Source of the DNA: Russula earlei
Lineage: Eukaryota; Basidiomycota; Agaricomycetes; Russulales; Russulaceae
Reading direction: 5' to 3'
NCBI GenBank assembly: GCA_025769875.1
Contig: JAGFNK010000284.1
Location: forward strand, 1 to 64,000
Length of the DNA: 64,000 bases
Below are positions 1-64,000 of this stretch, piece by piece. The first letter of the stretch is position 1. Each line of letters starts with the position of its first letter. The notes under the pieces are model-generated. The model made no database searches, was not told the origin of the DNA, and saw nothing but the letters and a program-made list of their open reading frames with translations. The position numbers and the translations under genes are program-made.

Positions 1-1660
1 CCGAATAACAACTTGTCAGACACTGCAGTAGATGGCGTGCATGTTCTCGTTCGCCTTGATGATGTCCCTCAAAATTGCGTTCATCTATCTTGTCCAGCGT
101 TTCCGTCAATTCGTCAAGATCTCCTCTCACTGGGTGGAAGACATGTGCCGCAGTGATTCCAGCTGACATTACAACCCACCGGAACCTTCCTCATCATATG
201 AGCGTGCATCACAATCGTAGTGCTACATTCCATCGGCTCGTTCTGAATTGTGTCCACCAGTCTCTTGTCCTCTTCCCGCCATCTCCGAATTTTCGTATCC
301 GAATATACGACAGAACTGACAGATTCGATGATGGTGTCAAGGGTTCGAGCATAGATTTGATGTCAACCCCTGGGCAGCTTGTGATACAGATGTGTAGATT
401 CGGAGAGCACAGTTCAAACGAGAACTTGTCGCCGTAGAGAAGGAGTCCCAGAATTGTTTGGGAACTCGCCAAGGGCAACCACAATTAGGTAAATTGGTCC
501 GTGAATCAGGAGCGATAGCACCTCTTTCGAACCTTGTTTCAAAACACTATCACTAGCCTGTTGTGAGCCATCGTCTTGTTCAGAGTAAAGGTGGGAGAGT
601 GTGTCGAAACATGGATTGGATCGAGAAGAGAGCTGAAAAGAAGAGAAAGGACGAGATTGCACCGGCTTTGCTTATCTTCACGAAAATTATAAGCTACGGT
701 GGCTGATCCAACTTTGCATATACATCGTAAGATGGCGATGTCTTCGATTATGGCTGAGCTGATGTCAACCCATTCAAAAATATCAGAGAAATACGTACCA
801 AAGGATGGCCTTGCCTGATCCCGCCACCATGACAGGAGTCAATGGACTATATAGCTATGAACGTACGTTTCCCGTGAATCCACAAAAAGGTAGCGGTTGA
901 CTTCCGTTCATCGTAGACAGCACTTTCGAAGAACTAGGTGATCGTCCTATCATGTTGGACGCTGCGTGCGATGTTGTGATTTGTGGAAGGATACGATGGA
1001 GAGAGCCATCTACAAAGTCGCGACGGCTTCACTGTAGAATGACTGAGGTTAACAACTGTGAAATAAGGTGACGAATGCTTGACTTGGTCAACATTGCTTG
1101 CTGTGTGCTGAGCGTCCGCTGTTTGCTGGAATGATCACCTTCGCGTCATTCACGGTCTTCTGCATGAGATCTTTTGTTTCTTTTCCGTTCTGCAGTTGCC
1201 ATACGGGACTCCTCCTGGATAGGAGCGTCCAGCCTCCTCAGCGCGTCCTCGATATCGTTCCTTCCCAGCGGCTTCCTCGCATATTTTTCCATATGAAGAT
1301 AAGTCAATAGCGAGAAATCGGGTTGGGTATCAACAACTTATGATGGAGAAGGATGTTCACTAAAGAGGATACCAATACCAGTAAAAATTGCAGGTGAGAA
1401 TACCTAAGAATGAATGATCAGAGAAGATATTTTAAAGAGATAAGATTCACGAGGCCAACGCCTTCACCGATGTGGGTGGAGAACGCATCGAGGACATTGA
1501 TAGTTGGGTTGAGCCAATTTCGTAACCTTTCGTCACTACGACGACGGTGATCGCATTGCCGGACGAGTCCTTGAAGCACGGATAGAACCTCAACGGGAGA
1601 TTGGCATGATTGGAGTTGAGTCGAGCGCAAGAAGAATGGGTGGGAAGCTTTTTCCATTCA
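1..1660 (-). pseudogene. Decayed Goodbye-NACHT receptor (NLR-like) relic, 3' end off the left edge
   Basis: Read on the minus strand, about 1420-1660 encodes a piece like the fungal STAND N-terminal Goodbye domain (motifs TQLQSC, SDERL, WLNPT, GEGVGLV). These match the same positions in the intact receptor at 54-57.6 kb. A remnant of the next exon lies near 1355-1395. Two NACHT pieces follow in different frames: about 414-662 (ending in GPIYLIVVALGEFP, where intact copies have a Walker B LDAIDEC) and 209-400 (CSPNLHICITSCPGVDIKS, equal to NLRICVTSRPE in the intact gene). Frames change between pieces and the acidic Walker B residues are lost, so this is a relic. Any ankyrin part would lie left of the window. 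Confidence 0.7.
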
Positions 1661-1929
1661 AGTAGGCGGAGATGTTTGGGCATTGGAGCCTGCGATTGAG
1701 CCCGGGCCGCACCGCAGGGCTCATCACCCTCATCCACGCAACGACTTCCACATGTACAGTACGGAAGGAGTACCTGCCCCGCAAGAGTCCTTTTTTGTTA
1801 TCAGATAATAGCAGGGTACATTGGGGGTCAATCTGACGAAGTTATGGATCCTCTGCGCAATGGTTTTCAATCATGAGACTCGTGCAGTCTTTTACATTGC
1901 GCTACATCTCGCAATATCAAATGGGTGTT

Positions 1930-3273
1930 CTAGGACTGTACGACTGCTCCGACATGCGGGAAGAGCGACCACCAGATGTCGCTGATCCAAGTGGACCGGC
2001 TATATCGTACAAGGGATGGCGAGTATCCAATCATGTCATGTTAGGTGCTGACTGAAGCATGGAGCGGACACTGATTGCACAGGATAACGACCTCTCAACT
2101 GTACCACATCTCACAACAATCTATTGGTGTCCTAGTGCCGTGCGGATGCTGCTCGAACAGGGTGCGAATCCCAATGTGCGGAACAACAACGGCCAGACAC
2201 CGCTGCACGAGGCATTGGATGCGGAGGACGCCCTTCCCTCTTTGGAACTGCATGCGCTTATTACTGATACATGGTGCGGATGTGAGCGCGCAGAAAAAAG
2301 ACGGCTCAACTTCGCTGCATCTCGCATTATCCCGAGGGCTGTCCAACGCTGCACTGGTGCCACTCCGTTACGGGTCTAATTTTCATGTGCGGAACGAGCA
2401 GGGCCAGACCTCACTGCACTTGGCATCGAGATGGAAGACCACCGGATTACTTCTCATGAGTGGAGCAGACGTGAATGTATGGGGCGAGGACCGCTGGACT
2501 CCCCCTTACTCGAAGGTCACCTGAAGTCTGTACAGCTGCTACTCGACCACTGCGCAAGTGTACACACGCAGAACATCGAGAGCCAGGCACCAGTTCATGG
2601 AACATTTGCCAACCCAGAACCCGATTTCACGCTTATGGTGTCGTTACCGGGGCGTGGAACGGACGCGTGCACGGAGCAACGACCGGTCAACTGGGCTGTA
2701 CCATGCATGGAGACCCCAACACAGTACAGCTTGGCTACTGGTCAATCACAGTGTGAATGTTCAGGTCCAAAACGGCGACGGTCAGACACCACTCCACCTA
2801 GCGTTAGGGAACGTGCACGGCCCAAGGCTGGACAAATTCTGTGAGGTCATACAGTTGTTACTGGGAAACGATGCAGCAGCGGATGCACAAGATAACGACC
2901 CGTGGACTCTGCTACAGCGCACATCACGCTACGGGAACAAAGGTCTTGCTCGAGCATGGGGCAAACGTTCGCTTTCGTCACAAGGGAAAAAGGCCCTACA
3001 CCTTACCTTGGACGATGGATCCCAATTCTGACGTTACGATCTCGACATCACGGATCTTAATGGGCCATGGCGCGGATGTGAATGCCCAGGATGATGACCG
3101 GTCCACTCCGCTACATCGTCGCAACACGCAAAGGACATGAAGTGCCGACAGCTGATCCATCTGGCGTACAGGGAGGATCTGGACGCCCTAGGACTTCTGC
3201 TGAGTATGGTGCAGCTGTCCACTTGCAGCACAACAAGGGAGAGTCGTCATTCGTGCCAGCTGGAGGAGAGTAG
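1930..3273 (+). pseudogene. Ankyrin-repeat relic, several frameshifts
   Basis: At least five ankyrin-like units can be read on the plus strand, in changing frames. Examples are LLIHGADVSAQ and GSTSLHLAL near 2250-2340, GQTSLHLAS and MSGADVNVWGED near 2400-2490, GDGQTPLHLAL near 2770-2810, and MGHGADVNAQDDDRSTPLH near 3060-3115. Stops and shifts separate the units, and no NACHT or Goodbye part precedes them on this strand. It is probably the orphaned C-terminal half of a receptor like those at 9-13 kb and 54-57.6 kb, now back to back with the relic on its left. Confidence 0.7.
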
Positions 3274-4584
3274 GGGAGCGCAGAATCACTCTTGGATCAT
3301 TGGAGAAATGGCCGAACGATATTGTCTGTACGTATGTTTGGATCGGGTCTTTACAAGTACCAAGCGTAGGAGTATGGATATATAAGTCTTCCCTTCCGTG
3401 TCATGTTGTTACCCTTCAAAGTCCCACTTTCCCCTCAGATATTCAATCCAATTTCTTTTAGCTCACGCATGAGATGTCAACAGCATTGACTTGCCACGGC
3501 CAGAAAATGTGATGAACGTTGTAGAGTTGAGCAAGGCAATGACGGGTCATTCGAGTCTCTGGCTCAGTGTTCGCGCCCCACACGCGGGACAACTGATGCT
3601 TACATACTTCCGCCATTCGTATTTCCTCTACTTGATGCCTCTGCGCGTGCCCGAACAGGCAGAACCTGGTTTGCGGCAGTCGTCCTATTTCAGGACATAT
3701 TTAGCATTGTTTCACGCTATCGCGTGGTGAGTGCTTCCATAGTTCATAGACGGGTGGGGCGCCGTGTTTCTCGGTCGGAGCATTGCAAGATGAGGGTTGG
3801 TGTTGTAAGCGAGCGAAGAAACAAACAACTTGAATTGAACTTGCCGAGTTTGAAATTCATGACCACCGATCGAGCCGTCACTCTCGTTTTTCTCTTTTGT
3901 CGCCAGTGTTGATGCGTCGAAGTATTGAATTCTGAAGTTGAGACTTGAAACGCTCAGTACCAAAGACCCACACCTAAAATTGATTGTACGGCCCTCTGCA
4001 ACGAACTAAACCGAACCATAGGTCTTGAGGGCCCGCATATATCGATATTTAGAGTTTTAGTCTAATCTAAATGTTACGGCCCGTTTGCAAGCGTCGCCTC
4101 GACTAGCCGCGCGGTCCGGAATGACGCCACAACTTGAACGGGTGAACCACGACAGGTGAAAATCCGATCCAAGCTGTACCGTGTCCCCTTTGCATTCAGT
4201 TTGTCTACGAGGGCGTCGTTGGTATCCATTTACATATTTTATTTCGGCGCGGATATGGGGTACTACGCATGCGTCAATGTCTTCAAGTTTTTCCCCAAAG
4301 CCGTGCTTGGAGCACATGCACATGTCTGCGGTACTCCATCCCAGAGATTATCCGAGGGAGCATTCACCTGTTCTAGCCGACATTTAAATCTCTTTTGCCG
4401 TAATTCCTCCACATGGATCGATCATCCATGGAATGGAAGGGTGCGATAGATGTCAACTAGCGTTACGGACATCCAACGCGACCAAGAAACGGGACAGAAT
4501 CCCGTCTGAAGGACGTGCGTGGCACAGCGCATATCGCCTTTCGAAAATGTTCCCTTTTATGGATCTCGCTGGCACGGTCTGGCG
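3274..4584. other. Intergenic, no supported gene
   Basis: The short ORFs here have no recognisable motifs, splice logic or family resemblance. The stretch separates the ankyrin relic from the promoter of the small secreted peptide gene. Confidence 0.5.
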
Positions 4585-4591
4585 TATAAAA
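4585..4591 (+). promoter_or_regulatory. TATA box of the small secreted peptide gene
   Basis: TATAAAA lies 85 bp before the start codon at 4670. A pyrimidine-rich tract follows, as expected around a fungal transcription start. Spacing would give a short 5' UTR of roughly 50 nt. Confidence 0.6.
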
Positions 4592-4669
4592 CGGAGCCTC
4601 CTCGTCCCCTTCTATCGTCAGCCTCGTCTTCCTGCGCTCTTCTGCACATCTCTACCTCCTGCGAGTACA

Positions 4670-4863
4670 ATGATGTTCATCAAATCCATTTTGGCACTCT
4701 CCTTTGCCGTTCTCGCTCTCGCTGCTCCCCCCGTTCAACCTCGTCAGGATCGTACGTACTGCTTGATCCCACGGCCATTAGGCGCAACGCTAACCAGATC
4801 AATGTAGCGGGTCCTATCGAAATTGATCTCCTCGGTACTGATCTTCTTGACGTTGCTCTTTGA
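4670..4863 (+). CDS. Small secreted peptide, 45 aa, two exons
   Basis: Exon 1 is 4670-4751 and exon 2 is 4808-4863. The 56-bp intron starts GTACGT and ends TAG, with a CTAAC branch-point-like sequence 13 nt before the acceptor. The joined frame (138 nt) gives a 45-residue protein. Its first ~20 residues form a classic signal peptide (MMFIKSILALSFAVLALA), followed by a proline-rich stretch and an acidic, leucine-rich tail ending LLGTDLLDVAL. It has no cysteines and no CaaX end, so it is neither a hydrophobin nor a lipopeptide pheromone. The tail may be released after the dibasic-like PRQD site, but this is inference. No family is recognised. A TATA box and clean splicing favour a real expressed gene. 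Role unknown; a secreted signal or effector-like peptide is possible. Confidence 0.6.
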
Positions 4864-5808
4864 AGGCATGGTTTCTTCTCTAATTTACTATCAACGTCAT
4901 TGATCTCTTCTAGAAGCGTAAAGCCCCCTCAAAGAAACATCACCCCCTGCGCTCGTGGAACGTAGGACAGTTTGGACCATGGACGTGAGATGTAGTCTTT
5001 GGGGGAGGAAAATATCTGTTCAAGGGCTTTCTTTACTTTTTTGTTCGTTTTAATGTTCGCATCGAACTTGAAGGTGTCGTTTCATTCATATTGAGAAAAC
5101 TTGATTCGTTTGCTTTTCGTGGAATGCGCAATCCCCTTAGTCCGTGAAGTCGCCAGAATATTTCTCTTGTCGATATATATGCCCAACAGGATAGAGAGGT
5201 GCCACGTTGAAGAGGATATTCGCAGCAGACACTACGCGTCGTTTCGCATGGCCAAGTGACTGCATGGTCCAGTGAGTGCAAATAAGAAAAGTGAGTGTTG
5301 CAATCGAAAACGCCAGAGTATAGTTGAACTCGAGAAGCGTCTATTATTACATTGATAGCGAAGTAGAAGTCCTGCCAGTTGCAGGGGTAGTGCTGCCACG
5401 GTGGCCTGAGTCCCAACGCTACATGTTACACTGTTGCTGAGCGGACAGAAAGAGAACTGTTCGTAACTTGTGTCATTGAGCCATTCCTTCATATGGCATA
5501 TCCAAGTTCTTGATGAGACACTGCTGTGGCTCGATCCTGCCCATGTTGATCCGGGTGCTTGATCCCTGAGTCAGTTCCCACTGGTCTCCATACCGTTTTC
5601 CATGAATGGCATTCCGTGTTAACGTCAACGAAAAGTGCACCGTTCTCTGGCATTGCGCACTACATTCCAATGCGCCGCTGCCGAGGCGATCACGTGGTCC
5701 ATTGATAATCGACAATGCGTCCTTGCCACATCTATTACAGACGGGGGTAGGGTAGGGGAAGGGAGTCGTTGCGCACATCGTGCCGGAAAATGCATCTAAT
5801 TAAGAGAG
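4864..5808. other. Intergenic, no supported gene
   Basis: This is the spacer between the small peptide gene and the 3' end of the DUF6535 gene. Short ORFs on both strands show no recognisable protein features. Confidence 0.5.
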
Positions 5809-8454
5809 CTATGAGCCTGAGGGTGAGCGGTGGTTCATGATAGCCCCTAACGCTCTGACCCGGAAACCCTGATCACCGTGCCTCCATTCGATATCCCGAA
5901 GCTCCTTCATCGCGGCATCAATATACGCACTCGTCTGTCCTTCAATCATTTTCCCCAACAGCTTCAGGAGCTCCGTCGTGATGTTGTCGGGGTACGGATG
6001 ATTGGAAAACATGCCACGGTCACGCTCAGCTATGTCGCAAACGATGTTAAGGATGATTTGCTGTGTCCCGAGAGAATTCTTGTACTGCTCCCAGTCTGAT
6101 GTGATGGTTTTAAATGCGCCTATGTAGAAAGTGGTGAACTCCGTGGATGAAGAGGCGGACGACATCAGCAATTGCCTGAGGGCGAGGAAATACAACTCGA
6201 GGGTGAAGCCAAAAGCGCCGCCGACGTACAGATCTTGAAGGCGCCATAATTGCCGTTCCATGAGTCGATGATCGCTCACGACCAATCGTGAGGAAGTGCG
6301 AGTTGTATTCATAGTTTCCTCCACCACTTCGCGGATGCTTTGTCCCTTGCTGATGGAGCACAGACCTTGAAGTCGCGGTTGCAAGTATAGCAACTGGGAC
6401 CGGATAGGGTTGGAAAGAAAGTCGAAAGTATCCTTTAGAGGGGTAGGTCCTGTTGGGATGTCGAAGGTTATACCGGGTAACTGTCGAGTCAAGCCGTGTG
6501 TGACTCTGTCGATTTCGCTTTGAAGAGTGGAAATTCCCCGGTCAATCAGTCCCATATCGTGAGCTTCAACTTGGATGTGTTCCATCACGGCTTCATGGCG
6601 ACGCAGAGTCTCCTTCACCTCGTTCACCACATCGTCGACTTCACTGAAGCGGGCAAATGCTTGATACAGCTTTTCCACACAAGCCCACGCCGCGACAGAT
6701 CGTTCGTCTATCTCCCGAGCATTCCTGAATGCCAGCTCATCGGTATCCAAAGAAACGTCCTCCACCTCCTTGTGCAGCGCAAGCGTTACTATGGTCCCCC
6801 TCGCGTACTGCTGTAGTAGTTGATTGGTTTTCAGCATCTGCCTGGTGGCCACCAAGGAAAGGCATGTCCAACGCATCGTGAATGAGCGATTCAGGCCAGT
6901 CTCAGACAACTCTTGAGTTTTCTCGACTTTGCCAAGGTCGCTAAGCAATTTCCCGATTTCTCCAAACGCGTCCAATTCGGCATTCATACAGAACATAAAC
7001 GATGCCGCGGTCTCAACGCATGCACGTGAACGCTTGCGCCATTCGTTCTCGTCCTCAAAGGGCCATCGATTGTTGCATGTTTCAAACAAGTGCTTAATGC
7101 GTTTGCAAAGTTCGTCGACGTCCAGGACCACAGATGGGAGGTTTCGGTGTGTGCTGGACTGTTGTTGGGGCAGGGAATGGCGGTGGGATGTAAACGGGGA
7201 GATCATGAATGGTTGCCGGCCCCGTTATAGATTCATCTGAGCAAACGTTGGCATGCCCATTGTCCACGATCCCAGCGGCACCTCTCCACACTGCTTGACC
7301 ATATTCCGTATTGAATGAACCAGGAATTCCCAGAGCGAAGGTTTCCATTTCGCCATCCCCTCTGAGGTTATCGGCCAGCCATCCAATTGCGCGTTCATCG
7401 CGCCTCTTGCATGCGTCATTCCCTTCCATCGCTCGCTCTTTCTGGACATCTTCCATACTCAATGGCTTCGCCCCTTTTCCAAAAGGTTGTTTGAACAATT
7501 GTTTACCCTTCTTCCGGAAAAGGTACCAGACGAGGCGAGAGAACGAGGTGCGATAGGGCGATTGTGGATTCATGACCGGTGCAATTGTGCTGATGACGTA
7601 TAGTGCAGCGCAGAGGGTGATGGGAAAAAGAATGGAATAACCCACGGTCGCGTGAGCACTCAGTAGGAAGTCCACGACGCCAATGAAGAAAAGGAAAAGG
7701 GAGATATGGACGAGCACAGGCACCGCTTCTGCTGTCGCCGACATGCCCCAGCCCTCGACTCCCTCGTGTAAATACTGTCGAATTCGTGCAAGCTTGCGTG
7801 GATTACGGTAACGCTTGAAGATGTGCATGTAGTCCCGAGCCCAACGTTGGACGAGGGTGGCTAGAAGAGCCGCAGAGAGGCTGAATATGAGACTCATGAA
7901 GAAATAGGTATTCACGCGAACGTCAGACGCTGACGGGCTGACGGGGGCTGAGAGGGACAGATTGAGAGAATTGGAGGGCTGTGCACCAAGAGAGGACAGC
8001 TGGTTGGAGATAAGGTTAAGCAGCACAACTGATTGTTGCTGAAAATACGCCGATTGTTGAGCGGGGGTCTGTTGTATGTTCTGAGCACGATCGATTACAA
8101 ACGCGGTGAGGGCAGCAGAGAACAGGCCAGCCTTATGTGTGGATCGGTTACTACGATAAAGTTACGCCACAGGATGGAAGGACGCGAACGCACAAAGATA
8201 AGGACGCCATCCATGTCGTCCTTCAAAGTTTCTATCGTTGCCTTGTCGTGACGTTCAGCTTCTTCCCCGTAAAGAGACCATAGTACATTGGCGCTATCGT
8301 CAAAATCACATTCGTGCAATTCTTTGGGAGAGGTGCTTCCGTGGAGGATCCCACCACCCGTAGGAGGGGCTATCGTGTTGTCTATCGGTAAGGCTGTGAG
8401 CCCAATCAACAAAGCACAAGGGTGCCTCACGTCGACTTTGAGCGAGTGTACCAT
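5809..8454 (-). CDS. DUF6535-domain multi-pass membrane protein
   Basis: The minus-strand gene starts at about 8454; the exact start is uncertain. The DUF6535 signature is clear: a cytoplasmic lead-in (KDDMDGVLIF) spliced to AGLFSAALTAFVIDRA across a 62-bp intron at 8132-8193 (GTGCGT...ATAAG). Three further hydrophobic segments follow (around FFMSLIFSLSAALLATL, VLVHISLFLFFIGVVDFLL and ILFPITLCAALYVIST), so about four membrane helices in all. The C-terminal ~450 residues (5809-7158) are soluble and helical, as in other long members. The two parts need a second splice ending at 7159. The donor may be at 7195 (a 37-bp intron) or 7246 (88 bp); both keep frame. DUF6535 proteins are abundant in agaricomycetes and have no known function. 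Confidence 0.75.
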
Positions 8455-9070
8455 TAGACCGATGCTCGCCTTCAGGTTGTGTCATCCCTCCCGTCACCTG
8501 GAGATGGAGGCCCAGAGGAGGGGTGCCCATCCTTGGATGTTCATCTACCGTATGTTCATGATGTGCAGCATGAGCACATCTAGATCCAAGGAGAAACGAC
8601 TAGACAGGAAACATGACGTACGGTAGACATGGTGTGATGTCGGGTGGACGGGCCCCTCGAAGATGGGGATTGTGCTGCATGGAACCAGTTGTCACTGTTC
8701 GAAAAGTGGCCTGTCATGCACGTCATGGATTGGGAACTGCCGTGCCGTGAGACCGCCTGGGAAACTGGGCGCAAAAGAAAGGGCCGAGATGGTAAGATTT
8801 CGAACGTTCGCGTCGATTGTCGTAGAGCTCAGCAGGTATCTTGGGAAAGACAGTTCTCTCGAATGTACTACATCGGATTCTCTAACGAGGTATCGTGTGA
8901 GGCCAGGTCGGTCGAATCTGACCACACAATCGCGTGACATGCGTGTGACGCGAGGATTGGAACAGCATCGATGACAGGTGATTGGCAAACTGAAAGGAAT
9001 TCCTGCGGTTCCCTCTTTCCATATCACTCCCTCATCCTTTCGCGCTGCGATTTTGTCCCACTCTTTTACA
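8455..9070. other. Intergenic between divergent genes
   Basis: This 616-bp spacer separates the divergent DUF6535 gene and broken receptor gene. A pyrimidine-rich run just before 9071 (about 9015-9070) fits a fungal transcription start. No other feature is seen. Confidence 0.4.
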
Positions 9071-12000
9071 ATGACCACCCCCGGGTCTTTAAGCATGATT
9101 CAATCCGTACTCGACCAAGGATTGGTCGAGTACAGAAGGCGGACACACAGAGACCTTTCCACGCATCCCCTCACAGCCCAACTGGCTGATTGTGAGTCCC
9201 CGGAAGCTATTCTCGCTGTGTTTCAGGAGCAACTTCAAGGGTTTAGTCGCTTCCGGGACCGCAGTGGGGGGTCGCTTAGAGCGACCGTACATATGCTACA
9301 CAACCTGTCAGGAACAATGGTACTCAATCCCAGTGTTCTTATCCAGATTGGGTGCTCTGACATTAATATTCCAGGCGTTTCCACCTGCGAATGCAATATT
9401 TGCTGGAATTGGTGTCCTGCTTCATGTAAATATAGCCATGACCTTTTTGCATGTGGAAGTGTCACGGAAATCTTCCAGGCGTCTGTGGTAAACGACAAGC
9501 ATGATCTGCTGTTGATCGAAGTTTTCGAGCGCTTACAATACTTCTTTAACCGACTAAACGATTATACCAGAATTCCGCCAAGCACCGCAATGACGGAGAT
9601 ATTAGCCAAGATCATGGCCGAAGTACTCCATATCCTTGCTATCCTGACCAACGAAGTTAAACAAGGTCGTTTCAGTGAGTTTATTAATGACACACGTGTC
9701 GTTCCGGTCTCACCTTCATAGAACGGTATACCAGGTTGTTGTTGCACGGAACGAGTGACTTAGATGAAGCGATAATGAGATTGGATATATTGACCCGAGA
9801 GGAGGCTCAGATAACGACTACACACATCCTGACAGTTGTCTATGGCTTGATGAGGTCCAGCGAAATGATGCGAGAAGATTCTCGGATAGCAAACGAAAAT
9901 ATACTCATGGCCGTTGAAGGAATGACGGGGATCACACGTGGCAGTGCGTACCACGTCGTTTTGGCTGGATTCTGGCCGTTGAAACTTTTGCCAAATCAGC
10001 GACAGGCCCGGTTCTAAGCGACCCGAAGGGTCCGTGATATCCTAACCCCGCCACCATTTGATAGCGATAGCACTTAATTATTCTCACAGGAAAGCAACTG
10101 CTAGAAAAAGTAGAACGATGGCTCTCACCTCCTGATCCATCGAAGAACCACAAAACAGCATGCGAAGCTCGCAATAAGGACACAGCCACGTGGTTCCTCC
10201 AAAACAGTAGCTTCAAGACGTGGAAGTCCGAGAGTCCCCTGTTGTGGGTTCACGGAAAGCGTATGTCCTTCCCTACTTGCATTGAGTCTACTGTTGACCT
10301 CATCTCCTTTTATCAGCCGGCGCGGGTAAAAGCACTCTTTGGTCTGTGTTCTGTCATTCTAGTGGATTAGAGCTTATGTCCCCGTTCAGCTCAGCAGTCG
10401 TTGAAGACATCGAAGCCAAGTGTAAGGACGGAACCACCTTGATGGGATATTTTTATTGTGACTCTCAGGATGACCTCAAACAAAATCGTCTCAATATGGT
10501 CAAATCTCTTCTCATACAGTTATCCTCTCGTTCTAGCCGCTGTTGCGACACAATCTCCCGCTTCTACTCGGAACACAGTAATGGCACGGATACACCTAGT
10601 GGTGCCGGGTTGACAGAATGCTTGAAGAAGATGCTCTTAGTCCGGTATAAGACTTCGATTTACCTTATTCCTGGATGGACTTGATGAGTGTCCAAATACC
10701 TCCGGGGTGCCCTCTCCACGGGAAGAAGTTCTGAGACTTGTCAAGGAGCTCGTTGAGTTGTGCCTTCCAAATTTGCATTTGTGCGTCGTCAGCCGCTTCG
10801 AGGCTGACATTCGAGCTGCCCTTGATCCATTGAAGCCTTTATCGGTATCTCTGGACAATGAAGCCGAACATAAAAAGGATATCGATGCGTACATCCGTTC
10901 TGTCGTTCATTCGGACGAAAGAATTCGAGGATGGAGAGCAGAGGATAAACAAGTGGTTATCGATAAACTCTCAGAGAGCGCAGACGGAATGTAAGCTACT
11001 TATCGGCATAGATCCCTGTCTCTGTTAATGTTTAATATAGGTTTCGATATGCTTCTTATCAGTTCGAGATGCTACGTACCTGTCTCCCGCAGGATGTGCG
11101 CCATGTCCTGGATCAACTTCCACAGCGTCTGGTCGAGACATATGAGCGCATCCTGAAGGACATCAGCATTCCGAATAGAGAGCATGCCCGTCTTCTTCTT
11201 CAATGTCTCGCCGTCACCGTTCGGCCTCTTCGCGTCGAGGAACTCACGGAAGTCCTCGCCGTCGATTTTGACGCGCAAGGCTTTCCAAAGTTAAACGTCG
11301 CCCAGCGCGTGGGAAACCAAGAACAGATTATACTATCTGCGTGTGCCAGCTTGATCGCAGTGAAAGACGTAGACGGCTCTCGCGTTGTGCAATTTTCCCA
11401 TCCCTCGATAAGAGCGTTCCTGTTATCGAACCACCTCGCTTTCTCCAGTACACGTCTCTCGAACTATCATGTCTCACTTGTGCATGCCCATACTATCCTT
11501 GCCCAAGCTTGTCTCGGTGTCCTGCTCCAGGTGGATGATCGCCTCGACAGGGGCAGCTGTATCAAGGAATACCCCTTGGTTGAATATGCTGCCAGACATT
11601 GGGTCGACCATGCTCGATTCGAGGACGTGGCGGTCCACATACTGGATGGGATGAAGCAACTCTTCGACCAGAAGGGGCCACATTTCGCAAACTGGGTCCG
11701 GATATACGACATCGATGAAGCCCTGATGTTACCTACGACCGACCCGACGGGACCAAAACCTACTCCATTGTATTACGCCACAATATGCGGTCTCCCCGAC
11801 CTGGTGGAACACCTTCTCGCCACACGTCCGATGGATGCAGATGCCAGAGGCGGTCGTTACAGCCACCGGCGATCCATGCGGCGTTGTACAACGGATATCT
11901 CCCGATTGTCCGCAAGCTAGTCCACTACGGCGTAGACGTGAACTCCCGGGACGACGAGGACTCGACTCCCTTGCACATCGCCGCGCAAGCAGGAGACCCA

Positions 12001-13142
12001 AATCTCGTGGAGCTCTTACTATCCTTTGGGGCTGAAGTGAACGCCACGAAATCAGGCCACTCGCCTCCGCTGTCTTTTGCTTCAAAGAAGGGAAGTCCCG
12101 ATATTATTCAATTGCTTATCGACCACGACGCGGATGTGAACGTACAAGATGAGAAGCGCTCAACACCGCTGCATGTTACATCTGGCAGCGGAAATACAGA
12201 CGTCGTCCAGCGTCTACTTTACCACGGCGCTGATGTGCATGCCCGGGATAACCATAATTCGACTGCCTTGCACCTCGCTTCCTGCAAAGGGAAACCTGCG
12301 AGGTTGTTAAAATGCTCAGTTGCACGTAACGCGGACGTGAACGCCTTGGACGATACGAACTCGAGCCCGTTGCACCTCGCATTGATCAACGAAAACCTCG
12401 ACATCGTCGAATTGCTACTTCAGCGCCGATGCGCATGTCGATGGCCCATGACAACAAGGGGCGGACCCCGTTGCATCTCGCGGCAGTCAGTGGGAACCGC
12501 AGTGCCGTCGATTTATTAGTACGGAATGGCACGTGTGTCGATGCCCAGGACAAAAACGAGTCGACTCCTATGCACCTAGCGACGGAAAATGGCAGCTTCG
12601 AGGTTGTCGAATCGCTAATCGACGGTGGCGCTTACGTGGATGCTCAGGACAGCAACAAATGGACTCCCTTACACCTGGCATCGGACAACGGAAACCTCAG
12701 GCTCGTCCGATTGCTAATCCAGGCAAGGCGCGAATGCGAACATTCGTAACAACAAGGGCTCGACGCCGTTGCACATCGCGTCGCGTCGCGGGCCACCCGA
12801 AGCCGTGGAGCTCTTGCTAGAGAATGTCGGGGATCCTAACGCGCGCGATGACAGGGGGTGGTCTCCTCTGCACATAGCCTCGCAGGAAGGGGCCGTCGAT
12901 ATCGCAGAGCGGTTGCTCGCGCGAGGTGCAGACGTGAACTTGCAAGACGGGGATCGGAAGACCCCGCTGCACCTGGCCTCGAACGACAAGAACATGGCGC
13001 ACCTGTTGATCACGCACGGCGCAAGTGTGTACGCGCAGGACAACGACGGCACCATGCCTCTTCAGCCACGGCGAGCGGGGGCAAACAGGAGCCAGAGACG
13101 TGCGCAGTCAGCGCGCGGCGATGGCAACGCGACGAGGCCTGA
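9071..13142 (+). pseudogene. Goodbye-NACHT-ankyrin receptor with multiple frameshifts
   Basis: The exon map matches the intact paralogue at 54-57.6 kb: 9071-9319, 9375-9425 (51 bp), 9479-9674 (196 bp), 9722-9943, 10090-10260 (171 bp), 10317-10341 (25-bp P-loop exon), 10390-10990 and 11041 onward. Order is Goodbye domain, linker, NACHT with Walker A GKPGAGKST, then ankyrin repeats. One extra base near 10670 falls inside Walker B (YLI then LDGLDEC in the next frame). A base is missing near 11865. Further shifts lie near 12430 and 12723, with another probable near 13055. Between shifts the ankyrin units are well preserved (DSTPLHIAAQAG, GWSPLHIASQEG). A receptor that cannot make an intact NACHT is most simply a young pseudogene. 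Assembly indels are the alternative. Confidence 0.75.
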
Positions 13143-13249
13143 GCGCTATCCCTTCCGGTTCTGGTTCACGACCCGTTGGCGGCGGTTGAGACGTTCGGTC
13201 GAAATATCTATATGCCCCCCCCTTCACCTTCTTATAAGGTGCTGACTGT

Positions 13250-13278
13250 AGCACACACACACACACACACACACACAC
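13250..13278. repeat. CA dinucleotide microsatellite
   Basis: An uninterrupted CA/AC run of about 28 bases lies just downstream of the broken receptor gene. Confidence 0.9.
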
Positions 13279-14104
13279 TTCCTACACCTTCGCCTCATGC
13301 TCACATCCTAGGGACAATGATCGCCGACCGAAGTGGCGATATGTATTTGTTTTATTCTTACGATCATTTGACGTGCGCATGTAGCGAGCCCTTCCTTCGT
13401 ATCTCTATACCCATTGCCTTTTTTTTTTGCATCTCATTCTTTAGGGTCTACATACGAGGGTCGGCGCGAGGGTGCGTGCGGAAGGTCGTCCTGGAGAAGG
13501 ATTGGCTGAAAGAAAAGCCGAAGGCGTGTGACAGGCGTTCTCTAAGGTATGGTATCCGTGAGTGTGTGCGTTTCGGGTCCTGGGGACCTCAGTCGCGACT
13601 ACCCCCGTGTTGACGTTGTTGAGGAAGACATAGAGGATCGTGGTACTTGGTAAACTGAGATGACGGCCGGGCAGCCTGGGCGTCATGGTGTGCGAGTGCA
13701 CATTTTTGCGCGCTGCCCATCGTCCATCATCCCCGCGTTTCTTCGCTTATTTAGTACAACTGGCACTGGATGTTTTGCCGCCGCGAGCTGGGAGCCCGAA
13801 GGGCATTCATTGTATGTAATGTAAGGAATTCGCCTCCATCGCCGCCACCTCCACCTTCCGACCAAGCCAAGACAATGCAAAGGTACAAAGCGAAGCGAGG
13901 CCAAGCACGTCCCCGGATCGATCGATCGATCTCCCTCCCCTCAGTGGAGATCCCGAGTTCGATATGCCTACCCGAGTCCGAGTTCAAGGACAAGAAGACC
14001 CCTTTGGAACACACGGCACATGCTACGCAGCGCAGCGACGGCGGGCTATGTGTGGACCCCCGGAAGGAGGGGGGACGGATCCCGTACGGTACTGCTTTCG
14101 ATCG

Positions 14105-14124
14105 AAAAAAAAAAAAAAAAAAAA
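14105..14124. repeat. Homopolymer run of 20 A
   Basis: Twenty consecutive A residues in intergenic DNA. No retroposon body is visible upstream. Confidence 0.9.
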
Positions 14125-15007
14125 CGATTGTTATCAAGGATGGGATCGTTCGTTCGTTCGGACGCCGAAGCCGAAGCCGCAGCCGGTCGCACTCGGCAGA
14201 ACAGTTCCATCAACGCGGGGGTCACATATACATATATCTACGCGGCAACGATCTTCCACCTCATTATAATTATACGCGCGACGCCGCACGCTGCGCAAAA
14301 GAACGAGTTCTTCTTGACTTGAGATCAGTCAGGCGCGCATCTCTCGCCCCTCGTGCTTCATGGATCAGCCCGGCTCGGGGCTCATCCACATCCACATCCT
14401 CATCCAATCCAGACATGCTACGGCGCGGTCGCGCATTCCTCGCATCATCTCGCGATCGGGGGTCCCTTGGTTGTCCCTTTTAAGCCAGCTGCGACAAATC
14501 GCCTGAGAAATCGAACGCGGATAAGGCTCCATGGCAGGCACAGAATGCCCGGCATCTGCCTCAAGATAGCAGGTTACCCAATATGGTAGTTCCAACTTTT
14601 GCACACACGTTCGTTGATCGCGTTTTCCCAATTCGTTACTATCTTGATATCACGACATCCGATGAACAACCAAAGGTGTGCCCGGTGGGAGGGTGACGGT
14701 GAAACAACCGTCTCTGTTCTAAGACGTAACCGAGTCGGTGACGAGGCCAACAAGGAACTAAGAAATATACGACGGGTAACTCTAGGACTAACGCACCCAA
14801 GTATTACAGGGTACCGTGCGAACCCCACGCGAGGGCATGAGGCCACGCGTACACAGGGGGATAAGGTGCGGGAGGCATGATCATACAGTACACAACAAGC
14901 ACACGAACAATGAGGAAGACAAACCGAAGACAAACCAAATGAAAAAAGAGGGAGGGGATCGGAGTTCGGGACTCTTATCACCTCACTTGCGAGATGAGCA
15001 GTCATTC

Positions 15008-15862
15008 TCATACCCACGAACCGTGTACCATAGCGTCCCATGCGCTCTTGCTTTGCAAGGTCGTGAGAAAATGGGCACGCTTAGCAGCATCTGCCGCTTC
15101 CAGGGTTGATCCCGCAGCCATCTTGGTCGCCGGAGAATCACCGGCTGCAGGTTCCTCCTGGTATGCATGCGGAGCGTGGACTATTGTCAGTGGGGGTGTC
15201 GCGACCCTCGGCGATGGTGTGGGTGATGGTGACAACGACTCGGGAGGTGTTGAGCTGGTCGAACGCTAGATTCCCAGTATGTGACAGGGATAGAAAAAAA
15301 CACAAAAGGAAAGACCGCGTGTTAGTATTCTGACGGATGAAAGGAAGCGGCGCCCCGGCCAGCTGCACTACGGCAGGTGACGCGGGTGCGAGCGCACGGT
15401 GAAGCTCAGGCGGGACGGCCCGAATGCGTGTGGATGCGTGTGTGATTGCGGCTGAGGGTGAGCGTGGCCGTGATAGTGAGAGTTGAGGTGGGCGTGCGGA
15501 CTTGGCGTTGGTTGATGCGCATGGTGATACGGTAGTTGGTGGTGAGGCTGATGGAGCGACCCAACGGGTGTCGGGTGTGGTGGAGGTGGCGGGAGTGGGG
15601 GAGTGTCGGGTCCTGTGCCCACACTGACCGTCACGGTGCCGGGATGGTGCCAATGGTGAAACGGGGACGCCGTTCCAGACGCGGAGTAGGAGCCTGTATG
15701 AGAGGGCAGCGAAGGACGCTTCTGTGTGCGGAAGGGAAGGCGGGTTAAGAGAGGGGCCACTTCAGTGGAAGGGAAGGAAAGGGATCATACGGGGGTGAGG
15801 AGACTGCCGAGGGCAAGGCGGAGGCCATGAATGTGGGCGTCATGGTGTGCGTCGTGGTCCAT
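15008..15862 (-). CDS. His/Pro-rich hypothetical protein, three exons
   Basis: Proposed exons are 15791-15862, 15398-15721 and 15008-15265, joined by GT-AG introns of 69 and 132 bp. All junctions are phase 0, giving 217 residues. Exon 2 is extremely rich in His, Pro and Ser (for example HHWHHP, HHQLPYHHAH, HTHPHAFGPS). Exon 3 is more ordinary and ends in a conserved-looking tail, SKSAWDAMVHGSWV. The start at 15862 is the first in-frame ATG of the His-rich part. A further upstream exon near 16007-16129 is possible, but I could not join it in frame. No family is recognised. The His clusters could bind metal, but that is only inference from composition. Confidence 0.45.
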
Positions 15863-18301
15863 GGGGGGTGGGTGTGGATGGGGCGAGTCGGGGGAGTGGT
15901 GCGACTGCTGTGAGGACTAGGGAGTCAGTGGAAGGGGGATGAAAGGACGCGTCGAGTTGGCGAAAGGTTGATATGGGGATGGAAATAGGATAAGGTAATG
16001 CTCACCATGAAGTCGAGGGAAGGCGAGGCGGCGGTGGAAAGTGGAGGAGAGGAGGGGATAAGAAGTGTTGAAAAAGTTGTTGTTGGAGTCAAGACGAGGC
16101 CAAAGCGAGTCCAAACCAAACTCAGACATACTTAAATTTCATATATCATTTTTAATTTATTATTTTCTTCGATCGTGCCCTTCTACACGCGCCCATTCGC
16201 ACGTGCTCGAGCGTTCGACGGAGAACACTCGAACATCCAATCCAATCCAGGTATGCGTCTTGGCAGTAACCGTGGTGCTGCGATAAAAAATCGGATTATC
16301 TATCCACGATCCACAGTGCGCGCCTCTGTCCGAAGTTATCAGTATTAGTGGGGGCGTCCGCAGGACAGTTCTGTTTCCGGATACAAATACTCCCTTGTTC
16401 CTGGGTCTAGAGCAGGCACCACGCTACATACTGCACTATTGAAGGATCAAGAATCTGCCCGACGTAATGCCAGACGCCATCCCGTCCCGGCATTCCCACC
16501 AACTTTTGGGCGGCAGTCAGTGTGATAGGCGCAGCGCTCGATTCGATTGCAACAGCAAACACAGCCATCTGCGCCACCGTGTGCGATGACGACCAGTAAG
16601 ATCCGGCGATGTGGGCGGCGAAGAGATTCAAGCTCACGCTTTCCTCCAAGCACCGGGGCGCGTGCTGTTGAAATCAACGAGTATTTTTTTGAGGTTGTGA
16701 CAACGTCGCTCATTTGTTTGTTTCCCTGGTTATCCAACTATCGCTACAACCATGAGCATGAGCGCCATGGCTGTCTGTGGGATGTCTCCACGTATCAAAT
16801 GCTAAAGATTTCTCCAACCCCGTTCCGACTGCCCGGCGATCGGTGATCACCTGTGAGAATGACGCCCGTGGGCTCCCACTCAGACGCCTACCACATATAC
16901 CCCGAAACGATACCAATTCGACTGATGCTCTAGTTAGTCGTTTGGTCAATAGTACGTTGCTGTACGCTCGCGCCGCAAGAATGCCGCGGCCTCACGCTTC
17001 GAACCTGCTGTCCCGTATCATCGTTCAAATTTAGCGCGGCACGACGCAGCGCCCGCCGAGATGTTTCATTCGCCCGTGATCCGTTTGACGTTTGGCCCTT
17101 ACCCACATCGGCCATGTTCACTCAGTCGGTCACCATAGTACACAACATGGTTTCTGGAAAAGAGAGTACAATATGTTGGGATAGCGGTTGAGCTGAGCAA
17201 GAATTGTGAGAAATTCACCGGGAACATGGCCGATGGAGAGGTTTCAAACAACCCCTCTTTCTGCGTTGCACGGTTAGCTGATTGGATGTTTTTTGTTTGA
17301 AAGAGTGCAATGGCGGAGGCGGCCATTCCTCTCTTGTGGGTATGGCGTCAAACAGTTGGTGGACCAGTAGCTCTCAGGATTGTTCACACTCGCCCAGCGA
17401 GTCGACGTTACCTTACATGTCGCCTTTATAGTACTAGCTTTCCACCGTGTGTACGATTTCGGCGTAAAATGGCTTGGATGGGCTTCATCCAGCAGGCACA
17501 GCTTCGCATGAAACTCTGTCAGCGCGTCATAAAATTCGACGGTGCGGTGCTCCAAGCTGCTCAGACATGCTTTGAAACATTCGATGACAATACTTGACGC
17601 GTCCAGTAACGCAGGAGTGAGCGCGTAACCGATGAGTGTCATGCCTTGTGCGCCTCCATCTCACTGCCCACTCACCCCGCAAGTTGGCTCTGATGGCCGA
17701 AAACGGGCGGGGTAGAGTGGATGCACACGCACGTTCGACGATGGGCCATGGATGCTGCCTGTGCACACGATGCGTTGGCAGCTCATACGGCCGCCTGATT
17801 CCGCGCACGGCTCCTTCGAATCGATGTCCGAAGGGATGACTGCGCGCTCCGGAACACCTGATGAGATTAAGGAGAGATATGGCCACGTGCTAGTTCGTTT
17901 GCGTGCTCCCAAGACAATCTTGGCGTATTATTCCGATTCCGAGGCGTTCGAATCCAAGATCCGTGATTGTTGATGGGGAGCCGTAGTTACCAGCGGCGTC
18001 ATGAGCCATTTTTTGGCCACGTGACACAGACTGATTCGGTGAAACAGGATGGCATCAAGTGATTCGACGCTCTATATCCTCGTCACGGGCATGCTGGCTG
18101 TGTTTGATGGATGAGGTCTACGGCAGATTGACGTCTGTCTGTCGGTCGGATGGCTGTGAAGGGCATTTTAATCTCCGCGTGAAGATAGGCGGGAGATGCC
18201 GTAGTTCGGGTCAAAGGCCTGCCGAGCGGGGAAAGCGAAAAAGGTGATGCGCTTTCGCCTCGGCTCGACGACCCTGCTGGGCACTCCCTGAGCGACTTGC
18301 A
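15863..18301. other. Intergenic region with one weak ORF
   Basis: Apart from the weak minus-strand ORF at 17274-17642, no coding, RNA or repeat feature stands out in this 2.4-kb spacer upstream of the kinase gene. Confidence 0.4.
17274..17642 (-). CDS. Weak hypothetical ORF, 122 aa
   Basis: The first ~60 residues look protein-like (DASSIVIECFKACLSSLEHR then EFYDALTEFHAKLCLLDEAH, an amphipathic helical pattern). The rest does not. It may be one exon or a relic of a larger gene. I recognise no family and could not define flanking splice sites. Confidence 0.2.
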   Translation of the reverse strand: MTLIGYALTPALLDASSIVIECFKACLSSLEHRTVEFYDALTEFHAKLCLLDEAHPSHFTPKSYTRWKASTIKATCKVTSTRWASVNNPESYWSTNCLTPYPQERNGRLRHCTLSNKKHPIS

Positions 18302-21300
18302 ATGTCATCTACACAACCATCCCTTTTCTCAACTCTCAAAGTGTTCAGGTTCACAAGTTCAAGACCGCCTCCCCCGCCGCCGAAGGATCCAAACTATCTT
18401 TACTCTCAATCAAACAACCCCTCCGTCGCATCTTTATCCCAGAACCAATCGCGTCCTCCCTCCAACAGCCCCAAAGCTGCCTCTCTGTCCCCCAAATACA
18501 ACGCAAACGGCAATGGCGCACGATCGGTCCGCAGTTTATCCCCGACGCCTACCCGTGCAGCACAATTCCCGCAGCAACTGCAGCAGCAGCTATTACAGCC
18601 GCAGCCGCACCTCCTGGAGCCATCGCCACCCGCGTACTCGTCTGCATCCACGTCTTCACAGGATCCGAACTCGGGTGCTGGAAAGAGGGGCTTTTTTCGA
18701 AAGGTTTCCTCCCTTCGCAAACGATCCACGTCCAAGAACTTGCGCCCCACGACCGCTGTTGAAGAACCTACGAACGACGAGTCCATCTCTCGCCCTTGGA
18801 ACTTTCAGGTCAGCCCGTTTCTCTCCTCCCTTCTACGGATGGTCTTGACTCATCTTCTCATCTCTATTTTTTTTTTTCCCTCCCGCGCGTGCGCAATGTC
18901 CATTATCACAAACCACACATCACACATTCTCTGATGCGTGCTAATACAGCATCATATCCACATTGACGAAGCGTACGTTCTCACGTCTTTTCATTTTGGT
19001 CTTTCCTGGCGTCCAGCGCATTTGATTTCTCATTCCGTGCCCTTGTACAGTTTCCAAGGAATTCCACCCTCATGGTCGTCATCTTTGGCAAACCTTGGTT
19101 ACTCGGACGCCGAGATCGCTCTCATAATGCAAGGTCGTCGCAACCGTGCCCGCACTCCAGACCCTTCCTCAGTCCAAGATCCCCCCTCCTCGATGACGCC
19201 CTCCCGGTCACACTCTCCAACGTCCATTAACCCTCGCGCGCGGTCCAGCTCGCTACGTCGACAAAGGTCTGATGGATCGATTTCCCGGTCGGAACGATCA
19301 CTCCGTCTCGGCCCGCCCGCACCGCCACCTGCACTCCCCCTCCCGCCACCACCACAGACGGCCAGCTCACCCATTGATGGATCTGGTGCCCCTGCAGCTC
19401 CCCCGCCTACGCCGGCATCCGGTGGTAGTGCCCTTTGTGATACAATTGAATCGGACAGTGCAGAGACCCCCTCTGAAGCACAATACGTCTATGTCCACCA
19501 TCAACGACAGACTCCGAACGGTTTGATGGCTATGCCTCCACCTGCTCCGGTGCCCGTCATCCAGCCTGTGCCGGTGCGCCCCCTGCTCCACTCGCGTAAT
19601 AACTCCAGCTCGTCGACGAATAAACCGCTATCGCGCAGCAGCAGTGCCCGCAGTGCCCGTGAACGGCCCTTCAAGACGCAGTTTCCATCTCCCGCGCCGT
19701 TTCGTGTCGTTAATACGACGTCTCCTCCACCTAGATACTCAGATGACGTGGTGCGCGGCGGGTCTCCACCATCCATAACATCAGATGCTGTATGGCCAAG
19801 ATCCAAGGCGAAAGCAGACAGATCATCCTTGTCACGACCTTCGCATAGAGATCAAATCAACACACCATCCCCAGATTCGTCGCGGGGTACCGAAGCGCTG
19901 CGTAGTGCCTCGCCGGCGATCGCGGAGGGTGTAGGGCGGGGAAGCAAGGAACTGCATGTCGTGCAAGAAGGGCAAGACTATGATTCAGATCATAGTAGCA
20001 GCGAGCGCCTAAGGTCACGTCCATCCCTACTCTCGATTCTCCCACCGCGAGTTTCACTTCGTAAAGACGTCTTGGAGGATCTGTCGTCGTGGTCGGCTTC
20101 CCTTTTCTCCTCTCTTCCATCAGAATTGCACGACAGCCCCGGTTCGTCCCACGTAACTGCAACCACGAGCATCGCTACAACGCTCTCCTCCAAATCCGAA
20201 ATCCGTAAGCACGGGAGCAAGCCGAGCGTGACGCTCCCAACTATTATATTGCACTCAGAAGTGCTGGAGGAAAACGAAGATGAAGGAGACGAAGGGGATG
20301 ATCTAATTGAGCATGACTACTCTCACACTGCCTCGCCGCTCTATCATGAGCTCATGGGTATGATGCAGGGGCGTGCCGGCGCCGCCAACGGTGTCAGCTC
20401 AGCTGACTCTGGGTCACCCGCATCGGCCAGCTTTCAGTTCGAACCAGCGTCCTCATCATCTCATGGTGCAACTTCTCGCGACTCACAGCTCACGATTCGC
20501 TTCGATCCTGGGAGGGACGGTAGCCGCGACAGCAGCGCGTCCATGAGCACTCTTACTCATGCGACGATTGTTCGTGGTGCGAGCATCGTTCGACGCGTAC
20601 GCGCGGATGTTGTGACCACCTCGCCGACGATTGCAACCCTCAAAGGCAAGGAGCCCGAACACGGGCGAGCACCCATACAGATCGTACAAGAGGATGCGGT
20701 TGACGACAATAACGATGATGACGAAGAGGGCGACTCAAGCTCCGACGCTACTGGTAGTGACGGGGACCGTTCATCACGGAGCCCTGTGGACACCCTTGCT
20801 TTCACATCTGGACCAAATAGCCTGGAGGACACGCGTTCATACAAGTGCCCGCGGCAGACCCGTGGACATGGCTCGCCACTGCCGTCACCTGCACCTTCTC
20901 CCCTACGTGCCTCGTTCTCTGAACAAGGAGGTGACGGGAACGCGCAATCGTGCGAGACACAGGATGTGTCGACGCAAGGTCCATATGTGACGCCACCCCC
21001 ATCTGCACCACCCGTGCCAGTTCGCTGGTCACCGATCGCCACCCCCACTACCAATTCAGGCGGCCTTGATGACGTTTCGTCGCTGCCATTATCGCCGGCG
21101 TTAACAGAACCAGTCAAGGAAGACGAGAAAAGTCCTGTGCCACCAAGATTCACATCCACGGGAGTTAGGAAGCCGCGATATCCTTCATGGCTCGCAGCTC
21201 TTGTGCTTCCGCTTTCCGAATTTATCGACGACGTTGCAGATCCCCGCGTGCTCTTCACATGACCTGCAGGAGATTGCTCAAGGAGAGAGCGGTTCGGTGT

Positions 21301-22585
21301 ATTCCGCATGTGCGGCGCCCGCAGTCGTGTCCCAGTTCCGACCACCAACGCCGCGCTCGCCAGTTCTCAAACCATCCTACTCCTTACCACCAGTTGGCGA
21401 AGGTGGCGCGCGGCAGAAGCAGGAATTGGTCGCTATCAAACGTGTTCCGCTCTTGCGCGGCGAGATGGAGAAGCTGACGGATCTGCGGTGTGAGCTGGAG
21501 CTCACGCGCACGCTTCGCCATTCGAATGTGCTGCACATGGAGCGGCTGTACGTCGACGTCATCGAGGAGAGCCTCTGGATCGGGATGGAACTTTTGGATC
21601 GAAGCTTAGCGGACGTGCTGGCTGTCGTCGGTGAGGAGGTGGGGTCGGCCCAGGAGGATAGCTCTAGTGGTGCAGTCGTGGAGATTCCGGAAACGATGGT
21701 CGCGCGATTCGTGTGCGATGTGAGTAGTGCTTTCATGGGTTGACTGAGGAGTCGTGAATGATTCTTTACAGGCTCTCCTGGCGTTGTCCTACCTCCGCAA
21801 ACACCATATCGCGCATCGAGACGTACGCTCGGACAATTTGCTTTTGAGCAGATCTGGCGTGCTCAAACTTTGTGCGTCTTAGATCGCCGTTTTCCCGTCC
21901 CGCTTATTTTTTATCACTGACATCCCTTCTCTTTTTCAGCGGACTTTTCCTCCGCGGTGCGATCGCCGCCTGGGACACATAAGCGCTCAGATCCCGTTGG
22001 AGTAATTTATTGGCAGGTACGTTTAAAGAGTGGTTCTCATTATCACTGGCCATCTTAATCCTGTTCCACTCTCCCCCTAGGCGCCAGAAATGCGGACGTA
22101 AGGCTTTTCCTTCGTTTTCAGTTGACGCTGGTTCTGAGCAAATCTTTCTCTTTCTCCCACCACAGGGGATTGTATGATCCGCTCAAGGTCGACGTGTGGT
22201 CGCTCGGTGCGACAACATGGGAGCTCGTGCATGGCGACCCTCCATTTGCGGACGTGCAAGACACGCGTCGCATCGTCGACGAGCAGTTCCCGCCCGTGCG
22301 CGAACCCGAGGCCTACTCACGATCTTTTCACGATTTCCTGCATCTATGTTCTCGGCCTGCTGCATTACGACCGGATCCGGACGAGCTGCTCAAAGTCCGT
22401 CTTTTCCCTTTCCACTATCTTCTTCAGATTGATGATAACCGATGACGTTGAATTGCTTTTTCTCTCATCAGGCTCCTTTTGTACGGACTGGATGCTCGCG
22501 CTCAGAGATTGTCCGGCTGCTGGGCCAGTGTAAGACAATCGATGAGCAGCAGCTACTTCGACTGAGTAGCGATTCTCATTCTTAA
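18302..22585 (+). CDS. PAK/STE20-like kinase with N-terminal CRIB domain; one +1 frameshift
   Basis: Eight exons: 18302-18808, 18950-18972, 19051-21719, 21772-21871, 21940-22016, 22081-22097, 22166-22394, 22472-22585. The CRIB (Cdc42/Rac-binding) motif spans exons 1-3: ISRPWNFQ, HHIHIDEA, then FQGIPPSW. A long Pro/Ser-rich linker of about 730 residues follows. The kinase domain has a glycine loop (GESGSVYSA), the VAIK lysine, an HRD catalytic loop (AHRDVRSDNLLL), APE and DVWSLG. The DFG motif reads DFS. The frame breaks once: it ends in UGA at 21260-21262, and skipping one base continues exactly as DPRVLFT-DLQEIAQGES, the expected PAK sequence. With that shift all junctions are in phase (1,244 aa). 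Whether the shift is real, programmed or an assembly error is open. Likely a Rho-GTPase effector in polarity or MAPK signalling. Confidence 0.8.
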
Positions 22586-22903
22586 AAATTTGGACGGACA
22601 TACTTTCCCTTTTTTTTTTTTTTGTTTTCTTTTCATTTTTGTTTCCTCATACCGTGGTTGCAATACTTAGCGCCCCATCAGTCCTTTCCCCTCTCTTACC
22701 CTCAAACTGGCTCAGTAGAGTAACCCCGCATCATAATCCAATACTACTTTTTGGTCTCTTACAATGGGTCATCAGGTCGACCTTCCCAACTGCTGTCGTC
22801 ATGCCACTATCTATCATTACGTTTTTATCCGCCCTGTCCTATCTTCCTACAGAACAAAGCAATAAAGGACCTCTAGAACGTCCGCGTGTGCGTGTGTCGC
22901 GTC
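22586..22903. other. Convergent 3' ends of kinase gene and UTP10
   Basis: A 318-bp spacer between two converging genes, T-rich near 22608-22640. No separate feature is seen. Confidence 0.5.
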
Positions 22904-25900
22904 TTACACACCCTCGATGCTCTCGCCTGTCGCGCCCTCCACCGCCGCCTTCAGCGCGTGGGTCTCTGACACGACACCGTCGTGCTCGTCCTCTGCACAC
23001 TCGGCGATGAACGTCGCCGTCTCCGACACGAAGCCTGCAAGTAAGAAGCCCAAAGACCGTCACAATCAGCAAAACCATTCGTCTTGCTGCCCCTCCCTCG
23101 AGAGGATGACGGAGTGAACGCCCCACGCACCGACGAGCTTGCTCCCATGCGCCGTCCAGAGCGCACGCGCGCATTGTAGCGCGAAGATGCGCACGTGCGC
23201 ATCGTCCTCTCGCGTGTGCAAGAGCACGTCCAGATTGAGCCGCTTGAGCAGCGTGTCGTCCGTCGCGACGTCACCAAGCGCTACGAGAGCAGCAGTGACG
23301 GCCCCTCTGCTGCCGCCGATGTCGCTGTCGCTCCACGGCGCGTCTTCGCCGCCCGCGTGAGCAACGAGTGCGACCAAGACGGGGACGACTTGCTGCAGGC
23401 GGTCATCGCGCCAGAACGCTGGTGGGCAATAAGTGACGTCAGAGGTCGGCAGTTCTGCCTCGGAGGTTGTACGAACCTCCTTCGTCCACGTTCATGCTTT
23501 TGGTAAGCGTTTGGACGACGCAGAGCTGGACCGGCCCAAAGAAGTCCTCTTCTTGGCCATTGGGGCGTGGTTGTAGCAGCTCGACGAATGGGGACACAAG
23601 GAAGGAAAGGTATGGCGTCATCAGCGACTGTGTCAGGAAGAGCGCACGTTAGAGCGCACACATGGTACTGGAAACGGAATGTATCACCTTGAAAAAATCC
23701 AACAGACCGGCATAGACATTGCAAAACGCGATCTTCCTCTCCACGCTGGACTCTGGGACTAAAGGGGATTCAGAAAGTGAATCATCATGCATCACACGTC
23801 CGAGCGTACCTATGAACGCCCAGTCGAACAGCTTGCGGAATAAGGGCCTGAACGCCGTGTCGTTCAACTTTGCGACGAGCTCGACAAATGCGGCGACTGC
23901 CGTGCTTTCTGCCTGTATCACGACTCAGTCGCAGCGACAAAGGCTGAGTGAATCCAGGCCGTACCTTGGGAATATCAATGTCTGCGCGTTTATTCCGTAA
24001 GTCGAAGCCTTCAAGGAAAACTTTGAACGCGGGCCGAATGTGCTCGAGCACAGGAGGGCGAGGTGCGACGCGAAGGGTTCGCCTGACTAGCTCAAAATAA
24101 CCAGCTATGTAAGCCTACGCGAGATAATTGAGTGAACGAAGGGACGCTGAACACATTCCAAGTACAACTTACCCCGGGTTGAACACCTTGTATCGAGGGC
24201 CAAATCTCGAAATATGTCGAAAGGAGGACCGAGGTGGGCGCCTTGGATGCCACGCGTCTTGCAAAGGAGGCGATTTCGCTGGTGGGCCCCGAAGCAATGG
24301 TATCAAAGTAGAGCCGAAAAACGCTCGCCAGTTCCGAAGTTCCCCAAAACGTGGGAATTGAATCGAAAACTGCCCGAAGAACAGTCAAGGCGTTTTCGGC
24401 AGGGGATGGGTTCTCTCCTGAAAGTACTTTAGAGTTGCTCATAAGCATGCCTATTCAGAGCTCACCTTGCTTAACTGGGAGAGAATCTCGAAGAACGCCA
24501 ACGCCAAGCTGAATGATGTCCCGAGTGAATGGGATGATTCTAGGTCCCAATCCAGTGCTAAAACAGGTGAGGCTATGTCACGAACAACTTTGGATGAATC
24601 TTACCACAGGGGCGGCAACGCAGCAACTACAGAAGCAGCGACAAGTTGATTGGTTCTCGAGGCAGCGAGGACTAGCGGCAGGCAGTCCACGAGTGAATCC
24701 CTCTTCTCCGGCCACAATCGATGAGCCAATAACCTTAAGTGCTCGGAGGGCTGCATTGACGAGGCTTTCATCCTCGTGCGGGAGGAACCGCTTGATTTCA
24801 GTGACAATTGTTGCGATGTTCGAGCTCGCTTCCTCTCGGGTGGACCTTGATACCGAAGGTAACTTTTCTACGAATACGTCAAACGTCTCGGTTAGGATGC
24901 CCCGTGATACATGCTCGTTGGGCCTTCCCTCCTTCACTATATTGGTGATCGACACAACGAAGTGTGAGGCATGCATAGATCTGATGCATTCTGAGAGAGC
25001 GAGGCGGGCGACTTGCGCTATTTCAACAAGGTCTTCATGATCCGCTGCGGTACCTGGAATATTCTGGGTACTTGAAATCTCCAATAACGCCGATACAAGT
25101 TTGTTCAGGCCGCCGATGTCGGTATCCGAGGAGGATAGGGAAGTCACTTCGAAAGCCGCCGCAGTGAAGATAACCAATGCATGAGCTCGGCGCTTGACCT
25201 GCGGAAGTAGGTTGGACCCCTGTTCGTCATCACTGAAGAAAAGGGTCAGCAAGCACACGGAGTCTCGACGTGGAGCCATACTGGGAATCACCGAGCAGGA
25301 TAGACGCGGCTTTCCGATGCTCAGGAGAGATAAAGCCGATTATCAGACGCTGCGCTTCGTTCAAGATCTCGATAAGCACCTATGGCAGTAGAGATATGAG
25401 ACCGAATACGGTGACAATGAGTTCGCACCCACGGGTAACTGTATGTTCGGAGAGTAATGTTGTAATAGGGAAAGGGGAAGCGCAAGAGCCGCTCGAGGGT
25501 CACGACCTTGGAATCTAACAAGTCGCTTGTCTGCCTTGGCGACGATGAGCATACAGACGATGCTTAAGAATTCCTTCGGGCCGAGTACGTCCACAAGGTG
25601 TATGAAAAATCTAACGAGATGTGTCAAATGTATAGAAAGATACAAGAATACAGATACAGACTGTGTGCGGCGGTGGCGGGGAACATGGTTCGTCGCGTCC
25701 GTGAAAATGCGTAAGAAGTCTTTGGACGCTATTAGCAGGTCCTCGCGAGAAGTGGTCTTTTCTTTCAGCGAGGAGACCATAAGTGGAATAATGCTATCGA
25801 TGGTCTGTAATGGCATGAACAATACGCCCAGAAACAGTTCACAAAACGCTTACCTTCTGGACGACGCGGAAGCTGTAATTATCGTCGCGATGGAATACGT

Positions 25901-28900
25901 TGGAACCTATGAATGTGAACACCGGCATGATGTTGTGCAGAACAGACTTCGGTGCAACACGAGCGAGGCTCGCGATGAGTAACAAAGCTTGGTGGAAAGT
26001 TTGGGGACTCTCAGACGCTAGGGAGATGGCGTCAGCGGCATAATAGGTGAACTTTAAATTCACGAACAAACCTCGAATAATGTCCACCAATATATCAAGG
26101 CGAATGCCAGTGAACGATGTCTCGTCTGCGGACTGCACGAGGTAAGATCAAGCAGTTTCCTCAATATCAAGTGACTTTACCTGGGTTGCAGATGACGCAT
26201 TTTGAATGCATGACATCAGTAGTTGTTCCATATATGCGACGCCTGCTGAAGGCCGTCCCTCCGAACGTGAGACATTGCTTAGAGTCTCTAGAAGACAAGA
26301 TATGAGGTCTCTATCCCCGGGAAGGGAGATCCCGCTGAGGACTTCAGCGAGGAACGCCAGCGACCCAAAGGACTCGAGATCCGAGACATCCTCCCTGCAA
26401 CGATGGTTTTCCACCCACAAGTAAGTAGGATAAAGGCATGGCAACTCACTCAATGACTTTGGCTCGCTTCGTCGCCCGATTAGGCGCATCCTTGAGCTTA
26501 GGTTGAAGCCCGGTCACCAGCTGGATGAGCAATGGCGCTCCGCATAAGATCTTTGCGAGCAGCGAGATACAGTACGGTTTCTGAAGGTGTGAGTCAGCAC
26601 ACCACGAGCGTCGAGAGAAATGTGACCTCACGGCCTCTAATGACCCAGCACCGATGCCGATGATTGACCTGCACAACTCTGTCTGCCGATCGAGGGACAG
26701 ACGAGAGAACAGACCGTTTTGCAGATTTTTGGACAGTGCCTCTCTCGGTCGAGTAAGTGACCCTTGGACAGATAAGGCGGAGGATCTCACGTAGTCAAAA
26801 TGCCGGATACTTACGTGGCTGAAAGTAGAATCTCATAGCGTCAAGGAAGATAGGCCAGAGGGCGCCGGAGGTGTCATTGAGGTGTCCAGACACTGATGAG
26901 TCCAAAGCAGAAACGGCAAGGGTAGAAAACTCCTCGAACTGCGGCCCGAATAGCTGTTCCCACTCCCGCTCTCGCTCCTTATCCGTAAGGGCTTGGATTG
27001 TGGTCGAAAGAGCTTCGGCTTTAGCCCAGTCCGTCACCCGTTCCAACAACCCCACGAGAAATAGCTTGACGGCTGGCAACCCACAGCTTGTGACGTGGGA
27101 TAACAGATACTCGGCAATCCGTCGTTTATATCTGCAGGAGATATGGTCTTAGGGTTCAAGGAAGGCGGCGATAAGGACACTCACGCAATAAATTTCCTCT
27201 TATCTGAAGGATCGTGGACCAAATACTGTTGGTGGACAGCTTGGATATACTTGGAATCTTGAACACAGTGCTCTTGGAATGCAACAATTGCCTCCGTGTA
27301 TTTCCGATAGTCTTCCCAGCTAAGGTACTTAAGCTGACCTGTCATTAATAAGGACACGTGTAGCCGGGACATGAGACCGAAACATACCGCTGCTTCTCTC
27401 GTAAATGGAGTCGAAAGCATACACGCCTGATGCCTGCTTCGCCTTGGATAACCGCGCGAGTAGCTGCACGCATTCGGATGCTTGGTGCCTGACCCCGCGA
27501 TCAAAATCTCCAAGGGCGACAAGAAGCGCAGGTAGGACAGTTTGGAAGTCGACGACGTTCCCTGTGGCTTCATGCGCTGCAATAAACGCGAACGCATGTG
27601 ACAGCGCGGTTCTGCGAAGTGACGCCTCTTCTTCAGATAACCATACTCCAACCAAAAAAGCAAGGGCGTCGTCGGCGAGGTTGATAAATTGTGCTCGCAA
27701 AAGCGATGCAGGAATCACAGACAGGGCCGACGAAGAACTCGTCAACTCGTACAGCGATCGCATCAATCGAACAAACTTAGTAGTTCGCGTGGTAGCCTTG
27801 CCCTTGTGAGTCTGTGAGCAGGCGGAGTCACTGATCCAGGAGAACATTACCAGTTGCAGAGAATCAGTGAAGTTCAGAACATCGCCACCAGATGGCCGAG
27901 GAAGTACTGAGATCATGCAGAGTAGCGATGCCTGCAACGAGTGTAGCGTGTTGCGGCTTTGTGGCTTCAAGACTACATTAGTACCCAGGTTTGTATCGTT
28001 CAAGAGCTGGTCATTCAGGCGGTAAGATGCACTGTGTGATTATCATATCAACCTATGACCGACCTGCTGTAACGTCTCGGCCTCTTTCATGAGGCCATCC
28101 ATTTCTTCAAGTGTCGTGTTTGTCATGGCATTGAGGGTGCGCTGAGCTAGGTCGATTTGAATCTCTCCTGAGACCATTCCAAGCAGCGCACGAGTGATTA
28201 GATAAGCAAGATTGCGCGCATGAGAGTCCGTGTCGGAAAGTCTCAGTAACAAAGATTCAAATCGCTTGTCGCGCTCGCTCGAGACAAGTATGGCTTCTAT
28301 TGCACGCACTCATCAGGAGCCTTACCTTCAGAACAAAGGTAGCACTCACCTGCCATCCGGGAAGCAACGGCAAGGTTAACTCTGCACATCACGTTGGGGT
28401 CCGATAACGTCGAGATGACTGACTTGTCCGTCACATTCTCCGAAAACTGCCTCTCCTCCCCTTTAACGAGTTCAACGCAGTCTACAAGGCTCTCACACTG
28501 CGCAAGCCCAGTCTCTGGTGCCCGTTTTCTTGCAGCTTCCACGATCTCCCAGACAGCTTGTGCGGTACGAAATTTTGGCTTTGAGAACAACAGGAAGGGG
28601 AAGATCGCACGTGAAAAGGCATCCTCGACGATATCGTGGGAAGTCTCAGGTAGAATGTGAAAAGCGAGGAAAGATAAATGTGTGCGTAGAATGGCACGCG
28701 AAACTTGGGATGATTTCGAGCGCACCGCATCGGACACGGCCATAACGAAGGCGGACGTATCGGAGAGCAGAACGGGAAGAAGGGCAGATGGATCGGAGTA
28801 CAATGCTTTGAGGACAGTAATCGAGGGGTCATGCACTCGGGCAAGAAATGCAGAACGTAAAGATTCCTTCAGAGGACCTTCCGATCTCAGCGCCTCCGTA

Positions 28901-30719
28901 GGACAAGGTTGATTTGATTGTACTAACCAAAGTCTCGGAATCGGGTCCAACCGACTCGCGAAGTGTGCGAAGTATACTTTGAACTGCAGCAGCTCGTACT
29001 TCGTCGTTCACATCCATTGACGCAATAATCATATCGGTACTCGGAGTCTCTTCCGGAAGAGGGGTTTTCTGTCAAAACTTTGTCAGGGAGAACGCCAGGC
29101 CAGAGTCATCTCTTCCTACCACAGACAGAGATAGAAGAAGGTGGTCGATAGCTTCTTCATGATCCTCGTTTTCATCAATGCTCAAACGCGACATGGCCCC
29201 AACTATGTTCGGGTGCCTCTGTTGAAGGCACGCCAATAGACGGTGTAAGTTCCTTGCTGGCGAGGATTTGGATTCAAGGGCGGCGCTGATCGAGTGAGCG
29301 GTGATGCTCTTCAATACGTCATCAGGCAGGTTAGTAGATGAAACAAGTGCATTTAATATCGAAAAAGCAGCTGGTTGTTCTGCTCTACATAAACCCATGA
29401 GCAGCTGACAACCAGGGGTGAGGAAGCCAAATTGTTACCTGTCAACTAGTGGCGAGATCATTGGATTGATGAACTTCTCGAATCCAGACCAAAGTACCAT
29501 GTGCAAAATGATTTCGTCAACGTCTCTGGAGGCCTGTACTTCATACAATAATCCTTGCTTGATACATGCAGACTCACGACAATTCTAATACGGCTTGAAT
29601 GAATGTCCCAGGAATCGCATCAAGCGAATCTTGCGGGCTAAGCACAGACAACGAAGCATTCGCAAACTGCTGCGGTGCCACTCTTGAAGAACAAGATGCC
29701 ATTGAATTGAGGATGACTTTGATCGCAGAACTCTGCAAGGTACATTTTTGTGATAAAGCCGAGAGTAGGACGTAGCTGGAGAGCTGAGCGGAGATTAACG
29801 CCACTAGTCAAGGGTGAGAAAGGACGTGCTCACAACTATGTCCTTTGTAAAGGCATCCGCGCAGATGGCGCTCTCTTGCAGGGGTTCTAGCATGGCTGGT
29901 AGTAAAAACACGAGGGAGGCATCGTCTAACGTTTTTGCTCTCGAAATATACTCGAAAAGGACGGAGGTATGAAAGGCGATCAGGGTGTGGATAGGCTGTC
30001 CTGTCCTTGATAGCTTTGGGAAGGGCGGACGCAACGAACCGCGCAACAGCGACGTTGCGCAACATTTCCATGACCAAGGCTGTTCTTGGCAGGCTTTTAG
30101 CAGCTGACTTGTATGCATTTACAAAGCCCCAGGGAGTGTCAGGTCTAATCACTGGCGTCAGAAACACGAACAGCCATTTCCCTCGAAAACCAGCTCACTT
30201 TACGTGGAGTATGGTGACCATTTTGGCGAAGTGGGGGGAGTCATGGTAGGGAAGAAAGAGGGACAGGACATCCTCGACGTTGAATTCATTGATCCTGCCT
30301 TTCATTAGCCCTGCCAAGATCGATGATAAGATTAATAGGGCTCACCGGAAGCGACGGACAAGCCATTCCAATATTCTCCCGGTAGGCATCTCCATCAGAT
30401 CCTTCCCAAGCAAACGAAGGAAGGAAGAGATGTTTCCGTCAAGTTCCTTAGCCTCACTCGGGGGTAGGAGGGTTCTGTCTAGTCCCTTTGCGGCGTCGGA
30501 AAACAGAATGCTTTCATATTTCTGGATTGCGGGGTTCCAACGACTGTATTGGACAAAGGCATTCCAAGCGAGGGCATGTATCGATTCGAGGTCGTGCTTG
30601 TCCGCCTCGCGTCCTGTGAAGAGGTACGACTGAGTCGGCTTGCGTCGTGCACGGTCCACAAGGAGAGCAGCATTAAGAGAAGCTGACTGCGCTAATTGGG
30701 TGGCGAGACTTGATGGCAT
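22904..30719 (-). CDS. UTP10: UTP10/HEATR1, U3 snoRNP small-subunit processome HEAT-repeat protein
   Basis: Starts at 30719 and ends at 22904, with roughly 25 short-intron exons; I did not map every junction. The N-terminus is typical of UTP10: MPSSLATQLAQSASLNAALL, then a Glu/Lys-rich region ending EWLVRRFR and, after a splice, FNVEDVLSLFLPYH. The body is a series of helical HEAT-like segments. The BP28 C-terminal region is recognisable near 24.0-25.8 kb, including LEHIRPAFKVFLEGFDLRN near 24.0 kb. The last exons carry the final HEAT repeats (HAHVRIFALQCARAL, then FIAECAEDEHD). UTP10 is a t-UTP component of the nucleolar 90S pre-ribosome, needed for 18S rRNA maturation and linked to Pol I transcription. 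No internal frame break was noticed. Confidence 0.85.
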
Positions 30720-30990
30720 GTCTTAAAAGCTGGCTCAGCGGGGCGAGACCATGAATTATCCTTTGGTAGACCGAGCGAGTTCTGCGCGTCTGCGCGTCTG
30801 CCTGTGAAAATATAATAATCGGCCCGGTTTCCGCGCTTTGCTCACTCCCCTGGTGGCATGGACAGCCGATTCACTTCCGCAACTTATCCACAGTCTACTA
30901 GCGGGCCAAGCAGGCTTACACAAAGTTATCATTTCCAGCGAGCGAGGTGCGCTTCCTGGCCTTGAGACGAGTTCAATTAGCAAATACTCT

Positions 30991-32429
30991 GCACCCGTAA
31001 CAGGCTACGCACCCCAATCCACACACTCGATGATGACGCCCTTCTCAACATATTTTTCGTATATGGGTTGAATTCTGTAGATCGATACGATGACCGCATC
31101 TTTCGGGCCAATTGGGACCATGCGCGTTGGTGGTATAAGCTCGTTCGGGTCTGTCGACGGTGGCGGTACCTCATTCTTGCATCACCGATTCGCCTGGACC
31201 TTCACCTTGTCTGCACGTATGGGGTGCCTGTGACAGACATGCTGGCACATTCACCTCACCTCCCCCTTTTGATTAGTTACATGGACAATGATCGCGAGAG
31301 GACTGGCGAGGATGACAGCAGTATACTGATCGCACTTCAGCACTGTGATCGTGTGCGTCGTATTGGCCTCGTGATGCCAGCCTCGAATTTGTTGAGGCCT
31401 CTCATGGCCATGGGCGAGCAGTTCCCGATACTCGAACGCCTCTTCATCTGGTCTCGGAAAGGAGATGACACGGGCTTCGAGTTGATGCTTCCTAAAACTT
31501 TTCAAGCACCTAATTTACGTGGCCTTGCGCTGTCCGGTGTGACGCTTCCATTAGAATCCCCGTTACTCACGACCACCGTGGGCCTTTCCATCCTCGTGCT
31601 CGAAAGTGTCCTATCACCCTCCTATCTCCCCCCAGGTTATCTGCTTGCACGGCTTTCATCCATGACCCAGTTGCAGGACACTTTCCCTCGGCTTTCTCCT
31701 CCCCCTGTGCCAAACCGTCTCATCGAGGGACAACTGTCTCATACTCAGGCCATGACTCACGTCAATCTTCCTAACCTTCGCGCCCTTTTTTTTCGAGGAG
31801 TCAGGTGCTTATTTGGATGGCATTCTCGCTCGAATGAATACACCCCGACTTGAGATTCTCCACTGTTTCTTTCACTAATCAGCTCACTTTCGACCTCCCA
31901 CACATTCCTGCGGTTCACGGACACGCTAGAGGAGCCCCGATTTACCGCTGCCCTCCTTATTTTCTATCGGAGCGAAGTGGCTCTACTCTCTGTCGCGCCG
32001 CGAAGGGAGGAGGACCGGGTCCCATTTCGTGTTCAGATACATTGCACTCGTCTCGACTGGCAGGTAGCGGCCGCAACGCAGGTTTTCAGGGCATTTTCAC
32101 CGATACTGTCCGTTGTGGAGAATCTTACGCTCCACCATTATGTGGAGGATACGTACCCGCAGCCACTTGACGATGTCGACCCCTCGCAGTGGCGCGAGCT
32201 TCTCAGAATATTTCACAACGTCAAGACGCTTTCAGTGGCCGATGGGCTTGTCGGGGAGCTCTCCCGTTCTCTACAATCCGGAGACGAAGAGACGTCTTTG
32301 GAGCTGCTACCCGAGTTGCAGGAGCTTAGATATTCCGGGAAGGACGCAGCGGCTGACGACGCATTCTCACCGTTCGTCCGGGCTCGCCACATTTCTGGCC
32401 GACCCCTGGCTTTGGTCCATGATGCATGA
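30991..32429 (+). pseudogene. F-box/LRR-like protein, decayed
   Basis: The reading starts with an F-box-like segment (LDDDALLNIFFVYGL, then KLVRVCRRWRYLIL), typical of agaricomycete F-box proteins. Leucine-rich stretches follow (FQAPNLRGLALSGVTLP, NLPNLRALFFRGV). No in-frame ATG is seen between the upstream stop near 30978 and the F-box. Single-base shifts occur near 31803, 31875 and 31910; after them the frame resumes with LEEPRFTAALLIFYRSEVALL through ELLPELQELRYSGKD to 32429. Shifts and the missing start argue for a pseudogene. Intact members of this family recruit SCF ubiquitin-ligase substrates. Confidence 0.6.
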
Positions 32430-33278
32430 TCCAGAGCCGTTGCGCTCCTTTTGGCTATCATAACGGAGTGCGGCGCTCTGTGAAGCATGAAACAAATAAC
32501 TTCTTACGCTCTCAACCTCTACCAGCATCCTCACTGACCCCATTGTCCATCTACCACACACTTATCACCATCGCGCCATCGAATGCAACGCGCACGGGGT
32601 ACCCACCAATATGCAGTAATATCACAGTTTGTCACGTACATCCCTCTCCGTTTTCCGGCGTCTTGGTTTCGTGCACGATTATTATCTCTTTCACACAGCT
32701 GCCCTTTTTCGTCATTCTGCTTCAGGCGCATGATACCTATGTACAAGCTCACAATGTTCGCCGCTACATTCTGTATTTAAAGGAATACGCGCCATGAGAC
32801 AACTCGATGCCCCCATTCTCTAACGGCGGAACACTCACACCGGGTTGTTGGTGGTCAGAGTGGCGTTGCGGTCGAGGCGGCGAGAACGATGGAAGTGCGG
32901 TAATGGGAGGATGGAAGGTGTGTTGAGCGCGTGCTGATCCGAGCGTAGCAATACGGGTCGCACTGCCCTCCCACTTAGGTCTGTCCAAATTGAGAGTTTG
33001 ACTAAACTCGAAACGATGGATGTGATTATCACTCTCGCATCATTTTAAGGACTTACTCCTGAGCTGCTTAGAGTAATCAAACACATCCGCCAAGCGTTCA
33101 GTAGGTGAAACCCCTCCAGTTTCAAAAATGCCACCCTCTCACAGGTCAGGTCGATGGCACAAACTCCCAAAATTAATTTTACGCAAGAGCAGACTGCAGC
33201 CTTGACACTTTTCGGATTGGCCATGGGGCCGATACACGCCATCATAGAACGAAGACTGTCTACTATACATGGCTGTGT
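32430..33278. other. Intergenic, no supported gene
   Basis: Spacer between the decayed F-box gene and the 3' end of the A49 gene. No convincing ORF or repeat. Confidence 0.4.
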
Positions 33279-34966
33279 CACGCCCGTCGTTTCAATCTGG
33301 GTTTTGGGAAAGTAAGCGGGGCCTTGAGGATCGCGTGCTTCTCCTGTCCTGCACTGTCTGGGAGCCCAAGGCGTTTGAGGTCTTGGGGAGTGAGCTTGCG
33401 AATAGTGCATCCTTAAACGGTTCCGACAAAACAAAACTCAGTTGAATCTGTCATGGCGACGTTAGGTAAATGTGGCTTACCGAGTGACCTGAACAAACCG
33501 TTCACTCTTTGGAGGGGAGGTTTCAGTCAAACCACTGTATAGATCATTTTAAAATCGGTCGCACTTTGTGGAAGCCATTTTAAGATCCGCTGCGATCAGC
33601 GTTGTATCCGTTGCATAATCGTCAACCTTCAAGCAAAGGGAAAACAGGTGAGTCAGGAGGTTCGTTTCATTGTCGCTTGTCATCTGGGGCCTGGATGCTA
33701 CACGTAAATTAAGGTAATGGGAGGTACGATAACTGACACACTTTGTGGATCCTCTGGGCGTCTCTGTAAACCGTGAAAGAAGGCCGTCGACCACGACTTC
33801 CGGAGAGGGTGCCAGACGCTCGAGCAGTGTAGTCCTGTCCGGGACAACTCTCCTCGCTACACCGAGGAAAGTAAACATCATCGAAGTATAGATCAGCATC
33901 TTTCTGTTTAGGATTTAGCGAAACAAGAGTGTATGAGGCATAAAGGCAGACGAACGCAATTTTAGCTTTGGGTTTGGGCGAGGAATACGCAAGCATGAGG
34001 TGCCGCCGCAACCAATCACTACGAGCATTAGGCAACAGGCGCGCTCTTGCATGATCATCTGCCGCATTTTTGAGCATGGGAAGAAGTCTGTCCATGGCTG
34101 CCCATTCCGGTTCCGGAATGATATTGTGCAACGGATAGATGTCCTCTGGTTGCTCGGCGTCTGCATTGTACGCAGGGATGAGACGTGCAGCGTTTACTAA
34201 ATCTTCCATTTTCTCTGACAATATGAAGGTGAGTGAGACTCTTCGCGCGAGAAAGGAGAGGGTGAGACGCACCTTGCGTTGGAAGGTTCTCCGTTCCTTC
34301 CTCTATCCGGTCCTGCAACACGCCCGCTACATCTTCCATCGCACTCACATCCACCCTGTTCCGCTCAGTAGCGTTGATCGCTGCCTTAGCCTTCTTCGTT
34401 CCGAACGCTTTGCCTAGCACGCTACGCGCCTGAAAGTGCTCCGAATTTCCAGGTTCTGTGGGCCTGAAGTTCTTATGGGCCTTGACCTGTCGGGAGACGA
34501 TGTAGACTGGAGCCGGCTGAAGAATAAGTTTCGATGACCCCGGCCGATGGAGCGCAAGGAAGTATCTGCGCCCAAGTAACGTGTGAGAATATCATTCAGT
34601 GGGAGCTATTTAATTAAGCACACGCCTGCTCCCTGCTCCGTCACTGCCGTCGTTGATCGAGCCAGAGAATTCGACAGAACCCGTTTCGCCAGTGATGGTA
34701 CTCGCGCGCTTGATAAACTCCGTCCCTTCATCCTCATCCCTCAAAGAAATTTCAAATGGGGTGTTTACCGGAGGTGTAAGACATGGGAAGCTAGCTGTAT
34801 CGGAGAAATCGGGGCTCTGCCAGAGAATGGGAAAATGACAGCACACACCAAGCACAGGGCCAATCTGAGTATCTGGAAGACCTGAAAGATCGATAATAAT
34901 TGAATCAGCTTCCCTCGCGTCTGATAAACCACGCTTTCGCTTTCTCGCGGAGGGTGCAGACGACAT
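33279..34966 (-). CDS. RPA49: RNA polymerase I subunit A49 (RPA49)
   Basis: The N-terminal exon (from 34966) has a basic start (SARKRKRGL), then IGPVLA spliced to SFPCLTPPVNTPFE, the dimerisation-domain signature of A49. The middle has YFLALHRPG, KAHKNFRP and LGKAFGTKKAKAAI. The next exon has the tandem winged-helix hallmark EDIYPLHNIIPEPEW and SDWLRRHL. The C-terminus runs through LLSRFTETPRG, LLTHLFSLCLKVDD and LIAADLKM to a short exon (NGLFRSLG). It ends with CTIRKLTPQDLKRLGLP and LKRRA at 33279. One junction, between the N-terminal exon and YFLALH near 34560-34640, does not resolve to a canonical GT-AG splice in phase. A49 pairs with A34.5 and promotes Pol I initiation and elongation on rDNA. 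Confidence 0.85.
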
Positions 34967-35042
34967 GAGGGGGGGAACACGAACACGTGACTGGGATCTG
35001 TATGATGTGCGATGAGTTACATAATCATGCCCTCTTTCTTGA
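34967..35042. promoter_or_regulatory. 76-bp divergent promoter between RPA49 and the GMC oxidoreductase
   Basis: Only 76 bp separate the two start codons (34966 on minus, 35043 on plus). Both genes look intact and functional, so core promoter elements must lie in this stretch or inside the coding regions. No TATA box is evident. Confidence 0.5.
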
Positions 35043-37720
35043 ATGGGCTCTTCATACTCGTACGTGACCGACCCAAACGCATTTGCGACAGACGCGAAAG
35101 ACGACAGAAGCCACTGGAAATCATATGATTATGTGATTGTAGGAGGAGGTGTGTTTTGTACTCTATCTCGAATTATCGACAACATGTAGACCGCTTCAAG
35201 GCACGGCTGGCTCGGTGCTCGCATCCCGTCTCTCGGAGGATCCAAACGTTACGGTCCTAGTAATCGAAGCTGGGAACAGGTGTGTAACATTTATATAGAT
35301 TTATTGTGGGATATTTGGGTCCTGAACCGCATCCAATGCATTTAGTAATGACAAGGTGCTCCTCACGCGAATCCCACTTGCATGGCCTCAAATTTTGAAA
35401 TCGCCCGTAGATTGGAACTATCAGACGGTGTATGTATACATTATGTGTCAGCTGCATCCGCTATTGTTCGTTGACCAATGCAAAGCAACCAGCCGCATGC
35501 TGGAAATCGCCCACACGATGTTCCACGCGGCAAAGTTTTGGGAGGCACTAGGTGGGCCCTGTCTACCCTAAAATCGGTTGAATACACGTCAAAACGGTCT
35601 GGCTCCATTCAGCTCAATTAATGCTCTTATTTATCAACATTGCTCCCCCGAGGGTAGGCAAAGGTCGACGTTTCCGTGGTACGATCTGAACCTTTGCCTC
35701 AGACTTTGATGAGTGGGAACGCCTAGGAGCTGCTGGCTGGGGTTATAAAGATCTTCATCCGTGAGTGAGCATTCTCGTACGCCACCTGATATCATCTCAC
35801 TCTTCATCAAGCTACTTTATCAAATCCGAGCAGTATATACCTCATCCAAACCATCCTGGTGTCCAAGCTTCGGACCATGGTTCAAATGGCCCTTGGAAGA
35901 TAACATATGCCGACAATCCAGTACGTTTCACTCTGCCTGACGGTTAGGGCTTCCGGACATTGAATGTTTCTTTTCTTAGCCCATTCACAACATCCTAATT
36001 GACGCATGTGAAGAGCTTGGCGTCAAGCGCATCCCGTAAGAGTTCTCTCTTTCGGCTTTCGTCGCATTCACCTCGCCATGTCAGCGATTTCAATACCGCG
36101 AAGGGCCAGATGGGCGTCTCCACTTTCCATACATACATTGACAAAGGACAACGTAGGTCTAGTTGCATAATTACGCTAATTATGCTGCCACTGAGGTCGT
36201 TGACGTGGTCTCAGGATACTCGCCCGCTGTTGCTTACTTGACCCCCACTGTCCTCAAGCGCCCCAACCTCACAATTGCCGTCAACACCATCGTCGAAAAA
36301 GTATTGATCGATGAATCTGGTCCAGAACCTTGTGCAGTCGGCGTTGAAATATCCAAGTCTCCAATATCTCCCAAGTATTGCATCACGGCCAACCGCGAAA
36401 TCATTCTTTGCGGTGGTGCCGTTGCCACTCCGCACATACTACTCGTATCTGGCGTCGGACCCCAAGAGGACCTGTCAAAGGTTGGCATCAAGGTAGTCAA
36501 GGACTTGCCGCAGGTTGGGAAGAACTATTATGATGTAAACGGTCTCCCCAGGGCAGATGTCCCCTTCTGTGTATTGACTACTCTACGTAGCACATCTCAT
36601 CTGGTCCGATTTGTATCCGTAGCAAGCCTGGCTACACACTTGACTTCCTCAACTCGCCCATTCAAGCGGTTCTTGCGCTGTTGCAATGGCTGACCTTCAA
36701 GAGCGGTCCCATGACTGGCCTTGCTGCTCCTGGTGCCGCCTTCATCCGTGTCGACGACAATAAGTAAGTGCTTGTTGGCCCCTGGTGGGCATAATGTCAA
36801 AGAACTTGTTGTATAGTCTCCCATATTCCTCAAAGTCTTCGACTGATGTCCCTGTTCGGACCAACCATGCTGGACAGAACACTCCAGATCTTGAGGTCAT
36901 TTGGTTCCCAGTGGTCAATGGAGGCTTCGGTATCAAAACTCCGCCAGGAATCTATGGTGCGACGCTCGTGAGTTGACAACCGCAATTTCAGCTATTTGAA
37001 ACTTAGGAGGTTCGCGATTTAGGGTCCGGTAGTTCTGAAGCCCGAGAGTTCAGGAACTATAACTGTCAAGTCGTCGAGCGTGTATGAACAGCCTGTCATC
37101 GATCCCAAGTACGGGTGCTACCCACGGCCGCCTGGTCATACTCTGACATGCTCTCCTGCAGCTTCTTTGCCTCGGACAATGACATGAATGTGCTTATACG
37201 CGGCGTGCGGTTTTGCACGCGTATCGGCCGCGCTGATTGTGCCAAGAATATTTTTGAACCCAAGGCAGACTCGACCGACACAAAGGACTTCTTCTACATG
37301 GGGGATGTGGATCCCGATCGCGTACGTACAACCATCTGGACCCCAGTCTGACTTCCCAATTCTGACGCCGATTTGCCACCGCTCGGCGCCGCAGATCACG
37401 GACGAAGAGATCAAGGAATACATCCTCAGCCACTGCAGCGCAGCATTCCACCCGGTGAGTGTCCTTTCTCCTCCCTTTCGTCCTCCGCTGTGAGAGCGCT
37501 GTATGAATCCATGCCCATCACCCAGACGTCGACTGCGCGCATAGGCCCCTCCCCTGAGACAGGCGTCGTCGACACACGCCTGCGCGTATTCGGCGTGAAG
37601 GGCCTGCGTGTCGTCGACGCGTCCGTCTTCCCGAACCAGATCAGCGGGCACCCTGTCGCTGCGGTCGTTGCCGTCGCCGAGAAGGCGGCAGACATCATCA
37701 AGGCGGACGCTACGGCCTGA
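35043..37720 (+). CDS. GMC (glucose-methanol-choline) FAD oxidoreductase, 600 aa
   Basis: Sixteen exons join in frame with GT-AG introns of about 49-73 bp: 35043-35148, 35201-35279, 35346-35427, 35493-35551, 35613-35653, 35703-35760, 35812-35920, 35980-36035, 36085-36152, 36215-36534, 36591-36763, 36817-36967, 37023-37108, 37162-37321, 37395-37454, 37526-37720. The Rossmann FAD-binding start is [18 protein letters not shown], ending VLVIEAG. GMC signature 1 is PRGKVLGG; signature 2 includes [19 protein letters not shown]. The C-terminal active site has [11 protein letters not shown] and [11 protein letters not shown]. No signal peptide is visible ([10 protein letters not shown]), so it is probably intracellular, unlike secreted aryl-alcohol oxidases. 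Substrate cannot be told from sequence alone; an alcohol is likely. Confidence 0.92.
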
Positions 37721-38358
37721 GTTCCGCATTCCCTTACGTTATAGAGGTCGTCCTATTTTCATTCCCTACCTATTTAGAATCATATGGAATCCTTCTGCTT
37801 GCGCAGTTCTTGTCAGCGACTCGCTATCCTCTCTTGCCTAACCTTTTCAACACCGCTTTGGTGGCGACGATATCCAGTCGGTTTGATTGAGCAGTGCTTG
37901 CTTCAGTTCAAAATCGTAGCCACTTTGGTCATCAACATTGTATCGACACCTTATCCCGTGAGGAAAGAGCCTAGTCACAAGAGAAATGTGTTCGAGCCAG
38001 TGGGATGGCAGTGCATATTTCATCGCTCGCGCATCCAGGTAAGCGGTTGTGTCCTATTACTGGAGAACCAAGGGCAAATCGGGTAAAGAGTACATGTGAA
38101 AAAGGAACATCCAGTGTCTTTGTCTCTGTCAAACTATCCACCGTGGACTGTAGCTAACGACCGCGACATCATAACAGCCACGCGGCAACGATACCCGAGA
38201 ACGTGAAATGAGAGTGGGAAGATATTAGAGGCGAAAAAAAATAATAAATGGAGCATCGTGCCGACAGACTGCTAGAAGGAACTAGACAACAATAGAGAAG
38301 CAATGAATAAGCGGACAGCGCTGACTGCCCTTATTTCTAATGGAAATGTAGTATGATA
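37721..38358. other. Convergent spacer between GMC and kelch genes
   Basis: About 640 bp between two converging 3' ends. No additional gene or repeat is supported. Confidence 0.5.
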
Positions 38359-40053
38359 TCATTGTGCGTCGATGCTGAAGCTTGTGACCTGGGGGAGGTA
38401 TGCCGCGGCTGCGAGGTCGAGGATGTACACATCGTCAAAGACGTCGTGTCCGTTGAACCCGCCAAATACGAAAAGCCGTGAATCGGCGAGGAGCGAGGCA
38501 TGATAACCTCGTGGCGTAGGCGCTCTCCCCAGCGTTGGGCGCGGCTCGTATTGCAACGACACTGACATTCACAAGAAAATTTGCGAAAACTTGGTATTGA
38601 GAAGAAAAACAGAGATGGGTATGCGAGAGACTCACCGAGATTAAAGAGGAGCAACTCCGGGGTGTACTCGGATCCGTCGTGCCCACCCGAGATGAAAAGA
38701 TAGGAGCCGACTTGCGCCGACGAGTGCGATAGGCGGCGGTGTAGCGTATCAGGTTTGATTTGCGTCCAAGTCACTGTGTCTGTGGTGCGTGTGTACGCGT
38801 CGTAGGATGAAGAATAAGCGAAGGACGGGGCGAATGAAGACGGCGGCGGAACGCGGAAGCGGAGCGCACGCACGCACCGAGGTTGAGACACCAGATGTCC
38901 TGGAAGCACTCGCGCCCGTCGCTGCCCCCGACGACGATCAGCACGTTCTGCACCAGATTCGCGGTGTGATAGCCACGCGGCGAGGGCCGTTTGCGCCCCG
39001 CGATCGCGATCTGCTCCCACTTCATCCTCTCGAGCGAGCTGCCGACGTCGAGCGTCCAGACGTCGTTCAGCGCCTGCAGCCCGTTTCCGCCGCCGAACAC
39101 CCAGATCTTGTTTTGATACAGTACCGTCGTGTGCGCGCGCCGCGGCGGGGGCACGTCTGCGGTCGTGAACGACGGGCGCGACCAGCGCCGCGTGGGGATG
39201 TCGAAGACGTGCACGCTGTTATAATACGAGGCGCCTTCTCCGCCGCCGATGATGACGATCTTGCGGCCGACGAGCGTGGCGGAGTGCGCGCGACACGGCG
39301 GTGGCAGGTCGCCTTGCATCTCGGGATGTGACCACTGCATCGTCTCTGGGGAGGAACGGGCGCCATCAGCCCACGCGGTCCGCCAGGGCGGCCGTGGGTG
39401 CGCAACGCACCGATGTTGAAACACCACATGTCCTTGAAACACCCTCTGTCGTCACAGCCTCCGAAGATCCACGCCACATTGTCGGCGAGGGTAACGGTGT
39501 GCGCGCGAAAGCCGTGAGTGGGGAGCGTCCCCCAGACCGGAGCCTTGCTCCAATACATCGCAGGCGGCGGCGCGGGTTCGACGTTCATCACATTCGGAAG
39601 ATGCGGGACCGCGCGGAAGCGAGGAGGCGGGTCCGGCGCGGTGGCGCGGGGTGACTTGTTGGAGACGGCCTCGCGCGAGGCGGAGAGAGAGGTTGAGCTC
39701 GCGTTAGCGGTTGGAGTTGGGAGGCGGCGTGCGGTGCCGTTCGTCGGGGAGTCGCCTGGGGTTGAGTGGCGCGAAGTCGATGGGGGACGTTGAAGGCGCG
39801 ATGAGTTCGATGCGCCACGTAGGGTCGAGGTGGATGCAGAGAGAGAGCTGTTAGAACCGCTAGGATATGGCGAAGGGAAGGACTCAGAGCGGGACGACTG
39901 TCCTCCTGCGGAAACGGGAGGCGTGAGGGGGCGATCGTCACCGGCGGTGGGTAGGGAGGGATGACGCAGGGTGGTAGGTGAACCCTGAGCGGAGGCGGTG
40001 CGTCTGTTATTATCTTTCGACACTGCGCGTGGATGTGCATCGGACAGGGCCAT
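38359..40053 (-). CDS. Kelch-repeat protein, 485 aa
   Basis: Four exons: 39411-40053, 38878-39345, 38636-38779, 38359-38561; all junctions are phase 1 with GT-AG introns. The first ~130 residues are Ser/Pro/Thr-rich and probably disordered. They are followed by about five kelch units with the diagnostic double glycine: AWIFGGCDDRGCFKDMW, IVIIGGGEGASYYNSV, IWVFGGGNGLQALNDVW, LIVVGGSDGRECFQDIW, YLFISGGHDGSEYTPEL and LFVFGGFNGHDVFDDV. Each pairs with an R-x-x-H-type strand, so the fold is a beta-propeller. In fungi such proteins (Tea1/Ral2-like) act in polarity or as adaptors, but I cannot assign an orthologue. A transposon target duplication begins 55 bp upstream of the ATG. Confidence 0.85.
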
Positions 40054-40107
40054 CTCTGAGATATTTCTATGTTTCACAGAGAGGCCTCTCACGCACGACG
40101 ACGACAG

Positions 40108-40115
40108 CAGGAGGG
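40108..40115. repeat. Target-site duplication, left copy (CAGGAGGG)
   Basis: Identical to 47441-47448 and directly abutting the left terminal inverted repeat. Confidence 0.85.
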
Positions 40116-40245
40116 TAGTGCTGTCGCCGGCTCGGCTCGAAACCGTTTCGAGCCGAGCCGGAGCCGTATCTGAGCCGAGGTAAGCCGTTCAACGGCTCGC
40201 GGCTCGAAACAGCGCGAGCCGTTTCGAGCCGTTTCGAGCCGTTTT
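40116..40245. repeat. Left terminal inverted repeat and GAGCCG-rich subterminal block
   Basis: Ten-base terminal inverted repeat followed by about eleven GAGCCG or CGGCTC hexamers, many in the phrase TTTCGAGCCG. Confidence 0.8.
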
Positions 40246-40249
40246 GAAG

Positions 40250-43190
40250 TGCCAGATTTGGAGTTTTGAAGGGCCAGATTTGGATATGGTTGCTCGATTT
40301 GGAGAGTTGTCTGCCACTTCTACGTCGCGAGCAGGCTCCTCCCTAAGGCTCCCTTTCTGCCATCCTCAGTTACCATTGTGGACATGTGGTCCTGTGTCTC
40401 GTCTTTTTATCTTTATATCCACCTTGACTCAAGTGCCACTCATGAGCCTCGGCAAGATCTTTGGTGCCCCTTCCCCAGCAGAGGCTGCACTGTCTCCTGC
40501 CAAAGCTGCCCGCGTCCCGTCAGAAAGCTCGGCAGCAAACTCGCTGTACGCTACCATCTCAAAGATCTCAGGGTCGACCTCCTGCCACCCATCAACGTTA
40601 CAGCTTACCCCGTCCCCCCACCACTAGTCCAACTGTCGAAGCTTCTACCACCCAGACATCACTGCTCAGTCCGGACAATGGAAAGAAGAGTTGTCGCAGC
40701 ACACTGAGAGTTATGGTCGAGCCCTCACGTGCACCATCAAAGCCCGCCCTGGTCGCAGCTCCGCGCGCGATCCAGAGACGCCGTCTCGCAAAAAAGGAAT
40801 CTTCACCGAACTGTCAGACCGTGGGTCACGTCCAGTGCTTCCTTCATCTGACGAGCAGGTTGCGCTTGGTGACAAGGTGGATCACAGGTATCTGTCATAA
40901 GTATCGGTGGTGCGGAAGCTTCTCCCCAATCGTGCTGCCACTGCTTCTGCCTGGACAGCGGCTGACAACCATTTTTGGGCCATGTAGCTGGTCCCAAGTT
41001 GGTAAACTTCAGTCAGGCGCTCGCGACTGCTGCCGACATCACTTCGGTCGCGACATGGGGCCACGTGCCCCCGACACCATTGGGCATAGAATGCCTGCGA
41101 GCATGAGTAAGGTGCGCAAAGTTATGCAGTGGTTGCGCTTGTGCAGCAAGGGCCATGGTCTCGACGACGACAGAGAAACCTCTGTGCCGCTGGGCAGGAA
41201 GCTATCCGTACGCGATGCCCTTCGTTGTCAGCGCGAATGATTTCATGTGACTGACTTGAACTCTTTGGCGCTAGGATTGCGACAGATCTGAATCCACAAT
41301 TCTGCCTCCAAAGAAGTCGACTACGGAGCAGCAGGAGCTGGAGATGTTGAACCACACCCAGATGACCAATCTGCTTTAACATCGACAAGTCAACTGCTAC
41401 AAAGCTTGGCAAGCCGTCGACGTTGAAAGAGGAATTGTGCATTCTTTCTTATTGTCGACTTTCTCCCTCCCTAGCTCGCTAATGATCGGTATCTAGCATC
41501 ATGTGTAAATCTCTCGAATGGTACAAGTCCTCTCCGAACAACCACCCTGTGCGTTGCATCATCCGCTCGTCCCCACCTCCCCTCCGCTAGCATTTGTACA
41601 CTTGGCTGACTTGTCCACACTTATCAGGTATGACATGCACATAATCACCTACACGTTGCTGTTCCGGATTGTCCGATGGAGGGCCGCCAGTATCAGCGGC
41701 AGCGACTTTACCTACAGCAGCAAATCGTCCATTACCCAGAGTTCGTTGACATCGCCGTCATCCATCATTTCTTCCTCCCGATATCGTGCCTTCCGCATGG
41801 ACAACTCGAGTCGCCCTTCCGCCCATTCCACCGCTTCCTGTTCTAACCAACTCAAAGCGTCATTCGTTGCATCGCAACATCCACATCCAGGAGTCCATGA
41901 TACCGCCCACATATGCGAGCACTGCTGTATGCCTTGACCCATCATCTTCCCGTTCCTCCCCCAGATCGCTGACCGTGCTCTTGTATCTATCACATCCAAC
42001 AGACAGACTGCCTCACCAAATTCATGGTCACAGAGATATGCTCCCAGCTCTTTGACTCGAAGTTCACTTGGCCTTCCTCGCCGCCTATCGCCTCTCCCAC
42101 CTGTCTTGTACCGATGTTCTTGAAAAGTCCATGACCCTAGACCCAGACGACCCTTTCATAATTCCACCAGGTCTATCTGGGCGCCCAACCATTCCACCGC
42201 ATTTACTCCCTGATTTTCCTGCCAAGAAGAGGTGCGCAAGGCGTCTTGCCCTGTTGCTAGACTCTGACAACCCTGACATTCGAGAATGGGCACAGGCCGA
42301 GTATCTCAAGCTTGGACGCATGGGACGTCGGCTTGTACCCAAAGGCGTATTCGAAGTCAAGGTTATGTTGGATGGCACTGACTAGAACCTTGCTGAAGAC
42401 TGGAGTGCCAACAAGCGAGAGGAGGATTTGGAGAAGCTGAGGGAGCGGCTCGAGAGGGACGCGAAGAGCGCGAGGCTGAGTGTGAAATGGTATGCGCATG
42501 GGAGACGTTCGGCAAGTGGGTCATCGATGGACGCGTTGACACCGTGTTTTGGTTTGCCGCAGACGTCCTGAATGAATTGTTGAAGGAGGTCGTGCGGGAT
42601 GAGGGTGAGGAGTGGGTTTTTGGGAGGAAGGAGTCAAAGCACCACCACCAAAGTCAGCCAAAATCAACCCAGAATCACGCGATCCTTCATCCACCCTGGC
42701 CACTTCCAAGACACCAGAAGCCAAGCGAATCGCGCTGAAGGCTGCAGCCTCATCCGCTTCCGTCGCTTCATCGAAACGCAGGGGCGCACAATGCTCAGAG
42801 CCAGTACAGAAGGCCAAACACGAGCCGGAGCTGGAGCCAGTGCTTGAGCCTGCACCTCCACCAGTCCCAGACGTTGACACCAACCAGACAAGGCAGCGGT
42901 TGACGACTCCATTACTGATCCCCCAGTAACCCCCACATGCGCAGCCTCATTATGAACACAGTCCGGAGAGATCGCCCTTACCTGTCCCCATGCCTCTTCC
43001 TGCTGCATTCATCAATATTCTCTGAAGAGGGTCTTCTCACCTATGCCATGAACACCATCCACCCTGATCCGCTTCCAGAGTTGTCCACCCATGTCGAATA
43101 GGTGCGACCCGACTCGCAGCTGAGTAGCAGCAATCAGACAGTCATACCACAGAACCATTCGCGTTCGCCTCAGTGTTCATGCTCAAGGTA
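40250..43190. other. Left interior of the hAT-like element, unidentified fragments
   Basis: Several partial ORFs on the plus strand look protein-like but match nothing I recognise. One at 40443-40627 begins MSLGKIFGAPSPAEAAL. One at 42068-42385 contains DDPFIIPPGLSGRPTIPPHL and IREWAQAEYLKLGRMGRRL. They may be further captured gene pieces. No transposase motif was found here. Confidence 0.4.
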
Positions 43191-43243
43191 TGCCGCCCGC
43201 CTTCTAGTGGTCTTGGTCAGAATTTTTGACTTGCATCTGCCAT

Positions 43244-43890
43244 AGCTTCTACGCCCAGAATGCTCAAGGTTTATCACCCCGGGGCTTAACAGAGGTCTAC
43301 GAAGTGATCAAACGCCTCATTGCCACAATCGCGTCTCCCCAAATTGCAATTGATGAGCGCCACACTCCAAAGTTGTACTCGTGCTTCCTGGAAAGCTTAC
43401 TGGCGAAACATAAACGCGACGGCATGGCCCAGGGACGTATGCCTCAACAGGGACCACCACCGCAGCAGATGCAGACCGGTTTGAATACACCAAGGTACCA
43501 GCAACTACCACAACTACTACAGCAACAGCGACAATGACAGCAGCAGCAACCGCCCCCCCCCCACCACAGAACACAACCTCATCATCACTATCGTCAGGTC
43601 TTAGTGGCAACGCAGGCGCCCCAGATTTACATCAGTCTGTGCCACAGAATAGTGGAGTGACAGCTCCACCCAATTTCACAAATGCAGATTCGACAGAAGG
43701 ACCAGGAAACTACATCCTGGAACAACCACCAGATTTCATGTTTGGTGTCGCAGGCCAACCTTATGAACTGATGGACTTTATGTTTGACACGATCACCAGG
43801 CCTTGGAATGATGACTTGCTCGCAACTATGCAAGTGATCCAGAACCCGACATGGTGGCAGAATATGACGATGCTAGGGTCAGCAGACGCT
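43244..43890 (+). pseudogene. Captured fragment resembling the C-terminus of a fungal transcription factor
   Basis: Segments such as LTEVYEVIKRLIATIASPQ and PKLYSCFLESLLAKHKRDG are followed by Gln/Pro-rich low complexity, then PPDFMFGVAGQPYELMDFMF and NPTWWQNMTM. This resembles the fungal-specific C-terminal region of Zn2Cys6 regulators. A plausible intron end precedes the fragment near 43247. No DNA-binding domain is attached and the frame shifts near 43530, so it is a partial, non-functional piece. Confidence 0.4.
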
Positions 43891-44197
43891 TGTCTTTATG
43901 TTGTCTCTATCTGACTTGGGTTGACATCTAACCCTCGGAAATGGCATAAATACCTATCAGAACTTGCAACAACCTGCAGAAGGACTTTGCAGCTAAGCAC
44001 ACCCGGGCTCGCTACCCACCACTCACTCTGTCGCCAATGCCTCAACGCTGCCTCCTTTCAAGCTCACCCCTCAATGCTATGAAACCAACACCACCGCAGC
44101 TACAGCAACGCAACAACAACATCAACAGCAAAGTGTTTGTGCGTGCTGCGCCATGCAATCCTCCCAAAGCGAAACCCCCGCTGAACGCTTGCCCTTC

Positions 44198-45203
44198 TTA
44201 GCCTGGAGGTGCTTGTCATGCGTGGCACCAGAGAGCTTGGCCAGATCTTCGCGGCCATGCACCAGACATCCACCAACCTCAGCCGGACGGCGTCCATCCC
44301 AACCGCAATCGTGATCGCGCAGCTCGCGCTCAAGCACCAGCAGAACAAGAACCTCCGCCAGCGCGTCGTCGTCTTCGTTGGCTCCCTGCTCGAGGACACT
44401 TCGCCTGACGCCGAACGTGCCCTAGTCCGCCTCGCCAAGAAGCTCAATAAGACCAACGTTGTGCTCAACATCATCAAGGAGGTCGGCGAGGGCAGCCACA
44501 GTATCCTCCGTGCCTTTGTCAAGACCGCTTCCTCTTCCAACAACTCGTAATGTCCCCCTCCTTAAATTTCTGTAGCCTGCTTACAAGTCCAGACCACTTG
44601 TGTTTTCTTGGTCACTCGTCCTCCAGACATTTCCTCGCCGTCTCACCCGGCCCACACCTCTCCTCCATCACCCTCAACTCCCTGATCCTGGCCAGCGACC
44701 GTGGCATCCCAGACGAGCTTGCCGCCATTCCTGGTGGCGAGGGCGGGCACTGCCAGCACCAGTGGTGTGTCGCAGTTTGAGTTTGGCATCGACCCCAGCC
44801 TTGGCCCCGAGTTGGCCATGGTACGTCCTCCATCCTCCCGACCCGACCCAACCCGACAACAAAACTCAGCATACGAACCAATAAAAAAAACCAAAAAAAA
44901 AACACCAAGACAATCTCTGCAGATGTCCATGGAAGAGGAGGTGGCGCAGCAGGCAGCTGACAACGCCCCGCCCCAACCGCCACCGGGTGCAGCTGCGCCA
45001 GCAGCGGCTGGTCCAGACGGTGTGCCAGCGCAACCTTCTCAGCCGGCGGCTGCCACCAACGAAGGTGAAGAGGCGGATCTGCAGCAGGTGCTCGCTCTCT
45101 CCGAAGGTCGCACCGTTCCTGACATCGAGATGACCGAGGAATGTGAGAGGGAAGAGGATCTGATGAAGGAAGAGATGATTGCGCCGGCCATTGCGATGAG
45201 CAT
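44198..45203 (+). pseudogene. RPN10: Captured, 5'-truncated RPN10 (proteasome ubiquitin receptor) fragment
   Basis: The plus strand encodes the second half of the RPN10 VWA domain: LVMRGTRELGQIFAAMHQTS, IPTAIVIAQLALKHQQNKNL, RQRVVVFVGS, LRAFVKTASSSNNS. Then come LAVSPGPHLSSITLNS and GIPDELA, and the UIM region: GIDPSLGPELAM spliced over an intron (44822-44922, GTACGT...CTGCAG) to MSMEEEVAQQ, and further on APAIAMSM. Stops and frame changes interrupt it (for example after SSSNNS), and the first ~75 residues of RPN10 are missing. The retained intron shows capture at DNA level rather than via mRNA. Confidence 0.8.
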
Positions 45204-46185
45204 GCACCCCGAGGTGGAATCAGACGTGCAGGGCATGTGGAAGGTCAGTTGGACGATTGTGCACCACCTCACAAGCCATGCGCTCATCGGGCATCCAGGT
45301 CTTGACCGACAACGTAAACTTGATGGTCATGAATTTGACAAACCAAGTGCGCTCAATCACCGAGGTAACGGAGGCTGTAGCGAGCGGAGACTTGACAAAG
45401 AAGGTCGCAGTTGACGTCTGTGGTGAAATGCTTGACCTCAAGGAAACCATAAACGGGATGACGGAGAGCTTGAGTGTCTTCGCTGATGAGGTGAGTCGAG
45501 TTGTACACAAGGTCGGAACAGAGGGTCGTCTGGGTGGCCAGGCAAACGTGACGAACATCGGTGGATTGTGTATGGTTTGTCCGTATCACGTCAAAGAACT
45601 TCCTGGGACTGACGTCACGGCTTTATCTGACCGCAGGACCTGACGGACTGAGTGAACGTGATGGCGGCTAACATGAGTTGGACACAGGCAATTCTTTCCT
45701 TATCAGCCTGTTTTTCTGATGGATGAGTGCAGTTGACTCTACAAGTCCGAACCATTGCTGTAGCTACGGTGAGTTGAGGTTCATACATGGTTTGAATATG
45801 ACGATGCTCTCTCAGACTGCCGTCACTTGAGGAGATCTGACCCAAAAAGTGACTGGCATATCTGTTTCTGGAGAAATCTTTCACCTGGTGAACACGATCA
45901 ATGACATGATTGACCAGTTGGAATTCTTCGCCTCGGAGGTTAAAAAGGTCGCGCGAGCATCTGCCTTTGAGAGTGTGATGAGGTAGGACTGCGCCGACCT
46001 CATGGCTGTGATGTTGGTACGGAAGGCAAATTGGGCGTGCAAGCTGAAGTCGGCAATGTTCAGAATCTGGCAAGAAATCATGTAGGTCATTCCCTCGCCT
46101 CGTGTTCAGTCATTTGACGTCACCCTTTCTCTCCAAGGGAATGTCAATCAACAAGATGGCTGGCAATTTGATCACCCGAGTGCAT
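45204..46185 (+). pseudogene. Captured HAMP-repeat fragment of a group III (Nik1/Os-1-type) histidine kinase
   Basis: HAMP-repeat phrases typical of Nik1-class hybrid histidine kinases occur in order: VQGMWK spliced to [102 protein letters not shown], then NKMAGNLITRV. In-frame stops (such as LTD-stop-VNVMAAN near 45655) and shifts make it non-functional. Introns are recognisable between repeats (for example 45244-45299). The start is fused directly to the RPN10 fragment within one ORF. Confidence 0.75.
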
Positions 46186-46229
46186 GAGTCGTCGACTCCA
46201 CCGCCACCCACTCCACCGCCACAGGGCCC

Positions 46230-46945
46230 GTTATCCTTCAAGCCCAAGGTCCACACCTCGCTGCACCGCACCGTGTTCGACTCGCTCTCGATCCGCGTCA
46301 ACCCCAAACCGACACAGAGCGAGATACAGCCCATCTCAACACTCGCGACTGCTGAGCGCTACCTCTTGATGTGTTTGCGCACGCGGCTGCCGTCAATCGC
46401 GCGCCCGCTGCACGATGCTGGCTCTGGCACTGGCAAGGGGCGGTGCGAGGGCGAGGTCTTCGTCTTCAACAATGGCAGCTTCGTGTGTTGCGGCCTCTCG
46501 CAGGAGGACGCGATGCAGTTCAGGAGGGATGTGTTGTCGCCCGCAAAGGCTGAAGTTGGTTCCTTCGCTGAACCAGAGGCGGAGGAGCTACTTTTTTTCC
46601 TTGTTCTAATGCAGGAAGACGCAACTGCAGGGAGACCTGATCATCCTCAGGGATGGTCCACAACCTCCCCACCCGGAAAACCTTCTCGATTCGTGCCGCC
46701 GTCTGTGTCTCCCCAAGGGACGGTCCTGGCGCACTATGCGTTCTCCCAAGCCCTGTCGCGCTCAACTGCTCTCTCTGCGCTCCAGGCTTCGCTCGAGGAC
46801 TAGCTCTCCTCTATGTCCTCACTCCCGCTGGCTCTAGAGAAGACAGGAAACCCGGGCATGAGCCGACGCACTCTCGTCAAGAAGCTGGGCGAGCTGCTGC
46901 GCTTCCGCCTCCAGTCATCGGGACGTGACCAGGAACTCATGAGGG
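46230..46945 (+). pseudogene. Captured RMD1/RMND1-like (DUF155) fragment
   Basis: Recognisable DUF155 motifs: TAERYLLMCLRTRLPS, GEVFVFNNGSFVCCGLSQED, EAEELLFFL, AHYAFSQALSRSTALSALQAS. After a stop at 46801-46803 come LEKTGNPGMSRRTLVKKLGE and LLRFRLQS. RMD1-family proteins act in mitochondria or membrane-linked sporulation processes. This copy lacks the mitochondrial targeting region and the C-terminal membrane segments and carries stops, so it is a fragment captured by the transposon. Confidence 0.75.
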
Positions 46946-47209
46946 GATTTGTCACCGCGTTACAGCTCTCCAATCGACCTGTAGTTGTCGGCGATTGGGG
47001 ACGCCCACATCTAACACTTGCATGCAACCAACATCAATTGTTACAATGTATCAATATATCTACTTATCTGAATTCCAGTATTGTGCTTGCTGCTTCAGTA
47101 CACTTGGCAGGATATAGATGAGATTTTGAAATAAGGCAGAATCATTTTGAGGGGCCAGTGTACGCCGGTTCAGAGTTCGAGACGAGACTTCAAAGCTCAC
47201 TCAACTGGA

Positions 47210-47440
47210 CCAAAAGTAGAAATGGCCCAAATGGGATGGCTTGAATCGGCTCAGCCAATGAGAGGCATCGAGAGCGTTCTCAAAATGGAAAGTAGATCCA
47301 AAAGTAGAAATGGCCCAAATGGGACGGCTCGAATCGGCTCAAGCCGCAAGCCGTGGCTTGGCTCGGTCCGGCTCACCCAATCTGGCCAAGCCATTGCTGA
47401 GCCGAACCGAGCCGAGCCGAGCCGAGCCGTGACAGCACTA
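47210..47440. repeat. Right subterminal block with direct repeat and terminal inverted repeat
   Basis: Two near-identical ~47-bp direct copies (47210-47256 and 47298-47345, starting CCAAAAGTAGAAATGG) precede a run of GAGCCG/CGGCTC hexamers and the 10-bp terminal inverted repeat. Confidence 0.75.
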
Positions 47441-47448
47441 CAGGAGGG
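47441..47448. repeat. Target-site duplication, right copy (CAGGAGGG)
   Basis: Identical to 40108-40115 and directly abutting the right terminal inverted repeat. Confidence 0.85.
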
Positions 47449-47668
47449 GATAAGTCAAGTCCACTTAATAGTCAACTTAGCAGACAATAAAAGTAAAATA
47501 TTCCAGGTAACGACATAAGTAGAGCAATATTTTACGTTTATTCCCAGCATTCGGAACCTCATCTTACTCCCTGTGCACTATTATAGGAGGGTGAATCATG
47601 CAGCACGTTCAACCAACAACCCTGTGTTTGCGTCCTATTCCAAGCCAGATATAGAGTCGGATCACCCA
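47449..47668. other. Unique DNA between two transposons
   Basis: About 220 bp, the only apparently non-mobile sequence between the hAT-like and Mutator-like elements. It would originally have continued directly into the kelch promoter. Confidence 0.5.
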
Positions 47669-47677
47669 CCTTACGCC
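47669..47677. repeat. MULE target-site duplication, left (CCTTACGCC)
   Basis: Nine bases identical to 50842-50850 and immediately outside the element. Confidence 0.8.
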
Positions 47678-47840
47678 AGTCTTTGACATTTCGCGGCGTG
47701 TTGAATTACCATAAAAGGCGATTGTGTCGGCAAGAGAGTCGGGACTTCAATCACGCGTTAACGGATGTAATTTAGTTATATAAGTGGGTTAATAATAAGA
47801 TAACTCCTTACCATTTTCCCCCTACCAAAAAAAAAAAGAA

Positions 47841-50383
47841 ATGCAATCTCGTTTCCGATTGATTGGCGCGCCATCCGCATCATCCGCCCATTCCGGCCCG
47901 AGCGCCCCTTTTGCGACACAATGTTTCCAGATCACTGCCAATTCTGGAAAGAGGGGAGGACTCAATTATGACCGGGAGCACGGCGGATACCCCATGGAAT
48001 GGCCGACAGCAGCCGATTTCGACGCGTGGCGCCGGCAAGAAGAATTGGCTCACTCAATTGAATTGATTCCATCGAGCACCAAGCATGGGCAGGGATGGAC
48101 AAAGAAGGTTTTCGTCTGCTCCCGCCAACTATCCGGGGGAGCTTCGAGTTATGTAAAGAAGCACCCCGATCGCACACGGAGATCCGAGATCAAGAAGACG
48201 GGTTGCCGTTGCCGAATAGTCATCAAGTCTTACGCGGACGCGCCTACCATTCTTGGACAATATGCAAGCGAGCATTCCCATGAAATCGGAATTGCTAATC
48301 TCGCTTACACACGAATGTCACGTGTAGCGCGTGATAAAATTAAATTCATGCTGTCAAAGAAGGTTGATCCACGGGAAATAGTAAGTGCCTGTATTGAATT
48401 TATTTTATTTTTATTCGCTAACTTAATAATGGAAAGGTACGCGATATTCAGGATTCATCGCCCGATGGCAGCCGAGACCGATTCATCTCGCTCCGGGATG
48501 TAAGCCGCATGGCCCGGGAAATGGAAGATGAGATTATCAGGCTGCATCCAGAGGATGCTATCTCCACCAGGCTCTGGTTGGACAGGTTTACAGATGAAAA
48601 AACAAATGTTTTTTACAAAGACAGGCTGCACAGTGCCCCATCTCAATCAAATCTGCAGGAGGATGCATATGTATTATGCATCCAGACCCCTTTCCAAATG
48701 GAGGCATTCTGCCGCCTCGGGAACGGCTTCATCGGTATCGATGCAACTCATAATATTACTCAATATCCAGACTTTTTATTATTTACCATGATCGCGCGCG
48801 ATCACTGGGGACATGGTGCGTAATATTTACTAAATGTCAATTTAGCGCGCTTACCCTTTCCGGATAGGTGTGCCTGTTGCCTGGATGCTGGCATCCAATG
48901 GAACAAAGGACACAATATCCTTTTTTGTCCATTGGGTCAGGGATGCCAGTCCGGCTGTCCGGCTGTCTATTATTATGACAGATCGTGATGCCGCGCAGAT
49001 TGCCGCCCTCAAGATTGCCTATCCGGGAAGTCAGATATGGCTTTGCAAGTGGCACGTGTTGCGCGCGATGCAATCACACTTCCATGCTAACAATTTTCCT
49101 GATCTTTGGGATAAGATCAAGAGATGGGTACATACAGATGATCAGGCCGACTTTCTACAAATCTGGGAGGAGATCTCCACTGATCCTCAGGTTCCAGAAA
49201 CTTTTGTGAACTATCTTGGGTCCCAATGGATGCCTGTGGTGCATATGTGGTCCATGGTTTACCGGAAAAATCGACATATCTTTGAGGAAGGGGACACCAA
49301 CATGTTGATCGAAGCGTATGTGATCCTCCCGATCTAAAGATAAGATGACTCAATCTTTTTAGATATCATCATGTCCTCAAATCACATTGGCTCGACGGCA
49401 AGCGCAATCGGCGGATCGATCAAATATTATTTGTTCTAGTGCGTCGCATGGTGCCGTATTACCAAAACAGGCACGAACGGCAGAACGTCGGGCTCGATGG
49501 TCAGGACCTGGCGGCTGACAGGCGTCATATAATTTTCACCCGTGCCGAGAGCATCTCACAACATTCGATCTTGCAATTCGATGAGATCTGCTTTCACGTC
49601 GCTTCACAGTCCTGTTCCGGTGCGTTTTACTCAATCGATCTGATGAAGTCAACTTGTGATTGCACAGATTATCCCCGGATTAGATTCTGCAAACACATTG
49701 CAGCAATCTACATCCACTTTCCCTACCTCTGTCCTGAGGGGAGCACACAAAAGGAATGTGCAAATAAATCACCTGACCCCCCATCCCCATCATCTTCTTC
49801 ATCCACACCAAGGGAGAGCCTAGTATCTCTCTCACAGGAGATCATATCATTATCGCGCGATCTCACATCTAGGCTTGAAAACGCTAATCAAACAGCGGAG
49901 ATCATTGAGGCCACACGGGCCGCCAAATACAGTTTGGCAGCCGCAATCAATTTAATTCAAGGCTCCAAGGTCTTACCTGATAAGGAAGTGATCGCGCCCA
50001 ATCAGAAAACGTGGACGGAGACAGCCGAGCGTATGGGTGTCAAACTCAAACGGGGCCCAAAACAACGGACCAGTCTCCCCGACGCGCGGGGATTGACAGC
50101 GCGAAGCATCGGCGTCGCTAAGGGAAAGCGCCGCCGTGTTCACGATGATCCGTACGCCGGGGGCGAACGGTCGGGCAAGCGCGCCAAGCCCGATGCAACA
50201 TCTGCCGCCGCGAATGCGTGCACGCGTGCCCTCGGGGAACCGTCGTCCCTCCCTCGGAACCCCCCTCCCTCCGATGCCGCCGCCTCCCTTGCACCAGGTC
50301 CCTTCGGACTCGCACCGCTGCCTCTAACGGCCTCAACTGTTGCTGTTCCTTACAATACAAAATCTTTTTTTGTATCAATTTAA
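47841..50383 (+). CDS. MULE transposase with SWIM zinc finger, 795 aa
   Basis: Four exons (47841-48380, 48437-48815, 48868-49315, 49363-50383) joined by 47-56-bp GT-AG introns, all in phase. The N-terminal part has a FLYWCH/WRKY-GCM1-like region (KKTGCRCRIVIKS, then HSHEIG). The MULE catalytic domain follows: GNGFIGIDATHNITQYP, DHWGHGVPVAWML, IIMTDRDAAQIAALK and LCKWHVLRAM. A SWIM finger (CDCTDYPRIRFCKH) comes next, then a Ser/Pro-rich tail with basic stretches (GKRRRVHDD). D residues typical of the DDE triad are present in GIDAT and TDRD. No stop or shift was found, so this copy may be autonomous. The C-terminal ~50 codons lie in the tandemly duplicated 3' segment. Confidence 0.85.
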
Positions 50384-50841
50384 TTTATTTGTCTAATAGC
50401 TAATAAATAAGTCATTAAATATGTAATTGAGAAAATGATTTGGTGACATTTAAATGCATAATTGATGTACCAATTCTCTTGCCAACAAAATCGCCTTTTA
50501 TGGTAACTCAACCCACTGCGAAAAGAACGCAACTGCCCTCGGGGAACCGTCGTCCCTCCCTCGGAACCCCCCTCCCTCCGATGCTGCCGCCTCCCTTGCA
50601 CCAGGTCCCTTCGGACTCGCACCGCTGCCTCTAACGGCCTCAACTGTTGCTGTTCCTTACAATACAAAATCTTTTTTTGTATCAATTTAATTTATTTGTC
50701 TAATAGCTAATAAATAAGTCATTAAATATGTAATTGAGAAAATGATTTGGTGACATTTAAATGCATAATTGATGTACCGATTCTCTTGCCAACAAAATCG
50801 CCTTTTATGGTAACTCAACCCACCGCGAAAAGAACGCAACT
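50227..50841. repeat. 307-bp tandem direct duplication of the MULE 3' end
   Basis: 50227-50533 and 50534-50841 are near-identical (a handful of substitutions, such as GCCGCC/GCTGCC and GTACCA/GTACCG). Each copy contains the last ~50 transposase codons, an AT-rich segment and the right inverted repeat. Confidence 0.9.
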
Positions 50842-50850
50842 CCTTACGCC
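50842..50850. repeat. MULE target-site duplication, right (CCTTACGCC)
   Basis: Nine bases identical to 47669-47677 and immediately outside the element. Confidence 0.8.
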
Positions 50851-50864
50851 TTGGTATGCTCCCC

Positions 50865-51227
50865 TTAGCGGGCGAACATCATTCCGACGATAATCGGTAT
50901 TGGTGGCCCCCAATTTATTTCCATCCATTCAATCCGTTGTAGAATTTCCAACCTCCGCATCAGGGCAGCTGGGCTCAGAACCCAGTACAGCTTCACGCGG
51001 GGTCCGCGATCCTGCACTTCTATGCATATATGTCGGAAGGGAAGTAATGACGATGGCATCATGATACCCGTAAAACTTTGGCTCACGTTGGCTCGCAGAA
51101 GGTATGCTGATGGGGTTATCTTGATTGTTTGGTCGGTAAAAAGATGACCAAGTAGATCCCTCAGGGCCTCAAATCCGCAAATTTTCGCTGCCCTGGTCGT
51201 ACTATGTACCGATAATCGCTCTAACAC
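50865..51227 (-). CDS. Hypothetical protein, 120 aa
   Basis: A single open frame that ends 15 bp outside the MULE target duplication. The composition is protein-like, with TKSA-free mixed polar residues and a hydrophobic C-terminal stretch (PPIPIIVGMMF). No family is recognised. It may be one exon of a larger gene or a chance ORF. Confidence 0.25.
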   Translation of the reverse strand: MLERLSVHSTTRAAKICGFEALRDLLGHLFTDQTIKITPSAYLLRANVSQSFTGIMMPSSLLPFRHICIEVQDRGPRVKLYWVLSPAALMRRLEILQRIEWMEINWGPPIPIIVGMMFAR

Positions 51228-51825
51228 GTCGACCCTTAAATCCCGCTATTGTGATCGTTGAGCGCATCGCCGCGCAACGGCTTTTTCCCCTATAAGCAAC
51301 CTGGCACATGGTATATCCCCCACGTACATGGCTCGGGGACGACGACTACTCGGGCCCTGTGCTCGCTATCCTTTGCATATTGTATGAAGTATGGTTCAGT
51401 CAGTTTCTGGGACTAAGTTCTGATTCTGGACTTGGTGGGATTGTGTCTTCCATATATTGCTTGATTTAATATCGGAAACGGTAGGTCTACTTTCTTTTTT
51501 TCCTCCTTCTCGTCTTGCTAGTATTCTTGCCTCAAGCACCATCTTAATACGATTGTTAGGAAGACTGATAAGTTACGTTTTCTTGATTTTTAGTCGGTGG
51601 CGTTTACGAACCTGTTTCCCAGGACCTCTGTGGCGTTCTCTGATCTCTACGCACCGGGTCGAACAAAAAGTGTTGACCATGTGTCCATTACTGCTTCGCT
51701 TGAGTCCAGACCTGTTGGCTGGATCTTTCTCTGCATTTATGTTGGAGCTGTGGCCCTCCGACCCTCTTTCTAAACAGCATTCCCCCCCTGCCCCGGGCCC
51801 GTTCTCTCTCTCATTGATTATCACC
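51228..51825. other. Intergenic, upstream of the UbiA-type gene
   Basis: No supported gene. The frame of the prenyltransferase exon stays open upstream to about 51457, but that part has no protein-like features. Confidence 0.4.
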
Positions 51826-52902
51826 ATGCCTTCGTGCTCCCCCTCCATCTTTTCTACCTTTTACTATGGACCTCCCATATTCCCTCTGTGGGTTCAAGTC
51901 TCTCGAACAATGTGGAATTGCCCGAAGGTCCTCTACCTATTCACCGTTTCCGATTTCCAGACCCTGGTACTACCTGTTGTGAGTTACCCACTTTCATCCT
52001 GGTCCGCACATGTACAAAGTCGTGGATAGACAGTCTTTGCATATCTCTCAGCACCCAATACAAGTGCAGATCGTATGCTATGCTCTGTTTTCTGGACGTG
52101 GTTGCACCTCCTTCAGTTCTGCATCTCGAATCAGAGCATACACCCAAAGGAGGATTCATTAAACAAGCCATGGCGACCCATCCCCTCGGGTCTTATATCA
52201 GTTAACGACACACGAACTTTACGTTGGGTTCTCCTTCCTTTGTGTCTTTTTTTCTCTGTGTGTCTGGAAGCACATTGGCCCAGTATATCTCTTGCGATAG
52301 TCATTATAGCGTACAACGAATTGCACATGAGCTCACATTGGTTCTTGCGCGGATTCTGTTATGCGTGGGGTAATGCTTCTTTCAACGCTGGTGCATTACA
52401 AATAGCAGCTGGTACGTCCTACATCTACTTTGGTGCAGCCTTGGACTTACTCAACATGTCAGGTCAACCAATGATGATCTCTCGTACTACCATATCCATC
52501 GCCATTAACTCGCTCATCATCCTCTCGACAATACACACTCAAGATTTTCGCGATCAGGTCGGTGACAAGCTCGTGGGAAGACAGACTATCCCGATATTGT
52601 GGCCCAAGGGCAGCCGGATCTGGATCTTGGCCAATTTAGTCGTGTGGTCCGCGGGTCTGTCATGGGCATGTGGTTGTACACCTGTGTCGGTGCCTTTCTG
52701 CGCCTTGGGGGTCTTCATTGGGTTGCGAATCTTCAGAGCGCGAACAACTGACGCAGATAAGCGATCTTATCGTTATTACAATGTGCGTTTCTATTTATAC
52801 AACCTATGCCTGGTCGAGGTTTAAATCATTGCTGCTCCTCTGCAGGTATGGCTCATGGTTGCCCAAGTCATTCACATCCCTGGGATTGCGACTACACTGT
52901 AG
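51826..52902 (+). CDS. UbiA-type prenyltransferase-like membrane protein, 320 aa
   Basis: Three exons, 51826-51978, 52030-52782 and 52846-52902; both junctions are phase 0 with GT-AG introns of 51 and 63 bp. The first aspartate-rich region is degenerate but recognisable (ISNQSIHPKEDSLNKPWRPI). The second is strong (TQDFRDQVGDKLVGRQTIPI, a DxxDxxxD pattern). Around them lie about eight hydrophobic segments, fitting the UbiA helical bundle. Basidiomycete members of this family are often linked to meroterpenoid or sesquiterpenoid chemistry. The substrate is unknown, and because the first motif lacks the usual NDxxDxxxD its activity is uncertain. Length is normal for the family. Confidence 0.8.
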
Positions 52903-53683
52903 CACCCTTGCGCTGTGCAAGGCGTTTCGGAAGCCCTGCGCGACGTGGCCAGGCTCCGCACAGGTTGCACCACCGTTCATCAGTACAGGGTAGCTGACAT
53001 GTAGTTTAGACGACAGTTCGGGGCCTGCTCACGCAGGATTTCCGTAGAAAGCGCGGAGTAACAAGACATCTGATGTAGCCTTTTGACTGCGAGCGATTAT
53101 GCCTTCTGGATAATCAGTCTTATGGAGGGCAAGGCTGATATTTGGTAAAAATATACTCAAGGACGCTGGCAGGGATAATCTGTGATCCTCGAACGACTGA
53201 TGCATGTGGAAATGGGCCGTGGACTCGACGTCATCCCGAACATGCAACTGTTCGACTGCAAATTTCATGCTTGACATATCCATATTCACTGCACGTCGGG
53301 ACTTCCCGGCCTACATCTCGCGTAGGTGAGATATTTTGCGTTCATCATGCATGCTCGTAATACCGTTGCTGGGGTTTTGTCGCATTGATTGTACGAAGGT
53401 CGGTTGCCTGATGGGCCAGGGCCAGATAACCCTGATTGACTCGCGAAGTCCACCCACCCGTCAAATAACGTACCAGAGCCTTTTGAGAATCGTGGCTGAC
53501 TTTCGGGTACAGAGGCGCATTCAAACATTTTCTTGAGCCCTTATCAACACGTTCAATGGTCAACATGCTATCCGTCACACTTGAGCCGGCGTCCATTCAT
53601 TCGAAACCCATTCTCGTCGTGCGAGAGCGCGAGTGGACATCTGTGATTTACACAATACGACGTGAAATTGACTCGCTGAGACG
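52903..53683. other. Intergenic, no supported gene
   Basis: About 780 bp between the UbiA-type gene and the ankyrin relic. Nothing recognisable. Confidence 0.4.
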
Positions 53684-54053
53684 TCACATGTACACAGTGA
53701 GGAGGTAAACAGTCAGCCTACAAGAACGTTTTGGCACAATGTTCCGATAGCGATTTAATAACACCGTCCTTTTTACGGGACAAAGCGACCCAGAACGCGG
53801 TCGTCCTTCACATCTACGTTCGCACCATACTCGAGGAGAACCTGCAACATCCACTGCCCCGTATCGAGCCGCCACATGCAATGGGGCTAAGCCGTGATTC
53901 CGTTGCGCGTTTACATCCGCACCCTGCTGGATGATGAGCGGACGCACAGAAGGTTCCATATCCACATATTGTATTATGAAGACGTGTACGTGATGATCCT
54001 CACTCAGATAACCGTAGACTAGACATGTGAGACTAGACATGTGAGCAGCAAGG
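53684..54053 (-). pseudogene. Ankyrin-repeat remnant directly downstream of the intact receptor
   Basis: After the receptor stop codon at 54054, the minus strand still encodes an ankyrin-like unit (IIQQGADVNAQRNHGLAPLH, then VAARYGAVDV). A single-base shift then leads into the start of a second (VLLEYGANVDVKDD, near 53800-53850). The receptor probably once had more repeats and was shortened by a new stop. Confidence 0.6.
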
Positions 54054-57000
54054 CTACAAGGGGGTCGTGGCTCCATGTTGTAAAAACAAGTTCCTCATCT
54101 CGACCGATTTACCGTTCAACGCAACCTGGAACGCGGTGCTACCGTCACTATCCTTCGCATCTACGTTCGCACCATGCTCGAGGAGCACGCGTGCGACCTG
54201 CACTGAACCGCATTCTGCCGCCACATGCAACGGGGTCATGCCATCATCCCGTGGCGCGTTTACATCTGCACCATATTGAAGGAGTAGTCGCGCAGCCTCG
54301 GCCACCATTCGAGGGACATCGGGTCCTTTGCGTGACCCACCACCTTCCGATGGAAGGTGTAATGGAGTCTTGCCCCTGGCTTCCCGTAAATTGACATCTG
54401 CACCATGCTTTAGTAGAAATCGAGAGACTTCGACGAATCCATAGAAAGCCGCCGAGTGCAGTGCAGTCCGCTGTAGAATGCCTGGGAGATTCACTGCGGC
54501 ATCTGCGCCATTGCGAATGAGTAGCTCTGCGGTTCTGAAGTGTTCCCCAGCCAATGCTGCGATAAGTGGTGTCTCGTGGTAGCCACCATGGGCATTCACC
54601 TGTCCCGGATCCTTGGAGACCAGGTGTTCTGTCAAATCATGTAATCCACAGAGAGCGGCGTAGTACAGGGGAGAGCCGTTTGATCTCCGGTAGGGACAGA
54701 ATATGGCAAAGACCATACCAAAGTTGGGATAAACATCTACGTCGTGCAACTTGAGCCAGGCTGCGAAATATGGTTTGTCCGAGTCGAACATATATTGCAG
54801 CTCCGTTTCCAGGTATGACGACACATTCTGGAACTGCACATGGGAAACCCAATATTGAGCAGCATATCCAGCCAGAGGAGAAGCGTTCCGGATATTGTTC
54901 TGAAGGGAATCATCCGACCGCAGCAAAACGCTTAAGCAAGCCTGCGCAAGGATCATGTGCGCAGGCTCAAGGACAATATGGTAACGGGAGGCATCTCCAC
55001 TCGACGTAGAGAGCCGAGGCGATGTAAGGAATTCTTTGACCGAGAAGTGCGAGAATTGGACCACCCGGGAATTACCCAAGTCGACGATTGTGATTAAACT
55101 GTGGCATGATGACAAAAGCGCTTGTTCTTCATCCTCCCATCGCCAGCTTGGTTTCAATTTTGCGATCCCTTCTGAATCATCAAAATCGATTGCGAGGACT
55201 TCTGCCAGTTCCTCGACACGAAGTGGGCGAACAGCAACAACCAAACATTGCAATATTCGATGGGCATGATCTCGGTTTGGCTTCTTGATTTCCTTCAGTA
55301 CACGCTCATATGTCTCGTCCAAGGTATTCGGTAAATCCTGTAGGGTGCGGCGGACACTTGACGGAAGACAGTGACGTAGCACCTCCAACTGACAGAATAT
55401 CCATCGAAACCTATGACGTTGAGCAAGAATAAAGGCGTGAAACGATTCTCTTACATTCCGTCAGCTCTCTCAGAGAGCATCTCAACGACAAGTTCTCTAT
55501 CGTCTGCCTTCCATCTCCTCATGATCCGTTCCGAATCAGAGTACACCACAGACTTGATGTACTCAACAATATCTGTCTTTTGTCCACTTTGTTCGTGAAG
55601 GGAAACTCGGAGAGAGGTCAGAGATCCAAGCACATCCCGTATGTTGATCTCCGGGCGGCTGGTGACACATATACGAAGATTCGGAACCTGAAGTTCGACG
55701 AGCTCCTTGACGAGTTGAAGAACTCGTTCGCGAGGTGATGGAATGCCGGTAGTATCAGGACATTCGTCGATGGCGTCCAGTATAAGGTAGATTGGACGTT
55801 GTTCTGGGAGTGTCAACATCTGTTTCAGGCATCTGGTCAACGCATTATCACTAGGCTGCATCTTGCCGCTGTCGTGATCGTCGTGAAGATGTAACAGAAT
55901 GTCGCAGCGCGAATCCGAGTGGGCGGAAAGCTGAATGAGAAGGGAACGAATTAAGTCACGCAGGTGTTGTTTGTTGATATTCCGAAAGTCAAAGTAGAAA
56001 TAAGCCATTGAAGCTTGTCCAGCCTCACACATGACCCGAATATCTTCGATGATCGTGGAACTGACAAACCATTGGTATTTTTCAAAGGAAACTTTTAAGG
56101 AATTACAGACCAGAGAACGCTCTTGCCCGAGCCAGCTAAAAATATGCTGTGAGAGTGGTATCAGTCAGAAGGTGGGACAATGCGCACGTTTTCCGTGGAT
56201 CCAAAGTAGTGAACCACTTGTCTTCCACTCCTTAAAGATGCCTCCTTGGAAGAACCAGGCTGCCGTTCCTTTGTGATGAGTTCCATACGCAATGTTGTGG
56301 TTTGTAGATGGGTCCGGTGGGGATAACCATTTATGAATGCTTTCTCGCAATTGGTTATCTGAAAAGACATGCAAGGTTCAACACTCCGCATGAAGTCAGA
56401 AAACGACAAACGTTTGACCTGGTCTAGGTCATTGACTGTTTGTTGTATGACTTGCTTTGCCTTATTTCCGTCTGGGTGAATCAATGTTAGGTGTTTTATT
56501 TTTAATGATTGGCTGAATATGATCAACGCACCATCTATGATGATTGTGACCTTTTCGTCAACCGCTCTAACACTGTCATGGACGCCAGCCACCCTGGTGT
56601 CGATTCCCTTCAAACTGCGATCGATACCAGCCACACTTTCGCCAATGGCGCCCATCTTTCCGTCGATGCCGACCACTGTATTGTCAACATTGGCCACCTT
56701 GTTATCGATGCTGTCCACTTTTTCGCGTACGCCGGCTACTCTGTCGTCAACACTGTCGACCCGATGATCGATGGTAACCATATTCTCTGAGACTCCTCTC
56801 ACGTTCTTGTCCACTGTATGCGTCACCTTCAGAACTTCCGTAGTGGCCATTCGAGCCTCTTCTTGTGTCAGCTTGTCTAGCCTATGCAGTGCATCTTCTA
56901 AATCCGTCCGTCCGACAAGCTTCTTGGCATATTTCCCTGGAAACCGCTCAACCCGATGCGACATATATTGATATTATTACTCACTCATACGGCCATCCTT

Positions 57001-57624
57001 CATCTCACTCGTTGCAATCCCAAGAATAGAGAGCACTTCCACCATTATCTGAATGATTATATCCGTCATCTCCGGAGTCACTGGAACTTCTGTATAGGTT
57101 TCTAGACGTCGGAAGAAACATTCTATGCGTTCGAAGATGTCAACGAGAGTATCTTGGCTCGCCCGAACATCTTTGGCCGCCTGAGGGGAATTGGCGTTAC
57201 AATGGCCTACTTCCGATCCGATAGATAGAATACGTACCAAGAGAAGGACGCCCACTCCAGCAAAGATCACCTTCGCGGGAGAGAATACCTGTCGAACGCG
57301 GTGAGGAGGCAAATCTCAAACGAGTTTAGTGCATACCAAGCCAACACCCTCTCCAAGTGTTGCAGAGAGGGCATACAAAACATTCACCATTGGGTCTAGC
57401 CATTTAAACAGCCTCTCGTCGTTATTTCGAGATTGGTTGAAATCTTGGACTTGGTTATGAAGGAGGGCGAGAATGGAAGCGGGAGAGTCACAGGCTTGGA
57501 GTTGGGTTGCAAGTGGATGTGAAAGAAGATCTTTCTTTGCACGTTTTTTGTACGCCTTCAGAGCATCATCGAAAATGAGTCGGAAGTTGGAGGATGAGGA
57601 GGCTGTAAGTCGAGTGTGGGACAT
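54054..57624 (-). CDS. Intact Goodbye-NACHT-ankyrin receptor (NLR-like STAND protein), 1,052 aa
   Basis: Nine exons: 57337-57624, 57238-57288, 56985-57180, 56532-56936, 56412-56471, 56188-56358, 56111-56135, 55455-56060, 54054-55410; introns are 44-60 bp and every junction is in phase. Residues ~1-178 form the fungal STAND N-terminal Goodbye domain (HPLATQLQACDSP, GEGVGL, FSPAKVIFAGVGVLL). Residues ~221-311 are a linker of 13 exact heptads (pattern DxxVxxV). The NACHT follows, with Walker A HGKPGSGKS (residues ~387-395, split by the 25-bp exon), Walker B LILDAIDEC (~490-498) and the sensor-like NLRICVTSRPE. A winged-helix-like region (RPLRVEELAEVLAIDFDD) and about six ankyrin repeats end the protein. 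Expected role: cytosolic sensing of non-self or injury with NACHT-driven oligomerisation. The ligand is unknown. Confidence 0.9.
56539..56811 (-). repeat. Thirteen-unit heptad (21-bp) repeat coding for the receptor linker
   Basis: Within exon 4, 13 consecutive 7-residue units follow the pattern D/x-x-x-V/M-x-x-V/I (units such as DHRVDSV, DDRVAGV, DNKVANV, DTRVAGV). A perfect a/d heptad register predicts a rigid coiled coil of about 13 nm. Confidence 0.85.
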
Positions 57625-57670
57625 AATTGTCGATAAAAGAGGGATAGCGAGATGGTATGACAGGTATAGG

Positions 57671-57680
57671 GTATATATGG
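57671..57680 (-). promoter_or_regulatory. TATA-like element of the receptor gene
   Basis: CCATATATAC on the minus strand, about 48 bp before the start codon at 57624. Position is acceptable for a short 5' UTR. Confidence 0.35.
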
Positions 57681-58734
57681 TGTTAGGAAACAGTACACAG
57701 GCACAGCTCAACGAGGACTGCCTCGTCCAGGTCACAACAGAGCCTACTCAGCACTCCACTGAATTGACTATAAGCCGACTGACTTATCCCTTCCTGCCTG
57801 TCAATGTCATGGACGCGCCTTTGCGAGTCTGATCGTTTGCGCGTTCTCCCTAACCCCCTGACACAAGAAGCGCGTCGACAATGTCCAGTGTGAGGACAAG
57901 CGATCAAAAAAGATCCGGCTGGCTTGTGGCGAGGGTGCTCGTGTGCGGCCGAGCATGGCTAAAATGTGCTGGTTTGGTCCATACGGCTCGTAGGGTCCCT
58001 TCGGTGTCGTGTTGTCCCTTGTGGAAGAGGCCAATATTTTCGGCGTTTCGGTGCGGAGGACGCGTTCCTCATCCCGTACTCAATTGTCCCAATTTGCCCT
58101 TCGCCCTCTTTTTTTTTTTTTGTCTTTCCTGATTGCGACTCCAATGGTATGGCGATTAGAAAGACGTGTTGTTGACAAAAAGCACGAGAGCGATAGGGCG
58201 TGCTGGTCGTCGATGGGAGACGAGAAGATATCTATGCGATTGAAGGGGCGACGGCTGTTATGGGTTTCGGGACGAGTACGCTTTGTCTATTGTGGAGTGA
58301 AAAAGGCTTCAAAAAGCGAGTGCAACGTCATTGTGGATGAAACAACGCGGTCAAGGCGAGGGAAGGCCAGTCTGGAGGCATGTCGGATTATATATGGGCC
58401 AGAACAGGCCGTTAATGAGATTACACGAGGGGATGACTCTGGGCAGTGCTGCAGTTGGGAGGTGTGGCTGTCTTTTGTCCTCGCTTCTATATTTGGTGGC
58501 GTTTCCTTTGAACCGTGCCGTGCGGCCGGTGATATACCATATTCGGCCTTGGTCCGCCGGTCCCTCAGAGCTGTGGTAGTATGTACGCCTGATGACCTAC
58601 ACGTGAATGATATGATCCATCTTATTACCAAGCAACGTCCAACAAGGCATCAATGACTCGTAAGGGAAACCGTGGCTCACATGACAGGAGCTCTCTGAGC
58701 CGGTGATGCCCGGTCCGTGTGATTAACGCACCTG
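57681..58734. other. Intergenic
   Basis: The 215-codon frame at 58009-58656 lacks an ATG start and recognisable motifs. I see no supported gene in this stretch. Confidence 0.4.
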
Positions 58735-58828
58735 ATAATCTCATCATGCATAGCCTATCACCACATCATGATACGACTAATCTCATCATGCATAGCCTTA
58801 ATGGCCTATCACCACATCATGATACGAC
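58735..58828. repeat. Direct repeat upstream of the secreted-protein promoter
   Basis: Two tandem copies (58735-58777 and 58778-58828) of TAATCTCATCATGCATAGCC...CTATCACCACATCATGATACGAC. The second copy carries a ~9-bp insertion (TTAATGGCC). They end 25 bp before a TATA box. Confidence 0.8.
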
Positions 58829-58852
58829 AGATCATGGTGTATGGCCCTCCCT

Positions 58853-58859
58853 TATAAAT
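58853..58859 (+). promoter_or_regulatory. TATA box of the 89-aa secreted-protein gene
   Basis: TATAAAT lies ~190 bp upstream of the start at 59043, implying a 5' UTR of about 150 nt, immediately after the direct repeats. Confidence 0.45.
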
Positions 58860-59042
58860 GTCCTGAACCGAGCTTTCCACAGGGTCAAGCTAATCCCTGC
58901 AGTTACAATCCTCTCCAGCTGCGCTCCGACTCACGTCTAAGAATTGACAGGTACCGGTTACCTGCAATCATTCTATATCTTCTACACCACTGCGAACTGT
59001 TTTCCTCAAAAACACCATATTCCCCACGCATAAGTAACAAAG

Positions 59043-59376
59043 ATGCGCACCTCCTCTATTTTTGCCATATTTTGCCTTGCCATTGGCATCCTTCCATCGC
59101 TCGCACTTCCTAATCCTTCAGAGTAAGTCAACCTCTTCGAGTTCAACTTCTTCCCTGAAGTAAACTTTACTTTTCCTTTAATTCAGACACCTATTATCTG
59201 AAAGTGAACTCAAAAGAGTGAAGTCTCGTCAGGAGTACCTGAAACAAATGAAAAATCATAAAAATTGGGAAAAATGGCCTCGTGATCTGAGAGAAAACAT
59301 TAGTGCCGAGTATCGAGAACTTATTGACAAACTGTTATATCACAAAACTGCGGAGGCAAACCGTTACAAATTTTAG
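59043..59376 (+). CDS. Small secreted protein, 89 aa, two exons
   Basis: Exon 1 is 59043-59122, exon 2 is 59187-59376; the 64-bp intron starts GTAAGT and ends TTCAG, in phase. The N-terminus is a signal peptide (MRTSSIFAIFCLAIGILPSL, then ALPNPSE). The mature ~65 residues are very Lys/Glu/Arg-rich and helical (RQEYLKQMKNHKNWEKWPRD, AEYRELIDKLLYHK), without cysteines. No family is recognised. Size, signal peptide, lack of domains and a nearby retroelement are effector-like traits, but function is unknown. Its A/T-rich codon use differs from neighbouring GC-rich genes. Confidence 0.6.
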
Positions 59377-59490
59377 GCAAAGGGCAGCGGTCCGTGATAG
59401 AGACAATATATGACATGATTCCATATGAAGTACAAGTACAGTACCATTACCCCTATGCAACTACTTGGAATGTATTATGGGTACAGGTCA

Positions 59491-59844
59491 TGTGTCACCG
59501 CCGTCGGGTCAGACGATGATTGATTAGACTCGTTGAGTGTTTGATGGTAGAGTTAACTGGTAGTCAAGCAGTTAATGAGAAGAAAGGAATCGATTGTCTG
59601 GTAACTAGACAGGAGATTCGACTTGGGCTCTTAATGAGTCCATCGTACGGTTTATATACCTGTGAGAATACCTAGAGCTTGTTGGTACATTCGAGAGCAG
59701 AGAGTCCACGAGAATCGTATGGAAGGTTAGAGACTGGTCGACGCGTAGGAGGAAAAGACAAGTGGCTTCGACGCGTGACCAGAAGGTTCGAAAATTTACC
59801 ATACACGGTTCTTCCCCTTACGCCCTGGTGGGCACGCGGTATCA
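59491..59844 (-). repeat. 3' LTR of the Ty3/gypsy element (boundaries approximate)
   Basis: In element orientation it starts TGATACC straight after a polypurine tract and ends near ...GGTGACACA at 59491 (TG...CA ends). It contains a TATA box (GGTATATAAACC, near 59650-59661) as expected for U3. The second LTR is outside the window. Confidence 0.65.
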
Positions 59845-62247
59845 TCACCCTCCTCCAAGACTGGACGTCCTCGGCCAGGACGTCGCCATCCGTTGGGTAC
59901 TGGTTTCGGGAAGGAGACCTTCGTATAAGGGTCGTCGTTGTCGAAGCGTTGGAGGTGGGCGAGACGGATGGAGAGTTGGGTGGCCTCGAGGCGAATACCG
60001 ACATTTAATTTGGGCTTCTCGAGCTGATGCGCATATCGCAATCGAGGGCTTCGCTCTTGGCTTGGAGGTCCATAAGTTGGACATCGAGTTGGTGGTAGCG
60101 ATACACATCTGCAGCGACTCCCCAGTCGAGTTCTTTCTGGGCCGCTTCATAGAGGTAATCGAAGGTGACTGACGACGCCCGTAGCTGACGAACAAGCCAT
60201 AGGGGAAGGGTTTCGAGGGTGATGTCACGGTCATTGGTGGGAGAGGCGTAAACCTCCATGGAGGTCTCGGTCTCGTTAGTGATTGCTCCCGGGATCCCGA
60301 TGACTTTAGTGGGGGAAGCGTCTGAGCGGCGTACGAAGCGTGCGAGGGTGTATTTTCCGTCTCCGACAGGGAGCCAGAAGTCAGGTGCCTGGCCAAGGTT
60401 AGCGACGAAGCCCTCAGGGGCTTCAATAAGGCGTTGTTCTTTGGCCATGAGGAGGTCCTGGGTGGCGTCCAGCTGTTTTTCCAGTGACTTGACTCGTTCG
60501 TCCATGAGTTCTGTCTCGTGGGCTTGCTCCTCCAGTTCAAGGAGGCGTGATCGTTGGTCGAGGTCACGCTTCTTGAGAGTGGAGAGGAGTCCAATGATGA
60601 TGGTACGTAAAGTTTCGGACGATATGTCGGGATGGGTTTCCAATAGGTTGGAGACGGAAGTCGGGGAGAGTGGTCCGTCGAAGATAGCGAGGGTAGTGTC
60701 AATAACTGAGGTGGACATGATGGGATGGGGGTTTGTATCAAGTTTTGATGGATTTTTATAGGTAGAGTGGGTCGTTGTGATTGGTGATATTTTGTGAGGA
60801 AGGGGTAAAGGCGGACATCTTTTCCTGGTAGCCATATTGCGTCGAAGTGTGGGCGATTCTTCCATTTGACCAGATATTGAAGTCGCCGTTGTTTTCCCCA
60901 GCGTCGGTGATTCAAAATGGTTTCTATTTCTTCTCCTTCTTGTTCCGTCACCATATGGGGATGAGGAGTTGGGAAGTTAGGTCCCCGTGCTATGGTTTCT
61001 GTGTATGGTGTTAATAGCGAGGCGTGGAACACATCGTGTATGTTCCATGTTGGGGGTAGTTCCAATTTGAACGCCACTGGGGAGACTTCTTGTGTGATGG
61101 TAAATGGTCCATGTCTTTTGGGGGCTAGTTTGTTAGATAGATAGGGGAGTGATAAGTTTTTGGCTTCTAGCCAGACTTTCTGTCCTTCTTTGAACATGGC
61201 TTTAGGTGTGGGTTGATTTTGTGCCATTTGGTTGATGGCAGTTATGGCCTGGTTCCTTTTAGTTTCCAGTATTTTCATACGTGTTTCCACGAACTCGTTG
61301 TTTGTGGGGATAGTTAATGATGGTGAGTTTATGGGAATGTATCCTAATAGTGCTTCTGATGGTGTCATGTTGATAGTGGCGTTAACTCGTGCGTTGTGAA
61401 CTGCTGTTGCCAATGGTAGCCATTGGCTCCAGTCGGTTTGGTCGTGGGTGACCAATCGAAGGTATTGTTCGATCCATTGGTTATTCCTCTCGGAGATTCC
61501 ATCTGTTTGAGGGTGGAATGCCGTTGACAGGTTTTGTTGTATTCCCAGCCTTGTGTTGAGGGCTTTGCCGAAGTGTGATGTAAATCGTGGGTCTCGGTCT
61601 GATATAATCCTGGTGGGAAGCCCGAACCAAGGGTACACGTGTTCAAGGTACAGTTGGGCAATTTGTGGTCCTGTTACGGTTGTCTGGCAGGGTAGAAATA
61701 TAGCTGCTCTTGTTGCACCATGGTCTACTATGGTCAGGATAGCGTCAAACCCTTTGCTTTTGGGTAATTGGGTTATCAGGTCCATGGCTATTTGTTGGAA
61801 TGGGAGGTTCTCTTGTCGTGATGGGATTCGATACATGGGGGTTCTTGTTCGGTGTGTGAGTATTTTGTTCTGTTGACACGTATCGCATCCCATCACGTAG
61901 TTTCTGATCCATGCGTTCATTGATGGCCACCAATATGATCGAATTATCTTGTGGAATGTTTCGTCCCTTCCAGGGTGACCTGCTGTTGGGTGATCGTGAA
62001 ACTCTTGTAGAATTTGTCTTTTGAGGTATAATTCAGGGGGTACGACGAGTTTGCCCTGCATCTCCCAGACTCCTTCTTTGTCTTTCGTTATACCGAATGT
62101 TCTGGACCATTCTCGACACAGTTTTTGATGACGTTTTTGAGCTTGTTGGACACGTCCCTTGGTGGAGCCAATGAGGATAGTGCGGATGAATAGTTCTGAT
62201 GGAAGGACTGTGATGTTTTCAGTTGTCTTTGTCACCTTTGTTAGCAT
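59845..62247 (-). CDS. Gypsy integrase with C-terminal chromodomain
   Basis: The HHCC zinc finger is visible (HDHPTAGHPGRDETFHKI, then CDTCQQNK). The DDE core is present: MDLITQLPKS, ISDRDPRFTSHFG and HPQTDGISERNNQWIEQYLR. Next are a GPY/F-like segment (LAPKRHGPFTI, NIHDVFHASLL) and a chromodomain near 60790-60940 (EIETILNHRRW, LQYLVKWKNRPHFDAIWLP). Beyond that the frame stays open ~900 nt to the polypurine tract, but that extension is Ser/Pro/Arg-rich and overlaps the extra ORF, so it is probably not functional protein. The join to RNase H needs a +1 shift at a UGA near 62219. Confidence 0.8.
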   Translation of the reverse strand: MLTKVTKTTENITVLPSELFIRTILIGSTKGRVQQAQKRHQKLCREWSRTFGITKDKEGVWEMQGKLVVPPELYLKRQILQEFHDHPTAGHPGRDETFHKIIRSYWWPSMNAWIRNYVMGCDTCQQNKILTHRTRTPMYRIPSRQENLPFQQIAMDLITQLPKSKGFDAILTIVDHGATRAAIFLPCQTTVTGPQIAQLYLEHVYPWFGLPTRIISDRDPRFTSHFGKALNTRLGIQQNLSTAFHPQTDGISERNNQWIEQYLRLVTHDQTDWSQWLPLATAVHNARVNATINMTPSEALLGYIPINSPSLTIPTNNEFVETRMKILETKRNQAITAINQMAQNQPTPKAMFKEGQKVWLEAKNLSLPYLSNKLAPKRHGPFTITQEVSPVAFKLELPPTWNIHDVFHASLLTPYTETIARGPNFPTPHPHMVTEQEGEEIETILNHRRWGKQRRLQYLVKWKNRPHFDAIWLPGKDVRLYPFLTKYHQSQRPTLPIKIHQNLIQTPIPSCPPQLLTLPSLSSTDHSPRLPSPTYWKPIPTYRPKLYVPSSLDSSPLSRSVTSTNDHASLNWRSKPTRQNSWTNESSHWKNSWTPPRTSSWPKNNALLKPLRASSLTLARHLTSGSLSETENTPSHASYAAQTLPPLKSSGSREQSLTRPRPPWRFTPLPPMTVTSPSKPFPYGLFVSYGRRQSPSITSMKRPRKNSTGESLQMCIATTNSMSNLWTSKPRAKPSIAICASAREAQIKCRYSPRGHPTLHPSRPPPTLRQRRPLYEGLLPETSTQRMATSWPRTSSLGGG
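60005..60718 (-). CDS. Extra ORF downstream of pol in the gypsy element, 237 aa
   Basis: Starts at ATG 60718, soon after the end of the chromodomain, and runs to 60005, close to the polypurine tract. The N-terminal half has a coiled coil (ERVKSLEKQLDATQDLLMAK, preceded by RSRLLELEEQAHETELMDE). A globular-looking part follows (GQAPDFWLPVGDGKYTLARF, TLPLWLVRQLRASS, then ELDWGVAADVYRYHQLDV). Amino-acid balance is much more protein-like than the overlapping pol frame. No signal peptide or membrane segment is seen, so it is not an envelope-type protein. Function unknown. Confidence 0.6.
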   Translation of the reverse strand: MSTSVIDTTLAIFDGPLSPTSVSNLLETHPDISSETLRTIIIGLLSTLKKRDLDQRSRLLELEEQAHETELMDERVKSLEKQLDATQDLLMAKEQRLIEAPEGFVANLGQAPDFWLPVGDGKYTLARFVRRSDASPTKVIGIPGAITNETETSMEVYASPTNDRDITLETLPLWLVRQLRASSVTFDYLYEAAQKELDWGVAADVYRYHQLDVQLMDLQAKSEALDCDMRISSRSPN

Positions 62248-62884
62248 CTGGTGGTCTGGACAGGAGGTCTGCTGCTGAGTGTTTCTTCCCAGGGACGTGT
62301 TGTATTTTTAGCCAATAGTCTTGTAAGTCGGTGAACCATCTAGCCACTCTTCTGTTTATTTTTCTGGGGTTTTTCCAGTAGGTTAGGTTGGCGTGGTCCG
62401 TCAACAGGGTTATTGGGTGACTGGTTCCTGCTAGGTGTGGTCTCCAGTGCAATAGTGCTTTGTGTACTGCCAATAATTCTCTTTCATATATGTCGTAGTT
62501 TCGTTCTGTAGGTGTGAAAGTGGAGGAATAGTAAGCAATGGGGTGTCGTCGTGGTTTGGTGGGTTTGGTGGGGTTGATTTCTCCCTCTTGTGAGAGTATG
62601 GCTCCTATGCCATATGCTGAGGCGTCTGTTTCCAGGAAGAATGGTTTATCATAATCTGGTTGGGTTAATACCGGTTTTTCTGTAGTTAAACGCTTTAGTT
62701 CATCGAACGCCTTTTGTTGTTCGGGGGTCCAGTTCCAAACCGTTGCCTTTTTGGTTAGATCTAATAATGGTCTTGCGATATTGGAGTATCCTGGTATGAA
62801 GTATCGGTAGAATCCCGTGAACCCCAAGAAGGCTCTGATGTCAGTGGGTGTTTTGGGGTTTGGCCAATTTTGTACACTGGTCAC
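62219..62884 (-). CDS. Gypsy RT connection and RNase H segment
   Basis: RT-tail motif IRAFLGFTGFYRYFIPGYS is followed by KPFFLETDASAYGIGAILSQ, NYDIYERELLAVHKALLHWR and LLTDHANLTYWKN, ending KKHSAADLLSRPPD: a complete gypsy RNase H. Its frame is offset by one base from the upstream RT (near 62880-62888) and from the downstream integrase (near 62219). Confidence 0.8.
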   Translation of the reverse strand: MTSVQNWPNPKTPTDIRAFLGFTGFYRYFIPGYSNIARPLLDLTKKATVWNWTPEQQKAFDELKRLTTEKPVLTQPDYDKPFFLETDASAYGIGAILSQEGEINPTKPTKPRRHPIAYYSSTFTPTERNYDIYERELLAVHKALLHWRPHLAGTSHPITLLTDHANLTYWKNPRKINRRVARWFTDLQDYWLKIQHVPGKKHSAADLLSRPPDANKGDKDN

Positions 62885-64000
62885 TTTCTTTGGGATCCAT
62901 TTGAATGGTGTTTCCTTTTAACACTACTCCTAGAAACTCCACGGTGTCTTGTTCGAATTGACATTTTTCTGGTTTGAGGTAGAGGTCATGTTTCTTCAGC
63001 TTATCCAGTATCCTATGGACGTAATTTTCGTGGTTTGGGTCATCCTTTTTTGTTGCAATTAGGATGTCGTCCATGTAGATGGTTAACCAATCTTCTCGTA
63101 GTTCTTCTTCGAATATGGCGTTCATCATGGTTTGAAAGGTGGCTGGTGAATTGGTTAACCCAAAGAACATTACTGTGGGTTCGAATAGTCCTTCATTCGT
63201 AAGGAAAGCTGCTTTCCACTGGTCTCCTTCTTTGATTCGGACATTATTGTATCCCCATCGTATGTCGAATTTAGTAAATTTCTCCTTCCCACGGACCTTG
63301 TTTATGAGTTGTGGGATTAGGGGTAGCGGATATCGATTTCGTACGGTCCATTCATTTAATCTTCGATAGTCTTGTACAGGTCGTAATTTTCCATCTTTCT
63401 TTTTGATAAAGAAGAATGGAGCGGCGTATGGAGATTTGGATGGTCGTATGTATCCCTTTTGTAGGTGTTCCTTGACAAATTTCTTCAGTTCTTCTTGTTC
63501 ATTTTGCGTTAATGGGTATATTTTTCCAGGTAGAGAACTAGGTGCTCCAGGTTTTAGTTGGATAGCGTGGTCCCATATCCTTGGTTCTGGGAATCGTTGT
63601 GCTGCTTCCTCGGAAAATACTTGGCTGTGTCGTTGATATTTCTCGGGTATGTCAGCGTGGTTGGTGACGTTAGGTGGGAGGATAATTCGTCCAATGTACA
63701 GTTCTTCGGTCCTCTTTTCTTTCCTTGGTGAGAATTGAGCTTTTGTAGCATCGGGTGCCTTGGCTATGATTGGTAGGTGGGATGCGTCAATCCATCCTCT
63801 TGCCCAGTCGATTTTTGGTTGGTTGGCTGCAAACCATGGGTATCCTAGAATCATTTTGTTTTCTCCTAGATCTGATAGGAAAAACCTCATTTTGACGATT
63901 CTTTGTCCTGTCCTGATGTCTAGGTCCGTGTAGTGTTGTAGTGCTCCTGTTTTGTTGGGAGTTCCGTCGACGTTTAATAGTTTTCCTAGGTTGTTCCAAT
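62841..64000 (-). CDS. Gypsy protease tail and reverse transcriptase, open at the window edge
   Basis: The frame is open to the right edge. The end of the protease (NKMILGYPWFAANQPKIDW) is followed by RT motifs: LRPVQDYRRLNEWTV, FTKFDIRWGYNNVRI, GLTNSPATFQTMMN, the catalytic TIYMDDILIA, and LKPEKCQFEQDTVEFLG. The catalytic YMDD is intact. The frame shifts by one base just after QMDPKE, before the RNase H segment. Confidence 0.85.
   Translation of the reverse strand, partial: WNNLGKLLNVDGTPNKTGALQHYTDLDIRTGQRIVKMRFFLSDLGENKMILGYPWFAANQPKIDWARGWIDASHLPIIAKAPDATKAQFSPRKEKRTEELYIGRIILPPNVTNHADIPEKYQRHSQVFSEEAAQRFPEPRIWDHAIQLKPGAPSSLPGKIYPLTQNEQEELKKFVKEHLQKGYIRPSKSPYAAPFFFIKKKDGKLRPVQDYRRLNEWTVRNRYPLPLIPQLINKVRGKEKFTKFDIRWGYNNVRIKEGDQWKAAFLTNEGLFEPTVMFFGLTNSPATFQTMMNAIFEEELREDWLTIYMDDILIATKKDDPNHENYVHRILDKLKKHDLYLKPEKCQFEQDTVEFLGVVLKGNTIQMDPKESDQCTKLAKPQNTH

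Follow-up and report, generated by a model that had tools for sequence, protein, structure and literature searches.

A Pack-hAT transposon carrying fragments of five host genes in the basidiomycete Russula earlei

Within the window, the 64,000-nucleotide stretch of Russula earlei DNA analysed here, positions 40116-47440 are a non-autonomous hAT transposon of the Pack-hAT type. Taken as a whole, it is very probably a Pack-hAT mobilised in trans, whose cargo would have been gained by stepwise template switching and would now be decaying passenger DNA. Capture by cut-and-paste transposons is still debated, the proposed routes being bypass of an element end, the merging of adjacent insertions, and template switching during repair. 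In the present family of related elements, captures lie in layers, donor genes are available, joins match and one site is empty, so that one can read directly in which order and by which mechanism the genes were captured.

The inserted unit and its copies

The element is delimited as follows, together with its internal segments (coordinates, strand, description).

40108..40115, no strand, target duplication CAGGAGGG, left copy (read from the sequence)
40116..47440, +, complete non-autonomous hAT element with cargo (7325 bp; ends, duplication, empty site)
40116..40125, +, left terminal inverted repeat TAGTGCTGTC (10 bp, perfect)
40116..40328, +, left terminal/subterminal region with GGCTCG-type repeats, common to several families
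40400..41260, +, left mosaic of several short segments, found in other combinations in families 2 and 3
41249..41673, +, fungal-specific transcription factor (PF04082) fragment, 5' piece (L032, 88%; protein P0113)
41673..43162, +, fragment of an unknown conserved Russulales gene (L030/L031, 88.8/88.5%)
43160..44005, +, transcription-factor fragment, 3' piece, reaching the protein end (L032, 86-92%; P0113)
44148..45224, +, RPN10 genomic fragment with introns (L035/L036, 84%; domain and PDB matches)
45223..46189, +, Nik1-type histidine kinase fragment (HAMP region) with introns (L029, 86%; HAMP match)
46186..46907, +, RMD1/DUF155 fragment (L038, 81% and 92%; DUF155 matches)
46908..47209, +, tail, part of which recurs in short family members
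47210..47440, +, right subterminal/terminal region, common to several families
47431..47440, +, right terminal inverted repeat GACAGCACTA (10 bp, perfect)
47441..47448, no strand, target duplication CAGGAGGG, right copy (read from the sequence)

An earlier note on this DNA had described perfect 10-bp terminal inverted repeats, a perfect 8-bp target duplication and no transposase. The repeats and the duplication are as described, and the matches listed for 40116-47440 include neither a hAT dimerisation domain nor a transposase, 150 candidates having been scored out of 260 and 150 out of 164. Short terminal inverted repeats (10 bp here) and an 8-bp duplication are the marks of hAT elements. Mutator/MULE elements are recognised by a 9-11-bp duplication and a MULE transposase, Helitrons by RepHel and by the lack of both target duplication and inverted repeats; Pack-MULEs and Helitrons join fragments of more than one gene and multiply them. 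Membership of the former is rejected since the duplication is 8 bp long and the relatives encode a hAT transposase, membership of the latter since inverted repeats and an 8-bp duplication are present. Devoid of transposase, carrying host coding DNA for which parental genes exist, and mobile as a unit, the element has the properties of a Pack-hAT.

The octamer CAGGAGGG occurs 4 times in the whole window against 2.18 expected. As it is not rare by itself, the weight rests on its position, on the presence of the same ends at other places and on the empty site. The latter, holding a single CAGGAGGG, was found in this R. earlei assembly on a contig nearly identical to the window's, rather than in another strain as the earlier note had proposed. 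This contig, 99.25% and 98.7% identical over the two flanks of the element, is probably the other haplotype. The element inserted as a single 7.3-kb unit, making the 8-bp target duplication.

A search with both ends did reveal other copies in the genome. Five full copies, the window's included, lie each at its own site and between five different perfect 8-bp duplications. Compared with the first 6474 bases of the window's copy, the four others show 95.5-99.4% identity, and they keep the same cargo order and junctions. When six 120-bp junction stretches were followed, all six were conserved end to end in C173, C587, C25 and C586, and five in C29; three were kept in C1137, which starts at a contig end, and none in C129, which has only the left 1.5 kb in common with the window.

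Source genes of the cargo

Pieces of RPN10, of a Nik1-type histidine kinase, of RMD1/DUF155 and probably of a transcription factor, all in one orientation, had been named in the earlier note. Domain matches and host-gene alignments support the first three, the match with P0113 (PF04082) supports the fourth, and the orientation holds for all five pieces. The list was nevertheless incomplete: positions 41673-43162 come from a fifth source gene, whose fragment occupies the place of 578 bp absent from the transcription factor.

The RPN10 piece matches Pfam VWA_2 (E 2e-4, weaker than the curated cut-off) and the PDB Rpn10 chain 2x5n (E 2e-15), while the Nik1-type piece contains a HAMP domain (E 9e-9). 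DUF155 is matched twice, with E 4e-9 and with 3e-5, the second failing its curated cut-off; this fragment lacks about 70 bp at ~46589 that are present in copy C173. Pfam scans of the transcription-factor fragments gave chance matches only; the full-length R. earlei PF04082 protein P0113 aligns with the element at 83% over 76 and 87% over 89 residues.

Intact-looking donors were retrieved for four of the five source genes. Donor-like genes are located on C541/C182, C75, C243 and C405/C141, all contigs other than the window's, and the transcription factor was reached via protein P0113 only. Donors of RPN10 and Nik1 align continuously with the element through introns, as called from frame changes and GT-AG rather than from transcripts. 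The cargo derives from the genomic, intron-bearing DNA of unlinked host genes. Four other contigs were rejected as donors and read as related elements: in C1081 (L034) and C87 (L033) the blast stretches continue across element joins, and in C909 and C8 the match continues over several of them.

The wider family and its closest known systems

Searching the genome for the end pattern gave 84 left ends against 0 in controls, and 108 right ends against 1. Among the ends listed, 28 elements could be paired, 21 of them with a perfect 8-bp duplication; the other seven are C88, C110, C22, C571, C166, C173b and C788. The transposase exons of C22 are open, yet it belongs to these seven.

A transposase exon lies within five of the 28 paired elements, so that hAT elements with the same ends, which the earlier note had suggested looking for, do exist. 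The C19 element, for instance, is 10,120 bp long, has the ends of the window element and the duplication CATGGACG, and encodes a hAT transposase with the dimerisation domain PF05699 (E 2e-14). Its best public relatives are mushroom BED/hAT proteins, the first match being 43% over 95%. No transposase region in common between the window element and the C19 element was found by blastn. Of seven transposase copies checked exon by exon, one is free of stops and net frame-breaking indels in the 12 exons of the model, N-terminal exons lying outside it. To judge from the ends they have in common, the transposase of such relatives probably moves the window element in trans, by cut and paste.

Elements with these ends bear different cargo, and transposase-bearing members carry cargo too. 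Segments 41073-41673 and 43160-43592 are common to family 3, and in part to family 2. The window element belongs to a larger family of such mosaics. The non-autonomous gene-trafficking element of the earlier note thus stands, but as a member of a family whose transposase-bearing members are also loaded.

That note had also considered gene capture by DNA transposons as much less described in fungi than in plants, especially for hAT. This view is to be amended, as capture by hATs has precedents in maize, in animals and, for histone H3, in ascomycetes. In the accessible parts of the maize reports, two Ds2 and nine Ds-l4 with gene fragments are given among 903 elements (PMC3260210), and Pack-hATs are covered in the Pack-TYPE survey (PMC8903248). 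Like the R. earlei element, these have hAT ends, an 8-bp duplication and captured genomic DNA with introns; the gene examples given there concern one gene each, whereas in this fungus five genes contribute to a single element, the junctions are identical in several full copies, and one capture is nested. In animals, 208 of 370 Pack-TIRs are hAT, with microhomology at breakpoints as in the R. earlei family, and gap filling or fork stalling with template switching has been proposed; the portion of this report available mentions only four multicopy cases (PMC8277862). In contrast, R. earlei has multicopy families, several genes, and transposase-bearing relatives that carry cargo. Transduplication of histone H3 by hATs in Pyrenophora tritici-repentis and Mycosphaerellaceae (PMC3538342, PMC6710886, as far as their accessible text goes) likewise amplified a host gene between fungal hAT ends, in longer transposase-bearing and shorter forms. 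It involves one transcript-derived gene in Ascomycota, as opposed to several intron-bearing fragments in Basidiomycota. Combination and amplification of multi-gene pieces is treated for Pack-MULEs and Helitrons in PMC13317346, but these have different transposases and ends, whereas the R. earlei elements have an 8-bp duplication and relatives with a hAT transposase.

No multi-gene Pack-hAT in Basidiomycota was found in the literature searched, which covered few subscription papers and no bioRxiv preprints. New here is a multi-gene, multi-copy and nested Pack-hAT family in a basidiomycete; already known were Pack-hATs from maize and from animals and, in ascomycetes, the transduplication of single genes by hATs. 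Multi-gene Pack-hATs are now extended to mushrooms, and gene models in such genomes should be taken with caution, as they may be transposon-borne mosaics.

Route of capture and fate of the cargo

In the C19 element, captured RPN10 sequence surrounds the Nik1 piece, and RPN10 continues where it was interrupted. The order is RPN10 ending in ATCGGA, Nik1 ending in CTCG, then RPN10 again from GAAGAAAAG, with CGGA and TCG shared, that is 3-4 bp of microhomology on both sides of Nik1. Over the five joins with both partners known, to which the RPN10 start and the DUF155 end do not belong, microhomology amounts to 4, 3, 3, 2 and 1 bp; at least three of five joins reaching 3 bp would have a chance of ~0.001 under a simple equal-base model. 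With RPN10 resuming past Nik1 and microhomology at both joins, the nested arrangement speaks for cargo captured step by step, through template switches made while breaks were being repaired. A break inside the element would be repaired with a microhomology-guided switch to a host-gene template, repeated events would add cargo step by step, and later deletions and exchange between elements would generate the different mosaics.

It has been argued for plant Pack-TYPEs, in the accessible part of PMC8903248, that cargo is gained by tandem insertion. If adjacent insertions had merged and moved again as one, or family members had recombined, and most of the cargo had been gained in this way, this could explain the tandem or nested end arrangements of C20, C25 and C122, and segments reappearing in differing combinations among families are also compatible with recombination between elements. 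We consider this route unlikely: at the joins read, host gene runs straight into host gene with no terminal repeat in between, and RPN10 picks up after Nik1 at its very break point, with microhomology. Retro-copying from transcripts, for which the ascomycete H3 elements offer a precedent (PMC3538342, PMC6710886, same accessible text), is very improbable and is rejected for RPN10 and Nik1, as no intron-sized stretch of these two donors is absent from the element. A reading of the region as a normal series of host genes, or as an error of assembly, has a practically negligible probability. No evidence favouring it was found, the donors sit on different contigs, and it is rejected because of the empty site and of four further full copies at other sites with different duplications.

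More tentatively, and with doubt slightly outweighing belief, the whole hAT lineage of R. earlei, transposase-bearing members included, may be a stepwise accumulator of gene fragments by out-and-back switching, trading mosaics and producing new multi-gene combinations, at least some of them still segregating between the two nuclei.

Captured fragments might instead be functional and maintained by selection; they could, for instance, encode a truncated RPN10 protein or give rise to silencing RNA. In favour of this, the RPN10 frame of 121 codons is open in all six copies examined, with dN/dS below 1 (0.16-0.83 between copies for computable pairs, 0.44 between donor and element). Yet under the observed CpG-biased mutation, 20.8 amino-acid changes (sd 2.3) were simulated against 21 observed, and 59% of simulated frames had no stop. 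Selection on this frame is rejected, as drift of this kind accounts for both observations, and we give function a low probability. Transitions affect 14-24% of CpG sites versus 2.4-5.1% of other C/G in all five segments, and the cargo, which displays CpG decay and no sign of selection in these comparisons, would now be mostly passenger DNA mutating at methylated CpG sites. Also against function, the DUF155 piece of the window has an in-frame stop at a point where the donor reads on.

The window element, its insertion site and its copies

The window element is mobile as one unit. It is flanked on the left and right by CAGGAGGG, and GGCTCG-type repeats stand at both of its ends, directly internal to the 10-bp terminal repeats. 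In the genome searched (Russula earlei assembly G000, 66.6 Mb, 1374 contigs), the near-identical contig C1323 (locus L040) carries the empty site, with the flanks joined by one CAGGAGGG; this contig is probably the other haplotype, its identity being 99.25% with the left flank (670 bases) and 98.7% with the right one (237 aligned columns). The same cargo is found in four further full copies, on contigs C173, C587, C25 and C586, each with its own duplication (GCTGTCTT, CCATCAAT, CCATGTGG and GGGTTGTT, respectively) and 99.4, 97.9, 95.9 and 95.5% identical to the first 6474 bases of the window copy. An earlier note had read this stretch as a gene-trafficking transposon, and both the empty site and the copies with two ends bear it out.

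In these four copies all six of the 120-base junction stretches align end to end. C29, whose left part lies off the contig, displays five of the six end to end and all but the first six bases of the sixth; C1137, which begins at a contig end, keeps 3/6, and C129, which has only the left 1.5 kb in common with the window element, 0/6. Near 46589, about 70 bases of C173 are absent from the window copy. Since the best 40 of 219 copy candidates were scored, further copies are likely.

Captured pieces and the origin of the mosaic

Alignment of the cargo pieces to genes at other places in the genome gave the matches listed below.

Window hAT element, cargo pieces and their donors (window position = element coordinate + 40115)
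Window 40116-47440: hAT element, first bases TAGTGCTGTC, last bases GACAGCACTA
Element 1134-1558 and 3045-3890: transcription-factor pieces, 86-92% to the repeated C16-type copy
Element 1558-3047: gene of unassigned function, C405/C141, 88.8/88.5%
Element 4033-5109: RPN10 piece, C541/C182, 84%
Element 5108-6074: Nik1-type kinase piece, C75, 86%
Element 6071-6474 and 6494-6792: DUF155 piece, C243, 81% and 92%

The RPN10, Nik1-type and DUF155 pieces claimed in the earlier note all align to donor genes; these and the C405/C141 donor look intact in the stretches fetched. The transcription factor, there only probable, is confirmed by P0113, a 794-residue R. earlei protein with PF04082: the window element matches it at 83% over residues 589-664 and at 87% over residues 706-794. 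Relatives of the C405/C141 gene occur throughout Russula and Lactarius. As C405 and C141 are 99.3% alike, and C541 and C182 99.2%, the assembly probably holds both haplotypes in part. The fragment of the transcription factor is repeated in its own right: it stands at 1008-2923 of locus L032 and in no fewer than 20 further places, ~81-87% like the window piece. Several R. earlei proteins of the public set, among them P0142, P0162 and P0207, match the transcription-factor domain and may be transposon-borne gene models.

With introns inferred from frame changes and GT-AG, no intron-sized gap was found in the element relative to the RPN10 and Nik1 donors; since no such donor stretch is missing, genomic DNA was copied. 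In the C19 element, RPN10 runs up to GGAATCGGA, is followed by ~1.4 kb of Nik1 in three blocks and starts again from TCGGAAGAAAAG, five RPN10 bases being present on either side of the insert; the two genes share CGGA at the RPN10/Nik1 join and TCG at the Nik1/RPN10 join. The window element keeps the first of these joins, with a longer first Nik1 block and then DUF155, and in it the C405/C141-type gene occupies the place of 578 missing transcription-factor bases. Shared bases number 4, 3, 3, 2 and 1 at the five joins whose two partners are both identified (a count excluding the RPN10 start and DUF155 end, with one partner unassigned, and the internal Nik1 joins of C19); under a simple equal-base model, the chance of at least three of five joins reaching 3 bases is ~0.001. 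The gene pieces were probably captured as breaks inside elements were repaired with template switching. Exchange or fusion of elements must also have contributed to the mosaics.

Relatives with the same ends and their transposase

The left-end pattern (26 bases, up to one mismatch allowed) has 84 matches in the genome and its reversed control 0; the right-end pattern (18 bases) has 108 and its control one. When the 84 left ends were matched to the 100 right ends listed, in the same orientation and at most 15 kb apart, 28 elements resulted, 3.3 to 14 kb long (29 paired rows, two on C20 having a common right end). A perfect 8-bp duplication borders 21 of the 28; C788 has a 7-bp duplication with one base offset, C173b matches at 6/8 bases, and the duplication is absent at five (C88, C110, C22, C571 and C166). 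At G000:C122:83672-84180, three ends (left, inverted right, left) are packed into ~500 bp, which may be the remnant of an end-to-end fusion of elements.

The full-length hAT with the same ends that was sought has a counterpart in the transposase-bearing C19 element, which is 10,120 bp long, shares the terminal repeats of the window element, is bordered by the duplication CATGGACG and contains a hAT dimerisation exon (Pfam 2e-14). The genome has 12 near-complete matches to this exon, and five of the 28 paired elements contain it (C19, C20, C22, C110 and C173b). Short introns break up the transposase gene, which is encoded on the opposite strand if the elements are read from left to right, as they are here. 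Eleven of the 12 places were fetched; with four partial ones dropped, seven copies were scored exon by exon. In the 12 exons modelled, C22 is free of stops and of any net frame-breaking indel; the six remaining copies contain stops or frameshifts. The dN/dS is 0.19-0.48 between two subfamilies and 0.79-1.36 within them. The first public relatives are mushroom BED/hAT proteins, the best 43% identical over 95%. On C110 (G000:C110:97056-111123), in a composite 14-kb element without target duplication, ~3 kb splits the transposase gene at a point that the C19 model places within an intron.

Cargo differs from that of the window element in family 2 (C261, C18, C367), family 3 (C142, C788) and family 4 (C205, C1032, C88, C389); the survey left out 7/28 elements (C20, C46, C83, C166, C328, C609, C664), and in C20 and C173b the transposase region alone was read. 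Family 4 cargo includes a protein-kinase piece (Pfam Pkinase 4e-24), presumably a MAP kinase, and the HATPase part of the histidine kinase. Family 3 (L018; G000:C142 and C788) likewise carries a DUF155 piece, which showed no match to the window DUF155 piece in DNA alignment; a gene of this kind may have been captured twice independently.

State of the cargo, precedents and neighbourhood

Taking the donor as the older state, CpG transitions from donor to element affect 14-24% of sites vs 2.4-5.1% elsewhere, in all five segments, an excess expected if elements were methylated and donors not. All six copies (6/6) keep the 121-codon RPN10 frame open, but 59% of 5000 simulations are stop-free too, and the amino-acid change count equals the simulated number. 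In the window DUF155 piece a stop interrupts the frame at a point where that of the donor continues. We saw no evidence of cargo function.

Gene capture by hAT elements is already known in maize (PMC3260210, PMC8903248) and animals (PMC8277862), and in ascomycetes hAT elements captured histone H3 transcripts (PMC3538342, PMC6710886); hAT was not found in the examined text of a 2026 review on plant gene capture (PMC13317346). As far as the literature was searched, new features are elements with several genes each and many copies, capture within a captured piece with donors at hand, transposase-bearing members with multi-gene cargo, and the basidiomycete host.

About 0.2 kb to the right of the hAT element lies a Mutator-like element (window 47678-50841; Pfam MULE 6e-8; FAR1 4e-5, under cut-off), bordered by the 9-bp duplication CCTTACGCC (47669-47677 and 50842-50850) and likewise missing from C1323. 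A kelch-like reading frame (window 39067-40053, minus strand; Pfam E 2e-7, under the curated cut-off) has its inferred start codon 54 bp from the hAT target duplication, so that the hAT element may sit in its upstream region.
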